Counted from the stretch's first letter, positions 1 to 64,000 are shown. The stretch is DNA of 64,000 bases from Bacillus testis (GCF_001243895.1 NZ_LN851186.1:2990981-3054980); one strand, 5' to 3'. Numbers and translations are program-made. The notes: generated by a model from the sequence alone, not told the origin.

Positions 1-1
1 T

Positions 2-904
2 AGCGATGCCCATCGCTTGGCATTAACCCACTTCAAAGAGAACCGGCGAGTAGAAACGCCGAGTGATGATGTCCACCAACAATTGAAATCTTTATCTCGC
101 TTATATGACGAGCTAGACAAAGAATTATCCATGACCCGGAATCGTTTACATAAAGTCCTACAACTTACCTTTCCAGAGTTAGATACGCTCTTCTCATCTA
201 AATCTGAGTTGTTCCTACAAATCGTTCAATTGTTTCCACATCCAGATTTGGTCCTGGCCCATTCTAAAACGGTGATTAAAAACAAGATCATCCATCGCAC
301 CCGAAAGCGCCTATCCAAACTCCAAGCCGAACAGAAAGCCATTGAACTCCTGGAAGCAGCCCGAAACTCCTATCCTGCCGTCCACTCTATGGATGTGGTC
401 TGTGATCAAGTTCGGCTCTATGCCCAGCGCTATCTTGATATCAATGAACAAAAAGAGGACTGCATTACAAAGATGATGGTATTCGCACAAGAATTAGAAG
501 AATATCCTATCCTATTAAGTATTCCTGGAATCGGCCCTAACACAGCTGTTCGCTTAATCGCCGAAATTGGCAATATCCACCGGTTTACTACCCATAAGCA
601 ACTGAATGCTTATGCAGGGATTGATATACGCCGATTTCAGTCTGGCAAGACCTTTTACAGGGACAAAATTAATAAACGAGGGAATAAACACTTACGAAAA
701 CTGTTGTATCTGATCATCCAAAACATGATTAAACAAAGAAGGTTTGGCCATAACCATATTGTTAATTACTATGACAAATTAAAAATGCAACCCTATAACA
801 AATGCCATAAGGTTGCATCCATCGCATGTGTAAATAAGCTGTTGAAGAATATCTTCTTTCTTATTACACACCATGTCACCTATGACTTCCGGTTAGCCGC
901 CTGA
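2..904 (+). CDS. IS110-family transposase, 5' end cut by window edge
   Basis: This is the C-terminal part of a DEDD-type IS110-family transposase. The frame is open from base 2 and has no credible start in the window, so the N-terminal DEDD catalytic domain lies mostly outside. What is seen: a helical linker (roughly residues 40-160 of the visible part) and then the Transposase_20 domain. That domain has the helix-hairpin-helix-like stretch LSIPGIGPNTAVRLIAEIG, and further on SGKTFYRDKINKRGNKHLRK, which carries the serine conserved in this family. The gene ends in TGA at 902-904 inside a perfect inverted repeat. It lies beyond the apt terminator, where relA would be expected in a Bacillus-type order. 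No frameshift is visible in the part present. Confidence 0.9.
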   Translation, partial: SDAHRLALTHFKENRRVETPSDDVHQQLKSLSRLYDELDKELSMTRNRLHKVLQLTFPELDTLFSSKSELFLQIVQLFPHPDLVLAHSKTVIKNKIIHRTRKRLSKLQAEQKAIELLEAARNSYPAVHSMDVVCDQVRLYAQRYLDINEQKEDCITKMMVFAQELEEYPILLSIPGIGPNTAVRLIAEIGNIHRFTTHKQLNAYAGIDIRRFQSGKTFYRDKINKRGNKHLRKLLYLIIQNMIKQRRFGHNHIVNYYDKLKMQPYNKCHKVASIACVNKLLKNIFFLITHHVTYDFRLAA

Positions 905-918
905 TGCATAGGTGACAT
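873..918 (+). repeat. 12-bp perfect inverted repeat across the transposase stop codon
   Basis: ATGTCACCTATG (873-884) is the exact reverse complement of CATAGGTGACAT (907-918). The arms flank a 22-base loop that holds the last codons and the TGA of the transposase. It could be a subterminal repeat of the element, part of a structured RNA, or a transcription stop; no T-run follows, so a simple terminator is unlikely. Confidence 0.6.
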
Positions 919-924
919 CCTTAT

Positions 925-982
925 CATACCATAGCCCCCCTAACAAAAAAATGAAATCCAATCGTTAGGTCTATTTGGTATG
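925..982 (+). ncRNA. Structured region downstream of the IS110 transposase, possible bridge-RNA segment
   Basis: The non-coding DNA folds as a nested hairpin. The outer stem is CATACCA (925-931) with TGGTATG (976-982). An internal loop of 8 and 7 bases follows, TAGCCCCC opposite GTCTATT. The inner stem is CTAAC (940-944) with GTTAG (964-968), closed by a 19-base loop. IS110-family elements are known to encode a bridge RNA in a non-coding end, with internal loops that pair to target and donor DNA. A stem, internal loop, stem arrangement next to the transposase fits that idea, but the assignment is inference and the element's subgroup is unknown. Confidence 0.35.
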
Positions 983-1038
983 CCCTATTCCCCTCATTTT
1001 TTACTAATAATTTTCATTAATATGCTTGACTAATCGTA

Positions 1039-1190
1039 AGAAAGGAAACACGGCGAAGTTATAAGCCGATGTTGACTTATCGATGAGAGAAACGCGAAGT
1101 TTGCTAGGAGCTGGAGGTCTGCAGCTGGATCAAGAAAAGCGGAGGCGGTCGTTTAGCACCGTAGGAACTGGAGCCCTTTCTCTTTGAGAT
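1039..1190. repeat. Decayed copy of a dispersed Bacillaceae repeat
   Basis: It shares AAAGGAAACACGG (1041-1053) and CCGATGTTGACTTATCG (1066-1082) with the copy near 16000. The two blocks have the same 25-base offset in both copies. It is followed by AGAAAAGCGGAGGCG, which resembles the GAAAAGCGCAAGCGCC arm of the other copy. No coding potential is seen. It occupies most of the DNA between the IS element and the apt terminator. Confidence 0.6.
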
Positions 1191-1239
1191 ACTGGTTCAA
1201 GAAATGCAAGGGCATCCGGTTAGCGACAAGCCTGCCTAT

Positions 1240-1273
1240 AAAAGAAAGCCCTGTCTTAAAGACAAGGCTTTCG
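1240..1273 (-). terminator. Intrinsic terminator of apt
   Basis: GAAAGCCCTGTCTT at 1244-1257 pairs with the complementary arm ending at 1272. On the minus strand the hairpin is followed by a T-rich stretch. It lies just beyond the apt stop codon. Confidence 0.75.
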
Positions 1274-1279
1274 TTCGGA

Positions 1280-1792
1280 TCAATACTCCATTAAAGTCAG
1301 CACATCATAGCCGTCCAACTTCTTGCGGCCGTCCAAGTAAGAAAGTTCAATCAAGAACGCAATCCCCGCAACGATTCCGCCCAACTCTTCAACTAGTTGG
1401 ATTGTTGCTTCGATTGTTCCGCCTGTTGCAAGCAAATCGTCTGTAATAAGGACGCGCTGTCCAGGTTTGATAGCATCTTTATGAATAGTCAATACATCTT
1501 TTCCATATTCAAGGCCGTATTGCACCTTAATTGTTTCACGAGGAAGTTTACCTTCTTTGCGGACCGGCGCAAAACCGACTCCCAATGAATATGCCACCGG
1601 GCAACCAATAATAAAACCACGGGCTTCTGGACCGACTACCAGGTCAATTTTTTGTTTTTTCGCGTATTCGACAATTTGGTCAGTCGCGTAGTGATACGCT
1701 TCCCCATTGTCCATAAGCGTAGTGATATCTTTGAAAGTAATACCTGGTTTTGGCCAATCCGGCACGATGGTAATGTATTTTTTTAAATCCAT
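1280..1792 (-). CDS. apt: Adenine phosphoribosyltransferase
   Basis: Converts adenine and PRPP to AMP in purine salvage; cytosolic. The 170-residue product has the usual family length. The PRPP-binding loop [13 protein letters not shown] is at about residues 114-126, and [10 protein letters not shown] at 54-63 is typical of bacterial Apt. The ATG at 1792 is preceded by AAGGAGG at good distance. The start overlaps the end of recJ by 10 bases, so the two are cotranscribed and translationally coupled. A hairpin terminator follows. In B. subtilis relA comes next; here it is replaced in the window by repeat and IS DNA. Confidence 0.97.
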
Positions 1793-4146
1793 GACGTTGT
1801 TTCCTCCTTGAGTTCTTCACCAATTAAGTATGACTGTATCAGCTGGTACAGTTGCTGATAAGAAGAGTAAAGAAGCTCATTTTCCAATTTTAATTGCTGT
1901 TGTTTTTTTATATAAGACGGCGCTTCACTGACATCGCGCTTCTTAGGCTGCTTTATAATGGAAATAATCCCATCCTCTATTGTAACAAATCCAAGTTCGA
2001 AAAACACCTGGCAGATAAAATCCACAGTATCGCGAGTCCATCCTTTATGTTTGGCAATATCCTCGCGGTGGCGTTTCAGATCAAACGAACCTTTTTTGAC
2101 AATAAGGGCATAGAGCCATTTAAAATGGTCTCGGGTCGGCAGCGTCGAAAAGAAATGCTGATGGCTTTCATAGAAGTGCGTATATACACGGTTTGGCTGC
2201 TTGCCGTATAGAAGCTTTTGCAGAATGTTTTCCGTCGGAGGCAAATCAACCAATATAACATATTTCCCGTCGATTTCCGCATTTGCTGCACTTTCTCCAT
2301 GGTCAATAAGGAGAAGATGTTCTTTCCATTGAGCAGGCATTTTTTCAGCCAATTGTTCATTAAAAACAATAAAAACGGTCTGGTCCAAAGAAATATGGCC
2401 GACTAATTGGCTTAATTTCTTTTTCCCTCTAATATCGAACAATTGCCAATGGTCCACAAGTACATCATGTAAGAAAAGCTGGGGCTTTCTGATATTATTC
2501 CATTCATTGATTGATAGTTCTCCAACTACAGAGAGCGTAGCTGACGGTGAAATTTCATCCGCCAGATATCCCATTCCGAATCCTACTCCATCAAGATGGG
2601 CAGATCCGTCAGACATCGCTGCTTTCAAGTGCGTCCCGTCTCCTCCAATTTTTTTCAGCGAAGACAATTGCACATCTTTAATCAGCACTTTAGGCTTGGG
2701 GTTGCCCATCCCGAAAGGAGCTAATTTATTCATTTCTTCTATTGTGCCCAAATTTGCTTCTTCAAGTGTAATTGCTGCATCAATAAGTGTAATGGGCGTA
2801 AAATCCTCTTCTGTCAGAGTTTCTTTTGCAAGATCATTCAATCTTGCCCTAAGTTCATCGACATCCTTAATGGCGAGCGTCATGCCGGCTGCCATCGGGT
2901 GTCCCCCGAAGTGAGGTAGCAAGTCCCGGCATTGCGACAAATTGTGATAAAGGTCGAAGCCTTCTATGCTTCGAGCCGAGCCTTTTGCCAAGCCTTTTTC
3001 AGCATCATAGCTAAGCACAATTGTCGGCCGATAATACTTTTCTACCAATTTGGAAGCTACTATGCCGATCACTCCTGCATTCCAGCCTTCAGCGCCAACT
3101 ACGAGGACAGAATTCTCTTCAATAGGGTATAGGTTTTCAACTTGTTTAATAGCTTCATTAGCAATAGATGAAACAATTTCTTGCCTTTCGATATTCAATG
3201 CCTGTATTTCCTCGGCAATACTTTCGGCCAGCACTGGATCCCTGGTCAACAACAAATCGACAGCAGGATCGGCATCGCCAAGTCTTCCAGCGGCATTTAT
3301 CCTTGGAGCCAGCCCAAAGCCCACGCTTTCTTCCGTCACATGGGCCAAATCAACTTTTGCGATGGACATTAGCTTTTGCAGGCCGGGCCGTTTAGTAGAG
3401 GCAAGCTTTTTGAGGCCCTTTGATGCTATCAGTCTATTTTCGCCTGTAAGCGGCACCAAGTCAGCTATTGTCCCGATCGCCGCAATTTCCAGAAGATCTT
3501 CCGGAAGGTGCCCGAGCAACGCATGGGCCAGCTTAAAAGCAACGCCGACACCAGCAAGATGCTTACACGGGTAGGTTCCATCCTTAAGCTTAGGGTGAAT
3601 AACGGCCAATGCATCCGGCAATTCAGGCCCCGGCTCATGGTGGTCGGTAACAATGTAATCCATGCCCAACTCACGGGCAAAAGCCGCTTCTTCCAAGGCA
3701 GAAATGCCTGTATCAACCGTAATAAGCAAATCCGTGCCCTGGTCTTTTGCTAATTGGAACGCGCCTTTATTCGGACCGTATCCTTCAGAAAAACGATTAG
3801 GAATATAAAAATCCACATTCGCCCCGAGAGCGCTTAGCGTTTCCATTAAAACAGTCGTCGAACTGACGCCATCCGCATCATAATCGCCGAAAATGAGAAT
3901 ATTTTCTCCGTTGGCGATTGCTTTCTTTATACGGTCAACCGCCTTGTCCATATCCTTAAACAAGAAAGGATCATGGAATTCCTGTTCATCTAAAAATAAA
4001 AAGGACCGTGCAGCTTCGACTGTCTCGATGCCACGGTTCACTAGTAAATGTGCCACTAATGGAGTTATATGCAATTGGGCAGTCAACGCTTCAATTGTTT
4101 GGTGATTCGCTTCTTCAACTTTCCAACGAGTCTTTGACTGTAACAT
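1783..4146 (-). CDS. recJ: Single-stranded-DNA-specific 5'-3' exonuclease RecJ
   Basis: Exonuclease acting in RecF-pathway recombination and repair. The 787-residue product matches the long Bacillus form (YrvE). DHH-family motifs are visible: GDYDADG at residues 87-93, DTG near 146, DHHEPG from 168 and GGHPMAAG near 410. A long C-terminal extension typical of Firmicutes follows. The open frame runs to 4161, but the ATG at 4146 is chosen because GAGGGGTGA lies just upstream and the family begins here. It overlaps apt downstream. Confidence 0.95.
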
Positions 4147-4199
4147 AAATTCACCCCTCAACCTTCCTCATTATACAGGAGGAGTTGAAGGGTTTCAAT

Positions 4200-4478
4200 T
4201 TATTTACGAACATCAATTTCATTTTCCTGTTGGAATATTTGTGTTTCTTCCTTTTCCAGCTGTTTCACCCTTTTCTTTAATGATGTAATCCTTTTAACAC
4301 TTAACATCCACGAAAATAGGCTTCCAATTGCAAAAGAGCCAATAATGATCAAAATAAGCGGCCATTCTGAGCGGCCAAACAAATAATTCACTTCGACAGT
4401 GCCAACATTTAAGACCGCAAAAACACAGACGATTATGATGCAAATCAGGCCTATCAAATATAGCCATTGCAGTTTCAT
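4200..4478 (-). CDS. LapA-domain (DUF1049) membrane protein, YrvD-like
   Basis: Small membrane protein of 92 residues with two hydrophobic segments (about 5-22 and 41-62) and a charged, probably coiled-coil tail (67-92). This is the LapA/DUF1049 layout. In B. subtilis yrvD lies beside recJ, which supports the call. The ATG is preceded by a run of G residues (GGGGGGAT) acting as ribosome site. It sits between the CDF transporter and recJ in the same direction. Its biochemical role is not known; in Gram-negatives LapA works in lipopolysaccharide assembly, which cannot apply here. Confidence 0.8.
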   Translation of the reverse strand: MKLQWLYLIGLICIIIVCVFAVLNVGTVEVNYLFGRSEWPLILIIIGSFAIGSLFSWMLSVKRITSLKKRVKQLEKEETQIFQQENEIDVRK

Positions 4479-4493
4479 TTTTTATCCCCCCTA

Positions 4494-5387
4494 TCATTCT
4501 TCCCCTAGTGGATTTATATGTACAAAGACATCCTGGATCGTTGGTTCTTGCAACAGTTGCCTTTTCACCCTTTTTCCAATGGCATGCCCCTGTTCGACCG
4601 TTAAATAAGGATGGACGGATATTTTTAGATCGACAATGACATAGTGCCCGTGTTCCCTGGCGTAAAGAGAGCCTATCTGCAGGACATCGGGATCTGACAA
4701 AATCATGTCACGAAGATGAGCCGTCTTCTCATCTGGCAACACATGGTCCAAAGTGGCATGGATTGCTTCTTTCCCAAGTGTGAAAGCCATCTTCGCAACA
4801 AGGATTGAGACCAGCAATCCAGCGAGAGGGTCGCCATAAACCAACCAAGGGATATCCAGATAGCTGCTCAGCACTGCGGCCCCTACTCCAATTAATGCCG
4901 CAACTGAAGAATAAACATCTGAACGGTGCTCATAGGCGTTTACGATTAAGGCCTGGCTTCCTATTTTCTTTCCCAATTTATATTTATATTGAAACATGGA
5001 TTCTTTCACAGCAATGGACAACAAGATCACATAGATGGCCAGCAATTTAGGGGGTGATGCAGGCAATGTAAAAGCATTCAACGAGCTCAGCCCGATTTTA
5101 ACGCCGACAAGCAACAATAAGACAGCCACAATAATTGCGGCAATGGATTCGGCTTTGCCATGGCCATAAGGATGGTCGTGGTCCGGAGGCTGTTTCGCCG
5201 CTTTCAGGCCGACATACACAGCTAAAGAACCCACTACATCAGAAGCTGAATGGACGGCATCAGCCACTAGAGCCCGGCTATTGGCCATAATGCCTGCTGC
5301 TCCCTTTACAAGCGCCAATGCTATATTTCCCGCTATACCGACCAAGGCGGCAAATTCAGCCTGTTTGAAACGGTCCTTCTTGCTCAT
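4494..5387 (-). CDS. Cation diffusion facilitator family metal efflux transporter
   Basis: Exports divalent metal ions by proton antiport in the CDF family. The 297-residue product has about six membrane segments. TM2 carries D43, H46 and D50 (DAVHSASD), a metal site. The histidine-rich DHDHPYGHG follows at 70-77. TM5 carries EHRSD (E153, H154, D157). A cytosolic ferredoxin-like domain is C-terminal. The ATG at 5387 is chosen over the longer frame because TAGGAGGA lies just upstream. MneP/MneS of B. subtilis are the nearest known roles (manganese efflux), but the metal cannot be set from sequence alone. An inverted repeat lies upstream. Confidence 0.85.
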   Translation of the reverse strand: MSKKDRFKQAEFAALVGIAGNIALALVKGAAGIMANSRALVADAVHSASDVVGSLAVYVGLKAAKQPPDHDHPYGHGKAESIAAIIVAVLLLLVGVKIGLSSLNAFTLPASPPKLLAIYVILLSIAVKESMFQYKYKLGKKIGSQALIVNAYEHRSDVYSSVAALIGVGAAVLSSYLDIPWLVYGDPLAGLLVSILVAKMAFTLGKEAIHATLDHVLPDEKTAHLRDMILSDPDVLQIGSLYAREHGHYVIVDLKISVHPYLTVEQGHAIGKRVKRQLLQEPTIQDVFVHINPLGEE

Positions 5388-5470
5388 GGCTATTCCTCCT
5401 ACTAATCGATTGTTCCCTTTTATTGTTAGCAGAAAGAGCAGGAGATACATATGAAGTTTTAGGAAAAAGA

Positions 5471-5490
5471 GATCAAGTATAACTTTGATC
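5471..5490. promoter_or_regulatory. Inverted repeat upstream of the CDF gene, candidate operator
   Basis: GATCAAGTA and ACTTTGATC form a near-perfect 20-base palindrome about 85 bases before the CDF start. On the minus strand it contains TTGATC, which could serve as a -35 with a weak CATATG 17 bases on. A metal-responsive regulator is a natural guess. It does not look like the usual MntR site. Confidence 0.35.
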
Positions 5491-5514
5491 AGTAGGCGTT
5501 TTACAGTTAGAAGG

Positions 5515-5548
5515 AGACAAAAAAAGCTGCGGGATTACCCGCAGCTTT
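5515..5548 (-). terminator. Intrinsic terminator of secDF
   Basis: AAAGCTGCGGG and CCCGCAGCTTT pair around a short loop (5523-5548). On the minus strand a run of seven T follows, directly after the secDF stop codon. Confidence 0.9.
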
Positions 5549-5553
5549 CTCTT

Positions 5554-7812
5554 TTAAACGACAGCGTCGCCTGTAGATTTTTTCTTTTCTTTTTGCGTTT
5601 TCAGATAACCTTTTTTCTTCAGTTCTTTCTCCTTCAGATCCAACCATAACTGAGAAGCAATAAAGATGGATGAATAAACCCCGATGACCAACCCAATCAA
5701 TAAAGCGATTGAGAATATTTGGATTGATTCGCTTCCGAATATGACTAAGGCAATGACCGTAACCAATACGGTTAGGACCGTATTAAGTGAACGGACGAGC
5801 GTTTGGCGAATAGAAATATTCACAATCTCTTCCAATTCAGAAACATGTTTGATGCGCGATTTTTTTCTCATATTTTCTCTGATACGGTCAAATGTAACAA
5901 TCGTATCATTGATCGAATAACCGATAATGGTCAATACAGCGGCTATGAATGTCAAGTCAACTTCAATGCGGAATACACTGAAAATCGTGATAATAAAGAA
6001 CGCATCATGCAGCAATGCCACAACTGCCGGAACTGCCATCCTCCATTCGAAACGAAGCGAAACATAGAGGATGATCCCAATGGATGCAATCAACACGGAG
6101 TATAGTGCATTTTTTGCCAGTTCTTTCCCAACGGTAGGCGAAACAGTGCTGACACTTGGCTCATGGCCGTACTTTTCACTGAAATATTCCTTCGCTTTAT
6201 GGATTTCCTCTTTATTCATCACGCCGACTAGACGCGCAACTGCATTCCGGTCCTTCTCTCCAGATAGGACAATATCGTCTGTCTTAAGGCCAAGCGTTTT
6301 GAAATCATCTTCGACGGCCTGCGTTGTAATCGGCTTGTCCGATCCAATTTGAACACGCGTACCGCTGGTAAAATCGATGCCAAGGTTCAGTTTGAACACA
6401 AACAGGAATATGATACCGATCACAGTCACCGCAATCGAGAATGTATAGAAGATTTTCCGTTTTTTTACAAAGTCCAACTTATCGAAATGGGTTGGCAAAT
6501 GCAAAGTATCATTGAAATCCTTCAATTTGTGGATTTGTTTTTCCTTTACATTGAACCAGCTCGCACGTTTGTTTAGGAAGTTGCTGTTCACCCATAGGTT
6601 CAGGAACAAGCGCGTTCCAAATACGTTTGTTATAACCCCCATGAAAAGGGAGATGATAAGCATTGTCGCAAAACCTTTGACCGAACTGTTACCGAAATAG
6701 AACAACACGGCAGCTGCTAGCAATGTCGTGATATTCGCATCCAGGATTGTAGCAAGCGAGTGCTTGTTCCCGGTATGGTAGGCCGATTTTAGGCTGCGGC
6801 CGACACGTATTTCATCCTTGATCCGCTCATAGGTAATAATATTGGCATCGACTGCCATACCGACCCCGAGAATCAAAGCCGCTATACCCGGAAGCGTCAG
6901 AACGGCGTTCATCCAGTCGAATACCAACAGAATTAAGAAAATGTAAACCGTCAATGAAATCGTTGCGATGAAACCTGGCAAACGGTAGAAGAGCCACATA
7001 AACAGATAGATAATGGCTACACCCACAATACCGGCGAAGACTGTTTGATGAAGTGCTTCTTCACCGAATTTAGCGCCCACCGACGTTGAATAGATTTCTT
7101 TCAAGTCGACCGGCAACGCACCAGCGTTCAGCATATTTGCCAATTCTTGTGCTTCCTTAAGCGTGAAAGACCCAGTGATCAATACGTTGTTTTGGTTAAA
7201 CACTTGGCTAACTCGCGGTGCTGACACAAGGTTTGTCTGTTTAGCCGGATCCTTGTAGGAATCTTTACCTTCTTCATAATCAAGCCAGATGGCCAATACA
7301 TTCTGTCCTTCCGGTCTTGAGGAAATATCTTCAGTAACCTTTTTGAACTTCTTGGCATCTTTCAGTGTCACTTCCACGACAGGCTGGTTATTCTTATCGA
7401 ATGACTGCTTGGCGCCGCCCTCTTTCAGATCCTTACCTGTCATCATTACTTTGTCGTTGTAATCACGGAAAGTTAGTTTTGCCGAAGTGGATAAAATCTT
7501 TCTGGCATTATTCTGATCCTCCACCCCCGCCAATTGGACACGGATGCGGTTATCTCCTTCGATTTGGATGTTCGGTTCGCTTACACCCAATACATTGACA
7601 CGGCGGTCCAATGCGGCCACTGTGCTGTTAAGGACACCCTTTGTGATCTTTTCGCCATCTTCTGGCTTCACTTCATATAAAACCTCAAAGCCTCCCTGTA
7701 GGTCGAGGCCGAGTTTTATGTTCTTTACAATCCCTGATGTTGTCGTTCCCATAATCCCGAATAATACAATAACGAGAAGGAAGAACGCAACGATTCTCGA
7801 TCTTTTAACCAT
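5554..7812 (-). CDS. secDF: Protein translocase SecDF fusion
   Basis: Proton-driven membrane component of the Sec translocase. SecD and SecF are fused in one 752-residue protein, as in Bacillus. The SecD half has LGLDLQGG near residue 34 and the TM4 signature GMAVDANIITYERIKDE. The SecF half starts near residue 455 with LGIDFTSG and has GYSINDTIVTFDRIRE. About 12 membrane segments are expected, with the P1 and P4 domains outside. AAGGAGG precedes the ATG. The gene is followed by a strong terminator; yajC, another Sec helper, lies about 4 kb away, beyond spoVB. Confidence 0.96.
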   Translation of the reverse strand: MVKRSRIVAFFLLVIVLFGIMGTTTSGIVKNIKLGLDLQGGFEVLYEVKPEDGEKITKGVLNSTVAALDRRVNVLGVSEPNIQIEGDNRIRVQLAGVEDQNNARKILSTSAKLTFRDYNDKVMMTGKDLKEGGAKQSFDKNNQPVVEVTLKDAKKFKKVTEDISSRPEGQNVLAIWLDYEEGKDSYKDPAKQTNLVSAPRVSQVFNQNNVLITGSFTLKEAQELANMLNAGALPVDLKEIYSTSVGAKFGEEALHQTVFAGIVGVAIIYLFMWLFYRLPGFIATISLTVYIFLILLVFDWMNAVLTLPGIAALILGVGMAVDANIITYERIKDEIRVGRSLKSAYHTGNKHSLATILDANITTLLAAAVLFYFGNSSVKGFATMLIISLFMGVITNVFGTRLFLNLWVNSNFLNKRASWFNVKEKQIHKLKDFNDTLHLPTHFDKLDFVKKRKIFYTFSIAVTVIGIIFLFVFKLNLGIDFTSGTRVQIGSDKPITTQAVEDDFKTLGLKTDDIVLSGEKDRNAVARLVGVMNKEEIHKAKEYFSEKYGHEPSVSTVSPTVGKELAKNALYSVLIASIGIILYVSLRFEWRMAVPAVVALLHDAFFIITIFSVFRIEVDLTFIAAVLTIIGYSINDTIVTFDRIRENMRKKSRIKHVSELEEIVNISIRQTLVRSLNTVLTVLVTVIALVIFGSESIQIFSIALLIGLVIGVYSSIFIASQLWLDLKEKELKKKGYLKTQKEKKKSTGDAVV

Positions 7813-8111
7813 TATGTAAGAGCCTCCTTAAAACTTTTAGGCCTGATCTTGCAGTATGAATAGGATGACGCATTTTGGATAAACCAGCTGTATATTCCCA
7901 AAAAAACGACTTCATATACAAAGATATGGCACAAACGATCTTCATTTTCTTTTCTTAACCTAAGACTAAAGGAACAATACGGCGGATTGGTACAATCGAA
8001 CTGCTAAAAAGCTCCAATCCCATTATGAGTGAATTTGATAGCACTGTCAATTTTAGATTTTTAAAAATAGGAAAGGTTAACCAGGTCATATTCTGGATAT
8101 TCAAGGAAAAA
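7813..8111. other. Non-coding interval between comN and secDF
   Basis: About 300 bases in the shared minus-strand direction. A secDF promoter is expected here, but no convincing -35/-10 pair stood out. No credible ORF with ribosome site is seen. The 78-codon open frame across it overlaps comN and has no supporting features. Confidence 0.4.
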
Positions 8112-8411
8112 TTATGAAAATAAATCCCTGAATTCAGATAGGTCGGTAGATGCATGCCGCGTTGATTCTTTAAACCCTTCGACTGCCGCAAAATTCATAT
8201 ATTCACCGATGTTCACTCTCATAATATCATTGAACAGCTGATGAAGCGGCTCCCCGCCCTTGCTCTTCTTCCACTTTTTCTTCAGCATGAATTGCCATAA
8301 TTGCGCTTCTGTCACTTCATGGTAGCCGAGAAGGGCAAATTCCTCGCACTTACTGAGTAAAGCAGGCAACAATGTACCATGTTCTTTGTTAATAGGGTGC
8401 TCTTTCGCCAT
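8112..8411 (-). CDS. comN: ComN-like post-transcriptional regulator (YrzD)
   Basis: Small soluble protein of 99 residues matching the YrzD/ComN family by length, by its core (LGYHEVTEAQLWQFMLKKKW) and by position beside spoVB and secDF. In B. subtilis ComN acts on comE mRNA, the operon for DNA uptake proteins, and is linked to DivIVA and the cell poles. The ATG at 8411 has AAGGAG 11 bases upstream and a nearer GGCGG. It is divergent from spoVB. Its presence agrees with a competence system elsewhere in the genome. Confidence 0.75.
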   Translation of the reverse strand: MAKEHPINKEHGTLLPALLSKCEEFALLGYHEVTEAQLWQFMLKKKWKKSKGGEPLHQLFNDIMRVNIGEYMNFAAVEGFKESTRHASTDLSEFRDLFS

Positions 8412-8452
8412 ATCCGCCTACACTCCTTCATCTTAAGAATATCTGATACCTT

Positions 8453-8484
8453 GTCATGCTTTGTCCACCTCAATGCATATAAAT
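8453..8484 (+). promoter_or_regulatory. Candidate SigE-type promoter of spoVB
   Basis: GTCATGCT (8453-8460), a 14-base spacer, then GCATATAA (8475-8482). This resembles the mother-cell SigE pattern (KMATATT, 14-15 bases, CATACAAT). spoVB is SigE-dependent in B. subtilis. The match is imperfect at -35. Confidence 0.4.
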
Positions 8485-8530
8485 AATTGTAGATTATTAT
8501 GATAATTTTGAGAAGGCGGGTAATAAATAA

Positions 8531-10063
8531 ATGTCCAAATTTTTTCAGGGAACACTCATATTGCTTGCCGCTGGGTTTGTGACAAGGGTTTTAGGCTTCA
8601 TTAACCGCATTGTAGTGGCGCGTACGATTGGAAGCGAGGGTGTCGGATTATACATGATGGCCATGCCTTCCCTCTATTTAGTTATTTCAGTTACGCAATT
8701 GGGCCTGCCGGTAGCTATTGCGAAATTTGTAGCGGAAGCAAACGCTACCAACGATGAAAGGAAAATCAAAAAGATTTTAGTTGTGTCGCTCAGCGTGACG
8801 CTGGGGCTTTCGCTCATCTTCACCCCGGCCCTAATCTTGCTTGCGCCATGGCTGTCACATACCTTGTTCACGGACGAGCGCATTATGTGGCCTTTGATCA
8901 TTATCTCGCCGATCATCCCAGTCGTTGCTGTATCATCGGTGATCCGCGGTTATTTCCAAGGCAAGCAAAACATGAAACCGGCTGCCTTTTCGCAGGTTCT
9001 CGAACAAGTGGTACGGATTGGTTTAATAGCAACTGCCACTAAATACTTTCTCCCTTATGGGATCGAATACGCTGCTGCGGCAGCCATGGGAGCTTCTGTT
9101 CTAGGCGAACTGGCATCTTTACTCTATCTGCTGACATTTTTTAAACTAAAGAAACATTTCCGGCTGCGGACTGGTTTTTTTACGGCTGCCCGCAGCAGTA
9201 AGAATACGCTTCGGCAATTATTCAGCATTGCCCTTCCTTCAACCGGCAGCAGAATAATCGGGAATATTTCTTGGTTCTTCGAGCCGATTGTCGTCGCCCA
9301 AAGCCTGGCGATCGCAGGTATTTCTGCCTCTATGGCAACAAGGCAATACGGGGAACTGACAGGTTATGCCCTGCCGTTGCTTATGCTCCCTTCCTTTGTG
9401 ACATTTGCCCTTTCCACTTCATTGGTTCCGGCAATCAGCGAAGCGGCGGCAGCAAAAAATATTACGCTCGTTTCACATCGGCTCCATCAAGCGCTTCGCG
9501 TGACTTTTATTACCGGCTGCCTTTCCGTCGTGATTCTTTTTGTTTTTGCTGATCCAATTATGAATCTTATGTATGGACAGAATAACGCCAGCGTTTACAT
9601 CACGTATCTGGCACCCATTTTCATATTTTCCTACTATCAAATGCCGCTTCAGGCCGTGCTTCAGGCCATGAACTTGGCCAAGGCCGCTATGTTCAACAGT
9701 CTGGCCGGCGCTGTAATTAAGCTTGCCTTCATCTTTGCATTATCCTCCCAGCCCCAATTCGGCATTATGGGAACGGCCATCGGATTTGCGGCCAGTATCG
9801 TATTGGTGACGTTCCTGCACTTTGCGACGATCGCCAAAGTTATACCAGTGGCTCTTGATATTCCTAATTATGCCATGACGATCTTGATTACGATTGTATC
9901 CGGCTTTGCAGGTTATTACTGTTTTGGATTGATTCACACAAGCTATGCTTTATACCTTTCTATTGGAGCAGTATGCGCTTGTTTCATTTCTTTATGCCTG
10001 CTGACTAAGGTCATTACATTTCGGGAAATGATGCTGTTTTTGCCATTCCGAAAAAAGCGCTAG
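8531..10063 (+). CDS. spoVB: Stage V sporulation protein B, MurJ/MOP-family flippase
   Basis: Polytopic membrane protein of 510 residues with about 14 hydrophobic segments, of the polysaccharide-transporter/MOP flippase superfamily. It is needed for spore cortex synthesis and is thought to move lipid-linked peptidoglycan precursors. The N-terminus (GTLILLAAGFVTRVLGFINR) and the segment VIRGYFQGKQNMKPAAFSQ near residue 140 are family hallmarks. GGCGGG lies about 11 bases before the ATG. Its stop overlaps the end of the convergent DUF421 gene by 4 bases. Confidence 0.93.
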   Translation: MSKFFQGTLILLAAGFVTRVLGFINRIVVARTIGSEGVGLYMMAMPSLYLVISVTQLGLPVAIAKFVAEANATNDERKIKKILVVSLSVTLGLSLIFTPALILLAPWLSHTLFTDERIMWPLIIISPIIPVVAVSSVIRGYFQGKQNMKPAAFSQVLEQVVRIGLIATATKYFLPYGIEYAAAAAMGASVLGELASLLYLLTFFKLKKHFRLRTGFFTAARSSKNTLRQLFSIALPSTGSRIIGNISWFFEPIVVAQSLAIAGISASMATRQYGELTGYALPLLMLPSFVTFALSTSLVPAISEAAAAKNITLVSHRLHQALRVTFITGCLSVVILFVFADPIMNLMYGQNNASVYITYLAPIFIFSYYQMPLQAVLQAMNLAKAAMFNSLAGAVIKLAFIFALSSQPQFGIMGTAIGFAASIVLVTFLHFATIAKVIPVALDIPNYAMTILITIVSGFAGYYCFGLIHTSYALYLSIGAVCACFISLCLLTKVITFREMMLFLPFRKKR

Positions 10064-10719
10064 CCTTTCTTTTTAGAGATCACAAATTTCCCGTGATGAT
10101 AAGAACAAAAGGAAATCTCGCTCTCATGGCTAATCCCCCGGTACTCCAATTGCTCACAAAGCCAGGGGCGGGTTAGGTTCATTTTACGGAGATGGTCTTC
10201 CAGAATGACGCCATCAAGAATCAATGGCAGCGCCAACTCATACTCGTAGTTTCCTGGCTTGTTATTCTTTTTCATGACAGACAAATCACCGGAAGGCTCT
10301 AAAATGGCAAAAGCAACTTCATCAAGGCTAAATACTTCCTTTTCCCTAAGTTGCTGCAACAAGTCATCATAATTATACCGTTCTTTTTTCATCGCTTTTT
10401 CGTCAATTTTGCCTTGGTGAATAATAATCGTTGGTTTGCCGTCTAATAACTCTCTTATTTTTTTATTTCTTAATGATAACAAAGCAAGCGCCAGCTGAAT
10501 AATCAGAAGAGCTACTATAGGCAGAATTACTTTGTATAGGGGCATTTCTGTGTCTTCGATTGAGACAGCAGCCAATTCCGCAATCATTAAAAAAACAACT
10601 AGATCTAGTATGCTTAGCTCTGCAATTTCCCTTTTGCCCATCAACCTAAAAATAATAAGGAGAAAAACGTACATAAAAAGGGTCCTCACGACGATAAAAG
10701 CAAATTCAAACATGTTCAT
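10060..10719 (-). CDS. DUF421 (YetF/YrbG-family) membrane protein
   Basis: 219 residues: three membrane helices in the first 85 residues, then two small cytosolic domains including LLDGKPTIIIHQGKID. This is the DUF421 layout. In B. subtilis yrbG also lies next to spoVB. Function is not established; the family is common in spore formers. Two in-frame ATGs exist: 10719 with GGTGG only 3 bases away, and 10713 with better spacing. The gene meets spoVB tail to tail with a 4-base overlap. Confidence 0.85.
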   Translation of the reverse strand: MNMFEFAFIVVRTLFMYVFLLIIFRLMGKREIAELSILDLVVFLMIAELAAVSIEDTEMPLYKVILPIVALLIIQLALALLSLRNKKIRELLDGKPTIIIHQGKIDEKAMKKERYNYDDLLQQLREKEVFSLDEVAFAILEPSGDLSVMKKNNKPGNYEYELALPLILDGVILEDHLRKMNLTRPWLCEQLEYRGISHESEISFCSYHHGKFVISKKKG

Positions 10720-11030
10720 ACACCACCGTTTTCCAAAAAATACAGAAGATCACACTTACCGCTTGGCAGGATAAGCATGTCCAGCTGTTCTTGTTCTCCC
10801 TTTCCCAACTGGCGCTAATACTCCCACTTTAAAACAAGAGCGTTGATAAAGAAGTGTATGCGGATGATCAAGCGACAATAGGAACTAAGAGTAGTTCAAC
10901 GAATCATTGATGACTAATCAAGGCTTCACATTATCCGAAATAAAATGTTAGTATGCCCCGATGTTCTATTCTTAATACAGGCTTCATATGTTTGTACAAA
11001 CACATGACTTCTGCTTGAAAGGAGAAAAGG
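10720..11030. other. Intergenic region with a perfect 14-bp palindrome
   Basis: This interval lies between two divergent genes. TGTTTGTACAAACA (10989-11002) is a perfect palindrome 28 bases before the yrzE start. TTCACA, 18 bases, TAGTAT upstream of it is a weak possible promoter. No ORF is supported. The palindrome may be an operator; no known regulator is recognised. Confidence 0.4.
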
Positions 11031-11414
11031 ATGGAAACAAGAAAACTAGGATCTGCCATTTTGTACGGCACCTTAACCATTTTTATCATAGCGCTTCTAT
11101 TCAGCCTCTTATTTTCTGTACTGTTACGTTTCACTTCTTTGACTGAATCTTCCTTGTCGTATATGATTTTGATTCTTTCATTTCTGGCAATATTCTTTGG
11201 TGGCATTGTATCTGGAGGCAGGGGCAAAAAACAGGGGTGGATGCTCGGGGGAGCTACAGGGCTTTTATATACGGTCATCTTGCTCTTGTTTCAATACTTG
11301 GGGCATGACCAGGCCTTTACAATTCGCGAATGGATTCAATCTCTTTGCTATATTGTTGTCTGTATGATGGGAGGCATTCTTGGCGTCAACCTATCCGGCG
11401 GCAATAAAGAATAA
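11031..11414 (+). CDS. yrzE: TIGR04086-family membrane protein (YrzE-like)
   Basis: 127 residues with four hydrophobic helices (about 12-33, 44-62, 67-88, 101-120) and a glycine-rich middle (GGIVSGGRGKKQGWMLGG). It matches the TIGR04086 family and B. subtilis yrzE by position beside yajC. AAAGGAG precedes the ATG. It stands alone on the plus strand and shares a two-way terminator with yajC. Its function is unknown. Confidence 0.8.
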   Translation: METRKLGSAILYGTLTIFIIALLFSLLFSVLLRFTSLTESSLSYMILILSFLAIFFGGIVSGGRGKKQGWMLGGATGLLYTVILLLFQYLGHDQAFTIREWIQSLCYIVVCMMGGILGVNLSGGNKE

Positions 11415-11423
11415 ACAGGCATA

Positions 11424-11458
11424 AAAAAAACTGCTCCCTGACTAGGGGCAGTTTTTTT
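11424..11458. terminator. Bidirectional terminator between yrzE and yajC
   Basis: An A-run, ACTGCTCCCT, a short loop, AGGGGCAGT and a T-run give a hairpin with poly-U on either transcript. It serves two converging genes. Confidence 0.9.
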
Positions 11459-11462
11459 GCCA

Positions 11463-11738
11463 TTAACCGACAGTTGTAGCTTTTTCAACTACATCACGGA
11501 TAGCTGCACGATCGTATGTAAGACGGCTTCCATCTCCGCACTTAAGGACGATTTTATTTTCGTCGATTGCATCTACAATGCCGTGTAATCCACCAATAGT
11601 AACAATCTTGTCACCTTTAGCCAATTCATTTTGCATAGTCGCTATCGCCTTTTGTCTCTTTTGCTGAGGGCGAATCAACAAGAAATAAAACAAAACAAAC
11701 ATCAATATTAACGGACCAATTGTGCTTAGAAATTGCAT
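11463..11738 (-). CDS. yajC: Preprotein translocase subunit YajC
   Basis: Single-pass membrane partner of SecDF. The 91-residue product has one helix (about 5-23) followed by FYFLLIRPQQKRQK, the family signature, and a small beta domain with GDKIVTIGGLHG. The ATG at 11738 is used rather than the longer frame because GGAAGGAG lies 8 bases upstream. It lies downstream of tgt on the same strand, the usual order. Confidence 0.93.
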   Translation of the reverse strand: MQFLSTIGPLILMFVLFYFLLIRPQQKRQKAIATMQNELAKGDKIVTIGGLHGIVDAIDENKIVLKCGDGSRLTYDRAAIRDVVEKATTVG

Positions 11739-11782
11739 ATTATTCAACTCCTTCCATTTATTTTTATTCATTATAGTTAGGT

Positions 11783-12922
<1,140 letters not shown>

Positions 12923-12947
12923 TTAAGTTCTTCCTTTCTGGTTTCTG

Positions 12948-13976
12948 CTAGATAATCAGCATAGCATCGCCAAATGAAAAGAAACGGTATTTCTTCTCTA
13001 CGGCCTGCTTATATGCTTGCAGAACATGTTCTCTTCCCGCCAGTGCCGAAATCAGCATCATCAAGGTTGATTTTGGCAGATGGAAGTTTGTGATCATCCC
13101 ATCAATTGCTTTAAATTCAAACCCTGGGAATATGAATATGTCAGTCCAGCCGCTTTCAGCCTTGAATTCACCGTCATATTTGCTGGCGATGGTTTCCAAG
13201 GTTCTGGTCGACGTGGTCCCAACGGTTATGATCCGTTTGCCTTCTCTTCGCACTTTATTTAACAGGGAAGCTGTTTTTTCATTCATATGATAGTATTCCG
13301 CATGCATATCATGGTTGTCAATATCTTCTACAGAAACAGGTCGGAACGTCCCCAATCCGACATGCAATGTAATGAAAGCTACATGGACACCCATTGCGCG
13401 GATTTCATCCAATAATCTCTCCGTGAAATGCAATCCGGCAGTCGGTGCGGCCGCCGAACCGCGCTCTTTGGCATAGACGGTCTGATAGCGGTCCTGGTCG
13501 TCCAATTGCTCCTTAATATAAGGCGGAAGCGGCATGGTGCCCAATTGGTCAAGGATTTCATAAAAGATTCCTTCATACTGGAATTTTACGATACGTCCCC
13601 CTTGGTCCAGCTCATCAAGACATTCAGCCTTTAATTTGCCATCGCCAAATACGATGACTGTACCTTTTTTTACCCGCTTAGCCGGTTTGATCAATACTTC
13701 CCATACATCTTCTTCATCTTGCTTCAATAAAAGCATCTCCACTTTGGCTCCAGTATCTTCTTTTACCCCGAATAACCGTGCCGGCAATACCTTCGTATCA
13801 TTCAATACCAGGCAATCGCCTTCATGTAAATGCTTGACTATATCACTGAATACTTCATCTTTGGTTGCGCCTGTTTTTTGGTCTAGAACCATTAAACGGC
13901 TGGCTTCCCGATTTTTCAGAGGAGTTTGTGCAATCAATTCCTCCGGCAAATGGAAGTCAAATAAATCGACTTTCAA
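12948..13976 (-). CDS. queA: S-adenosylmethionine:tRNA ribosyltransferase-isomerase
   Basis: Adds the epoxycyclopentane ring from SAM to preQ1 in tRNA. With the TTG at 13976 the product is 342 residues, begins MKVDLFDF and equals the B. subtilis length. That start has AGGA about 10 bases upstream, while the GTG at 13985 is too close to it. Family stretches include [22 protein letters not shown] and [14 protein letters not shown]. It precedes tgt by 25 bases in one operon. Confidence 0.95.
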
Positions 13977-14086
13977 TTCTGTCACATCCTGTTTTTTCTT
14001 TCGTATTTATCCTGTGCTGACTGGACAATCCCTTTTCCGAAAAGAGGGCGCTGTTCACGCTATATTGCCGCCACATCGGCAAGTTC

Positions 14087-14293
14087 TCATTTAATTTTAC
14101 CCAAAATAAACAATACGGCCGATAACACAACACTAACTATTATACTCGTTACGATTGGAAAATAAAAAGTACTGCTTCCTTTTTTAATCAAGATGTCGCC
14201 CGGCAACCTGCCGAGTTTCAAAAAATGGATAAGGAAACCGGAAATGAACACGAGGGTCCCGATAGCCATAAGCATTTTACCTAAATGGTTCAT
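14087..14293 (-). CDS. DUF2905 small membrane protein (YrzS-like)
   Basis: 68 residues with two membrane helices (about 6-25 and 45-65) around the conserved [13 protein letters not shown]. The ATG overlaps the ruvB stop (14290), so it is translationally coupled to ruvB. It is conserved at this place between ruvB and queA in Bacillus. Its role is unknown. Confidence 0.85.
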
Positions 14294-15291
14294 GGCTGCG
14301 GACGCTCCAGGCCAAAGTGCTGGTAGGCAGCCATCGTAGCCATTCTGCCTCGCGGGGTTCTCTGAAGGAAACCTATTTGCAATAAATAAGGTTCATATAC
14401 ATCCTCAATCGTTGTCGCTTCTTCGCCAATGCTGGCAGCGATTGTTTCAACACCGACTGGCCCTCCCCTGAATTTCTCGATGATTCCCATTAGCAGTTTG
14501 TGGTCAATATGATCCAACCCCAGGCGGTCCACCTGCATGAGCTCCAGTGAATGGCTTGCTAACTCAAGGGTAATATCACCTGTTCCTTTTACTTGGGCAA
14601 AGTCCCTTACCCTCCGGAGCAGGCGATTCGCAATCCGCGGGGTGCCTCTAGACCTGCGGGCAATCTCTAAGGCAGCCGTTTCATTCAAGTTTGTTTGGAG
14701 AATATCAGCCGTCCGGGAGACAATGCTTTTTAACTGTTCTTCATTATAATACTCCAAGCGGCTTAATACGCCAAAGCGGTCTCTTAAAGGCGCCGAAAGC
14801 GATCCAGCCCTTGTGGTGGCTCCCACCAATGTGAACGGGGGGAGATCCAGCCGCACGCTTCTTGCTTGCGGTCCTTTCCCGATCACGATATCGAGGCAAA
14901 AGTCCTCCATGGCCGGATAAAGGACTTCTTCAACCGCTCTTGGCAATCGATGGATTTCATCAATGAACAGTACATCACCGGGTTCAAGCGCAGTTAATAC
15001 AGCTGCCAAATCGCCCGGTCTTTCAATAGCCGGGCCTGATGTTGTCCGTATATTGACTCCCATTTCATTAGCGATGATTGCGGCAAGGGTGGTCTTCCCC
15101 AAACCGGGAGGGCCATACAGGAGAACATGGTCCAACGTTTCCTGGCGCATTCTCGCTGCTTCTATAAAGACTTTAAGATTTTCCTTTACTTTATCCTGCC
15201 CGATATAATGCCGCAGTTCCAGCGGGCGAAGACTTTGTTCAAATGAGTGTTCAGCTGCCTCCGCCTCGCTTTGGATAATCCGTTCTTCCAT
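14290..15291 (-). CDS. ruvB: Holliday junction branch-migration ATPase RuvB
   Basis: AAA+ motor that drives branch migration with RuvA. 333 residues. Walker [10 protein letters not shown] is at 60-68, Walker B LFIDEIH at 108-114, sensor GATTRAG follows, and a C-terminal winged helix is present. The ATG at 15291 is chosen since AGGAGG lies 8 bases away; the GTG at 15300 would sit on top of that site. It follows ruvA by 12 bases. Confidence 0.97.
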
Positions 15292-15303
15292 TTGCTCCAC
15301 CTC

Positions 15304-15909
15304 CTATTTCAACAATAACTGCAATCCTGCTTTAATATATTCTTCAGTCGTTTTTTGTTCCTTCTCAAGCGGCTTCCTGATTTTGGCGACCTCTCGTTCA
15401 GAATAACCAAGAGCCTTTAACGCTTCCATCGCTTCATCCAGTTCTCCCGTATTAGCGGCATAGGCAGTTTCCAAAGCATCATTGAACAGATTCGGGAAGT
15501 AATCAGGAACGATATTTTCCAATTTCCCTTTCAAGTCCAAAATCATTTGGCGCGCCGTTTTCTTGCCAACGCCAGGAAACTTGACAAGGAAGGTTTCATC
15601 TTCATTCTCAATCGCCTGAACTACTTGGTCCACCTTGCCGGAACCAAGTATGGCAAGAGCTCCTTTAGGGCCGATTCCTGTCACATTCAACAGCTTCTCA
15701 AACAAGGCTTTTTCTTCCTGGGTTTTGAATCCATAGAGGGCAATCATATCTTCACGGACATAGTGGTAGGTATATACTTTCACACTTTTATCTTTTAAAG
15801 AAAAAACAAAAGGATTAGGTGTCAAAACGCGGTATCCGATCCCATTGTTTTCAATCACAATATAATGCGGACCGACAAATTCAATATTTCCTATAATATA
15901 ATCGTACAA
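15304..15909 (-). CDS. ruvA: Holliday junction DNA-binding protein RuvA
   Basis: Binds the four-way junction and loads RuvB. 201 residues, same as B. subtilis. The N-terminal OB fold is followed by the helix-hairpin-helix motifs [13 protein letters not shown] (about 75-87) and [20 protein letters not shown] (about 110-129), then the RuvB-binding C-terminal domain. The start is TTG with GGGAGAG upstream. It heads the ruvA-ruvB-DUF2905 unit. Confidence 0.96.
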
Positions 15910-15949
15910 ACTCTCTCTCTCCCATTCTCAACTGTAAACATTCTAACAC

Positions 15950-16141
15950 ATGAAAAGCGCAAGCGCCCGTTTAGGGGCGTAAAGACTGGACTGCTTCTTC
16001 TCGAGATAAAGGAAACACGGAGAGCTAGCGATCCGATGTTGACTTATCGTAGAAAAGAAGCGGGAAGTCTTCTAGCCCCTGGGCGCTGAAGCTAGACAAT
16101 GAAAAGCGCAAGCGCCCGTTTAGGGGCGTAAAGACTGGACT
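15950..16141. repeat. Dispersed repeat flanked by 43-bp direct repeats
   Basis: A 43-base sequence beginning ATGAAAAGCGCAAGCGCCCG occurs identically at 15950-15992 and 16099-16141. Between the copies lie AAAGGAAACACGG (16008-16020) and CCGATGTTGACTTATCG (16033-16049), shared with the copy near 1040. Each direct repeat contains GCGCCC and GGGGCG, which can pair. Similar elements are common between genes in Bacillaceae. The remaining DNA to 16328 holds no ORF; only a weak hairpin with a T7 tract near 16240-16262 might end bofC. Confidence 0.75.
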
Positions 16142-16328
16142 TGCCACAAGGCAAACAAATGTTCACATCTTATCTTCTATTATGGACTAAAACACCTTCC
16201 TTGTACATGACGCGAGCCCTACTTTTATTCTTAAAAAAAGAAAGAAGTTCCTTTCGTTTTTACGGCAAAAAGAACTGTATCCACAAATCGGCCAGTTCTT
16301 TCCCATCTAAATAAGCCCTGTGCCGAAG

Positions 16329-16850
16329 CTATCTTAAACCTTCATTCTTGTATGGTTTAAATGTTTCCAGCACAGATTGGTATCTTTTTTTGTCCTTTAC
16401 ACGTATTCCTTCTGCAAGCTCTTCCCTTCGCTTCACTTCCAATAAGTCGACGTCCAGCTGAAAAAAGGTCTGAATGACATCCAGTTTTGTCGGCTTGCCG
16501 TTGAAAATAGTCAATATGCCATCCTCCGTCACTCCAAAATAACCATGTGCTTTCATCAGCGGCGAGATATCATCTATATATTTTTGGAAGACCAATTCTT
16601 TTTCAGATTCGTAAACAAGCTTCCACGCCCGGTATTTTTCCATAATGCTTTCTACAGACTGGGCTTCCTTCACTGTTGTTTCCTCCGTCATCTCCCCATC
16701 CATATATATTTTTTGTAAAGTGACCTTGCGTATGTCGGTCGCCATGGCGGCAGAAGCCTCTCCCTTATCTGGCCAGACAATTGCATTCAGCAGGATCAGA
16801 ATTAATGAGAGTGCAAAGATATATGCCTTTTTACTGACATGTCTTCTCAA
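16329..16850 (-). CDS. bofC: BofC, intercompartmental signalling protein of the SigK checkpoint
   Basis: Forespore protein that restrains the SpoIVB signalling protease and so times SigK activation. 173 residues with an N-terminal signal/anchor segment (about 9-27). The DDISPLMKAHGYFGVTEDG stretch (about 93-111) matches B. subtilis BofC (DDISPLSKVNGYIGVSDNG). It lies next to ruvA, as in B. subtilis. The start is TTG, 7 bases after GGAGGTG. Its target pathway members spoIVFA and spoIVFB are also in this window. Confidence 0.88.
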   Translation of the reverse strand: MRRHVSKKAYIFALSLILILLNAIVWPDKGEASAAMATDIRKVTLQKIYMDGEMTEETTVKEAQSVESIMEKYRAWKLVYESEKELVFQKYIDDISPLMKAHGYFGVTEDGILTIFNGKPTKLDVIQTFFQLDVDLLEVKRREELAEGIRVKDKKRYQSVLETFKPYKNEGLR

Positions 16851-16933
16851 CTACAAACACCTCCGGCAATGCTTTCATTGTTTTATAGAAAAAGCATTCC
16901 CCTAAATCAACCGCCTCATTCTGGGCTGAATGC

Positions 16934-16964
16934 CAAAAAGACTATTCCTTAATGCGGAATAGTC
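16934..16964 (-). terminator. Intrinsic terminator after the kinase gene
   Basis: GACTATTCC and GGAATAGTC form a perfect 9-bp stem around a 7-base loop. The minus transcript continues into TTTTT. It ends the safA-kinase unit about 85 bases past the kinase stop. Confidence 0.85.
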
Positions 16965-17049
16965 CCCTTGCCATCTGCTGGCTTTAACCTGCCAGTATCA
17001 TTTCATCTTTACCGAAAACGCAGCGTCTTCCGTTTTCTCTAGCTGGCCA

Positions 17050-18009
17050 TCAGTTGATTCTCTTATAAATATCTTTATAGAGGTTCATTCTCTGTGCATA
17101 CTGGTCGACTGTCAGTTTCCAAATGGAATGCATATACTCATTGCTACTGTATAAATCTTCTCTCTCCAACCGGTTCCATTCTCTGTAGATATCAGCTGGG
17201 AACAGCAATGCATACAGAAATGCTGGATTATTTTTATATGCTTTAAGCTGTGGATAACTAAATAGCTCTGATGCATCCTTTACATACGGCATGATTCTGT
17301 TTGAATATTGTATAAAGTCGATGATAGGGGGAGCTTGATGAATCAAGTCAAAGTCGATGATATTCAACTTGCCTCCACTGCTGTTAAAAAAATTGTGATG
17401 GGCTACGTCCCCATGTATAATACAATTCGGTTCCTTGTAAAGATCGTCTTCAAACTTCTCCATGCCCTTCAACGCCCGCTCCCCCCACTCAATCCAATTA
17501 TCTACATAGCGGGAGGAGACATATCCCCGTACTATTCCAGCATTGCTCTTAAATAACTTTAAACGTTCCTGCCACTTTCGCAATTGATTGTATTTACTGG
17601 CCGGTATAGATTTATAAAAGGACCGTGTTGTCTGGTGAAACTGTTGCAGCAAAAAGAGCCCTTTCGAACGGTTTTCCGCCTCCCGGTAGGAGAATTTATC
17701 TCTTGAAGGGTTTAAGTATTCAATCCATGAATAGGTCATTCCATCATAATTGAAGTCCGGCAGACTTTTAATGAACCGGTAGGTTTGATGAAACCCATTT
17801 TCCTTTAGCTTCTTTGTCAAAAGTTTTTGGGCTTCTAATTTATTTGTGCTAGAAAAGCCTTTCACCATATACTTTCTCTTATTACTAGTCACTTTAAAAA
17901 CATTCTCTCTAATGCGGTCGACCTTTTGCAGACTTTCTCCCTTCGTATCCAGACTGTTGATAAGACGTTTCCGAATGCTCCCATCTTCCCGGAATGAACG
18001 ATTACCCAT
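17050..18009 (-). CDS. CotS-like spore-coat kinase / phosphotransferase
   Basis: 319-residue protein of the aminoglycoside-phosphotransferase/CotS kinase fold. The catalytic loop IIHGDVAHHNF is near residue 198, followed by IIDFDLIH for metal binding. The lysine-rich early part (YMVKGFSS) fits the ATP-binding lobe. The ATG at 18009 lies within the last codons of safA (8-base overlap), so it is translated in step with a coat protein gene. B. subtilis has coxA at this place instead. A role in modifying coat or other sporulation proteins is inferred from fold and context; the substrate is unknown. Confidence 0.75.
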   Translation of the reverse strand: MGNRSFREDGSIRKRLINSLDTKGESLQKVDRIRENVFKVTSNKRKYMVKGFSSTNKLEAQKLLTKKLKENGFHQTYRFIKSLPDFNYDGMTYSWIEYLNPSRDKFSYREAENRSKGLFLLQQFHQTTRSFYKSIPASKYNQLRKWQERLKLFKSNAGIVRGYVSSRYVDNWIEWGERALKGMEKFEDDLYKEPNCIIHGDVAHHNFFNSSGGKLNIIDFDLIHQAPPIIDFIQYSNRIMPYVKDASELFSYPQLKAYKNNPAFLYALLFPADIYREWNRLEREDLYSSNEYMHSIWKLTVDQYAQRMNLYKDIYKRIN

Positions 18010-19477
18010 TACTCTCATCCGCATATTGTGGCATTTCAAATGCTGTCTGGCCAAAATCAGCTGCCTGATTCGTAAAGGTTCCTTCTGTATGGTCCACAAA
18101 AGGAGCCTGATTCACCACAGGCTGATTTTCCTGGCGATAATCGGGCTGTGCCGTTGGCTGCTGAATAGGTTCCTCAGAAGATTGGCCGTACGCAACCTGC
18201 CGTCCCGGGAAAACCATTGGTGCTTGAGGCTGGAAAGGCGGTTGATAATAATTTGGCATCATTGGATTTACAGGATTAAAAGGCTGATTCCATTGTTGGC
18301 CCTGCATCATAGGCGATTGCATAGCCATTGGCTGCACCGGCTGTTGCATTCCATAAACCGGCATCTGTTGCTGTCCATATGGTGTAGACTGCATTTGCTG
18401 CTGTCCATATGGTGTAGCTTGCATCTGCTGTCCATATGGTGAAGTTTGAACATGCTGCTGTCCATATGGCGAAGTTTGAACATGCTGCTTTCCATATGGC
18501 GAAGTTTGCATTGTGGATTGATTCACGGGCTGCTGCATAACTGCTTTTGGCTGATTACAGCCGCAATCTTCCTCAGTCTTCACCATGGGTGCCGTCTGCA
18601 TTTCCGGCTGCAATCCCATATGCTTTCCACTATAGTGGGCAGAGGATTCTACATTGTGATGCAGATGATGGGGCGATGCTTGTGGAACTTCAGCAACAGG
18701 AAATTGGGCATACGTGCCAACAGGCATCATCTGTTGCTGGAAATGAGCAGACTGCGGCTGCATCGCCTGCCATGGATGAGAAGAAGACTCATCCGAAGAA
18801 GAGCTTTCAGACCCATAGGCCGGCTGCATCATATGGCCAGGCATCGATGGATACGGCTGCTGCAGCGGCGCCATCATGTATGGCGGGCAAAATCCGGCCC
18901 CTGGCATAATTGGCGTAGCAGGCATACAGTCATTGATCGGATAACATGGATTGACCGGATAGCACTCATTGACCGGATAACATTCGGCAACCGGTTGTAC
19001 AGGCATTGGTTGTGCAGGCACGGGTTGCACTGGCGTTGGTTGAGGCTGTTCTTTTGCCACGGGTTTTTGTACAGACATATTTGCCATATTGACCATGTAG
19101 TAATTATTGATATCTACCTCAGGAATGACCGGTTGAGGAGCGACAGGCATTTCTTTGACAATGACTTTTTCCTTGTGGATGATTGGCTGTACTGGCATTG
19201 GTTTTGGAGCTTCCTTTATGATCGGCGCTTCCTTTTTAGGCACTGGCATTTCTTTTACAGGCTGTGAATAATGGGGGATAGGTGCTTCTTTTTTAGCGCC
19301 CGCAGACATGTTCATCTGCGGCGAATGAGAACCCGGCACTTTGATTTTCATGCCGGGCATGATCATATCCGGATTGCTTAATTGTGAATTAGCTTTTATT
19401 AGTTCTTCAAACGATACGCCATATTTCTTGGCCAGATTCCAGAGCGTATCTCCTTTTTGGACAATGTGTATCTTCAA
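18002..19477 (-). CDS. safA: SafA-like LysM spore coat morphogenetic protein
   Basis: Coat assembly protein that binds cortex peptidoglycan through a LysM domain (residues 2-48: HIVQKGDTLWNLAKKYGVSF...PGMKIKVPG). The rest of the 491 residues is low complexity: Pro/Val/Met-rich, a Cys cluster with CYPVN-type repeats near 170-190, Ser-rich and His-rich stretches, and tandem YGQQ-type repeats near 323-373. In B. subtilis SafA hubs the inner coat and lies beside nadA, as here. The start is TTG with AGGAGG 8 bases upstream. A SigE-like promoter precedes it. Tyr/Gln/Lys-rich repeats suit transglutaminase cross-linking, which is inference. Confidence 0.9.
   Translation of the reverse strand: MKIHIVQKGDTLWNLAKKYGVSFEELIKANSQLSNPDMIMPGMKIKVPGSHSPQMNMSAGAKKEAPIPHYSQPVKEMPVPKKEAPIIKEAPKPMPVQPIIHKEKVIVKEMPVAPQPVIPEVDINNYYMVNMANMSVQKPVAKEQPQPTPVQPVPAQPMPVQPVAECYPVNECYPVNPCYPINDCMPATPIMPGAGFCPPYMMAPLQQPYPSMPGHMMQPAYGSESSSSDESSSHPWQAMQPQSAHFQQQMMPVGTYAQFPVAEVPQASPHHLHHNVESSAHYSGKHMGLQPEMQTAPMVKTEEDCGCNQPKAVMQQPVNQSTMQTSPYGKQHVQTSPYGQQHVQTSPYGQQMQATPYGQQQMQSTPYGQQQMPVYGMQQPVQPMAMQSPMMQGQQWNQPFNPVNPMMPNYYQPPFQPQAPMVFPGRQVAYGQSSEEPIQQPTAQPDYRQENQPVVNQAPFVDHTEGTFTNQAADFGQTAFEMPQYADESNG
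18359..18512 (-). repeat. In-frame tandem repeats in safA (SPYGQQ units)
   Basis: Five to six units of 30-33 bases encode (M/V)Q(T/A/S)(S/T)PYGQQ(H/Q). They are near-identical in DNA, so the number of units can change by slippage or recombination. They are coding, so this is not a CRISPR array. Confidence 0.85.
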
Positions 19478-19549
19478 GGTGTTCCCCTCCTATGCGAATG
19501 TCCATATATACTATGAAAAGATAGGCAAAGTGCTAATCTTTTTCATCAA

Positions 19550-19579
19550 AACTTATGCAATTGCCCCCCTAAATATGAA
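19550..19579 (-). promoter_or_regulatory. Candidate SigE promoter of safA
   Basis: Read on the minus strand: TTCATATT, a 14-base spacer, CATAAGTT. The -35 is close to the SigE consensus; the -10 matches five of eight. SafA is made under SigE in B. subtilis. The rest of the interval to 19785 has no ORF, only a GC-rich inverted repeat (CCGCCC 19732-19737 with GGGCGG 19745-19750). Confidence 0.45.
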
Positions 19580-19784
19580 TCAATCCAAACGCTCTCTAAT
19601 GGAAAAAAACAGATCTACACTGGCTTTGCATGCTAAATTAAAGGCAACCCATTCTTTTTTGCTGCTTCTTAAAAATGGTTGTTTGCAAGCATTGGATCAT
19701 CTGGAGGGAAGGCGAGCCTCCTGCGGGACCGCCGCCCGTTTCTTGGGCGGGCTTAGTTTACTTGCGTATACAGCTTTTAATAGG

Positions 19785-19815
19785 AAAAAGCCTGCATTCC
19801 ATACGAATGCAGGCT
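19785..19815 (-). terminator. Intrinsic terminator of the nadBCA operon
   Basis: CCTGCATTC (19791-19799) pairs with GAATGCAGG (19805-19813). On the minus strand CTTTTT follows, just past the nadA stop. Confidence 0.9.
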
Positions 19816-19821
19816 CTTTGT

Positions 19822-20925
19822 TCAGGAGCGTACGAGCATGCGCTCGATCGCCAACCTTCCTTCCCTCGCTGTCTGTTCTTCAACGGTTATGATGTTGCGT
19901 GGCTTGCCCTCCAGTATGCTTTCCAGGTTCCAGAGCAGATGTTTGCTGTCAATCCGGTTCATCGTCAGACAAGGGCACATATACGGATTCAACGAGACAA
20001 TTTTTTGCTCTGGATGGCGATCTATTAATCTCTGCACCAAGTTCATTTCTGTGCCGATTGCCCATTGTGCACCCGGCTCTGCTTGCTGAATGCAATCGAT
20101 AATATACTTGGTGCTTCCGTTTAAGTCTGACCGTTCCACCACCTCATGGGAGCATTCGGGATGGACAAGTACTTTCATTTCCGGATATGTTTTTCGGATA
20201 AAATCAATATTGGCGACTGTAAAATTTTCGTGGACGGAGCAATGCCCTTTCCAGAGAATCATCCTGCACTCCTCTGCACGGCCTTCATATTCAAGCCGAT
20301 TTTCGTGCTGATTCCAAATAGCCATTGCCTCGAGCGGAATACCCAAATCATAGCCTGTGTTCCTTCCTAAGTGCTGATCAGGCAAAAATAAGACCCGCTT
20401 TTTTTGGGTAAAGGCCCATTTCAATATCGTGTGGGCATTCGACGAAGTTACAGTCGCTCCGCCGTGACGGCCTACGAAGGCTTTTATGGCGGCGGTTGAG
20501 TTGACATATGTCAATGGGATAATAGTGTCGCCGAATAGATCCTGCAAATGGTTCCAAGCGATTTCTGTTTGGTTCACATCAGCCATATCAGCCATTGAAC
20601 AGCCTGCCCTCATATCTGGCAGAAGGACGGTCTGCGATGTTGACGTCAGCATATCCGCTGTTTCAGCCATAAAGTGGACCCCGCAAAATACAATGTAAGA
20701 AGCTTCCGTCTGCCTGGAAGAAACCTGCGCTAGCTGAAGGGAGTCACCGGTAGCATCGCAATGCTGGATGACTTCTTCTTTTTGATAATGATGCCCGGGG
20801 ATAAAAAGGGAAGAACCTAGTTCTTTTTTTATGTCTCTTATTCTTTGATGTATATCCTGTTCGTTCATTGCCTTATAGCGGGCAGGCAATTGATTTTGAT
20901 TTACAATGCTCTCCAATATGCTCAT
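19822..20925 (-). CDS. nadA: Quinolinate synthase A
   Basis: Condenses iminoaspartate and dihydroxyacetone phosphate to quinolinate using a 4Fe-4S cluster. 367 residues. The three cluster ligands line up with B. subtilis as C109 (AGCSMADM), C229 (GHCSVHENF) and C319 (YMCPC). The ATG at 20925 overlaps the nadC TGA in ATGA form and has GGAGG 7 bases upstream, so the longer frame is rejected. Last gene of nadB-nadC-nadA. NadS (29906) likely supplies sulfur for the cluster. Confidence 0.97.
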
Positions 20926-21770
20926 CGGGAAACCTCCATATAGTTGACTTTTGCGCTTATATCCAAGGCCTGTACGGAATGGGTAAGGCATCCTAGTGAA
21001 ATATAATCCACACCGCAGTCCCTGTATTCATCCAGACAATCAAGCGTAATGCCCCCTGATGCCTCTGTCACAATGGTGTCCGGCACAAGTTTGACAAGCT
21101 CCTTAATTTCTCCAGGTGTGCAGTTATCGAACATAATAATATCGACTCCTGCTAAAACAGCTTCTTCTACTTGCTGTTTGTTCGTTGTTTCCACTTCAAC
21201 TTTTACCATATGGCCGGCCGCAGTCTTGGCCTGCGCTACAGCTTTCGAAATACCTCCCATGAAATCGATGTGGTTGTCTTTAATCATAATGCCATCGTAA
21301 AGCCCGTAACGATGATTGCTTGCCCCTCCGCAGCGGGCAGCATATTTCTCCAGCATCCTAAGCCCTGGAGTGGTTTTTCGCGTGTCGCAGACTTTCGTTT
21401 TTGTGCCTTCAAATATTGCGGCTGCTTGTCTGGATTGAGTGGCAATCCCGCTCATCCGCTGTACGAGGTTCAACACCACCCGTTCCGCCATCAGCAATGC
21501 TGTAGTCTTGGCTTCTATGACAGCGATGATAGCGCCCCTTGCGATGGCATCGCCGTCTTTGGCATGCAGTGTGACATTTGCTTCGGGATCCAACAAGGAA
21601 AAACCGGCAGCAATGATATCGGCGCCGCAAAAGATTCCGTTTTCTTTACTGATTAAGGTGAAACTGCCTCTTTCAGTACCCGAAAATAAAGCGGATGATG
21701 TCGCATCTCTTTCTCCAATGTCTTCTATAAAAAAAGCTTTGAGCATTTCATTAAGCTTTAACGAATTCAT
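20922..21770 (-). CDS. nadC: Nicotinate-nucleotide pyrophosphorylase (QPRTase)
   Basis: Turns quinolinate and PRPP into nicotinate mononucleotide. 282 residues with the family stretches [22 protein letters not shown] and SLGCLTHS. The ATG at 21770 has AAGGGGAG 8 bases upstream; the longer frame adds residues not in the family. It overlaps nadB upstream by 20 bases and nadA downstream by 4, a tightly coupled operon. Confidence 0.96.
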
Positions 21771-23325
21771 GTATAATTCTCCCCTTCTTTGCAAAAAGAT
21801 CTACCGTGCATGACACACCCTGCCATCTCGGATCTTCTTCCGGATAGTCGCTTCTAAGGTGGGCTCCACGGCTTTCGGTCCGCGTGTCAGCACCGACAGC
21901 TATGCACCATGCTGTCAAGAGCATGAAAACGGTAGTCAATTCTGAATCATTAAATTCAAGAAGGCCGCCTTCCAGCAATGACTCGACATCAAATTGCCGC
22001 AAATACCGAAACAGCTCCCCCAATCCCTCAGCACTTCTGGAAATGCCCGCATAACGGAACATCATCTGTTTTAAATCCAACAAATCCGGCAGATTTTTTT
22101 TGCCAGGCTGCTTTTTCTTCCTTAATGGCAACGCCGCAACCTTCTGGGGAGGGGCTTCGGCAATCGCCATTCCTGCCTTCTTGCCGAAAACCAGGCCCTC
22201 CAAGAGAGAATTGCTGGCCAAACGGTTGGCGCCATGCACGCCAGTACACGCCACTTCCCCGACGGCATAAAGACCGGGGATGTTTGTGGCCCCGCGGGCG
22301 TCCACCTCAACGCCGCCCATCATAAAATGGCTGGCAGGCGCAACCGGCAGAAGCCCTTCTCTCCAATCCACGCCATTTCGGCGGCAAAGAGCAGCAATAG
22401 CTGGAAACTTCCCATCAAAATTCTCCACTGCGCTGATATCCAGATACACAGCATGCCCTTCCGCCATGTGGGAAAAAATAGTCTGAGAAACGAGATGGCG
22501 GGGAGCTAGGTCTTCAAGCGGATGGATGCCCTGCATAATACGCATTCTGTTTTCGTCCACCAGGATCCCGCCTTCCCCGCGGACCGCTTCTGAAATAAGC
22601 CCTTTTACACCACCGTTGCCATATAGCCCTGTAGGGTGGAATTGCATAAACTCCATATCTTTCAATACTGCACCGGCATGAAGAGCCAAAGCAAAGCCGT
22701 CCCCGCACGCATTTTCGTGGTTCGTCGTATAAGGGTATAATTGGCCGCACCCTCCGCTTGCAAGAACGGTATGGGAAGCATAAAAAAGATGGACCCTGCC
22801 GTTCATGTCTTTTGTAGCCACACCTATACAGCTGCCCTTTTCTGAAATCAGCAATTCCTGCGCCCGATGATTTTCCAGGCATTCAACCGGCGATGCCTGG
22901 ACCTTGTGCCAAAGGAATTCGAACAGCTTCCTGCCGGTCGAATCGCCAGAGCTATGTAGAATCCTCCTGTGGCTATGCGCGCCCTCCAAACCATACATCA
23001 GGTTCCCCTGGGCATCCCGGTCAAAATCCATCCCTTCCTGCACAAGTTCGTCGACAGCATAAAACCCGTCCTCTACCAAAATAGAAACGGCTTGTTCACG
23101 ATTATGAAATCTGCCAGCAACCATCGTATCCTCTTTGTGGCTTTCAGAGGAATCACCAGCTGCATAAGCGACCGCAACCCCTCCTTGCGCCAAGTAGGTA
23201 TTGCAACTCCTGACATCTGTCTTTGTGATCAAAAGTACTTTTTTCGTTACGCTTGCATGGATGGCACATTGCAAGGCAGCCATGCCACTTCCGATAATAA
23301 GTACGTCATATTCATGATTTTCCAT
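21751..23325 (-). CDS. nadB: L-aspartate oxidase
   Basis: FAD enzyme oxidising L-aspartate to iminoaspartate, the first step of de novo NAD synthesis. 524 residues. The FAD-binding start VLIIGSGMAALQCA is at about 8-21, with the flavoprotein active region FMQFHPTG near 230 and the C-terminal helical domain. AGGAGGA precedes the ATG. A NiaR-type operator lies directly upstream, so the operon should be repressed when nicotinate is present. Confidence 0.95.
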   Translation of the reverse strand: MENHEYDVLIIGSGMAALQCAIHASVTKKVLLITKTDVRSCNTYLAQGGVAVAYAAGDSSESHKEDTMVAGRFHNREQAVSILVEDGFYAVDELVQEGMDFDRDAQGNLMYGLEGAHSHRRILHSSGDSTGRKLFEFLWHKVQASPVECLENHRAQELLISEKGSCIGVATKDMNGRVHLFYASHTVLASGGCGQLYPYTTNHENACGDGFALALHAGAVLKDMEFMQFHPTGLYGNGGVKGLISEAVRGEGGILVDENRMRIMQGIHPLEDLAPRHLVSQTIFSHMAEGHAVYLDISAVENFDGKFPAIAALCRRNGVDWREGLLPVAPASHFMMGGVEVDARGATNIPGLYAVGEVACTGVHGANRLASNSLLEGLVFGKKAGMAIAEAPPQKVAALPLRKKKQPGKKNLPDLLDLKQMMFRYAGISRSAEGLGELFRYLRQFDVESLLEGGLLEFNDSELTTVFMLLTAWCIAVGADTRTESRGAHLRSDYPEEDPRWQGVSCTVDLFAKKGRIIHEFVKA

Positions 23326-23340
23326 TTAAATCCTCCTGTA

Positions 23341-23362
23341 TTACAGGTGTCTTGACACTTAT
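23341..23362 (-). promoter_or_regulatory. NiaR operator upstream of nadB
   Basis: The palindrome GTGTC-TT-GACAC lies 15 to 35 bases before the nadB start. It aligns over 22 bases with the site before nadS (29833-29854) with four differences, shared pattern TTACA-nn-TGTCTTGACA-nn-TAT. NiaR is encoded in the window, and its family represses NAD genes with nicotinate. Assignment rests on this match and on context. Confidence 0.75.
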
Positions 23363-23421
23363 ATTTACATATTTACTTCTAGCTGGCAAGCTTTTTTCTT
23401 CATTGCATCGAAAGTAGACAA

Positions 23422-23454
23422 GAAAAAAACCTGATCTTGTAAGGACCAGGTTTT
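23422..23454 (-). terminator. Terminator of the MFS gene
   Basis: AACCTG(A)TC pairs with GGACCAGGTT around a short loop. The minus transcript ends in a T7 run. It lies about 140 bases past the MFS stop; the interval between has no ORF. Confidence 0.75.
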
Positions 23455-23593
23455 CCATTCGTATAATTTTTATTGGTAAGACCTCTATTCAAAAAGAAAG
23501 GCTCCAATTAGTATAAATAAAATCAAACAACTGTAAGGTTGATTCAACGATGAGGGCAGCGAATGAAAGCATCTCGCTAATCACAGTTTTACA

Positions 23594-24790
23594 TTATGCC
23601 GCCTCATGGCTACGGACAGTGCCCCGCCGCCGGAAAATGGTCACCAATGCCGAATTGATGATCAACAGGACAGCAGAGACGATGAATACGTATGGAATGC
23701 CGAACGCACTTGCCACTTGGCCGCCCCATAGCGGACCAACAACGCTTCCGATGTATTGCGCTGTCTGATTATATCCGTATGCTTGGCCCGTGATTGATTC
23801 CGGGACGATTTTCTTCAGATAGGTGTTGATAGCAGGCAATAAGCCGCCCAAGCCGAATCCCAACAAGAATCGTAAAATAATCAGGAACCAGATGGAAGTG
23901 GCAAATGCATGAATGCCCAAGATGATTGCCACGAATAACAAAGAGAACTGCAGTACGCGCTGAGGCCCCACCTTATCGCTTAATTTTCCGAGATATGGTG
24001 CTGAAAGTATATTAGAAAAGCCCGATACAGCTGTGACGATACCGGCAAGAAGAGCCAGGTAGGATGTGTTGCCCGCCAAATCTTTTACATAAAGAGTCAG
24101 CACCGGCTGTATGGACAGAATGGCAGATTGCAAAAGAAAAGTCGTAATCAGCACATTCGCTAATCTTTTTAGGATCGCTTTATTGTCCATAGGAATAGCA
24201 GCTTGTTTGATTTTTTCTTTTTTGACGGGATTGAAATCTTCCCGGATATATAAAGTCAGGAAGAAAGTCACAAAGAGAATGGCACCAGTAATCCAGAACA
24301 CTTCGCGAAGCCCGATCAAGTCCGCCAATAAACCGCCTAATACAGGCCCAATCAATGTACCGCCGACGCCGCCGGTAGAAAGGATACCCAGCGCCCGGCC
24401 GCTTACATCGGAAGGGGTTTGCGTAGCTACAAGAATGATGGCTGCAGGGATAAAGCCGGAAACAGCCCCCATTGCCAGCCGTGCCCCGACAAGAAAATAG
24501 ACATTCGGCGCAAAGCCGATCAGAATCATGATGATTGCCATACCCAAGCTGGCGCGCAATAACATGGTTTTTCTTCCATACCGGTCAGCCAGCTTCCCCC
24601 ATATTGGAGAGAAAATCGCGGCTGTTAAAAACGTACTGCTGAATGCTAAGCTCGCCCAAACCTCTACATGGTCATGCTCACCAAGCTGTGAAATGTATAA
24701 TGGAAGGAACGGTATGACCAGATTCATCCCCGCGGCCGTTAAAAAAGACCCAAACCAACATATATACAAATTCTTTTTCCAAGTTGTCAC
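23594..24790 (-). CDS. Major facilitator superfamily multidrug-type efflux transporter
   Basis: 398 residues with 12 predicted membrane helices. The loop 2-3 motif GKLADRYGRKTM (about 65-76) and the TM5 segment GTLIGPVLGGLLAD, like motif C of drug/proton antiporters, place it in the MdtG/NorA-like drug export group. The start is GTG with AAGG 7 bases upstream. It lies alone between bpr and nadB and is not part of the usual Bacillus order. The substrate cannot be told. Confidence 0.82.
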   Translation of the reverse strand: MTTWKKNLYICWFGSFLTAAGMNLVIPFLPLYISQLGEHDHVEVWASLAFSSTFLTAAIFSPIWGKLADRYGRKTMLLRASLGMAIIMILIGFAPNVYFLVGARLAMGAVSGFIPAAIILVATQTPSDVSGRALGILSTGGVGGTLIGPVLGGLLADLIGLREVFWITGAILFVTFFLTLYIREDFNPVKKEKIKQAAIPMDNKAILKRLANVLITTFLLQSAILSIQPVLTLYVKDLAGNTSYLALLAGIVTAVSGFSNILSAPYLGKLSDKVGPQRVLQFSLLFVAIILGIHAFATSIWFLIILRFLLGFGLGGLLPAINTYLKKIVPESITGQAYGYNQTAQYIGSVVGPLWGGQVASAFGIPYVFIVSAVLLIINSALVTIFRRRGTVRSHEAA

Positions 24791-24879
24791 ATATTTGCCT
24801 TCTTTCTTTGTACTGCCTAATTCGGCAATGTTTTATAGATTCCGGACAAATTTATTCTAAAATACTAAACAAAAGGAAA

Positions 24880-24907
24880 AAGGATTCTTTCCAAAAAAAT
24901 CCTTTCA
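24880..24907 (-). promoter_or_regulatory. Hairpin in the leader of the MFS gene, possible attenuator
   Basis: AAAGGATT and AATCCTTT form an 8-bp stem about 90 bases before the MFS start. The minus transcript continues with TTCCTTTTG. It may be a weak terminator that regulates the pump, or the leftover end of another unit. The stem is AT-rich, so confidence is low. Confidence 0.25.
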
Positions 24908-25040
24908 TTTGTCAAACATTTCATTTATTCCGTTACTAAAGTCATCTATTATATTACGACTTTCGAAACATTATGTAAAATATTCTGTTTTGTCATTTAT
25001 TGGCGATTGTTATACAACCGGCAATGCGTCGGCCTTTTCG

Positions 25041-25072
25041 CAAAAAAGAAGCCAGCTTTATAAACTGGCTTC
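25041..25072 (-). terminator. Intrinsic terminator of the bpr-like gene
   Basis: GAAGCCAG pairs with CTGGCTTC. The minus transcript runs into TTTTTTG. It sits 17 bases past the stop codon. Confidence 0.9.
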
Positions 25073-25088
25073 CTCTTCATGTTAACGT

Positions 25089-28000
25089 TTATTTTTTTGC
25101 ATTGATGTACAACTTCGCTGCTGCTCTTTGGATACTGACATTGCCATAATCATCGGAGGCTTTCACTTCGATTGCTGCGCCAGGCGCCTTTACGTTTGAA
25201 GTGGCTGTATAGTAGCCTACGTAATGACCAGATGATGTTTCTTTCATCGGCAGTTCTGTAGCATTTGTCACATCACCGGCATTAGTCAGCGGCATAAGGA
25301 TTTGGAATTCAGCTTTCAGGCCAGGTTCACTGTCAAATTCAATTTTGACAGATTCGCCGCTCTTCAATTCCTTGTCTTCAGTCGGCACTAAATTAGCGAT
25401 TGCAGGCGCTGTGTATTTCGCACTGATTGTAAGGGTTGTTTTCGTTTTATTTCCGGCTTTATCTTGCGCAAGAACCGTAATTTCATTGGTTCCTTGTTCA
25501 ACCATGATGCGTTGGTCAAACTTGCCGGCTGTGACAGTCGCTTTTTGTCCGTTCACTTTTACGAAATCCAAGTAGTCATCTGCAACCGTTCCTGTCACAC
25601 GGATTGTTTCTTTATTGGTTTTAGATCCGTTTTCCGGAGAGGTGATGGCCAATGCCGGCTTTTCCTCATCCAGTGTAATTGTGACCGCCTCAGAGGCATC
25701 CGTTGAACCATTGGCTGTTCTTGCTTTAGCAGTCAATACATTTTCACCTTTATTGAGCGTGATATTAACTGCAAATGTACCTGCATCGCTTACTTCCGCG
25801 CTTCCCGCTTTTTCGCCGCCATTAAAAATATCAACGGTTGTTTTCGGTGAAGCAGAGCCTTCAATTGTCATTTCTTTCTTATTTGTAAATGCGCCGTTCT
25901 TAGGAGTTTGGATGACTGGACTCTTCACTTCATAATTAACTGATGCACGGATCATGTAATTACCTTCATCAGCAGGAGACAATGACCATGCTCCGCTGAC
26001 GCCCTGCCAGCTACGTTTAGCGTTCGGGCCATCTTCATCCGTTGCCAGACCCGGTGCGTTCGGATTTGCTTTTGTTTGGGTGTAAACAACATAGAAGTCG
26101 CCGTTAACTGTAATTCCATGGGATGTTAAATCAACATTTGTCCAATTGCCATCTCTTAAAGCAGTAGCATCGAAAGGACCAGCCAATTTTTTGCCTGGGC
26201 TTCCGCCTGTGCCTGTTGCATCATAGACGGATACTTGGAATTCTGTTCCGCCTGGCACTGGCCATTCAGTGTTCCAGAATAAGAATTGGGCTCCTGTGAC
26301 GAGTGCAGATTTCTGGCCTTCCTCCAGCGACATTTTCACAGCCCAGCTATTGCCTGCCGCATTGAATGCCCGTGCATTTTCCGCAGTGCCGTCATCGTAT
26401 TTAATTTCTCCAGGATAACCGATAAATGGTTTCAACTGGATATCCTTCACAAGGGAATCGCCGCCTTTTAGGTCAATCTTCATTTCTGTGCTGTAGTAGG
26501 TTGGAGCGACAATTTTCAATGTATAGTTGCCTTCATATGCTTCCAGGTTGAATTCGCCATTTGCATTTGTAGTGGCCGGCTGGACAGCTGCGTCTTCCAC
26601 GACTATCACAGTCGCTCCGCTGATTGGTTGGCCAGTCTGTTGATTAGTTACAGTTCCAGTAACCGTACCTTTAGCAATTTCTTCAAGTGTAAAGTTAGCT
26701 GTGGCTGTTCCATCTTGGGCAACATGGACAGATTTGGCCTGTGAACGGTAACCGTATGCTTCCGCCTGTACGGTATAGTCGCCCGCCGCATGAGTCAATT
26801 GATAGCTTCCGTCCTGCGGCTTCGTATAAACAGTTCTTCCTGTTTCGAGCACACTTACCTGTGCTTGGATCGGCAACAAAGCTGGTGCCGGATTGCTGTT
26901 GTCTACTTTTCCTTCTTCTGCCTTCCCTGCTGCAGGTTTAATCTCGTCCGGATTTACTTTTGGTTTTGCTTGGGCTGAAGAATCGGACACTGTTCCTAAT
27001 GAAGCGCCAAGCTTCGCTTTTTGCGATGTTTGCCCTGGTGTAGCTGTCAATTTGACATCATCCAAATACCAGCCTGTTTTTACGACAGATCCATCCGTTT
27101 TCAGGTTGAAAGCGATGTAGATCCGCTGGCCTGCGTATTGGCTCAGATTTACTTCTCCGTCTATCCAGCCATTTGATTTATCATTAAATCGGGCTGCTTG
27201 CGTCCAGTTCTTTCCGTCTGTAGAAATAAATACATGGCCAAAGTCATAGTTTTTCTCAAGCTCATACCACTGCTTGAATTGCAGATAGCTTTCGCCCTCC
27301 GGCAGATCGACCGGCGGCATTTGAAGGCTCATATTAGCTTTATTCGGATAAGTACCTGTCAAGTTGGTCGCATATACTTTCTCACCGGATACAGCACCTT
27401 GAGGGCCACTTTCTGGCTTACCCCAGCTCCAGGAATTATTATCGCCGAACGATGTCCAGCCCTCAGGTTTTTGTTCGAAATCTTGCTCATAGCCGACTGA
27501 TATGCCCGGCAGTAAAGAAACTGTAAAAACATCTGTTTCCTTGGTGTTGCCGCCAAAGTCACTTGCTACAAATTTATACTGCAATTCATCGCCATTTGTC
27601 TCTGATGCAGGAATAACAGCCGAATAGGTGCCAGATTTGTAATCACCGTCGACTCTTTCAGCATTCACATCAACCCATGTGCCATCCTGCTTTTTGTATT
27701 TTAAGAGAACGCTTGTTACAGAGATATCATCTGAAGCAGTTGCCTTAAGCGTAATGTCTGTCCCTTTATAGAACGTGCCTTCTGATTGATGGGAAATATC
27801 AGGAGCCTGGGAATCTTCCCCTTCTTTAGTGACTGTTCCCTTAATTGTTCCAAGGCCGCTTACCACGCTGGATACAGCATCAAAGGCATTGACCAATCCA
27901 TGGCCGTATCCATTATTCGGTGAATTAGGGAATGTGGCATCTGTCAATGGTGTAGCTGTATCCTCTAAAATCGTTTCCACTTGATCAACCGTAAGATTGG

Positions 28001-29438
28001 CATTAGCCTGTTTCAATAAAGCAGCCACAGCGGTAACATGCGGTCCAGCCATGGATGTTCCATTCCATCCTCCTTCATAAGCCCCTCCAGGCACAGATGA
28101 ACGGATATTTACGCCGGGAGCAGAGATTTCAGGCTTTGTTTCTTCATATGGGGAAGGCCCCTGCAAAGAAAAGCTGGCCAGTTTATTGTTAATATCCGTG
28201 GCGCCTGTTGCAAAGGATTCCGGATAGTTGGCCGGATTGGCTACCGATCTAGGGCCGCCAGGATTTGTAAGTGTTGTGTTACCGGCAGAAAACTCTGGGA
28301 AAATATCGGCGTCACGCCAAGTCTGTACCATCGGACGGAACCATTCATCTAGGCCAGCACCGCCGCCCCAGGAATTATTCACGACATCCGGAGCTTTCTC
28401 AGGATGTGGATTACCGGCACTATCTTTCGGGGCCAGCACCCATTCTCCGGCTTCAAGCAAGTCTGCGTCCGTCCCGCCATTATTCGTAAATGCTTTGACA
28501 GATATATATTTGGCGCCTGGTGCAACCCCTATTTTATTAGCGCCGTTCTCTTCTGAGCCTACCATTGTACCGATTGTATGCGTTCCATGGCCAAGGTCAT
28601 CATATGGGGATGCTTGATTGGCACTTGTGGCATCGAGCCAGTTATATTCATTATCCGGGCTATTCGGAGAAGAAGGATTATAGCCACGGTATTTGGTCTT
28701 CAAAGCGGGGTGGTCCCACTGCACGCCTGTATCAATACTGGCGATGACTGTTCCCGCTCCGTCAATGCCCATATCCCAGACTTGTGGAGCTCCGATTTTA
28801 TTGATATTCCACTCAATGGAGGAGTCGGCTTTCGGCTGTACTTGGAGGTCTCCCCCTTTTTGAGAAGCCGCTTCTTTTTCTGTCGCTTCTACAGTGGCCG
28901 GCTGGATCAGCTGCCTTGTTTCATTCGGCAGGATTTTTTCCACTTCCGGGAACAAAGCAATCTGCTCCATTACTTCTTTTGTCGCCGTAACCGCTACGGC
29001 ATTCACGATATAGAAAGATTGAATATCCTTCGCCTTACCTTCTATTTCTTTCTTATCGAGGAAACTCTTTAAACGGTATTGCGATTCCAGCGATTTGGCG
29101 CGCAGATTAGACACGATGGATGACCGTTTCATCAGCTTCGCTTGGGCTGGCGTCAAATTTTGGTTTTTAGCAGATTCGGTAGCTGCTTTGGCCACCTTTT
29201 TTGTATCCACTTGGTCTTTCAGTTTAATAAGGAATGTCACTTGGTCGTCATTCAAGAATTGCTTTTGAACCTTTTCGGCAATTTTTTGCTTGCTTGTCTC
29301 GACTAACGAGGTTTTCACTGACGAGTGCAGTGAATTTGCAGTTTCAGCATTGGCACTATAGCCAGTTGGAAATAACAATGATGGAATAAGGACAGTTGCC
29401 GCCAAGACGGCCGTCATTTTTTTCTTTTTCTTTTTCAA
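25089..29438 (-). CDS. bpr: Secreted subtilisin-family protease, bacillopeptidase F-like
   Basis: 1449-residue extracellular serine protease, near the 1433 residues of B. subtilis Bpr. Order: signal peptide (1-32, lysine-rich start, cut near SANAE); I9-type propeptide (about 64-178); S8 catalytic domain with D236 (SIDTGVQ), H284 (GHGTHTIG) and S462 (NGTSMAGPH); an extra domain in the 560-630 region; a jelly-roll segment (about 635-800, DFEQKPEGWTSFG); two carboxypeptidase-regulatory-like beta repeats; and C-terminal Ig-like repeats. No LPXTG or S-layer anchor is seen. The start is TTG, 7 bases after GGGAGGG. It lies between nadB and nadS, not where B. subtilis has bpr. Confidence 0.88.
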   Translation of the reverse strand: MKKKKKKMTAVLAATVLIPSLLFPTGYSANAETANSLHSSVKTSLVETSKQKIAEKVQKQFLNDDQVTFLIKLKDQVDTKKVAKAATESAKNQNLTPAQAKLMKRSSIVSNLRAKSLESQYRLKSFLDKKEIEGKAKDIQSFYIVNAVAVTATKEVMEQIALFPEVEKILPNETRQLIQPATVEATEKEAASQKGGDLQVQPKADSSIEWNINKIGAPQVWDMGIDGAGTVIASIDTGVQWDHPALKTKYRGYNPSSPNSPDNEYNWLDATSANQASPYDDLGHGTHTIGTMVGSEENGANKIGVAPGAKYISVKAFTNNGGTDADLLEAGEWVLAPKDSAGNPHPEKAPDVVNNSWGGGAGLDEWFRPMVQTWRDADIFPEFSAGNTTLTNPGGPRSVANPANYPESFATGATDINNKLASFSLQGPSPYEETKPEISAPGVNIRSSVPGGAYEGGWNGTSMAGPHVTAVAALLKQANANLTVDQVETILEDTATPLTDATFPNSPNNGYGHGLVNAFDAVSSVVSGLGTIKGTVTKEGEDSQAPDISHQSEGTFYKGTDITLKATASDDISVTSVLLKYKKQDGTWVDVNAERVDGDYKSGTYSAVIPASETNGDELQYKFVASDFGGNTKETDVFTVSLLPGISVGYEQDFEQKPEGWTSFGDNNSWSWGKPESGPQGAVSGEKVYATNLTGTYPNKANMSLQMPPVDLPEGESYLQFKQWYELEKNYDFGHVFISTDGKNWTQAARFNDKSNGWIDGEVNLSQYAGQRIYIAFNLKTDGSVVKTGWYLDDVKLTATPGQTSQKAKLGASLGTVSDSSAQAKPKVNPDEIKPAAGKAEEGKVDNSNPAPALLPIQAQVSVLETGRTVYTKPQDGSYQLTHAAGDYTVQAEAYGYRSQAKSVHVAQDGTATANFTLEEIAKGTVTGTVTNQQTGQPISGATVIVVEDAAVQPATTNANGEFNLEAYEGNYTLKIVAPTYYSTEMKIDLKGGDSLVKDIQLKPFIGYPGEIKYDDGTAENARAFNAAGNSWAVKMSLEEGQKSALVTGAQFLFWNTEWPVPGGTEFQVSVYDATGTGGSPGKKLAGPFDATALRDGNWTNVDLTSHGITVNGDFYVVYTQTKANPNAPGLATDEDGPNAKRSWQGVSGAWSLSPADEGNYMIRASVNYEVKSPVIQTPKNGAFTNKKEMTIEGSASPKTTVDIFNGGEKAGSAEVSDAGTFAVNITLNKGENVLTAKARTANGSTDASEAVTITLDEEKPALAITSPENGSKTNKETIRVTGTVADDYLDFVKVNGQKATVTAGKFDQRIMVEQGTNEITVLAQDKAGNKTKTTLTISAKYTAPAIANLVPTEDKELKSGESVKIEFDSEPGLKAEFQILMPLTNAGDVTNATELPMKETSSGHYVGYYTATSNVKAPGAAIEVKASDDYGNVSIQRAAAKLYINAKK

Positions 29439-29832
29439 CTTATTTCCCTCCCATATTCTTTTTTCTTTCTAAAAACCACTCTCTCATCAGCCCCCTTATC
29501 ACCTAGTAAACAAGATAGATTTCTTGCTGTTGGCTTTACGATACACGACAGTAAAGAACGAAAGTCGTCATTTTGTGTCACCGAAGAGAGACCATTTTGA
29601 AAATGATTCTTTGGAAGGATGCTGTTGAAGCGCATGATAAGCCGATTTTATCAAGGCATTTCATTCGACAGAGGAATATATTAAGAGAAAGCATTCCTAT
29701 TAAACTAGAAAAACGATTATAGAAAACGAAGCAGGGTAAAAAATGAATCTTTATGCCTGGAACGTATTTTTCAAAGAAGCCGATCAAAGATGCATATAAC
29801 AAGTCTATATACCTATACAGCCATTCATATCT
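29439..29832. other. Divergent intergenic region between bpr-like gene and nadS
   Basis: About 400 bases with no supported ORF. It should hold the protease promoter on the minus strand, though no clear -35/-10 pair was found. The plus-strand side ends in the NiaR operator and nadS promoter. Confidence 0.4.
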
Positions 29833-29872
29833 TTACATATGTCTTGACATCTATTAACAAGATTCATAGACT
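29833..29872 (+). promoter_or_regulatory. NiaR operator overlapping the nadS-niaR promoter
   Basis: The palindrome ATGTC-TT-GACAT (29839-29850) contains the -35 TTGACA (29844-29849). Seventeen bases on lies TAGACT (29867-29872) as -10. A repressor bound here would cover the -35, giving autoregulation of niaR. The site matches the one before nadB. Confidence 0.7.
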
Positions 29873-29905
29873 GGTGGTAGCATAATCGCCAAGGAGGTTA
29901 TTTTT

Positions 29906-31054
29906 TTGAAGTATTTCGATTACGCCGCTTCGTCCCCCATTTCGCAAGCCGCGTTAGACAGCTACTTAGAAGCCTCGCAACTCATATATGGCAATGCCAG
30001 CTCCCTGCATGACGAAGGCAGCAAAGCCGCTGATCTTCTGGACTATTCGCGGCAGCTTATAGCCCAGACAATCCCATGCAGCAGCCGGAATATCATCTTT
30101 ACAAGCGGCGGAACCGAAAGCAACATGCTTGCCATCCAGACACTCATCCATAATTCGAACAAAGCGTGCAACCATATTATTTCATCATCAATGGAACACC
30201 CTTCGATCCTACATGAACTGGATTATTTACAAACTATTGGATACGAAGTGGATTATATTCAGCATCTTCCGAACGGGTTAATTGATATCCGCCATTTCAA
30301 AACATTGTTAAAAGAGACAACCTGCCTCGTTATTGTACAGCACGTCAATTCGGAAATTGGCATCATTCAGCCGATCAAGGAAATTGCTGAGCTCCTATCA
30401 AATCGACCTGCATTCTTGCATGTTGACTGTGTCCAGTCTTTCGGAAAGCTGCCGATATCTTCAGTCTTTGATTGCGCAGACAGCCTGTCTATATCAAGCC
30501 ATAAGGTCGGCGGCCCGAAAGGATCTGGTGCGCTTATCTTTCCGGCCATCCAATCTTTGCAACCGCCGCGCCAAGCGATCCCGCATGAATCCGGCTTTAG
30601 GGCTGGAACAGAAAACATTGCCGGCGCATATGCCTTCGCAGTCGCCGCAGATGAATACGTGCAGCAGAGGGATGCCAGCCTGGCACATATCAAGAATTTG
30701 CGTGAAACTATTCTGAAGCGGCTTTCGGAAACCAAAATAACGCTGGAATGCATTGAAGGCCCGCCAGATCGGCAGTTGCCCCACATTCTTTGTTTGTTTT
30801 CTTCTGAATACACCGGGCAATATGTTATGATGGAACTAAATCGCAGAGGTTTCTGCGTCTCTGCGGGCAGTGCTTGCCAAAGCCGCTCGAAATCCCCATC
30901 GAAGGCTATGCTGGCTATCGGAAAAAGGGAACATGAAGCGAATGCAACAATCCGCGTTTCCTTCGGGAAATCACACACAATTGCACAATGCCAGGAACTC
31001 ACAGAAGCCCTGATAAGCATTTTGCAGACCGAACCAAGAATTCATCATACATAA
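29906..31054 (+). CDS. nadS: Cysteine desulfurase NadS/NifS
   Basis: PLP enzyme that moves sulfur from cysteine, most likely to build the NadA iron-sulfur cluster. 382 residues. The PLP lysine is K200 (SSHKVGGPKGSG), with H98 in MEHPS, and the reactive cysteine is C324 in SAGSACQS. The start is TTG, 8 bases after AAGGAGG. It is followed by niaR after 12 bases. The gene is usually divergent from nadB; here the two are about 6.5 kb apart. Confidence 0.9.
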   Translation: MKYFDYAASSPISQAALDSYLEASQLIYGNASSLHDEGSKAADLLDYSRQLIAQTIPCSSRNIIFTSGGTESNMLAIQTLIHNSNKACNHIISSSMEHPSILHELDYLQTIGYEVDYIQHLPNGLIDIRHFKTLLKETTCLVIVQHVNSEIGIIQPIKEIAELLSNRPAFLHVDCVQSFGKLPISSVFDCADSLSISSHKVGGPKGSGALIFPAIQSLQPPRQAIPHESGFRAGTENIAGAYAFAVAADEYVQQRDASLAHIKNLRETILKRLSETKITLECIEGPPDRQLPHILCLFSSEYTGQYVMMELNRRGFCVSAGSACQSRSKSPSKAMLAIGKREHEANATIRVSFGKSHTIAQCQELTEALISILQTEPRIHHT

Positions 31055-31066
31055 AGGAGATAGATT

Positions 31067-31612
31067 ATGGAAAAAGGCCCGAAACTATTGGGGGAAGAAA
31101 GACGACAAGAAATATTGCATATCCTCAAGAGCAGCGGCAAACCGGTAAAGGGCGGAGACTTAGCCAAAAAAGCGAATGTCAGCAGGCAGGTGATCGTTGG
31201 CGATATTACTTTGTTGAAAGCCATGAATGAACCAATCATCGCTACCTCCCAAGGCTATCTGTACATGCAGCCTGCCACAGAACCTGTTCAATATGAACGG
31301 ACGATTGCATGCCAGCACTCCCCTGAGGACGCCGAGCTTGAATTGCAGCTTCTGGTTGATATCGGTGTCACAGTAAAGGATGTCAGCATTGAGCATCCGG
31401 TCTACGGCGATTTGGTGGCATCCATTATGGTCAGCAACCGCAGAGAGGTAAAGCAATTCATTGATAGAGTGAAATCGACACAAGCTGCTTTCCTTTCACA
31501 ATTGACGGATGGCATCCATTTGCACACGATCTCCGCTCCATCTAACAAAGCCTTGGATGAAGCAGAAGAAGCGTTGGATAAAGCCGGATTCCTGATCGAC
31601 AGACAGTCATAA
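31067..31612 (+). CDS. niaR: NAD biosynthesis transcriptional repressor NiaR (YrxA)
   Basis: 181 residues. An N-terminal winged helix (about 9-62, with NVSRQVIVGDITLLKA) is followed by a 3H domain. H84, H151 and H153 fit the metal-binding residues of the family, and H110 is also conserved. It represses nad and niacin genes when nicotinate is bound. AAGGAGA precedes the ATG. It shares a transcript with nadS, and both carry the operator it should bind. Confidence 0.93.
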   Translation: MEKGPKLLGEERRQEILHILKSSGKPVKGGDLAKKANVSRQVIVGDITLLKAMNEPIIATSQGYLYMQPATEPVQYERTIACQHSPEDAELELQLLVDIGVTVKDVSIEHPVYGDLVASIMVSNRREVKQFIDRVKSTQAAFLSQLTDGIHLHTISAPSNKALDEAEEALDKAGFLIDRQS

Positions 31613-31652
31613 AAAAAAGCAGGCTGCCCCAACATGTGGCAACCTGTTTTTT
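31611..31652. terminator. Bidirectional terminator between niaR and pheA
   Basis: An A-run, a CAGG/CCTG and TGCC/GGCA stem with bulges, and a T-run. It serves the converging niaR and pheA transcripts. Confidence 0.8.
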
Positions 31653-31668
31653 TATGTATATAGCATCC

Positions 31669-32538
31669 TCAGCCATTCATTCCTTCTATAACCAAACTTC
31701 GATAACTGCCCAATACAGTGACCTTACAGCCAAGCGCTTCCAACTCCTGAATGGTTCCGGGAAGCAGGACGTCATCCATCGCCATATCGATATCGACCAA
31801 AAAGAAATAATTTCCCAGACCCGTTTTCATCGGGCGCGATTCTATTTTTGACAAATTCAACTTTCTCCAAGAAAAAGCTGAAAGGACCTGGTGCAGGGCA
31901 CCGGCATAATCATCGGGCAATTCGATCATCAAGGTCGTTTTCATGCCTTCTCTCTTTGCCTGCGCCTCCGATAAATCGACTGCCTCGCGGGAGACAGCTA
32001 TAAAGCGCGTCATATTGTGCGAATAATCCTGGATATTTGGTCGCACGATTGACAGGCCATATTCCCTAGCTGCCATCTCACTTGCTATCGCCGCAATCTT
32101 TACATCCTTATTGTGAAGCACATATTGCGCGGCTCCAGCCGTGGATGAGCTATTTTCGCTCGGCACACCTTTTAGCTCTTTATGGAGAAATTTGTGGCAT
32201 TGTGCGATTGCATGTGAATGTGAATAAACCATTTGGATCTCTTTCCAATCATTTTCCCACTGTGGATGGACCATTAAATGCTGCTGAATCGGCGTATTGA
32301 TTTCGCCCTGTATGGGCAACTTTGCTTCATGGACCAGATAATCTATCGTGATTGTTACAGACCCTTCCAACGCATTCTCCAAGGGAACCACTGCAACATC
32401 AGCCGTCCCGTCAAGAACAGCATCCAGACATTCCGGAATTGTCATTCTCGGTTCTATGTCCCCATTAGGAAATGCTTTTGTTACTGTATAATGGCTGAAA
32501 GTGGCTTTCGGGCCTAAATAAACAATCTTCACTGTCAT
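31669..32538 (-). CDS. pheA: Prephenate dehydratase
   Basis: Makes phenylpyruvate in phenylalanine synthesis. 289 residues. The catalytic half has VYLGPKATFSH near the start, VPLENALEGSV and the NMTRF motif. The ACT domain has ESRPMKTGLGNYFF near residue 235 for phenylalanine feedback. The ATG at 32538 has AAGGGAG 5 bases upstream; a GTG one codon earlier is less likely. It has its own promoter and lies beside pheB, as in Bacillus. Confidence 0.95.
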   Translation of the reverse strand: MTVKIVYLGPKATFSHYTVTKAFPNGDIEPRMTIPECLDAVLDGTADVAVVPLENALEGSVTITIDYLVHEAKLPIQGEINTPIQQHLMVHPQWENDWKEIQMVYSHSHAIAQCHKFLHKELKGVPSENSSSTAGAAQYVLHNKDVKIAAIASEMAAREYGLSIVRPNIQDYSHNMTRFIAVSREAVDLSEAQAKREGMKTTLMIELPDDYAGALHQVLSAFSWRKLNLSKIESRPMKTGLGNYFFLVDIDMAMDDVLLPGTIQELEALGCKVTVLGSYRSLVIEGMNG

Positions 32539-32570
32539 CACTGCTCCCTTATGTGTATGTATATTGCTCT

Positions 32571-32599
32571 ATGTTAGATTATTTCGAAAATTTTTACAA
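32571..32599 (-). promoter_or_regulatory. SigA-type promoter of pheA
   Basis: On the minus strand: TTGTAA, a 17-base spacer, TAACAT. It lies 33 bases before the pheA start. Confidence 0.5.
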
Positions 32600-32671
32600 T
32601 CATAAAGTGAAACTTTAATCGGATGCCTTACTGGCGCTTATTTTATGAAGAGCTAATTTTCGAACGACACC

Positions 32672-32716
32672 AAAAATGTAAAGAAGCGAATGATCCGGGA
32701 CCATTCGCTTCTTTAC
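32672..32716 (-). terminator. Strong terminator after pheB
   Basis: GTAAAGAAGCGAATG (32678-32692) pairs perfectly over 15 bp with CATTCGCTTCTTTAC (32702-32716). The minus transcript continues with ATTTTTGG. It ends the spo0B-obg-pheB unit. Confidence 0.9.
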
Positions 32717-32734
32717 TCTTTCATTTCCTATTGG

Positions 32735-33184
32735 TCAGGCGCCTGACCCAAGCACTTCCACTTTATCAACGAACTCCAGCTTCTTTAGGTTGGAAAGCAA
32801 GCCTTCGATATCGATTTTCATGGAGCTGACATTCAAGGACAACGTCACATTCGCGCGTCCTTGAATAGGGATTGTCTGATGGATCGTCAGGACATTGCAG
32901 CCTGAATCAGCTACGATCTGCAGCAATTTTGACAGAGTTCCGGAGCGGTCCTCCAAATGGAAGAATAAAGTGATGATTTTTTCTTTCACAATGGTATGGA
33001 ACGGGAAAACCGTATCGCGGTATTTATAGAAAGCGCTCCGGCTTAAATCGACTTTCTGTACAGCTTCCCAGACCGATTCCGCCTTTCCGCGCTGAATCAG
33101 CTCTTTGGCATCCAGCGTTTTCTGCATCGCTTCCGGAAGCACATCCTCACGGACCAAATAGAATTTATGGTCATTCTTTTTCAC
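32735..33184 (-). CDS. pheB: ACT-domain protein PheB
   Basis: 149 residues. The N-terminal half ([16 protein letters not shown]...[11 protein letters not shown]) is helix-turn-helix-like, and the C-terminal half is an ACT domain ([20 protein letters not shown]). It corresponds to B. subtilis PheB and ends GSGA as that protein does. Once called a chorismate mutase, it is more likely an amino-acid-sensing regulator. The GTG at 33184 is preferred: GGGGTGA lies at good distance, while the upstream GTG overlaps the site. It follows obg by 18 bases. Confidence 0.9.
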
Positions 33185-33202
33185 AGCTTTCACCCCAAGA
33201 AA

Positions 33203-34495
33203 TTACTCGACAAATTCAAATTCGAATTCCAATATCTTAACGATATCGCCGTCTTTCGCTCCACGCTGCCTTAAAGCGTCATCCACACCGTACGAACGCA
33301 ATTGTCTTGCGAAACGGGCAACGGATGCGTCCCGATTGAAGTCGGTCATTACGAATAAACGCTCAATCTTATCGCCGGTTACCACAAAACGTCCATCCGG
33401 TTCACGCGTGATCTCAAACTCTTCTGTATCCTTCTCGAATTTGTACATGACGCGATGGATTCCATTCTCTTCTTCCAGCTCATGGTCAAGAGGGAATTCC
33501 GGCGTTTCTTCCAATGTATCAGCCACTTTGAACAGCAGGTCGCGAATTCCTGTCCGCGTAAGTGTAGAAATCGGGAATATTGGATGCTCGTCGCCGATTT
33601 TTTCCTTAAAGGCCTTTAGGTTCTCCTCTGAATCAGGCATGTCCATTTTATTGGCTGCGATGATTTGCGGGCGTTCCGTCAAGCGCAGATTATATTCCTT
33701 TAATTCATTGTTGATTGTCAAATAATCTTCATATGGGTCGCGGCCTTCAAGCCCAGACATGTCAATGACGTGGACAATGACACGTGTGCGTTCGATATGG
33801 CGAAGGAACTGGTGCCCGAGTCCGACACCTTCCGAAGCCCCTTCGATCAACCCTGGAAGATCAGCCATGACAAAGCTGCGGTTATCTTCTGTTTCTACTA
33901 CACCAAGATTAGGGGTAATCGTCGTAAAGTGGTATTCAGCTATTTTAGGCTTCGCTGCACTGACCACTGAAAGCAGCGTTGACTTCCCAACGCTCGGGAA
34001 ACCGACTAACCCTACATCAGCCAACACTTTCAGTTCTAAAATAACATTTCTTTCCTGTCCTGGTTCGCCGTTTTCTGCAATTTCAGGCGCAGGGTTGGCA
34101 GGTGTGGCAAAACGGATGTTTCCACGGCCGCCACGGCCTCCACGGGCGATGATGGCCTGCTGTCCATGTTCAACTAGATCGGCTATGATTTGGCCGGTTT
34201 TTTCGTCTTTAACGACTGTTCCCGGCGGGACTTTAACGATTAAGTCAGACGCATTCTTGCCGTGCATGCTTTTGGACATGCCATGTTCACCACGGGGTGC
34301 TTTGAAATGTTTTTTATAACGGAAATCAACGAGTGTACGCAACCCTTCTTCCACTTGAAAGACAACATTGGCTCCCTTGCCTCCGTCTCCGCCAGCCGGC
34401 CCGCCATTCGGCACATATTTCTCACGGCGGAATGCAACCATCCCATTACCGCCGTCTCCGCCTTTTACATAAATTTTCGTTTGATCGACGAACAT
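33203..34495 (-). CDS. obg: Obg-family GTPase
   Basis: Essential ribosome-associated GTPase with roles in 50S assembly, stress response and sporulation initiation. 430 residues. The glycine-rich Obg fold (1-157: [19 protein letters not shown]) is followed by the G domain with G1 [10 protein letters not shown]3 DLPGL and G4 NKMD, then the OCT domain. AGGAAGTG lies before the ATG. It follows spo0B, as in Bacillus; the two are linked functionally in the Spo0A pathway. Confidence 0.97.
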
Positions 34496-34549
34496 CTAAT
34501 CACTTCCTCTTTTGTTTACATCGTGTTGTTGCCATTATACAGGACTCTC

Positions 34550-35083
34550 TCATTTGAGCCAATCCAAATGGAACACGAGCATTTCTTCTGTAAATGTATC
34601 TACGCTTAACGCGGCCAACTCTGGACTTTTATCCAGATAGGAGGCCAGCTTTTCTTGTACTTTTATCTTGCCCTGCAATTCAAAGGTAAATCGGATGGAT
34701 TGCCCTGTTTCATCTATCAAGATCTTCAGCTCATTTTCATCAAAGACATTCAACGATGAACTAAGTTCCATCATAAACGCTTCCATCCATGCGCACATAT
34801 GCTTGTCAATGAGCTCTGTGCATGCGATGGCGGCAAGGACTTCATATTCAACCGCGAATGGAAACCCCCTCCAATTGCTTGTGAGGAGCAATGCTGCCAG
34901 CTTGGGCATACGGCAATTGGACAGTTTCGTTTCATTCTTTGATTCCATGATAATCTGATCAATAACCGCTTTTACACGGTCCATTTTCCCTAATTCAATA
35001 TTTCCTTTGATAAGCTGGATTTTATTGAGCCAATCATGGCGCGAACAACTTAATAGATCGACGATACCCCAGTTTTTATCCAT
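34550..35083 (-). CDS. spo0B: Sporulation initiation phosphotransferase Spo0B
   Basis: Moves phosphate from Spo0F to Spo0A. 177 residues. The four-helix-bundle dimer region has the phosphorylated histidine H16 in SRHDWLNKIQLIKGN; it is H30 in B. subtilis, so the N-terminus here is shorter. The degenerate kinase-like C-terminal domain follows. GGAG lies 11 bases before the ATG. It is the first gene of spo0B-obg-pheB. Confidence 0.9.
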   Translation of the reverse strand: MDKNWGIVDLLSCSRHDWLNKIQLIKGNIELGKMDRVKAVIDQIIMESKNETKLSNCRMPKLAALLLTSNWRGFPFAVEYEVLAAIACTELIDKHMCAWMEAFMMELSSSLNVFDENELKILIDETGQSIRFTFELQGKIKVQEKLASYLDKSPELAALSVDTFTEEMLVFHLDWLK

Positions 35084-35130
35084 AATTAAATAATCTCCTA
35101 CTATCCTTCACTTTTTAGCGAACTAACAGT

Positions 35131-35159
35131 AAAGTATCTCTATCGAGTCCGGCAGACAA
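35131..35159 (-). promoter_or_regulatory. Candidate SigA promoter of spo0B-obg-pheB
   Basis: On the minus strand: TTGTCT, a 17-base spacer, TACTTT, about 48 bases before the spo0B start. The rest of 35160-35415 holds no supported gene, only an isolated AGGAGG on the plus strand at 35333 followed by a 12-codon frame. Confidence 0.4.
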
Positions 35160-35414
35160 TCTAATGTTTCCTATGCCTATTATGGACAAGGCACTGGCTA
35201 TGGGCCAGACATATTCCCCCATTTGTAAGCATGGAGCCAAACAGACTTCACCGGTCCAATACATCATTTTATCTTTGTACGCATCTATTGTTTAGTATAG
35301 CAGAAAAGAAATGAATGTTAACGATAATTGTTAGGAGGGCTATTCTTTGCGGAATATAATTCATAGTGAGCAACGATTTATTTAGTACACAAGCAACCTT
35401 TTTTCGCGGCTAAG

Positions 35415-35461
35415 CCCCGAAAAACAAGAAAGCTCTAACCTAATAGGTTAGAGCTTTCTTG
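35415..35461 (-). terminator. Terminator of the rplU-prp-rpmA operon
   Basis: An 18-base arm (35425-35442, beginning CAAGAAAGCTCTAACC) is perfectly complementary to 35444-35461. The minus transcript then has TTTTT. It lies just past rpmA. Confidence 0.92.
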
Positions 35462-35469
35462 AATAAACA

Positions 35470-35772
<303 letters not shown>

Positions 35773-36108
35773 CTATTTATTAAGGATTACTTTTATATAT
35801 TTTCCATAATCTCTTTGGATTGTTTGCAAGGAAACACGCATCGCTTCCAAAAGAAGCTGCACCTTTTCCCGAGACTCGTCCGATAGATCGGAAGGAATCT
35901 CACAATAGAGGTAACCTCCGTTGCCCTTCGTATCAAGTATCGGCTTGACATCGGTCAAGCTTAGGATACTATTGACAGTTCCGAAAGAAACTGCCGATGC
36001 TCCGGCACAAACAATATCCTGACCACGTTTCGCAAAATCAGCATGACCACTCATGGTGAAAGATTGAATCTGTTCATCATGGTTATAGTCGATTTTTACG
36101 GTAATCAT
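35773..36108 (-). CDS. prp: Ribosomal-processing cysteine protease Prp (YsxB)
   Basis: 111 residues. Family residues are clear: GHADFAKRGQDIVCAGASA carries the histidine and cysteine of the active site. It removes the N-terminal extension of L27, whose cleavage site is encoded by the next gene. The ATG at 36108 has AAGG 7 bases upstream. It lies between rplU and rpmA, as in other Firmicutes. Confidence 0.93.
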   Translation of the reverse strand: MITVKIDYNHDEQIQSFTMSGHADFAKRGQDIVCAGASAVSFGTVNSILSLTDVKPILDTKGNGGYLYCEIPSDLSDESREKVQLLLEAMRVSLQTIQRDYGKYIKVILNK

Positions 36109-36117
36109 AGACAAACC

Positions 36118-36426
36118 TTACGCATTGATTGCTTCAATAACAACTTTTGTGTATGGTTGACGGTGACCTTGTTTCTTATGGTAGTTTTTCTTCGCTTTGT
36201 ATTTGAAAACAGTGATTTTCTTTTGACGGCCTTGTTTTTCAACTTTACCTGTTACAGTAACGCCTTCAACTAGCGGGCTGCCCACTTTCACGTTGTCTCC
36301 ACCTACGAATAAAACTTTATCAAAAGTAACAGCTTCGCCTTCAGCAGCGTTTAGTTTTTCAACATAAACTACATCGCCTGCAGCTACTTTGATTTGTTTA
36401 CCACCAGTTTCGATAATTGCGTACAT
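36118..36426 (-). CDS. rplU: 50S ribosomal protein L21
   Basis: 102 residues, the usual length. [14 protein letters not shown] is the family start and [21 protein letters not shown] the rRNA-binding loop near residue 73. AGGAGGTG precedes the ATG. It is the first gene of rplU-prp-rpmA and is preceded by an L21-type leader. Confidence 0.97.
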
Positions 36427-36535
36427 ACTTGCACCTCCTCATAATGACTAAGACTCGCCTATCACAGGTGAATTGCCAGCGGCAACTGCTTTTAAAAACC
36501 TGCTCCGTGCGGTTGTAGCATGGTGCGCTACAAAC
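36427..36535 (-). ncRNA. L21 ribosomal protein leader
   Basis: The transcript before rplU contains the L21-leader hallmarks: a first hairpin with GTAGCGCACCATGCTAC, then AACCGCACGGAGCAGG, a hairpin of GTTGCCGCTGGCAAT, and TGTGATAGGCGAGTCTTAG just before the ribosome site. Such leaders control r-protein operons in Firmicutes. Named by recall of the conserved pattern; a covariance-model search was not possible. Confidence 0.7.
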
Positions 36536-36546
36536 ATAACAAAAGA

Positions 36547-36576
36547 ATATTATCATGTTTTACAGGAATATGTCAA
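36547..36576 (-). promoter_or_regulatory. SigA promoter of the rplU operon
   Basis: On the minus strand: TTGACA, an 18-base spacer, TAATAT with an extended-10 TG one base before. The start point would fall at the 5' end of the L21 leader. Confidence 0.7.
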
Positions 36577-36605
36577 CTTGTTTCGCCGAGTATTTGTTCT
36601 GCTGG

Positions 36606-38015
36606 TTATGAAAGCCGTCTAATCCGGAAATACGGATACAGGGAATCTTTGACTGTAAAACAAAGCTCGCATCCCATTTCAGATTGCAGCCGGTCTTTAA
36701 AGACAGTATTTTCTCCGGAAAACCACTGAAGAACATCCGCAGAAACTTCCACCTCGATTAAGCTGAGATTCTTTTTCCGTTCCTGATAGAGCTCCCTCTC
36801 CAGTCTGAAGGCGGCGGACTGGCTGCTTTCCACACGGCCGCTCCCCTGGCAGACTGGGCATGGTTCCGTCGTTTGCTGCCTTAGGGAGGGAGAAGTGACC
36901 TTTCTGGTAAGCTCCAGTATGCCCAGGTCTGAAAACCCGGCGATTTTCACTGTCATCGAATCCTTCTTGGCCTCTCTGTTGACGGCGCGCAAGAGTTCAG
37001 CACGGTCGCCGCCATTGATGAAATCGATTAAAATCATGCCGCTTATATTCCTTAGCCTGATTTGGGAAAACGCTAGGCGCACCGCCTTCAGATTGGTGCT
37101 CTGTATAGTCTCGGATTTATCTTTTTTTCCCGTGAATTTTCCTGTATTCACATCGATGGTGGTCATGGCTTCCCCTTCCTCGATCACAAGGAACCCTCCA
37201 TTATCAAGCCAGACGATGTTTTTGTATAACCGTTTCAATTGTTGCTCTGCATGCATGGCCAAAAATAGATCTTCCGGGTCTCGATGATAGCGAAGTTCCC
37301 ATTCCTCGCCGGCTAACGATTGCAATTGTTGATAAAGGTTAAAATCATCCACTACACAAATGCCCGTCTCATTCTTTTTCATCTCCTGCTGAATCAGGCC
37401 GATCAATTGGTTTTTCTCAAACAGAAGACCGGGCGCTTTTTGGCCGGCTGCCAGCGATTGCAATTGGCGGTATTTTCCTCGGCACTTCTTCAATTCATGC
37501 TCAAAGAAGGACTCGTCTTTTTCGGCCATTTCTGTGCGGATCAGCATGCCCTCCCCATTCTCCTGATGTTTTTCACCGATATCTTTCCACCGTTCACGCA
37601 TGTGATGGTCTAATTTTTTTGAGACAGCCACATAACCCTGCCCTGGCGTATAAACCATAAAGGGAGTAGACACCTCAACATAGCCGCTCAGGCGGGCTCC
37701 CTTGTGTTCATTCTCATCACGGACAACCTGAACCATAATTTTTTCGCCTTGGGTAATGATTTTGCTGATGTCCTTTTCTGTCTTCGTTGATGGCTTTGCA
37801 ATATCTGCACGATGGAGGAAACCATTTTTATGCGGGCCGAAACGCACAAACGCGGCATCCATTCCGGGCACTATTTTTTCTACTTGCCCCACGTAGATAT
37901 TGCCGACAAGGCTCCGCTGTTGATGATTCCAAATATGCAATGTTTGCAGCTCCCCAGCATCCAGGACGCCTATTCTGTTTTCCCTGCCAATCGCATTCAC
38001 TAAGATTGTTTTCAT
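36606..38015 (-). CDS. rng: Ribonuclease E/G family endoribonuclease
   Basis: 469-residue RNase G-type enzyme for rRNA and mRNA processing. An S1 RNA-binding domain is at about 36-120. The catalytic metal-binding aspartates are D288 (TTIDVNTGKFTG) and D331 (ILIDFINGGDR). The zinc-link cysteines C386 and C389 are in CPVCQGSG. A small C-terminal domain follows. B. subtilis lacks RNase E/G and uses RNase Y; other Bacillaceae have it. AAAGG precedes the ATG. It lies between spoIVFB and the rplU promoter. Confidence 0.93.
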   Translation of the reverse strand: MKTILVNAIGRENRIGVLDAGELQTLHIWNHQQRSLVGNIYVGQVEKIVPGMDAAFVRFGPHKNGFLHRADIAKPSTKTEKDISKIITQGEKIMVQVVRDENEHKGARLSGYVEVSTPFMVYTPGQGYVAVSKKLDHHMRERWKDIGEKHQENGEGMLIRTEMAEKDESFFEHELKKCRGKYRQLQSLAAGQKAPGLLFEKNQLIGLIQQEMKKNETGICVVDDFNLYQQLQSLAGEEWELRYHRDPEDLFLAMHAEQQLKRLYKNIVWLDNGGFLVIEEGEAMTTIDVNTGKFTGKKDKSETIQSTNLKAVRLAFSQIRLRNISGMILIDFINGGDRAELLRAVNREAKKDSMTVKIAGFSDLGILELTRKVTSPSLRQQTTEPCPVCQGSGRVESSQSAAFRLERELYQERKKNLSLIEVEVSADVLQWFSGENTVFKDRLQSEMGCELCFTVKDSLYPYFRIRRLS

Positions 38016-38043
38016 ATCTGACCCTTTCTTTCATTGTGCTTGG

Positions 38044-38283
38044 CTATCCGTAAAAAAGCTCCATGCATTCAGAAAACGAAGGTATGGGATCCAACCATAC
38101 TTCCATTTTTCCGCCATGGAGCTCCTGTGTTTTCAATTCATCTTCTGTTCCCATTAAAGAGTCCCCTGGGATTAGCCACGCGATATCTGCAAGGATACCA
38201 TATTCAGTAGGAATATAACAGGTCGCCAACTTTATCTCCTGTTCTTTTTTCTGTGAAATAAGCATGCAATACTTCCGTTTCAT
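38044..38283 (-). CDS. Possible small protein between spoIVFB and rng
   Basis: A 79-codon frame begins inside the 3' end of spoIVFB (80-base overlap) and fills the gap to rng. AAGG lies 8 bases before the ATG at 38283. The product is acidic, has no membrane helix and includes YIPTEYGILADIAWLIPGDS. I recognise no family. It is supported only by an intact frame, spacing and protein-like composition. Confidence 0.35.
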   Translation of the reverse strand: MKRKYCMLISQKKEQEIKLATCYIPTEYGILADIAWLIPGDSLMGTEDELKTQELHGGKMEVWLDPIPSFSECMELFYG

Positions 38284-39070
38284 CCAAAGCGCCTTTTTCT
38301 TTGCCTTGATTGGTCACGATGACAGGGTGTTTGCATCCCCTTTGGAAATATTGCAAGAGACTGTATAGCTTTTCATTCTCATCCACTCTGATCGGCTTCA
38401 GCTGGAGAACTTCCTTGTTCTTTCCGTAATGCCTTTCCAACAGGAACCTCATGAAAATATAATGGCGCTGCTTCCATTCCATTGCGATTGAAAACAGCAA
38501 AAAAGCCATAATAATACACATATTCAATGAGAACTGCTGCAGCCAGATGCTGAGCGGCACCAAAAGCATGATGAACAATAAAGAGAATTGGAGCATCCAC
38601 TTATGGCTTTTCAAAAACGACAAGCGGATGGAAAGGAATAAAAACAATAGTTTGCCGCCATCCAAAGGCCATAATGGCAGCAAATTGAACAGGCATATAG
38701 ACGCATTCATATAAGCAAAAGTCAAAAAGGAAACCTCTGATAGAAAACCGCCCGCAAATAAGCCATATGCCAAAGCAAACAGCCATAAATGTTGCAGGGG
38801 GCCGAAAACAATGACGTTTACTTCTTCTTTAATGGAGCGGTTTCCATATTCCTCTGTTTCCATTACGCCCCCAAACGGCAGCAGGGTGATCGACTTAATG
38901 CGCCATTTATAACGCGTTGCCATCCAGGCGTGGCCCATTTCATGAAAGAAAACGACAATCAAAAGCATGATCAACTGCTGAAAATGAGCGGTCAATACGG
39001 CTATCCCCATCACCAGCCATGTAATAGGATGGACCCTTACCTTCGCCATCACTTTCAAATATTTATTCAA
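38204..39070 (-). CDS. spoIVFB: SpoIVFB, intramembrane metalloprotease for pro-SigK
   Basis: Site-2 protease that cuts pro-SigK in the mother cell. 288 residues, about six membrane helices. The zinc site is H43, E44, H47 (FFHEMGH) and D137 (NLLPLWPLDGG), the same numbers as in B. subtilis. A CBS-like domain is at the C-terminus (about 215-288). It overlaps the end of spoIVFA. The checkpoint protein BofC is encoded elsewhere in the window. Confidence 0.95.
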   Translation of the reverse strand: MNKYLKVMAKVRVHPITWLVMGIAVLTAHFQQLIMLLIVVFFHEMGHAWMATRYKWRIKSITLLPFGGVMETEEYGNRSIKEEVNVIVFGPLQHLWLFALAYGLFAGGFLSEVSFLTFAYMNASICLFNLLPLWPLDGGKLLFLFLSIRLSFLKSHKWMLQFSLLFIMLLVPLSIWLQQFSLNMCIIMAFLLFSIAMEWKQRHYIFMRFLLERHYGKNKEVLQLKPIRVDENEKLYSLLQYFQRGCKHPVIVTNQGKEKGALDETEVLHAYFTEKRTGDKVGDLLYSY

Positions 39071-39815
39071 AGGTAATCACCTGGCTTGGATCGATAAATG
39101 CCTCATTCTTCTTTACGGCAAAAAACATTTTCCCGTTTCCCGACCCGGCATCTGAAACAACGCCGAGTTTTTGTCCTTTTTGTATGTCTTCATATAAACC
39201 GACAGATAATGACTTCAAGTTTCCATACCATGATTCACTCTGATCGGCATGCTGCAGGACCACTGTATTGCCCCATTTTTCTTTTTTTCCGGCAAAGATC
39301 ACAGTGCCATTGTCGATGGCGCCGACTTTGACATTTTGGCCGCTCTTAAGCAAGACGCCTTCCCCGTTGCTTTTAAAATCTTCCGTTATACTTCCTGCGA
39401 TGGGAACGGCATACGTCGAATTAACAGGTTGAACCGTCTCTTTCCTCTCCTCACGGTCAGAAGGCAGAAATGCAATCGGTTTGCCGAATGTATCTTCATA
39501 CCAATCTGTGATATACGCAAACTGCAATTCTTTTTCAAATGAAGAAGCGACTGCCTTCCTTGCCGGTTCGAGACGGGCAGTCGGATATTTGTACATGAGC
39601 GCCACACCAACGAACAGGAGGACAGCGCCAAGCACCTTCAGCAGAAATAAATCCTTCCGGAACAAAGGATATTTCACGTCTTCGCTTCCTGCGTACGAGG
39701 GAGGATAAGAAGACGTGTAAGGCTGGGATTCTCCATGATCGCCCTGCTGTTCCTGCGCTTTTTTCATCTTCCTAATCCGGTTGTGGATCTCTCTCCTTCT
39801 TTGATCAGTCATCAT
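39063..39815 (-). CDS. spoIVFA: SpoIVFA, inhibitor and anchor of SpoIVFB
   Basis: Holds SpoIVFB inactive in the outer forespore membrane until cut by SpoIVB. 250 residues: a charged N-terminal cytosolic part, one membrane helix (about 57-76), and a degenerate M23/LytM-like domain (about 130-250: VPIAGSITEDF...GNTVVLQHADQSESWYGNL) without the full metal site. Several ATGs occur; the one at 39815 has AAGGAG 9 bases away. A SigE-like promoter lies upstream. Confidence 0.9.
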   Translation of the reverse strand: MMTDQRRREIHNRIRKMKKAQEQQGDHGESQPYTSSYPPSYAGSEDVKYPLFRKDLFLLKVLGAVLLFVGVALMYKYPTARLEPARKAVASSFEKELQFAYITDWYEDTFGKPIAFLPSDREERKETVQPVNSTYAVPIAGSITEDFKSNGEGVLLKSGQNVKVGAIDNGTVIFAGKKEKWGNTVVLQHADQSESWYGNLKSLSVGLYEDIQKGQKLGVVSDAGSGNGKMFFAVKKNEAFIDPSQVITFE

Positions 39816-39852
39816 ATGCATAGGCTCCTTTTCCATACAGATTCGTACTACC

Positions 39853-39881
39853 ACTATATGAACCCCTTGTCCAAACTATAC
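39853..39881 (-). promoter_or_regulatory. Candidate SigE promoter of spoIVFA-spoIVFB
   Basis: On the minus strand: GTATAGT, a 14-base spacer, CATATAGT (six of eight -10 bases). It lies about 38 bases before the start. The operon is SigE-dependent in B. subtilis. Confidence 0.45.
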
Positions 39882-39943
39882 CCTCAAAAGCACAAGGCAA
39901 CAGAACACAGGAAAGAAGATAAAAAGCGCGGATAACGAAGGGC

Positions 39944-39985
39944 ATAAAAAAAGCATTCAGCTTGTATACTGAATGCTTTTTTATC
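39944..39985 (-). terminator. Terminator of mre-min operon
   Basis: AAGCATTCAG (39951-39960) pairs with CTGAATGCTT (39969-39978), with A- and T-runs on both sides. It follows the minD stop by a few bases. Confidence 0.92.
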
Positions 39986-39987
39986 AT

Positions 39988-40791
39988 TTAACGCCCACTG
40001 AATATTCTTTTCAATCTGGCAAACATGCCGAGTTGCGTCTGCTCCATCGGCTTCAAAGGAATGGATTCACCCAGTATCCGGCGCGCTATATTGCGGTAGG
40101 CGATAGATGCCGAGTTTTTCGGATCAAGCGCGATCGGCTCACCTTTATGGGATGCCTTAATGACATCATCATCGTCAACGACAATGCCAATAAGGTCGAT
40201 TCGCAAGTGTTCAACCACTTCATCTATATCCATTACATCCCCATTGCTGACCATATGGGCACGGATACGGTTGATCACCAGCTTCAATTCCTTAACGTTT
40301 TCTTCCTTCTCAAGCAAACCGATTACACGGTCCGCATCTCTTACTGCAGCTTTCTCTGGCGTAGTAACGACGATGGCGCGGTCAGCTCCGGCAACGGCAT
40401 TCTTATATCCTTGCTCAATGCCTGCCGGGCAATCAATAATAATGTAATCATAATCCTGCTTCAGCTCAGTAATAAGCTTATGCATTTGCTCAGGGCTCAC
40501 CGCGTTTTTATCGCTTGTCTGAGCAGCCGGAAGAAGATAAAGCAGATCGTCAAAACGCTTGTCCTTTACCAGCGCCTGATGAATCTTACATCTCTCTTCA
40601 ATCACGTCAACAAGGTCATAAATAATCCGGTTTTCCAGTCCCATGATTACATCCAGATTGCGTAGACCGATATCTGTATCCACCAAGCACACTCTTTTCC
40701 CTAAAATGGCGAGTGCTGTTCCTATATTTGCGGTGGTTGTTGTCTTTCCGACTCCACCCTTGCCAGAAGTAATCACAATAGCTTCACCCAC
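39988..40791 (-). CDS. minD: Septum site-determining ATPase MinD
   Basis: Deviant Walker ATPase that brings MinC to the membrane to block division at poles. 267 residues. GKGGVGKTTTT is at 10-20, DTDIGLRNLD near 38-47 and IIIDCPAG near 117-124. The C-terminal amphipathic membrane helix is in FARLKRIFSGR. The start is GTG, 9 bases after GGGGG. It follows minC by 2 bases in the mreBCD-minCD order. Confidence 0.97.
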   Translation of the reverse strand: MGEAIVITSGKGGVGKTTTTANIGTALAILGKRVCLVDTDIGLRNLDVIMGLENRIIYDLVDVIEERCKIHQALVKDKRFDDLLYLLPAAQTSDKNAVSPEQMHKLITELKQDYDYIIIDCPAGIEQGYKNAVAGADRAIVVTTPEKAAVRDADRVIGLLEKEENVKELKLVINRIRAHMVSNGDVMDIDEVVEHLRIDLIGIVVDDDDVIKASHKGEPIALDPKNSASIAYRNIARRILGESIPLKPMEQTQLGMFARLKRIFSGR

Positions 40792-40793
40792 GA

Positions 40794-41480
40794 TTAGATT
40801 CCCCCTTCTAATCTAGTTAAATTCGGTCTAATATCTTTTAAAACTTGGACTCGGTCAAATTGCATATGATGATCTTCGTCCAGGTAGGCGCAGTGAAGAT
40901 TCAATTGATCTTCCGGCACAGCTGTAACCGTCGTAATATGTACATCAGCGATGCTGATCTGTGCAGACGTAATGGCTCCGCCAGCCACGACTGCTTGTTC
41001 GTTCCCGTTGCAGCCGGCCTGGACAGAACCCCTGATTGTTCCTATCACAAAAACATTGCCTCCGGCCCGGATGACGCCGCCCGGATTCACATCACCGATC
41101 AATAATAAATCGCCGGGCACCCGGAGCACTTGGCCTGAACGGACGATGCCTGCCAGTGATTTGATTTCGCTTTTGCCCAATAATTGGTCCGCTTCCTCAA
41201 GCGTAATGACATTCGAACTGATCTTTTCAACCACCAGCTTATGGTTCCCTTCAATGACAGAAACCAGTTTTTCTTGTTCTTCCTGAGAAAACTGTCTGTT
41301 GCCCGTATGTACATTTACGCTTAATTGCGGTTCATCTTTTTGCGCTTTATAAGAAGTGGCAAGCTTTATTTTCAGTTCTGCGACAATATCCTCAAAAGAA
41401 CTAGAATTATCAAGATGAAGCGTTAGTCCATCTTTTGTGCCTTTTATCGTAACACTCTGCATGTTTCTATTATTAATCAC
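40794..41480 (-). CDS. minC: Septum site-determining protein MinC
   Basis: FtsZ polymerisation inhibitor. 228 residues: an N-terminal domain (VTIKGTKDGLTLHLD) and a C-terminal beta-helix (SGQVLRVPGDLLLIGDVNPG, AGGNVFVIGTIRG). The GTG at 41480 has GAGGTGG upstream and gives an N-terminus like B. subtilis MinC. Works with MinD. Confidence 0.94.
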   Translation of the reverse strand: MINNRNMQSVTIKGTKDGLTLHLDNSSSFEDIVAELKIKLATSYKAQKDEPQLSVNVHTGNRQFSQEEQEKLVSVIEGNHKLVVEKISSNVITLEEADQLLGKSEIKSLAGIVRSGQVLRVPGDLLLIGDVNPGGVIRAGGNVFVIGTIRGSVQAGCNGNEQAVVAGGAITSAQISIADVHITTVTAVPEDQLNLHCAYLDEDHHMQFDRVQVLKDIRPNLTRLEGGI

Positions 41481-41557
41481 GCACATCCACCTCAACAATT
41501 CTATATTCTATCCAATCATAGTATTATCCTGTTAATACCTGATACGAACGCATACCT

Positions 41558-42094
41558 TTACTTCATGAATAATGTATCTCCACCGCTGTCCTCAGTCGCA
41601 TTCTTAAGAAACAATTGTTTAAGCGGATACGCAGCCACCAATAGCACGATCGCATTTAACAGCAACGTTGGCAGCAATCGAATCGCCAGGAATTCTTGAA
41701 CGGTAAAATCCGTGAAACCTAAAATCAGGTTAAAGCCGTAAACGATGAATTCCAGCATGACAATGGAAAACAAAGACATAATGGAGACAATCAATAGATT
41801 ATTCTGCAAAATCTTCATGGTCTTGGAAATCATATACGTGACAATCGGATACATAAACAGATAGATCCCCAAAATTTCCGTATACGTTATATCATAGACC
41901 AAACCTAAAACCATGCCATACCAAAGGGCAGGCCAATACTTTCCGTATACCGCGAAAAACACTAGGAAGATCATAATAAAGCGCGGTACAACTATCCAAT
42001 CGCTATTGAACAGATTTCCCGAAAAAATGCTGACAAACACACTTTCAACAATGAAGATGAGAGCGGCGGCTAATGGAATAGCAAACTTTCTCAC
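41558..42094 (-). CDS. mreD: Rod shape-determining protein MreD
   Basis: Membrane part of the elongasome, 178 residues with about five helices. The LGLVYDITYTEILGIYLFMYPIV region is the family core (named here by its YDITYTEILG part). The GTG overlaps the mreC stop and has GAGGAGGG upstream. Third of mreB-mreC-mreD. Confidence 0.93.
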   Translation of the reverse strand: MRKFAIPLAAALIFIVESVFVSIFSGNLFNSDWIVVPRFIMIFLVFFAVYGKYWPALWYGMVLGLVYDITYTEILGIYLFMYPIVTYMISKTMKILQNNLLIVSIMSLFSIVMLEFIVYGFNLILGFTDFTVQEFLAIRLLPTLLLNAIVLLVAAYPLKQLFLKNATEDSGGDTLFMK

Positions 42095-42975
42095 AGTCCG
42101 CCCTCCTCAACATTAACTTCAGATTTATCAGGGTTCTTATCTAATGCCGGATTCACGACCATTACATTTTCAATATCGCCCAAATCGGCAAACGGCTTCA
42201 CGTAAGCAGTCTGGGTCAATCCATATTGGTCGACCTTCACACTTTCGACTGTACCGATCTGCAATCCTTTAGGGAAAACAAGCCCCAATCCTGAAGTGGT
42301 TACAACTGAGCCTTTTTTGACCTTCACATCTGTATCGATTTTCTTCAGCAGCAAACGCTTCTTCTTCGTATCATATCCTTCGATAAAACCGAAGGCCTTG
42401 TTCTTGCCAATCTGAACTTGTGCGGAAATCCGGTGTTTAGGATCCATTGAAGTAACTAATTGGACGGTCGAATGTAAAGAAGTCGTCGACTTCACTTTAC
42501 CGATCAATCCCTTGGATGTAATGACAGCCATATTCTTCTCGACCCCATGATGAGTCCCTTTATTGATTTGGATGTTTTCCTGCCATCTGTCCGGGTTACG
42601 GCCGATGACAGTAGCATGGATCGGCGAATACTTGCTTAAATCGTCCTTTTTGTCCAAAATTGCACGTAATTCTTCATTATCATTCTTAAGCTCCTGGACT
42701 TGTCCCTTCAATTGGACATATTCATCCAGTCGTGCCTTAAGCTTTTCATTCTCTTCATATGTTTTTTGCAGATTGCGTAAATCCTCAAAAGACCCGGCTA
42801 TGAATTGTGCAGGCGCATGAAATATTTGTTGGAAGAAACCGGCGGTATCTTTCACAAATTGCTCAGGCCAGCTCACATTTTCTTTTTCCTTTAATGAAAA
42901 GCCAATCAATGCCACGAGAATGATGATACTTATGAGAAGCACGATAAGTTTTTTGTTTAGAAAAAACTGTGGCAT
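42091..42975 (-). CDS. mreC: Rod shape-determining protein MreC
   Basis: 294 residues: one N-terminal membrane helix (about 9-27), a coiled coil (about 65-112) and a beta-barrel domain (VIGRNPDRWQENIQINKGTHHGVEKNM...SKGLIGKV). Links the cytosolic MreB filaments to wall enzymes outside. A short gap and a hairpin separate it from mreB. Confidence 0.95.
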   Translation of the reverse strand: MPQFFLNKKLIVLLISIIILVALIGFSLKEKENVSWPEQFVKDTAGFFQQIFHAPAQFIAGSFEDLRNLQKTYEENEKLKARLDEYVQLKGQVQELKNDNEELRAILDKKDDLSKYSPIHATVIGRNPDRWQENIQINKGTHHGVEKNMAVITSKGLIGKVKSTTSLHSTVQLVTSMDPKHRISAQVQIGKNKAFGFIEGYDTKKKRLLLKKIDTDVKVKKGSVVTTSGLGLVFPKGLQIGTVESVKVDQYGLTQTAYVKPFADLGDIENVMVVNPALDKNPDKSEVNVEEGGL

Positions 42976-43042
42976 GATTACACCTCTATATACATAATAA
43001 GTAGTTGTGAGTTAATGGATTGAATTATTCGACAAGAATAAT

Positions 43043-43089
43043 AAATCTCTTCACATTCTCCAGTATACAGGAGAATGCCAAGAGATTTA
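43043..43089 (-). terminator. Large hairpin between mreB and mreC
   Basis: AAATCTCTT and AAGAGATTT enclose a second stem ATTCTCC/GGAGAAT. The minus transcript continues with ATTATTC, so termination would be partial. It may reduce expression of mreC and later genes relative to mreB. Confidence 0.6.
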
Positions 43090-43100
43090 AGACTTATTTA

Positions 43101-44114
43101 TTATAATTTTGCACGACTTCTGAATTCATGGATATGATCCAATGCTTTACCAGTGCCGATTGCAACGCAATCCAATGGATCTTCAGCGATAATGACAGGC
43201 ATTTTTGTTTCATCGCTGATGACTTTATCCAAGTTGCGAAGCAATGCGCCGCCACCAGTCAAGACAATGCCGCGGTCCATGATATCCGCTGCTAGTTCAG
43301 GCGGTGTTTTTTCCAATGTATTTTTCACGGAATCAACAATCGCATAAACAGTATCATGCAAAGCTTCACAGATTTCTTCAGCCGTGATTTCAATTGTCTT
43401 TGGAAGTCCTGTCAGCAGGTCGCGTCCGCGGATTTCCATATTCTCGATTCCTTCCGCATCGCCGGCAGAACCGATTTCCACCTTAACTGCTTCCGCTGTA
43501 CGTTCACCGATCATCAAGTTATATGTTTTGCGGATATAGTTTACGATCGCTTCATCCATTTCATCTCCGGCTACGCGGACAGATTGGCTTGTCACGATGC
43601 CTCCTAATGAAATGATGGCCACTTCTGTTGTACCGCCGCCAATATCGACAACCATGCTTCCTGTTGGTTCCCAAACTGGCAGATCAGCTCCGATGGCAGC
43701 CGCGAACGGTTCTTCGATTGTGTAAGCATCACGTGCGCCAGCTTGTCTAGTCGCATCAATTACCGCTCTTTTCTCAACAGCAGTAATGCCTGAAGGCACA
43801 CAAACCATAACATATGGATTACGCGCAAAAACGCCTTTCTTCTGGGCTTGGTTCATATAATATTTCATCATTGTAGCTGTTGTTTCATAGTCAGCGATGA
43901 CGCCATCTTTCATAGGGCGCATTGCAACCACATTCCCAGGCGTACGCCCGATCATATTGCGGGCATCATTACCGACAGCTTTAATTTGTTTAGAATCTGT
44001 TTCAAATGCCACTACGGAAGGCTCTCTGACAACAATCCCCTTGCCCTTCACATATACCAGCGTATTAGCTGTGCCCAAATCTATACCAAGATCTTTTGTT
44101 CCAATACCAAACAT
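43101..44114 (-). CDS. mreB: Rod shape-determining actin homolog MreB
   Basis: 337 residues. Actin-fold motifs: [18 protein letters not shown] near the start, [17 protein letters not shown] near 165, and VLTGGGALL near 290. The ATG at 44114 ([10 protein letters not shown]) has GGGAG 8 bases upstream and is chosen over the longer frame. Directs lateral wall synthesis. Confidence 0.97.
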
Positions 44115-44259
44115 GAATGTATCTCCCTTTCTCAACTTCGATCAAGTTAAAGTGATTCACAATCATAGTATAAACCACTGTATTTTTTTCATTATTTTTG
44201 ACACTATACTAAAAAATCATAAATAATATTATATTACATCGTCAAATATTATGGTAGTG

Positions 44260-44946
44260 TCATAAATATCCTTTTTCTTTCAAACTAACATATTTTTTCT
44301 CGCCAATGATTAAATGGTCCAATATGTCTATGCCAATTAATTTGCCGCATTCTATCAATCTCTTGGTCACATCGATGTCTTCCTTGCTTGGAGTAGGGTC
44401 TCCGGAAGGATGGTTGTGGACACAGATAATGGAAGCCGCCGATCTTCTGAATGCTTCTTTAAAGACTTCCCTTGGATGGACAATGGAAGCGTTCAGGCTG
44501 CCGATGAAAACGGCTTGCTTGTGCAATACCTGATTCTTTGTATTCAGATACAGGCAGACAAAATGTTCCTGAGATAGAAATCTCATGTCATTCATGCAAT
44601 AGTTCGCACAATCTTCCGGTGAACGGATGACATATCTTTCAGTATAACAGAGATTGTTGATCCTATTCCCTATTTCTACTGCTGCCAATATTTGGATTGC
44701 CTTTGCTTCGCCCATCCCTTTAATACTGGTCAACTCCTCGATGGATGCATCTTTCAGCATCCTGAGGCCATCGAATGTACTGATCAATCTTTCCGACAGT
44801 TGCAGAACGGATTCATTCCGCGTACCCGTCCTGACCAACAGCGCAAGCAATTCCTGGTTGGAAAGGCTTGCCGGGCCATCACGCAAAAAGCGTTCACGCG
44901 GGCGTTCGCTGTTGGGAAAATCTCTTATCATCATCGTACCGCTCAA
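44260..44946 (-). CDS. radC: RadC-family JAB-domain protein
   Basis: 228 residues: an N-terminal helix-hairpin-helix-like part (SIKGMGEAKAIQILA), then a JAB1/MPN metalloprotease-like domain with EVF, H177, H179 and D190 in HNHPSGDPTPSKED. The role in DNA repair is not well supported by later work. The TTG at 44946 lies 7 bases after GGAAG; in-frame ATGs at 44934 and 44931 are alternatives. Sits between maf and mreB, as in B. subtilis. Confidence 0.93.
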   Translation of the reverse strand: MSGTMMIRDFPNSERPRERFLRDGPASLSNQELLALLVRTGTRNESVLQLSERLISTFDGLRMLKDASIEELTSIKGMGEAKAIQILAAVEIGNRINNLCYTERYVIRSPEDCANYCMNDMRFLSQEHFVCLYLNTKNQVLHKQAVFIGSLNASIVHPREVFKEAFRRSAASIICVHNHPSGDPTPSKEDIDVTKRLIECGKLIGIDILDHLIIGEKKYVSLKEKGYL

Positions 44947-45010
44947 AAAGCATCTTCCTTCCTATTTTTGTCAACCGAATACGGAGGAAGGCTGCATAAG
45001 CCGCGATATT

Positions 45011-45568
45011 TCAGCGAAATGAGGATAATTCTCGAGCAAGGCGGGATACAGGAAGACCTACGACATTATAATAATCGCCTTGGATCTCTTTGACGAATAA
45101 TGCCGCTTTCCCCTGAATTCCATAGGATCCCGCTTTATCAAAAGGCTCGCCGCTGTCAATATAAGCATGAATATCTTGGGAATCCAGCTCCCAGAACGTA
45201 ACGATTGTTTCTTCATAAAAACATCTATACGATTCATTCGTCATCATGCATACCCCTGTAAACACACTATGGGTTTGATTTGAAAGCTGCGATAAAGTTC
45301 TGAAGGCATCTTCCCTGCTCTCTGGCTTGCCAAGAATGCGGCCATTATGCACCACTATTGTATCACAGCCGATCACTATAGACTCCTGATGACTTTTTAT
45401 GGCTGCCTCTGCCTTCTTGTAAGCAAGCTGTTTCACTGCCTCTGCAGGGGAAATGCCCGGTGGGATTGTTTCATCAATATCTGAGGAAAATGTGTGGAAG
45501 GGTATGTCCAACAGTTTGAGGAGTTCTTGCCTACGAGGTGATGAAGAAGCTAATAACAATGATTTCAT
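45011..45568 (-). CDS. maf: Maf-family nucleotide pyrophosphatase
   Basis: 185 residues. LLLASSSPRRQELL at the start, IDETIPPG, IGCDTIVV and GYGIQGKAALF-like SYGIQGKAALFV are the family marks. It hydrolyses non-canonical or canonical dTTP/UTP-type nucleotides and is linked with septum inhibition in B. subtilis. The ATG at 45568 has AGGTGG upstream; the GTG at 45577 overlaps that site. Confidence 0.94.
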   Translation of the reverse strand: MKSLLLASSSPRRQELLKLLDIPFHTFSSDIDETIPPGISPAEAVKQLAYKKAEAAIKSHQESIVIGCDTIVVHNGRILGKPESREDAFRTLSQLSNQTHSVFTGVCMMTNESYRCFYEETIVTFWELDSQDIHAYIDSGEPFDKAGSYGIQGKAALFVKEIQGDYYNVVGLPVSRLARELSSFR

Positions 45569-45691
45569 GTGAGCCACCTAAACCTTTACCAAATTTAAAA
45601 AGAGAGATACAAATCCATCGTACCAAAGTTTATCTTAGTTCACAATACGGCTTTCGACAAATATTTCTATAAGCCTCCAAAAGCACAAATA

Positions 45692-45727
45692 TAAAAAAAC
45701 CCTTTAGATTCATCTCTCTAAAAGGGC
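45692..45727 (-). terminator. Terminator after spoIIB
   Basis: CCCTTTTAGA and TCTAAAGGG pair on the minus strand, followed by TTTTTTTATA. It isolates maf from spoIIB and the pilus genes. Confidence 0.88.
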
Positions 45728-45753
45728 TGCATTCGACCGATCATGCATGATCA

Positions 45754-46749
45754 CTATTTAATATAGTCTTGGTAGGCAAGGAGAAAATTAAGCAGCTGCT
45801 CCTGGGTTTCAAGCGCGGTTTTCACGGATTCCCCTGAGCCGTTCACTTCGGCGGCTTTCAGCAGAGGTCCGGCGACTTTTTGTATGCCTTTATCGTCGCC
45901 AGTCGCTTGCTTCAATTGCTTTACTGCATGTTGGATACTGGCATCATGATTCTCCTTGGCAGCCAGCATATGTGCAGAAGAAGAAGTGGCCAGTTCCCGG
46001 TAAAGAGTGCGTACAGCCTCCAGCTCTTTTGCTTCTGCTGGCGTAACCTTCCGGCCTTTAGCTGTCTCTAAGGAAAACTCCTTCCAGTAGGAATCGATGC
46101 CTTTATTGCGGTACTCCTGGGCGATCCGTTTCGTTCGGGCCAGATTATCGCCGGCAAAAAGCAGCACGTAATACTTTTCCTGCTGTACAAAAACAATGGC
46201 TGGCATGCCTTTGGAATGGAATAGCTGCTTTCCTTTTTCGGCTGCTTCTTTATTGCTGAACACTCCTCCCTGCACCATGGATATCTTCAATGGCGAGACA
46301 GCAACCGTTTCGCCCGCAGCCGGAGCAGGCACCGTTTCAGCCTGGTTTTCCAACAAGGCAGACGCTTCTTTGCTGGAAGGGTCTTTGCTGGTTATCGTCT
46401 TCAATGCTATATATGTAAACCCTGAACCGATCAACACAGCGATTGTCACAATAACGAATAAGTGTTGAATGCCCCTGCCTTTACGGAATACTTTTTTTTG
46501 CTTAACGTTCTCTGAAAAAATGGAGTTTTGCTGCTTGTTTAGCGCCGGTTCCTCCGCCGGCAGCTTCCAGTCAAACTCTATCTCGCCGGCATCCGCCGGA
46601 GTTTCTTGCATTTCTTCCACCGGCTGGACTGGCTTTTGTTCAGCGGCCTCCTGCCTGTCCGGCGCTTTCGCTGATTTCCCCTGTTTTTTCGGTTTAATGT
46701 CCTCATTTAATGTGATGGTAATGGTATTTCTCCGCTCTAGCTTGTCCAT
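45754..46749 (-). CDS. spoIIB: SpoIIB-like SPOR-domain septal protein
   Basis: 331 residues. A cytosolic charged N-terminal part (1-90) is followed by one membrane helix (about 98-116), then a SPOR-type domain (about 155-225: ISMVQGGVFSNKEAAEKG...YYVLLFAGD) and a helical tail. The layout and the position beside maf match B. subtilis SpoIIB, which localises to septa and helps engulfment. GGGGGGA precedes the ATG. It follows the second prepilin gene by about 100 bases on the same strand with only a weak hairpin and a T8 tract between. Confidence 0.85.
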   Translation of the reverse strand: MDKLERRNTITITLNEDIKPKKQGKSAKAPDRQEAAEQKPVQPVEEMQETPADAGEIEFDWKLPAEEPALNKQQNSIFSENVKQKKVFRKGRGIQHLFVIVTIAVLIGSGFTYIALKTITSKDPSSKEASALLENQAETVPAPAAGETVAVSPLKISMVQGGVFSNKEAAEKGKQLFHSKGMPAIVFVQQEKYYVLLFAGDNLARTKRIAQEYRNKGIDSYWKEFSLETAKGRKVTPAEAKELEAVRTLYRELATSSSAHMLAAKENHDASIQHAVKQLKQATGDDKGIQKVAGPLLKAAEVNGSGESVKTALETQEQLLNFLLAYQDYIK

Positions 46750-46852
46750 GAGAATCCCCCCTTCTCCCGGCTTTTGCCCATCGTATCACAGAGAATAAAA
46801 AAAAGAACAAGACTTTTGTCGTCTCATCCCTAATAGCTTTCGCCAAATTCTC

Positions 46853-47293
46853 TCATTTATCGATGACATCCTCTTTAGCCAGCTTATGAACACTGACAGC
46901 CGTACGTCCATCATCTCCGCATAAATTCCGTTTGTCGCCGTGCATGCACACTTTGGATACCGTTTCGCCTTCTGTCGTTAGATAACTAGTATTGTAGCGA
47001 TCCCACATCGCCTTAGTATCAGGATCTTTAATACCTTCGATATATTTTTGCTCGACCAGCAAGTTATACGTAATTTCAGCAGGAACCTCTTCTTCATGGA
47101 CAATCAAGTCCTTTATATAAAAGGCAGCAGCATCCTTAAGAGCCAGTGCATTCGCCACATAAGCCTGCTTCCTCATCCCATCGATGGTTTTCAGGAAAGT
47201 CGGGACAGCGATGGCAGCCAGTATACTCAGGACGGCCATCACAGCCAAAACCTCTATTAAAGTCAATCCTCTCTCATTTTTCGCAGCCGCCAC
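46853..47293 (-). CDS. Type IV prepilin with a cysteine pair
   Basis: 146 residues. The class III signal NERG|LTLIEVLAVMAVLSILAA (cut after G9) is followed by the hydrophobic helix that packs the pilus core. The globular part has YIEGIKDPD, shared with the other large pilin at 50573, and two cysteines (about 117 and 125, CMHGDKRNLC) likely to form a loop. GTG start, AAGGAG 9 bases upstream. Last pilus gene before spoIIB. Confidence 0.9.
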   Translation of the reverse strand: MAAAKNERGLTLIEVLAVMAVLSILAAIAVPTFLKTIDGMRKQAYVANALALKDAAAFYIKDLIVHEEEVPAEITYNLLVEQKYIEGIKDPDTKAMWDRYNTSYLTTEGETVSKVCMHGDKRNLCGDDGRTAVSVHKLAKEDVIDK

Positions 47294-47341
47294 GTTCCCC
47301 AGCTCCTTTTTCTCTCTGATTGCTTAGGAAATATTTCTTTG

Positions 47342-48034
47342 TTATTGATCGCTGTCTTCGTGATTATTGAAGGGATTTGCCTTTCGTCCCGGTTGTGGCT
47401 TGTCCATTGCCGGCAGATCCTTCTCTAAATCTTGGAGGGCAGGCGCATAGTAAGCAGAAACAGTTAGGCTGTAATCCAAAGGAGCTGCCGACTGCTCGAT
47501 CGACGTTACTTCTTCTTCCCCCGTAAACGTAAGATTATCAATGGTCAATATCCGTTGCATGCCTTCAATCGTCGACAAAAAGGCATTCAATTCTTTATAA
47601 GTGGGCGATTGGACATTCAACGTCACCGTCATCTTTTGCAACCCTTCTACTCCTGGTTGGGCAGCAGAGACGGTATTACTTTCTCCTTCCCCACCTGTTC
47701 CGTCTTCGGAGAACGACATATTTTGAACGAAACTGTTGGAAATCGTTTCGGCTTTTTCAATATTCATTACAATTTGTTGGACAAGAGGCTTTACCGGCAG
47801 TTTCTTCTGCAGCTGGGTACTTTTCTCAAAGGATACTTCCTGAACCGGCTTTGCTTTTGATTGCAATGCAGCCACGACATTTTCCTGATTGCGAAGCTCC
47901 TGCTCTTTCAGAACGATTGAATTCTGCATAGGGTATACTTTCCAGAAGAACAGGACTGCGATGACGATAGCTGCCAAAAGGGACGCACCCACCACGATCA
48001 GCATCTGCTTCTTCGATAGAGAGGCATTCATCAT
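47342..48034 (-). CDS. pilO: PilO-like T4P alignment protein
   Basis: 230 residues: a cytosolic start, one membrane helix (about 11-31), a coiled coil (about 38-75), then a ferredoxin-like domain (VTLNVQSPTYKELNAFLSTIE). It is the usual partner of PilN. Its ATG overlaps the pilN stop (ATGA), and AAAGGAG lies 7 bases away. The acidic C-terminal tail ends in NNHEDSDQ. Confidence 0.83.
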   Translation of the reverse strand: MMNASLSKKQMLIVVGASLLAAIVIAVLFFWKVYPMQNSIVLKEQELRNQENVVAALQSKAKPVQEVSFEKSTQLQKKLPVKPLVQQIVMNIEKAETISNSFVQNMSFSEDGTGGEGESNTVSAAQPGVEGLQKMTVTLNVQSPTYKELNAFLSTIEGMQRILTIDNLTFTGEEEVTSIEQSAAPLDYSLTVSAYYAPALQDLEKDLPAMDKPQPGRKANPFNNHEDSDQ

Positions 48035-48786
48035 TCACCATCTCCTTTCGATTCGCCGGGTGAACTTCCTTGTTCAGAGGGCTGCGCTTGCTTCTGGATA
48101 AACTCTTTATTCAACTTCACCTCATATTGGGCGGTATAACGAGGTAAGTATTGGCCGTTTTCCAATTGATCAGTTGTTCCTGTGCCATGGACGGATTGCT
48201 TCTTCTCGCTTTCTTGTTCTGGATCTCCAGGAACAGGGCCGTTATCTTTTTTGCTCTCTTCGTTCTCTTGTTGGACATCATCTTCAGTCTGTGTTTCAGC
48301 TTTTATGGCTGGTTTCGTTGACAAAGAGGAAAGTTTGGCATCACGGATCCATTTCGAATGTACAAGATCATCTAGATATTGTGCAGACTGTCTAGCTGAA
48401 TCGAATTGAACAGTTAACTGGACATCTCCCTCAGAAACATAGGAAAAGTCCATAAAAAATCCCCTTTCAGGCAACAATGACACCAGCACTTTCAATAAAG
48501 GAACCGTCTTGATCGGATACTTTTCAGACCAATCAACCAGCTTCTGCAGCTGCACAAAGGAATCAGCCTTCTCATTGCTATCCTGTTTTTGTTGTTCAAT
48601 GATCGCCAACTGCTGAGCGGATTGAATTTGCCGCTCAAGATGAGCAACATGCTGCTTGTCACGATTGAACATCCCAAACAAGTAAACGGATGCACCGATT
48701 AAGACAACCAGTACAACACCTAACAAAATAGCGAATAAATAGTGTTTCGGCTGTTTTTTGGGAAGAAGGTTAATTTCAATCAGCAT
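48031..48786 (-). CDS. pilN: PilN-like T4P alignment protein
   Basis: 251 residues. The N-terminus MLIEINLLPKK is the conserved PilN peptide that binds PilM. One membrane helix (about 17-38) and a coiled coil follow, then a ferredoxin-like domain. A charged insertion (about 165-200) and an acidic tail are extra. It abuts pilM and overlaps pilO. Confidence 0.87.
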   Translation of the reverse strand: MLIEINLLPKKQPKHYLFAILLGVVLVVLIGASVYLFGMFNRDKQHVAHLERQIQSAQQLAIIEQQKQDSNEKADSFVQLQKLVDWSEKYPIKTVPLLKVLVSLLPERGFFMDFSYVSEGDVQLTVQFDSARQSAQYLDDLVHSKWIRDAKLSSLSTKPAIKAETQTEDDVQQENEESKKDNGPVPGDPEQESEKKQSVHGTGTTDQLENGQYLPRYTAQYEVKLNKEFIQKQAQPSEQGSSPGESKGDGE

Positions 48787-49782
48787 CTATAGCCCCCCTC
48801 TCAAGCCGAGGCCTGCTACAGAATAATAAGAAGAAACTTGCTCAATATCGCCAAGCGCTTGCAGTCTTTCGTCACCCAACCAATTCAGTTCCATAGGGAA
48901 ACGTTCTTTTAAATTCTTCTCGATTCGAGGCATAAAAGGATGGTCGCCGAACAAAACCACTCTGGTCACTTCGTTCAGGCTATTATTCATATTATATTTA
49001 TAGAAAGAAACCACTCTTTCGATTTCTTTATAGACATCTTCCATCAATTGAAAATAATCCTCTTCGTCCCCGTTCATCACCCAACGATAGTTCCCTTCAT
49101 CAAGCGGTTCCCTTTCCCATATTTCCTGGTCAGCCGGAATGAGGATATGGCGTAAATAGAGCGGAGTATCGTCGGAAAAGATGGAAATCATGACGCCATA
49201 CAAGCCAAACTGCAAAATAAGAAGATGTTCCCCACGCTGCGGCAAATCTAACTGATGGTACAACCGGTAAGCCGCCAACGAAGATATATCTGCCACCACT
49301 GGCGTTAATTTGCATTGGGCCAGCAACTGCTGGTATTGAAGAATCACCTCTTCTGCAGCAGCAAACAACAGAACCTCTTTTTGTCCGTCGGCTTCCCCCA
49401 GAATATACGTATCAAACACAGGTTCCTCAAAAGGCAAATGAATGGAAGTCCCCAATTGCAGATACAAATACCCTTCTATTTCATCTTCATTCACTTCCTG
49501 GTCAATCATAATCTTTTTCATCACAACAAATTGATCCGGCACCATAAAACGGACCTGCCTTCTATTGATCCGCCAATCGGCTACGCATTGGTCAAGGATT
49601 GCTTTCAATGTCTCAATGTCGATGATTCGGCCACCCCTGACAATTCCCGCTGGCAATAAAAACTCACCAGATTTGTGGATGCTCGGCAGTTTGCCCGGCT
49701 TCATTTCGGCATATCGGATGCTATGGTCAGTGATTTCAAGATTGATTGTTTTATTGCTTCTGTTGAAGAGAGAGAAAGCCAT
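48787..49782 (-). CDS. pilM: PilM, actin-like T4P assembly ATPase
   Basis: 331 residues of the FtsA/PilM fold: INLEITDHSIRYAEMKPGK near the start, the FVVMKKIMID region, and SVAGLGLRGGL at the end. It sits on the cytosolic side and binds the PilN tail. The ATG at 49782 has AAGGAG 7 bases upstream; the longer frame lacks support. The pilM-pilN-pilO order is the standard one. Confidence 0.9.
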   Translation of the reverse strand: MAFSLFNRSNKTINLEITDHSIRYAEMKPGKLPSIHKSGEFLLPAGIVRGGRIIDIETLKAILDQCVADWRINRRQVRFMVPDQFVVMKKIMIDQEVNEDEIEGYLYLQLGTSIHLPFEEPVFDTYILGEADGQKEVLLFAAAEEVILQYQQLLAQCKLTPVVADISSLAAYRLYHQLDLPQRGEHLLILQFGLYGVMISIFSDDTPLYLRHILIPADQEIWEREPLDEGNYRWVMNGDEEDYFQLMEDVYKEIERVVSFYKYNMNNSLNEVTRVVLFGDHPFMPRIEKNLKERFPMELNWLGDERLQALGDIEQVSSYYSVAGLGLRGGL

Positions 49783-49807
49783 AATAAGTCTCCTTACATA
49801 TGTATTG

Positions 49808-50563
49808 CTATAGCAGCACGCCAAAATACCACTGGACAATGCTGGCGCCGAAATAATAAGAGGTCAGTGCACCAAGGGCGATAAAAGGGCCAAAAGGAAC
49901 GGGCTGCTTTTTCTTCACTACGCCCGCTGCCATTAAGATGATGCCAATCACCGCTCCATAAAAAACGGAGAAAAACAGAGCCAAAAGCGTCAGCTTCACG
50001 CCAAGTGCCAGCCCCAATACAGCAAACAGCTTGATATCCCCGCCGCCCATGCCTCCTTTGCTGACAAGCGCAATCAACAGCAGCAAGGCAAAACCGACAA
50101 TTGCCCCCAACAGCGAGTCAATCGGATTCAATGAATCTAAAAAGAGCATGAGGACGAGAAAAATGCCGGCAAACACGATTAAAATTTTGTCAGGAATAAG
50201 CATATACGCCAGATCCGAAACCGTCACAATGACCAATAACGATATCAGCGCATAAGCAAAAAGAAGTTCACTACTCCATCCAATCAACAAAGGGGAAATA
50301 GCAAACAACACACCCGTTAATAATTCCATCAACGGATAAAGCGGAGAAATCGGAGCCTTGCAGCTCCGACATTTCCCCTTCTGTATGATATATGAACCAA
50401 CCGGGACCAATTCACCGGCACTTAATACATGCTTGCACTTCGGGCAGGAAGAGCGCGGCTTCACTATTGATTGTTTCATAGGAACGCGCAACCCTACTAC
50501 GTTATAGAATGAGCCGAGTACTAGGCCTAGGGTGAAGAGATATAGACTGATTAAAAGAATCAT
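49808..50563 (-). CDS. pilD: Prepilin peptidase
   Basis: 251-residue membrane aspartic protease that cuts and may methylate prepilins. The N-terminal zinc-type cysteines C40, C43, C65 and C68 are present. The catalytic aspartates are D117 (SDLAYMLIPD) and D176 (GGGDIK). It takes the chromosomal place of B. subtilis comC and may also serve the competence pseudopilus. The ribosome site is poor, suggesting coupling to the pilin gene 9 bases upstream. Confidence 0.95.
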   Translation of the reverse strand: MILLISLYLFTLGLVLGSFYNVVGLRVPMKQSIVKPRSSCPKCKHVLSAGELVPVGSYIIQKGKCRSCKAPISPLYPLMELLTGVLFAISPLLIGWSSELLFAYALISLLVIVTVSDLAYMLIPDKILIVFAGIFLVLMLFLDSLNPIDSLLGAIVGFALLLLIALVSKGGMGGGDIKLFAVLGLALGVKLTLLALFFSVFYGAVIGIILMAAGVVKKKQPVPFGPFIALGALTSYYFGASIVQWYFGVLL

Positions 50564-50572
50564 AAAATATAC

Positions 50573-51145
50573 TTATTTACCTTCTGGTTTTGGAGGTTTT
50601 GTATTATCGGCTATACTTTTTCTTGTCAACTCGTTTGATTCAATTTTATGAGTAGTAGAGTTTTCACTAAATAAAGCAAATGCAGCGCCACCTGAAGTTT
50701 GTATACCCCTATCTTTCTTTCCTTCCCCATTATTTATAAGCTTTACTGCAGTGATCTTACCGTCTGTTACTTCAACATAAGAACCGCTTGGAGCAGCACT
50801 TGGAATAGGTTTCGTTGTATCATTTACTCCTGCCTCATATTCACCGCCATCAGGGTCTTTAATCTTTTCAATATAGTTTTCATCATATAAATATTGCAAC
50901 GACAAATAATATTGATCCGTGGTTAATGTTTTATCTGCGGTAACCGCTAAACGTGCCGAACTGATCATCTGCTCAGCATTGGCAATATGTGCATCTTTCT
51001 TGGTATTATCCAAAAGCCCGCCGATGCTTGGGATGGCAATTGCCGCGATGATGGCAAGAATAACGACGACAGCCAATAGTTCGATCAGCGTCAAGCCCCG
51101 TTCGTTATTCAGAGTATCCCTTAGTTTCTTCATTAATTTTTTCAT
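50573..51145 (-). CDS. Major-type type IV prepilin
   Basis: 190 residues. NERG|LTLIELLAVVVILAIIAA (cut after G17) is a textbook class III signal with the E5 of the mature pilin. The globular part has YIEKIKDPDGG, as in the other large pilin. AAGGGAAG precedes the ATG. Its place between pilC and pilD and its size make it the best candidate for the main subunit. Confidence 0.93.
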   Translation of the reverse strand: MKKLMKKLRDTLNNERGLTLIELLAVVVILAIIAAIAIPSIGGLLDNTKKDAHIANAEQMISSARLAVTADKTLTTDQYYLSLQYLYDENYIEKIKDPDGGEYEAGVNDTTKPIPSAAPSGSYVEVTDGKITAVKLINNGEGKKDRGIQTSGGAAFALFSENSTTHKIESNELTRKSIADNTKPPKPEGK

Positions 51146-51249
51146 TTACTTCCCTTCCCTCTAGTTCATTTTACTTACTACTATTACCTTATTAATTATA
51201 CAATAAAATACATTAATTAACATATTTTTCTTTTTCATCTATTGTAAAA

Positions 51250-52461
51250 TTACTGTTTGTTCACCTGGTTGAATATATCGAACATAGGCACCATGATGGA
51301 GATGACGATGGTCCCGACGAGCGCTGCCAGGATGACGATCATTAATGGCTCGATGAGCGATTTCAATTGGTCGGTGACTACCTCCACTTCACGCTCATAG
51401 AAGTCGGCCACTTTATTGAGCATCGTGTCGAGCGCCCCGGTCTGTTCGCCGATGGCAATCATTTGCGTGACAAGCGGCGGAAAGGCCCAGTGCGCTTTCA
51501 TCGGCAGCGTGATCGATTGCCCTTTCTCCAAGGCGTCGCGCGATTCTTTCACCACGTTTCCGATCACTTCATTGCCGACAACTTCCTCCACGATATTCAT
51601 GGCCTGCAAAATCGGCACCGATGAGGAAAACAAGGAACTTAATGTTCTTGTCATCCGTGCCAACACTGCTTTTTGCATCATTTTGCCGAAGACCGGCAGC
51701 CGGAGTATGAACAAATCAAAATAATATTTCGTCCTGCTGTTCTTGCTGAAAAAAGAAATAAAAGCAATCAGTGCAATCAATATAATTACAAGGACATACC
51801 AAGCCGACTGCATGAAATGGCTGGCTTTCAGGACGAACACAGTGATGGCGGGCAAATCGCCGCCAAAATCGGCGTACATATCGACAAATGTCGGCACAAT
51901 GGCCACCAACAAGAAAATCAGAACAGCAATGGCCATGATGCCCACTACGACGGGATAAGCAAGCGCCGACCTAATTTTCTGCTGGGTCGCATGCTGTTTT
52001 TCATAATGGCCAGCCAACCTGTCCAGTGATTCATCCATATTCCCTCCGGCTTCTCCGGCACGGATCATATTGATGAACATAGGAGCGAATATGCGTGTGT
52101 GTTTGGAACTGGCGGCTGAAAAGGGGTTCCCTTCCCGCAAATCTTGTTCGATATCCAGAAGCGCAGAACGCAGATGTTTATTTTCGGTTTGCTCAGCCAG
52201 GATGCGGGTTGTATCGACCATCGTCACGCCGGCCTTGAGCAATGTTGAGAATTGCCGCAGGAAAATGACGAACTGGTGAAGTTTGACCGGATTGCCGATC
52301 GTAATATTCTTGGATAGAACTGATTGCTGGACTTCTTCTATGCTTGTGACTTTAATGCCGGACTGGCTTAATTTCACCACTGCTTCGCGCTTCGAACTGG
52401 CAACAAGGTTCCCTTGGGTTTTCCCTTTGCGGTCCCGCCCTGTATATTGGAATTTGGCCAT
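51250..52461 (-). CDS. pilC: T4P inner-membrane platform protein PilC
   Basis: 403 residues: two T2SS-F domains, each followed by membrane helices (about 170-190, 220-240, 375-397). Family stretches are FLRQFSTLLKAGV and MIRAGEAGGNMDESLDRLA, repeated as MIAIGEQTGALDTMLNKVA. It couples the ATPases to pilin insertion. It abuts pilT. Confidence 0.96.
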   Translation of the reverse strand: MAKFQYTGRDRKGKTQGNLVASSKREAVVKLSQSGIKVTSIEEVQQSVLSKNITIGNPVKLHQFVIFLRQFSTLLKAGVTMVDTTRILAEQTENKHLRSALLDIEQDLREGNPFSAASSKHTRIFAPMFINMIRAGEAGGNMDESLDRLAGHYEKQHATQQKIRSALAYPVVVGIMAIAVLIFLLVAIVPTFVDMYADFGGDLPAITVFVLKASHFMQSAWYVLVIILIALIAFISFFSKNSRTKYYFDLFILRLPVFGKMMQKAVLARMTRTLSSLFSSSVPILQAMNIVEEVVGNEVIGNVVKESRDALEKGQSITLPMKAHWAFPPLVTQMIAIGEQTGALDTMLNKVADFYEREVEVVTDQLKSLIEPLMIVILAALVGTIVISIMVPMFDIFNQVNKQ

Positions 52462-53502
52462 TTATTCCACCTTTTTCCCGATGAATGGATCTGCCGCTTC
52501 TTTGGTAATGATTCCTTTTTGGACAAGTTCTTTAATACTGCTATCCAATGTATGCATTCCCTGCGCCCTTGATGTCTGCATAATGTTCACAATCTGATGG
52601 ATTTTTTCATTGCGGATCAAATTGGAGACAGCAGCATTATTAATTAGGATTTCCGTAGCTGCTGTACGGCCCTTTTTGTCGGCTGTAGGGAAAAGCCGCT
52701 GCGACATGATGGCGACCAATACAGATGCCAACTGGATGCGGATCTGCGGTTGCTGTGCCGGCGGAAAGACATCAATAATCCGGTCGATCGTCGACGGGGC
52801 ACTCGAGGTATGAAGCGTACCTAATACCAGATGGCCGGTTTCGGCAGCCGTAATGGCCGTATGGATTGTTTCCAGGTCGCGCATTTCGCCGACAAGAATG
52901 ATGTCTGGATCTTGGCGCAAAGAAGCGCGCAAGCCGTTTGCAAAATTGCCTGTGTCGAATCCTACCTCACGCTGATCAATGATGCAGGTATTATGTTTGT
53001 GCAAATATTCAATCGGATCTTCCAATGTAATGATATGCTTGCGCATCACCGTATTCATATATTGGATGATAGCTGCGAGCGTCGTACTTTTGCCGCTCCC
53101 GGTCGGCCCCGTAACCAAAAAGAGGCCCTGCGGCTTATCCGCCACCCTCTTTAGGATGAGCGGCAAATCCAATTCTTCAAGTGTCGGTATTTGGGTGGGG
53201 ACAATCCGGACGGCCAACGCAATGCTGGACCGCTGCTTATAAGCATTAACCCGGAATCGGGAAATGCCTTGTACGGCATAGGAAAAATCAAGCTCGCCCC
53301 GTTCCTTGAAAACCTCCCACATTCCCTCAGGCACCATCGTCTTTGCCATTTGCTCTGTTTCTGCCGGCATCAGCACATGCTTTCCGTATTTTTTCAATTC
53401 CCCATTCAGCCGCATGATCGGGGGCACACCTACGGTCAGATGGACATCCGAGGCTTTTAGTTCATAGGCGGCTCTTAAAATTAAATCGACTGTTTGTTTC
53501 AT
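52462..53502 (-). CDS. pilT: T4P retraction ATPase PilT
   Basis: 346 residues. Walker A GPTGSGKST is at 132-140, IILVGEMRD from 201, and the His box GHLVLGTLHTSSA follows. The C-terminal AVSNLIRNEKIHQI corresponds to the AIRNLIRE motif needed for retraction. Its presence shows the pilus can be pulled back, as in twitching or DNA uptake. It is 10 bases from pilB and abuts pilC. Confidence 0.96.
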   Translation of the reverse strand: MKQTVDLILRAAYELKASDVHLTVGVPPIMRLNGELKKYGKHVLMPAETEQMAKTMVPEGMWEVFKERGELDFSYAVQGISRFRVNAYKQRSSIALAVRIVPTQIPTLEELDLPLILKRVADKPQGLFLVTGPTGSGKSTTLAAIIQYMNTVMRKHIITLEDPIEYLHKHNTCIIDQREVGFDTGNFANGLRASLRQDPDIILVGEMRDLETIHTAITAAETGHLVLGTLHTSSAPSTIDRIIDVFPPAQQPQIRIQLASVLVAIMSQRLFPTADKKGRTAATEILINNAAVSNLIRNEKIHQIVNIMQTSRAQGMHTLDSSIKELVQKGIITKEAADPFIGKKVE

Positions 53503-53512
53503 ACGTACCCCT

Positions 53513-55174
53513 CTATTCCAAAATCGCAGCCCGTAAAATTTCTTCTGTCGTCGTCAATCCTTGCTTTACTTTTAATAATCCGTCATCAATAAGGAAAACC
53601 GTCTTATTTTTTATTGCCAGTTCCTTAAGTTTCGTGAATGCTTCGCCATTGATGATGGTCCGCTTCATTTCATCATTGATCACCAGGATTTCGTGGATAG
53701 CGATCCTTCCTTTATAGCCGGTCATATTGCAGGATGCGCATCCTCGGCCGCGCGTGATTTTATCGATTTTCATTCCCCGTTTGGCAAAAATCTCAACCTC
53801 ACGTTTCATGGGCTCATGTATTTCTGCGCAATCCCGGCAAACTTTGCGGACAAGACGTTGGGCCACCACACCGCTCAAGGCCGATGCCACTAAAAACGGC
53901 TCAACCCCCATATCCATCAATCTAGTAACCGTAGACAGAGAATCATTTGTGTGGATGGTGCTTAAAACCAGATGGCCCGTAAGTGAAGCGCGTATCGCCA
54001 CTTCAACCGTTTCGCGGTCACGGATCTCTCCGACCATGATGATATTGGGATCCTGGCGAAGGATAGAGCGCAGGCCGGTTGCAAATGTCATGCCGGTCTG
54101 ACTGTTAACCTGAATTTGGTTGATGCCTTCCAGCTGGTATTCAACGGGGTCCTCAACTGTTATAATATTGACTTCTTCGTTGTTCAGCTTATTAAGGGCC
54201 GCGTATAGTGTCGAAGATTTCCCCGACCCTGTCGGACCTGTGATCAAGACAATACCGGTCGGCTGCTCGATCATGGAATGGAACCGCTGCAGATTGAGCT
54301 TATTAAATCCCAGGCGGTCGAGATCATTGAGCGATGCGCTCATATCCAATATCCGCAAGACAATTTTTTCGCCATAGATGGTCGGCAGCGTCGATACACG
54401 GATATCCACGGGCCGGAATTCAAGCATCATTTTGATGCGCCCATCCTGTGGAATCCGGTGTTCCGTAATATCCAATTTGGCCATGATCTTTATCCGGGCA
54501 ATCAACACATTTTGCATATGGCGCGGCAGCACACGCTCAGTTCTGAGGACACCATCAATCCGGTAACGGATGACAAGCTTGGTTTCCTGGGAATCGATAT
54601 GGATGTCACTGGCCTTTTGGGTAATGGCATTTAAAATAATCGAATTGACCAAGCGGACAACAGGCGAATTCTGTTCGACACTCTCTTCTTCCTGGCTATC
54701 CTGATTGACTGGAGCACTCGATAGAATCTCTTCCAACCCTTCATCATCATCGTAATATTTAGTGATTGTCCTTAAAATATCATCTTTTGTGGCAATGGCC
54801 GTTTCGATTTCAAAGCCGGTGGATAAGCGCAGATCATCAATCGCATAGAAATCCATCGGATCTGCCATCGCCACGTATAATTTATCTGCCTCTTTCTTAA
54901 GCGGCACAATCAAATTTCTTTTAGCAATTTGCTTTGGCACCACACTGAACAATGACGTATCGAAGGGATATCGATACAGGCTGACATGAGGAACGCCCAA
55001 TTGGAACTCGAGCACTTCGATCAATTGCTGCTCTGTAATAAACCCTTTTTGCAGCAAGGCATCCCCTAGCTTTTGTTTGGGCGTTTTCTCTTCTAATGCC
55101 TTTTGCAGCTGTTCATTTGTGATTAAACCGGATTCCACCAATAGATCGCCGAGGCGCTTCCTTAGTTGTGGCAT
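53513..55174 (-). CDS. pilB: T4P extension ATPase PilB with MshEN domain
   Basis: 553 residues. The N-terminal part has two tandem MshEN-type repeats (about 7-30 and 35-58: RLGDLLVESGLIT and KLGDALLQKGFIT). The ATPase has Walker A GPTGSGKSS at 313-321, an Asp box, IIMVGEIRD, GHLVLSTIHTND, and the zinc tetracysteine CRDC...CASC. The ATG at 55174 has GGGTGA upstream; the longer frame lacks family similarity. MshEN domains bind cyclic di-GMP in other PilB/MshE proteins. Confidence 0.95.
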   Translation of the reverse strand: MPQLRKRLGDLLVESGLITNEQLQKALEEKTPKQKLGDALLQKGFITEQQLIEVLEFQLGVPHVSLYRYPFDTSLFSVVPKQIAKRNLIVPLKKEADKLYVAMADPMDFYAIDDLRLSTGFEIETAIATKDDILRTITKYYDDDEGLEEILSSAPVNQDSQEEESVEQNSPVVRLVNSIILNAITQKASDIHIDSQETKLVIRYRIDGVLRTERVLPRHMQNVLIARIKIMAKLDITEHRIPQDGRIKMMLEFRPVDIRVSTLPTIYGEKIVLRILDMSASLNDLDRLGFNKLNLQRFHSMIEQPTGIVLITGPTGSGKSSTLYAALNKLNNEEVNIITVEDPVEYQLEGINQIQVNSQTGMTFATGLRSILRQDPNIIMVGEIRDRETVEVAIRASLTGHLVLSTIHTNDSLSTVTRLMDMGVEPFLVASALSGVVAQRLVRKVCRDCAEIHEPMKREVEIFAKRGMKIDKITRGRGCASCNMTGYKGRIAIHEILVINDEMKRTIINGEAFTKLKELAIKNKTVFLIDDGLLKVKQGLTTTEEILRAAILE

Positions 55175-55213
55175 ACTATCACCCACATTTTTCAAATTTC
55201 CGCAGGGCAAAGA

Positions 55214-56560
55214 TTATTTTTTGGCATCTTTCGAATCATCAGGCTTTTGCCCATTGTCTTCTTTGCTGTCCGCTGTTGTTTTCTCTTCTTGTTCCGTTTC
55301 TTTTAAGCGATCATCATCTGCTTGTTTTTCATCCACAGCTGGATCGGACTCTTCATCGTTTTCTTCAGCTTCATTTTGGCCAGCTGTTTCGTCGGCTTTG
55401 ACTGCGGGCACAGACAGACTGCGCAACTCAATCGCCGGAACTGGCGGATAGAAATCTTCAGAAATCAGCTCTTTCTTTATGGCAGAGCCGGATTCATCAT
55501 AAATTTCCCTGAAAATCTTGATCATCTGCCCCTTTTGCCCTGGCTTCTTCACTTTTGTCAATCCGGCCGGCAACGAAGAATCGTATTGAACAATCGTCTT
55601 CGGCTCAAAAAATTGCTGCTCTTTCCCGATGACTGAATATCGGTACAGCAGAGGGCTTCCTTTCAACATGACGCTAAGGAATCCCTGCCTGTAGCTGAAA
55701 GCGAGCGTATACGAAGAAGCATTTTTATTGGCAAAAACCAAATCCAATCTATCTTTCGGCGACACTTTCGCTTCATAGCCCAATTTTGCATAAGAAGGCA
55801 AAGAAGCGCTAATATTGCGTTCAAGGATCGTAAAATTCGTCGGTAGAATCGCTCCATAAACAGCTGAAGCGATCATATTGAGCGTTTTGGGGCTATAGGC
55901 GTCCGTACCGCTGTCTTTAAGGGCTTTCTCAAGTGAGAATGTGCTTTTTCCTTTGATTGTCAGAGCAGGCACAGCCTTGACGAAGCTGGCCAACTCTTTA
56001 TTGTCGGATGGCGAATGGATATCCGCCTTTGACAGCGCTTTATCCTGTCCGCTCTGATCCAATAAGAAATCTTCCAATTGATACGTTTGTTTTCCGCCGT
56101 CAAGCTGGCTTGCTTTGGACGTTAATTCCTGCTGTAGGCGCGTAACATTGTAAGCATCCGGATTGAGGCTATAAGATGTATCCTTCATCTGTTCGGCCAG
56201 GGCTTGCCGGTCAACGATGACAACCATTCCATTCGCTTTGCCGGCAGTGGCGGATGTCAGCGTCTCCGATATATTAAATTGAAATATTGAATTATCTATT
56301 TGATAGGATCGCTCCTTGAACACGAACGTGATGGCTGTGCCTTTCTTCCATTGCTCAGCAGCACCCTGCAGCATTCTCTCGGCCTGCTGCCTTGTCTTTC
56401 CAGCGATGTCATAGGTTCCTACTTTTGTATTCTCAGCAAACAGGCCCTCTTCTTTAAAGAAATCATCATATGCTTTTACGCCGAAATACGTAAAACTAAA
56501 TATAAATGCCGTCGAGACAAATAATAGTAAAAACACTTTCACAACATGTGTGATCTTCAA
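55214..56560 (-). CDS. VanW-like protein with G5 domain, pilus operon
   Basis: 448 residues: one membrane helix (about 8-28), a peptidoglycan-binding-4-like region (about 45-190), then a VanW-like region (about 220-320: NMIASAVYGAIL...TILERNISASLPSY). A G5 domain follows (about 335-375), then a long acidic, likely disordered tail. The conserved cysteine that usually precedes the VanW helix is absent. The start is TTG with AGGGG 8 bases upstream. The outward wall-binding layout suggests it guides or anchors the pilus through peptidoglycan, which is inference. Confidence 0.75.
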   Translation of the reverse strand: MKITHVVKVFLLLFVSTAFIFSFTYFGVKAYDDFFKEEGLFAENTKVGTYDIAGKTRQQAERMLQGAAEQWKKGTAITFVFKERSYQIDNSIFQFNISETLTSATAGKANGMVVIVDRQALAEQMKDTSYSLNPDAYNVTRLQQELTSKASQLDGGKQTYQLEDFLLDQSGQDKALSKADIHSPSDNKELASFVKAVPALTIKGKSTFSLEKALKDSGTDAYSPKTLNMIASAVYGAILPTNFTILERNISASLPSYAKLGYEAKVSPKDRLDLVFANKNASSYTLAFSYRQGFLSVMLKGSPLLYRYSVIGKEQQFFEPKTIVQYDSSLPAGLTKVKKPGQKGQMIKIFREIYDESGSAIKKELISEDFYPPVPAIELRSLSVPAVKADETAGQNEAEENDEESDPAVDEKQADDDRLKETEQEEKTTADSKEDNGQKPDDSKDAKK

Positions 56561-56581
56561 CTATAACGCCCCTTTAACTGG

Positions 56582-57334
56582 TTACGCTTCAACATGCATC
56601 GACAAGTCCACAATGACACTTGGATCGCCGTTTTGCGCTTTCTTAATATCCTCCACTGCCAAGATTGTCCCCTCGGTGAACAGTAAATCCCCATCTTGAT
56701 TCTTGATGTCTTTTTTGACGCGCTTTCCTTCCAACAGCGAGATTTGTTTCTCTCTTAAAGCCGCCTCCACATCAAGCAAGCCAGCTTCATTTTCAGCAAC
56801 AACCCCTTCAGCCTGCTGTTCCTCCTGGGAACCTGCCAACAGAGATTTCGCATCCGTATAATAATGGTTTTCAGCATCATCGTTTACGATGATGATATCG
56901 CGGCCATAGGTTAAAACAGCTTCCGATGAAATAACGACTTCATGGTCTGCCAGTTTCATTGTCGCTCCAATAATGCTGCCATTCTCTTCATCTACAAAAT
57001 ATTCGATAATTTCACCCAGCAATTGGCCTTTACGGGTAATGACTTTTGTATTTAAGATCTTGATTTTTTTATTGACCAGCTGGTTTGCAATTGGAATTTC
57101 ATTCAAATCTATAACGGCATTTTCATTGGCCACTGTGACGGCATATTCACCGATCCCGATTATTTTCCTAAAAGGAATGGCCCTGACACTTACCTGCCAG
57201 TCTTCATGGTCAACCGTCAAAAAATCGACGGTTCCCTTTTCTGGATTGATTACCAGTGATTTTACTTTCCCTACTTCTGTTCCGTCATTAATGCTGATAA
57301 TAGGCAATTCGATAATCTGTGCACTATTTTTCAT
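56582..57334 (-). CDS. PRC-barrel domain protein, pilus operon
   Basis: 250 residues, no signal or membrane helix. Two PRC-barrel repeats: about 8-85 (DGTEVGKVKSLVINPEKGTV) and 90-165 (RKGQLLGEIIEYFVDEENGSI). A third, weaker unit may be at the end. The ATG at 57334 has AAGGGTG upstream. PRC barrels act as adaptors in RNA processing, photosynthesis and division; the role here is unknown. It is cotranscribed with the VanW and pil genes. Confidence 0.75.
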   Translation of the reverse strand: MKNSAQIIELPIISINDGTEVGKVKSLVINPEKGTVDFLTVDHEDWQVSVRAIPFRKIIGIGEYAVTVANENAVIDLNEIPIANQLVNKKIKILNTKVITRKGQLLGEIIEYFVDEENGSIIGATMKLADHEVVISSEAVLTYGRDIIIVNDDAENHYYTDAKSLLAGSQEEQQAEGVVAENEAGLLDVEAALREKQISLLEGKRVKKDIKNQDGDLLFTEGTILAVEDIKKAQNGDPSVIVDLSMHVEA

Positions 57335-57396
57335 TTTTTCCACACCCTTATATTTTCGCTATCAACCAATAGTACCATTATTTTCTACTATTTATA

Positions 57397-58842
57397 CTAT
57401 TTTTTACTATTTTGCAAGAATTGTTCTGTTATATAATTCAATTGGACTAAAAGCATAGGATACCTATCGAATCTACTTTGGAGTTCAACAAGCAATTCTT
57501 CCAATTTATCGAATTGCTTGGAGCGGATATATAATTGAATCAATTCGATGCTGAATACATAATACGCTTTTGCGGACAGATCGTTGTTCAAGTAGCTTTT
57601 AATAACCGCTTCCGCATCCCATTGGCTCTTGGTGGCAACCGTCAAACGGATATGTTCCAAAAATGTATTCACTAATTGCTTTTGCCACTGTGTTTCATCA
57701 TTGGGTTCTGAAGGAATCGCTTCACTTTCCGCGCTGCCTTCCAATTCGGCCAACTCCATCCATTCCATTTCTTCAATCACGGCTTGTACAGGAATTGGGA
57801 AAGCAGGGACTTCGCTTTCTTCCACTACGTTCTCAGTTGGTTCTATCAGCCATTCTTCTTCATCCCTATTCTCTTCTTTCTCTATAGGCGCTGATTCTTC
57901 TATAGGAAGAGAATACCCATTTGTTGGTAGAACCTCAGCAATATCCGTCTCTTTTATCTCCATTGTCTTTAAGTTTTGCCTATCATCATGCTTTTCTTCG
58001 TCTGCCATAAGAAACAATTCCTCGCTATATAAAGAATCCTCTTCATCCATCTCTGCCAATATCTCTTCTAAAGGCGATATGAACGCTTCCTGGCCGCCCT
58101 CTTTTTCTATGAAAACTAGATCGGACACCAGATCATCAGACGGCAGCTCCAACGAGGCAGCGGCTTCATCCGTCTCTGCAGCAAGCAAAGATTCCTCTTC
58201 CACTATTTGAATGTCCTCTAGATTTTCCAACATGGGAATCACTTCCTCTTCTAGAGGCCCTTCACTGACAATGAATACATCACTGCTGTTTTCCACCTGC
58301 TCTTCCGTATGGATTTCCTCTGCAACCAAATCTATGTTTTGATTCTCTTCTGCTAGATTGTTAACAGGCAATATATTCTCCTCCTGAACGATGCCGCTAT
58401 CTTTATCTTCCACAAAAACCATTTCGTGCTGTCCGCTAATCATTTGTTCGGATATTCCAGCAAAATCTGAAGGAAGTTCCTGATCTGCAGAATCGATTTG
58501 CTTTTTAAGGAAAACGTTCCGTGCCGATTTCACACTGGGCGGCTCCTGTGAAGGAGAAAAGAAGTCTAGTTCTTCTTCCGTATTGACCCCTGCGAATAAT
58601 GCCGTTTGCAGCCTATTGGCTAATACATATGCCAACAACAACAAAAGCAGGATCAGCAAAGAGATTGTTTTCCACATAGGCATAATTTCAGACGCCCATA
58701 CTCCCAGCAGCGAAAATACAATTGAGAAACCCAACAGAAAAAACTTTCCTTTCAAGGATAGCCCTGCCGGTAAAAAATAAAGAAAAGGCACTAAAATGAC
58801 TGCCGCAATGACTGTAAATATCACAATTTCGATTTCCCTCAC
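57397..58842 (-). CDS. Membrane-anchored acidic protein, first gene of the pilus operon
   Basis: 481 residues from the GTG at 58842; the frame is open to 58866 and the exact start is unsure (no strong ribosome site). Two or three membrane helices lie in the first 75 residues. A very acidic stretch of about 290 residues rich in Glu, Asp and Ser follows, then a helical C-terminal part (about 385-480: LSAKAYYVFSIELIQLYIRS) like a TPR. I recognise no family. The layout is reminiscent of FimV/HubP pole organisers, but without LysM this is only an analogy. Confidence 0.7.
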   Translation of the reverse strand: MREIEIVIFTVIAAVILVPFLYFLPAGLSLKGKFFLLGFSIVFSLLGVWASEIMPMWKTISLLILLLLLLAYVLANRLQTALFAGVNTEEELDFFSPSQEPPSVKSARNVFLKKQIDSADQELPSDFAGISEQMISGQHEMVFVEDKDSGIVQEENILPVNNLAEENQNIDLVAEEIHTEEQVENSSDVFIVSEGPLEEEVIPMLENLEDIQIVEEESLLAAETDEAAASLELPSDDLVSDLVFIEKEGGQEAFISPLEEILAEMDEEDSLYSEELFLMADEEKHDDRQNLKTMEIKETDIAEVLPTNGYSLPIEESAPIEKEENRDEEEWLIEPTENVVEESEVPAFPIPVQAVIEEMEWMELAELEGSAESEAIPSEPNDETQWQKQLVNTFLEHIRLTVATKSQWDAEAVIKSYLNNDLSAKAYYVFSIELIQLYIRSKQFDKLEELLVELQSRFDRYPMLLVQLNYITEQFLQNSKK

Positions 58843-58880
58843 CTCAGATTCCGGAAAACATTCCAATTAATAAGACTTTT

Positions 58881-58911
58881 GTCATATTTTGCGCTGATTT
58901 TATTGTATAAT
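58881..58911 (+). promoter_or_regulatory. Candidate promoter of the minor pilin operon, SigE-like
   Basis: GTCATATT (58881-58888), a 15-base spacer, TGTATAAT (58904-58911). The -35 equals the SigE consensus; the -10 fits SigE partly and also fits a SigA TATAAT. It lies 31 bases before the pilV start. The sigma factor is not settled. Confidence 0.45.
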
Positions 58912-58942
58912 AAATTAACAAGATTGGAAAGAAGTGACTTTA

Positions 58943-59443
58943 ATGAAATTTCTTTTATTTTTTACCAACAAAAAGGGATTTACACTGCTTGAAGTCCTTC
59001 TGGCAGTGGCGTTGCTCGGTGTTATAACGATTACGGTCATGGGCTTTTTTTCACAGACATTCCATTTCGCCAAACAAAATGAAAACCGGACAGTTGCCGT
59101 CAATGTAGCGAGGAGTGTACTGAATTATGCCGAAAGCCAGGACTTTGAAAGCATGAATAATTTACTGTCCGCAAATGGCACCATTGGCAAAAATGGCGAA
59201 AAAACAATTCAAATAACCGCGGACAATTGCCAAATGCTCGGATTGAGCGGAGTAAATTGCCAAAAGAGGATCGATTCGAAGATCAATGATGTCATATACA
59301 TAGGCACGATCACGATTGCCAGCCGACAACCTACGAATAACCGTACAGATGCTTCTCTATATAAGTACCTTTTGGATGCAAAAGTCGAAATAAAATGGAA
59401 TAAACAAGACATTACGGTCAAGGGAGTCATTAAAAATGAATAA
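58943..59443 (+). CDS. PilV-like minor prepilin
   Basis: 166 residues. The signal NKKG|FTLLEVLLAVALLGVIT is a class III prepilin peptide with phenylalanine first and E5 kept. The globular part has two cysteines (about 95 and 104). A GTG at 58934 is possible; the ATG at 58943 is preferred. Overlaps the next gene by 8 bases. Minor pilins prime assembly or form the tip. Confidence 0.85.
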   Translation: MKFLLFFTNKKGFTLLEVLLAVALLGVITITVMGFFSQTFHFAKQNENRTVAVNVARSVLNYAESQDFESMNNLLSANGTIGKNGEKTIQITADNCQMLGLSGVNCQKRIDSKINDVIYIGTITIASRQPTNNRTDASLYKYLLDAKVEIKWNKQDITVKGVIKNE

Positions 59444-60068
59444 ACTGCTGCTTTCCCAAAGAGGGATGACCCTAATTGAATTGCTGCTGTCCATCGTTCT
59501 TTCTTCCATTGTCCTTGCAGTTGTGTATTCCTTGTTCGCAACCGGCTTTGAGCTGTACCAAAAGGTGAAAGTCGAAGCGGAACTGCGGGACGATGCTGAT
59601 TATATAGCCACAATGGTCATGAATGAATTCTATGAAAACTCACCGCGAACCATTGAAAACTGGCAATCTCAAGACGGAAAGAGCCTTGGAATCCAACTTG
59701 TCAGGGCCGGTGAAAAATACGTAGAAGAATATATTGTCGAAGACCAGCCACAAAAAGACTTGTTGATTGATGTCTACTTTACAAAAGAACAGCAAAATAA
59801 AAACACATTGCATATCAGAAGAAAAAATAGCAACACCGACCATACAGTGGAGATTGATACACCGCATTCTTCCATATTGGATGAAGATCCAAAGGATAAC
59901 CTCTCAAAGTCCATCATCTCAGTCGGCACCTCTGGAAGATGCTTGGAAGGTAAATGCTCATCTGGAACAATTGAAATGACGCTGGTCCTTCAATCGAATA
60001 AAAAAGGGATTGCGGGTTCATTCATCAAAAGAAAACCTATCACATTCAAGAGCTCGTTCGGATTTTAA
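59436..60068 (+). CDS. PilW/PilJ-like minor prepilin
   Basis: 210 residues. SQRG|MTLIELLLSIVLSSIVLA is the prepilin signal. The region RDDADYIATMVMNEFYENSP resembles GspJ/PilW proteins. It has a CLEGKC loop near 170. Starts within the end of the PilV-like gene and is followed 15 bases on by the PilX-like gene. Confidence 0.85.
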   Translation: MNKLLLSQRGMTLIELLLSIVLSSIVLAVVYSLFATGFELYQKVKVEAELRDDADYIATMVMNEFYENSPRTIENWQSQDGKSLGIQLVRAGEKYVEEYIVEDQPQKDLLIDVYFTKEQQNKNTLHIRRKNSNTDHTVEIDTPHSSILDEDPKDNLSKSIISVGTSGRCLEGKCSSGTIEMTLVLQSNKKGIAGSFIKRKPITFKSSFGF

Positions 60069-60083
60069 CAATGGAGGAAGCCC

Positions 60084-61673
60084 ATGAAAAATAATGAAAA
60101 TGGATCTTCTTTATTAACGGTTTTATTGATGCTTCTTATTTTTACAGTACTTGGATTGGTCTTATTATCCGTTACGATCCAGGGCAGCAAACGCACGGAA
60201 TATCGGGAGACAGAAGTGAAGGAAGAGATTGAGCATATGACTTCCCTGAAAGAAGCAGTTGCCCAAATCAAGAACTTTGTGGATGAACATAATGATCAGC
60301 TAAGCTCAAAAACGACCGAGGACGCTGTCTTAGGCGATTTTCTGAAACAAATGAATGATGCACATAGCGATTCCTATACCATTACCGACGTTTCCAAACA
60401 ACCGCAATATAATGTTGGTGAAAGCCAGACAAGAGTGCTGCTGGCCAAAAGTAAAAAGGATGCGTTTGAGCAGCTTGTCTATATCACAGCAATGCCAAGC
60501 TTCATGAAATACGCTGTCGGATCACAAAGCAATCTTTTCATCAATGGAGCCGCTTCGATAGACGGCGACATCTATGCCAAAAACAAATTATTTGTCAGCC
60601 AAGAGGCCAATTATGTGTACAATTCGGAAAAGCTGAGCGTGGCTACAGGGCTTCCTTCGCTTAGCGCAGCAAGCACCATCTTTCTAGAGGATAATGCTTC
60701 GTCACGTTACCGGTTCTGCGCATCCAGCTGCTATCAAGTGAATGAAAAAACGGATCTTCCTTTCCAACTGCAAACCAGCCATTGGCAGGACAAAAGCAAA
60801 GCGATCAGAGCATTTTCTCCTGATAAAACACCGGTCATCAATAAAGATCCATTCGTTGATTTAAAACTGAAGCAATCGTTTCTCGATAAACTATCGTTGG
60901 CGGGCGTTGATCTTTCTGGGCTATCGGAAGACAGCAGCAAAGAAGAGATTAGCAGAAGATTAAGTGAGGAGATTTCCAATTATCCTGATAATAACAAGAT
61001 AACGAGCTTTACCGAAATAGAGAAAAAAGGGCCAGGCAATTATTTTTATGAAGGATATACCAGCGAAAATGGACCGGATGCTTTCATCGACACTGATTCA
61101 TTGAACATCGGCAGGGACCATTGGCTCATCATTAACGGTAATGCCAAGTTTTCAAACGATATAACGATAAACGGCAATGTTTTAGTCACTGGCGACATTT
61201 ATTTCGAAGGTTCTCATACAATCGACTCTGTCATGTATGCACTCGGCAAGGCAACCTTTACCGATACAGATATTCGAAATCCAGCCACGGTTGATCCTTC
61301 ACAGCCAACAGGTTTCATTATGATGGCTATGGAAGGCCTACAGCTGGCCATCTATGATAAATTTGCCTCTTCCAGCAAGAATAATACAATCAATGGTTTT
61401 CTTTATACGGACAGTTCGGCCGATATTTATGGCGTTGGTTCCCTTGTCCGTGTGAACGGCAGCATTTTTGCCAAACAAAATTTGAGCATTAATGCTTATC
61501 AAGGCGAAGCGAGTGGAGAGAAGGAACGGATTTCCTTCACACCAAGTTCATTGGAGACTGCTTCCCGCTTGAAAGTAAAAAATAATAAACGGCTGTTCAT
61601 CGGCAAATCAAACGCATTGCCGAAAGTAACCAAGTTCGATGTGATTACGGACAATATCATCAAAAATAATTAG
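60084..61673 (+). CDS. PilX-like large pilus-associated protein
   Basis: 529 residues. The N-terminus NENGSSLLTVLLMLLIFTVLG resembles the PilX/GspK signal, with G7|S8 as cleavage site but no E5. The passenger is much larger than usual PilX. Its C-terminal half has repeated short beta units (LIINGNAKF, ITINGNVLVTGDIYFEGS, YGVGSLVRVNGSIFAK) like a bactofilin or right-handed beta helix. AATGGAGGA precedes the ATG. It is the last gene of the operon; it may cap the pilus tip. Confidence 0.8.
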   Translation: MKNNENGSSLLTVLLMLLIFTVLGLVLLSVTIQGSKRTEYRETEVKEEIEHMTSLKEAVAQIKNFVDEHNDQLSSKTTEDAVLGDFLKQMNDAHSDSYTITDVSKQPQYNVGESQTRVLLAKSKKDAFEQLVYITAMPSFMKYAVGSQSNLFINGAASIDGDIYAKNKLFVSQEANYVYNSEKLSVATGLPSLSAASTIFLEDNASSRYRFCASSCYQVNEKTDLPFQLQTSHWQDKSKAIRAFSPDKTPVINKDPFVDLKLKQSFLDKLSLAGVDLSGLSEDSSKEEISRRLSEEISNYPDNNKITSFTEIEKKGPGNYFYEGYTSENGPDAFIDTDSLNIGRDHWLIINGNAKFSNDITINGNVLVTGDIYFEGSHTIDSVMYALGKATFTDTDIRNPATVDPSQPTGFIMMAMEGLQLAIYDKFASSSKNNTINGFLYTDSSADIYGVGSLVRVNGSIFAKQNLSINAYQGEASGEKERISFTPSSLETASRLKVKNNKRLFIGKSNALPKVTKFDVITDNIIKNN

Positions 61674-61680
61674 CCAAGAT

Positions 61681-61715
61681 GAAAGGACGCAGATGTTTGG
61701 TTTCTGCGTCCTTTT
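61681..61715 (+). terminator. Terminator of the minor pilin operon
   Basis: AAAGGACGCAGA and TCTGCGTCCTTT pair around a short loop; TTTTTGTTT follows on the plus strand. Confidence 0.9.
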
Positions 61716-61718
61716 TGT

Positions 61719-62543
61719 TTATTCCATCGCTTTCTTTCTTTTAAGATAATCAATCGTACTGGTATCTTCGAGAATCGTTGCCACATCATATGGCGTCTCG
61801 TTCTGATTGTTTGCTTTGGTCAACTGGCTACTGTCTGCCTGCAACAAGAGATCATAAATATCTGTACGCTGATTTTTAATAGCCTTAACAAACGATGTGT
61901 TCCCTTCCTTATCGACCTTATGGATGAGCGAAGGCGCCTTTTGTAAAATGAACGAGACTGTCTCCCGGTCCCCTCTTATGGCAGCAGCGTGCAGAATGGT
62001 TTCGCGCTGTTTGTTAACCGCACGGATATTTGCATGATGCTTGATCATTAGGGCAGCCATGTCTTTGTCACCATGCAGCACTGCATGGTGAAGCGCCGTA
62101 TTTCCCTGTTCGTCTGTTTCTTTCAAGCCTCCTTTATTTTCTTCCATAAGCCGGTCAAAGACGCCTAAACGTCCCTTGACTTTTTTGTCGCTCCACACCG
62201 TTACGTGGATATGGTCGACCATGAGGGCAGCGGCATTCAATATTGCCTTATCTCCCACCTTCGCACCGTAGTCCAATAAAATCGACGCGATCTGATATTG
62301 CTGGTCGGCCAAAGCTTCTTCTAGAGGATCAATTCCGTCTCTCTTTTCATTGGCCAATCCTTCATTGTCTGCAAGTACTGTTTTCACTGTATGGCGATCC
62401 CCATTTTGAATGGCATTGAACAATTTCTTTTGCTGCGATGCTAATTCTTCTTGGCTTGGCCCGCGTGTGGCCCAAAAAAACAACGCGAGAACCGCCGCAA
62501 TGCCGATGATGAGCGCCAATCCTTGTTTTAATCTCTTTGCCAT
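61719..62543 (-). CDS. Membrane-anchored ankyrin-repeat protein
   Basis: 274 residues: an N-terminal membrane helix (about 7-25), then four to six ankyrin repeats (TDEQGNTALHHAVLHGDKDMAALMIKH, NKQRETILHAAAIRGD, DKEGNTSFVKAIKNQ; fragments named, not full repeats). The repeats are probably outside the membrane, as there is no second helix. GGGAGAGGGAAAGG lies before the ATG. A binding partner cannot be named; it converges with the pilin operon. Confidence 0.85.
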   Translation of the reverse strand: MAKRLKQGLALIIGIAAVLALFFWATRGPSQEELASQQKKLFNAIQNGDRHTVKTVLADNEGLANEKRDGIDPLEEALADQQYQIASILLDYGAKVGDKAILNAAALMVDHIHVTVWSDKKVKGRLGVFDRLMEENKGGLKETDEQGNTALHHAVLHGDKDMAALMIKHHANIRAVNKQRETILHAAAIRGDRETVSFILQKAPSLIHKVDKEGNTSFVKAIKNQRTDIYDLLLQADSSQLTKANNQNETPYDVATILEDTSTIDYLKRKKAME

Positions 62544-62580
62544 GCCTTTCCCTCTCCCTCTGATTCTGGAAAGAAAATAG

Positions 62581-62609
62581 GCTGAATCAACATGAAAGTC
62601 GATTCAGCA
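62581..62609 (-). terminator. Weak hairpin after the Ig-like protein gene
   Basis: GCTGAATC (62581-62588) pairs with GATTCAGC (62601-62608). The minus transcript continues with CTATTTTCTTTCC. Likely a modest terminator before the ankyrin gene. Confidence 0.45.
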
Positions 62610-62618
62610 CGCTTCGAT

Positions 62619-63999
62619 TTAATATAAATCCGTTTCCTTTCCGTTGCCGCCGCCTGGATTGTCATCTTTTTCCCCTTTGCCGACCACTATAACTCTTGTT
62701 CGCGCAGTGAAGGTCTTTTCTTCGGAAATGACAGTCGTTATAACAAATGTTTCTCCTAGTTTCAATCCTTCTAATACGCCGTTATCTAAGACGGAAATAA
62801 AGAATCCATTATCCTCTTTCACTTTTACAGAAATGATATCTGAGGCATCTGCCGGCACAAGTTCAATCGGCATTTTTATCTTTTCGCCTTTTTCGATCGT
62901 AATGCTCTCAGGTACTTTAATGCCTTCCAGTTTCGAACCCACCATGACTTTGATCGTTTCCTTGATAGTACGGTCAGGCGAATAAACCATTACTTCTGCA
63001 GTTCCTGTTCCGACCCCTTTTATCACTCCCGGCTTTGTCACTTGGACAATCGTATTATTTGTGGATTCCCAAATCAGGTTTTTATCTGTGGCATTCGCCG
63101 GTTGGATTGTAATATTGAAATCTGAATACGAATCCCCTTTTTTAATCTTGATCTCATTAGGAGAAATAATGATGTTGGAAATCAAAACTGGAACCACAGT
63201 AATTTTTACCGTTTTTTCGATAATTGTTCCTTCGCTATTATAACCGAATAATGTAAGGAGTGTTTCGCCTTGCTTCTTGCCTGTCAATGTGAACGTGCCT
63301 TTATCAAAAGAAGCAATCTCTTCATGGACAAGCGTGTATTCCAAAGTTGGCTTCCCATCAGTAGGATCGGTCGAAACCTTTAATTCCTTTTCTTCACCGA
63401 CATGGATGGTCAGATCTTCCGCACTGATCTTATTAATCGGGATGCGCACCCTGACTGTTGCTTTCTTGGTAAAGATATTTCCAAAATGATCGGTTACCTG
63501 CACCTCAATGACCGTTTCCCCCGCTTTCAATGCTCTCCCGGTGCCTGTTGCCGGGGCTAGCTGTAAAACAGTGCCGGCACTCATTTCCTTCCATTTGATC
63601 TCTTTGATCCCTGCATCGGCAGGAAGACATTTCAAATCGAGAGAAAAGTTTTTTGTCGAGTCTCTGCTAATAACATATTGATTCGGAAGCTCAATCCCTT
63701 TTAAAGCATAATCAGCCACAATCGTCAGCGCGTTAAATGGACTTCTAGTCAATCTTCCTTCTATCGCATTGAAATCCTGGTATCTTATTTCCGAATGATC
63801 TAATACAAAAGAGCCTTTCTTTTCGGGCGTTACAGCTAAGCTGAACGTAATCGGACTAGCCACAAAGCGGTTGCCACTTCGTTTGTAAGTGATGGTACCA
63901 ATGCTATTCGTAACGGTTATCCCTGATTTACTATCTCCGTGTATAGCCATTCCATCTGAAGACTGTGCAAGATTGACATTCAGATTGGCCGGAAGCTGC
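62619..63999 (-). CDS. Ig-like (BIG2) repeat surface protein, 5' end beyond the window
   Basis: The frame stays open through 63999, so only the C-terminal part is here (at least 459 residues). It contains at least three bacterial Ig-like BIG2 domains (about LTIHVGEEKELKVSTDP, IIISPNEIKIKKGD, VPESITIEKGEKIKMP, spaced by about 80 residues) and ends in a glycine-rich tail without an LPXTG anchor. The earlier part (FSLDLKCLPAD) is less clear. Such proteins are usually secreted adhesins. Its place beyond the ankyrin gene makes a pilus-linked role possible but unproven. Confidence 0.8.
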   Translation of the reverse strand, partial: QLPANLNVNLAQSSDGMAIHGDSKSGITVTNSIGTITYKRSGNRFVASPITFSLAVTPEKKGSFVLDHSEIRYQDFNAIEGRLTRSPFNALTIVADYALKGIELPNQYVISRDSTKNFSLDLKCLPADAGIKEIKWKEMSAGTVLQLAPATGTGRALKAGETVIEVQVTDHFGNIFTKKATVRVRIPINKISAEDLTIHVGEEKELKVSTDPTDGKPTLEYTLVHEEIASFDKGTFTLTGKKQGETLLTLFGYNSEGTIIEKTVKITVVPVLISNIIISPNEIKIKKGDSYSDFNITIQPANATDKNLIWESTNNTIVQVTKPGVIKGVGTGTAEVMVYSPDRTIKETIKVMVGSKLEGIKVPESITIEKGEKIKMPIELVPADASDIISVKVKEDNGFFISVLDNGVLEGLKLGETFVITTVISEEKTFTARTRVIVVGKGEKDDNPGGGNGKETDLY

Positions 64000-64000
64000 T

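Follow-up and report, generated by a model that had tools for sequence, protein, structure and literature searches.

The region from 46853 to 61673 of the window, the 64,000-nucleotide stretch of the Bacillus testis genome that was analysed (GCF_001243895.1, NZ_LN851186.1:2990981-3054980), is confirmed at the level of its sequence as an intact monoderm type IVa pilus cluster. It is composed of two transcription units that diverge from a short intergenic region (58867..58942). The minus-strand unit, in which the largest gap between genes is about 104 bases, begins with the gene for a 489-aa protein and continues through genes for a PRC-barrel protein, a VanW/G5 protein, PilB, PilT, PilC, a 190-aa prepilin, PilD, PilM, PilN, PilO and a 146-aa prepilin. 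Three minor pilins form the plus-strand unit. A first-pass annotation of this DNA had listed the same Pil proteins, prepilins and minor pilins, and all are present as intact ORFs with family matches and catalytic motifs. Its two divergent operons also stand; the start that it gave to the minus-strand operon does not, since the operon begins further upstream with the 489-aa, PRC-barrel and VanW/G5 genes.

The extension ATPase gene pilB (53513..55174, minus strand) lies in an ORF that opens at 55210, with 55174 as the likely start, and encodes a T2SSE domain (PF00437, 456.7 bits) together with an N-terminal MshEN domain. The retraction ATPase gene pilT (52462..53502, minus strand) scored 478.6 bits against TIGR01420, for which the cut-off is 319.1, and its motifs are intact (Walker A GPTGSGKST, GEMRD and AxxNLIR). 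The platform protein gene pilC (51250..52461, minus strand) matched PF00482 (T2SSF, 212.5 bits) over two domains. Scores for both PilB and PilC were below the NCBIfam equivalog cut-offs. The prepilin peptidase gene pilD, or comC (49808..50563, minus strand), encodes both A24 domains (PF06750 and PF01478) along with the CxxC-x-CxxC, SDL and GGGDIK motifs. The genes pilM (48787..49782; ORF opening at 49839, likely start at 49782), pilN (48031..48786) and pilO (47342..48034) follow on the minus strand in their conserved order. PilM (PF11104, 70.6 bits) and PilO (PF04350, 25.4 bits, cut-off 22) score above the Pfam cut-offs and PilN (PF05137, 18.7 bits, cut-off 22.8) slightly below; despite that score, the identity of PilN is supported by where its gene lies and by its conservation, seen in 93 of 104 loci. 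Since pilB, pilT and pilC occur together in 104 related loci, the question of a chance assembly does not arise. Pfam-type searches of the cluster's proteins identified no member of the secretin (PilQ) family.

Class III prepilin signals of the form G/[L,F,M]TL[I,L]E are found in four proteins of the locus. The 190-aa prepilin (50573..51145, minus strand; ERG/LTLIELLAVV) has N_methyl and IV_pilin_GFxxxE matches, is present in 90 of the 104 pil-positive loci and is the probable major pilin. The 146-aa prepilin (46853..47293, minus strand; ERG/LTLIEVLAVM), also identified by family matches, is the last gene of the operon. With these lengths, neither can be described as large, as the first-pass annotation had it. 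On the plus strand, minor pilin 1 (58943..59443; KKG/FTLLEVLLAV) lies in an ORF that opens with a GTG at 58934, with 58943 as the likely start, and like minor pilin 2 (59436..60068; QRG/MTLIELLLSI) it matched PF07963. The third minor pilin (60084..61673) is 529 aa in length and lacks Glu5 (G/SSLLT); its assignment as a tip pilin is predicted from an AlphaFold model, with weak support from sequence.

The genes that open the minus-strand operon are less familiar. The 489-aa protein (57397..58866, minus strand) has a homologue in 59 of the 104 pil-positive loci, and PHROGs and Pfam searches returned nothing usable that would place it in a known family; its layout consists of N-terminal membrane segments, a long acidic middle and a helical C-terminus. 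The 253-aa PRC-barrel protein (56582..57343, minus strand; PF05239, 49.5 bits) occurs in 38 of 104. The 448-aa VanW/G5 protein (55214..56560, minus strand) scored above the Pfam cut-off for G5 and just below it for VanW, and is found in 95 of 104, usually directly before pilB. It is laid out with one N-terminal membrane helix and the VanW-like and G5 domains outside. A model of this protein (pLDDT = 86) is confident in the outer part, and its best matches in the PDB were G5 domains. The protein may serve to guide the pilus through the cell wall or to anchor it there. The VanW profile is common in distant genomes of the phylum, so VanW presence alone does not serve as a pilus marker.

Downstream of the cluster are a spoIIB-like gene (45754..46749, minus strand), maf, radC and mreBCD, an adjacency that had been noticed before and is seen in the sequence. 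The SPOR match of the spoIIB-like protein (16.5 bits) is below the cut-off of 21, and the assignment draws on its position and on synteny in most loci. Just outside the window on the upstream side are a Big_2/DUF5057 surface protein, a GAF-GGDEF diguanylate cyclase, folC, valS, ysxE and a spoVID-like gene; several of these neighbours on the folC-valS-ysxE-spoVID side carry presumptive names, given from position and established gene order. The B. subtilis order is valS-folC-comC-spoIIB-maf-radC, with comC alone between folC and spoIIB. The pil cluster fills that interval and is thus at the exact position of comC in B. subtilis.

Transcription signals were less informative. A terminator-like stem with a T run (46803..46831, minus strand) lies in the gap between the last prepilin gene and spoIIB; terminator-like sites in the region number 19 compared to 16.5 in shuffled sequence, so it is by position that this stem is supported. 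A sigma-70 promoter scan of the region gave 30 matches compared to 30.2 in shuffles, and the matches within the divergent intergenic region are at chance level. No pair of ComK boxes was found at the pil promoter, pilD or comGA. Since no pair was detected even at comGA, and pairs occur at 1 of 32 lone comC genes and 1 of 42 operon pilD genes, the ComK-box scan is uninformative.

The MshEN domain of PilB (NF053729, 65.5 bits, cut-off 38) raises the prospect of control by cyclic di-GMP. The published MshEN motif consists of two RLGxx...LxxxLxxQ stretches with a 5-residue linker (PMC5013675). In PilB, motif I ends in a lysine that replaces the glutamine important in MshE, motif II starts with a lysine, and the linker, at 4 residues, is one shorter than published. 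A lysine at the first MshEN motif position is tolerated in Thermus PilF (PMC11731258). Given the lysine for glutamine in motif I and the short linker, cyclic di-GMP binding by PilB is not assured. The diguanylate cyclase a few kb beyond the cluster has an intact GGEEF site. Counted by eye, such a cyclase lies beside folC in about 15 of the 20 pilT-positive loci with folC visible and in about 12 of the 29 pil-negative loci.

The AlphaFold model of the 529-aa minor pilin (pLDDT = 78.6) combines a long helix with a pilin-like sheet and an inserted β-solenoid. The model was searched against 350,542 PDB chains, and the best match was ComZ of Thermus thermophilus (PDB: 6qvi, E = 1.7e-4), which aligned over the whole length with a TM-score of only 0.22; the next matches were ice-binding proteins. 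In the published analysis of ComZ, its solenoid likewise came closest to an ice-binding protein and its pilin domain to GspK (PMC6561018). A comparison of sequence profiles with ComZ was not significant (E = 0.95), and a library of viral folds contained no match at E ≤ 0.001. The 529-aa protein shares with ComZ of the ComZ/PilA2 tip complex (6qvi, PMC6561018) a predicted plan of a pilin domain with an inserted β-solenoid, and as with ComZ its gene follows those of smaller minor pilins; however, sequence similarity is not significant and the TM-score is low. On this footing, the 529-aa protein is predicted to be a ComZ/GspK-like tip pilin.

Such a tip might suggest that the pilus works mainly in DNA uptake, with retraction by PilT and a ComZ-like tip receptor replacing or assisting the ComG pilus. 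ComZ is proposed to sit at the pilus tip and to bind DNA (PMC6561018), the 529-aa protein is predicted to be built like ComZ, and comEC and comK are both present in the genome. However, a full ComG system already provides for uptake, the type IVa pilus of Streptococcus sanguinis is dispensable for it (PMC7212644), and β-solenoid tips may equally bind sugars or surfaces. The scan also gave no ComK-box pair for the pil promoter, although comGA gave none as well. DNA uptake as the main function is a minority reading, to be kept in mind and not preferred.

The genome has a single PilD/ComC, a complete comG operon and, beyond the cluster, folC. The PilD of the pil cluster is the only A24 peptidase in the genome. 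The comG operon runs from comGA to comGG and has no peptidase gene of its own, which leaves PilD as the only candidate for processing of the ComG pilins. From these gene counts, PilD probably serves both the pilus and the ComG pilins, as had been proposed from the window. Four clear T2SSE ATPases are encoded in the genome: PilB, PilT, ComGA and a fourth at 547 kb.

The cluster is widespread. A PilM search identified 64 loci in named genomes, including those of Neobacillus, Cytobacillus, Mesobacillus, Metabacillus, Peribacillus, Robertmurraya, Domibacillus, Jeotgalibacillus and Pontibacillus, and in nearly all of them the same gene order leads into maf-radC-mreB. Within the order, PilT exceeded the curated cut-off in 110 of 150 genomes, and 39 of the 40 genomes without PilT have exactly one peptidase of the PilD/ComC type. 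Loci were compared from 39 PilT-less genomes and from 41 pilT-positive genomes, the latter sampled at about one per family. By eye count, the folC/maf-radC site holds 33 of the 41 pilT-positive clusters, and some of the other eight are cut by contig ends; in 29 of the 36 loci without pilB, pilT and pilC, also counted by eye, pilD is found at that same site. In a second order, PilT is present in 19 of 21 genomes and five of the ten clusters compared are at the folC/maf-radC site; in a third, the corresponding figures are 25 of 61 genomes and none of ten clusters. Internal stops that appeared in pilB and mreB of relatives were rejected, as these alignments extend past the gene starts from query ORFs that begin too far upstream.

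Relic loci, in which pilD is accompanied by pieces of the pilus set, were observed in four of the sampled genomes, one of which (G025) retains vanW, pilM, pilN and pilO, and also in Bacillus sp. OV166, Mesobacillus zeae and Neobacillus pocheonensis. Most of these relics have a shortened pilM of about 170–214 aa. A RadC and MreB tree of 48 loci, in which three genomes without PilT above the cut-off and with other pil genes were counted as pil-positive, requires at least 15 changes of pil state, at least 11 of which are forced by well-supported branches. That number is about what shuffled labels would need, and it is inflated by a sample of about one pil-positive genome per family and every pil-negative genome. 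In the PilD tree, for nine families, the ComC of lone or relic loci branches with the cluster PilD of the same family, with support of at least 80. In 14 of 16 families that have both states, the lone PilD/ComC has diverged further from the proteins of other families than the cluster PilD has, and the same holds for RadC in 8 of 11; the differences in PilD divergence are small in several families. This pattern suggests a mild relaxation of PilD/ComC after loss of the pilus.

The best reading of these comparisons is that a pilus was ancestral at the folC-spoIIB site and disappeared on many occasions, leaving pilD behind as comC. Change counts alone do not tell loss from gain; we infer loss from the one site, the one shared gene, the relics and the likeness of the second order. 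The survival of pilD as comC would follow from the continued need of ComG for a prepilin peptidase. The first-pass annotation had left it open whether the pilus was placed in this neighbourhood or kept in it, and the spread of PilT, the common site, the relics and the second order all favour the latter. Were the cluster instead a horizontal acquisition, made by this lineage or on several occasions, that landed next to a comC already in place, precedents could be named: the type IV pilus operon of Paenibacillus thiaminolyticus is on a predicted mobile element and in clinical isolates only (PMC9765702), and in one related order the cluster is elsewhere in the genome (loci L169-L178). However, most of the compared loci of the order share one site that recurs in the second order, the pilD that corresponds to comC of the lone genomes is inside the operon and not beside it, in many families the lone ComC branches with the cluster PilD, relic loci exist, and the ORF and Pfam results include no mobile-element genes at the cluster. 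Horizontal gain is accordingly improbable.

Less probable again is a tie to sporulation or cell shape, by which the pilus would work during spore formation. The neighbourhood that prompted this idea is real, and spoIIB, mreBCD, minCD, spoIVF and spoVID are conserved around the site; the link has no other support. In many genomes that neighbourhood encloses a lone comC, which is a competence gene, and the terminator-like stem lies between the operon and spoIIB. A protein-exporting pseudopilus of the type II secretion kind, to which the best or nearly best scores of several parts against Gsp models (GspF, GspE and GspM) might point, is the least credible explanation of all, as the operon has a PilM, a PilN/PilO pair and a dedicated PilT well above its cut-off, and PilT is absent from type II secretion systems (PMC9765702).

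The B. testis system belongs to a known kind of pil operon, and the first-pass impression of an unusual locus does not hold in view of the frequency of PilT in the order and of pil operons published in 2011. Extracts from the survey by Imam et al. (2011) describe such operons in Bacillus sp. NRRL B-14911 (B. infantis), Geobacillus kaustophilus/thermodenitrificans and Exiguobacterium, with pilT in many Gram-positive pil operons and, in Bacillales, a position beside a com operon as here (PMC3244431). The cluster had thus in part been described already in relatives. The folC-spoIIB site, the single shared peptidase and the lone comC as a remnant are absent from these extracts (PMC3244431), and the last of the three may be regarded as an evolutionary corollary. 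The P. thiaminolyticus Mbale operon has PilT, PilC, PilD, PilM, PilN, PilO and a PilB with MshEN, as does the present cluster; its authors expect control of the pilus by cyclic di-GMP and compared their operon to that of NRRL B-14911 (PMC9765702). That operon is on a predicted mobile element, in contrast to the conserved chromosomal site in B. testis. The Com pilus (ComGA-GG and ComC) differs in having no PilT, PilM, PilN or PilO, and its comG genes are elsewhere in the genome; PilD at the comC site is the ComC ortholog by position and by tree. The open-licence literature that was searched yielded no statement that a lone comC is the remnant of a pil operon, and no mention of VanW/G5 proteins or ComZ-like tips as part of Bacillales pili.

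Taken as a whole, a retractable monoderm type IVa pilus that shares its PilD, is ancestral at folC-spoIIB and has been lost many times is an account that we hold to be likely. PilD would cleave the prepilins, and PilB, acting on PilC and held by PilM, PilN and PilO, would polymerize the 190-aa major pilin. The three minor pilins would make up the tip, the ComZ-like 529-aa protein forming its outer end, and PilT would retract the fibre. Since a monoderm has no secretin, a wall role is proposed for the VanW/G5 protein, which probably passes the fibre through, or anchors it in, peptidoglycan. With the MshEN domain of PilB and the nearby diguanylate cyclase, extension may respond to cyclic di-GMP. 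The same PilD would process the ComG pilins, and where the cluster was lost, pilD would be what is left as comC. A bolder version, which we offer tentatively and would not expect to hold in full, is that the comC of B. subtilis-type bacteria is the last survivor of an ancestral pil operon lost independently some ten times or more in the order, and that the remaining pili have a ComZ-like DNA-binding tip and a peptidase in common with ComG. A single cell would then capture DNA with two pili, only one of them equipped with a retraction motor.

Pilus-like machines of Gram-positive bacteria have B. subtilis as their model, and surprise at a pil locus in this position mostly reflects a view centred on that species. 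Without a retractable pilus, B. subtilis could pass for the norm of the Bacilli; the absence of the pilus looks derived, with PilT present in most sampled genomes of the order. The many paired presences and absences at one site provide a natural experiment on gene sharing, in this case of PilD with ComG, and survival. The cluster also supplies candidate new parts in soil bacilli, namely a VanW/G5 protein that may serve in crossing a thick wall and a 529-aa pilin that may act at the tip as an adhesin or a DNA receptor.

The minor-pilin unit of the pil cluster ends with a gene for a membrane-anchored ankyrin-repeat protein (window 61719-62543), and weak homologues of this protein occupy the same position in the loci L118 and L142. 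Adjoining the cluster is a gene for a large surface protein with Ig-like Big_2 repeats and a DUF5057 domain, which occupies window 62619-63998 and runs on into L072, the stretch just right of the window (L072:3-2654). Two relatives (L118 and L138) have homologues of its Big part at the edge of the cluster; the protein is possibly an adhesin. A GAF-GGDEF diguanylate cyclase with an intact GGEEF motif follows (L072:2712-4490 on contig G000:C9), positioned between folC and the pil region.

Elsewhere, the sole Rfam match within the 64-kb window is an L21 leader RNA (RF00559, window 36441-36524) upstream of the rplU region. Another T2SSE ATPase, with a reading frame of 453 aa (G000:C9:547038-547883; loci L003 and L074), is distant from the pil and comG loci and is perhaps part of a Tad/Flp-type system.

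Many relatives keep the GAF-GGDEF cyclase at the same place, including some in which the pilus has been lost. Four relatives' loci (L066, L067, L069 and L110) retain pilD, a shortened pilM and pieces of pilN/pilO, while pilB, pilT and pilC are absent from them; these are apparently pil operons in decay.
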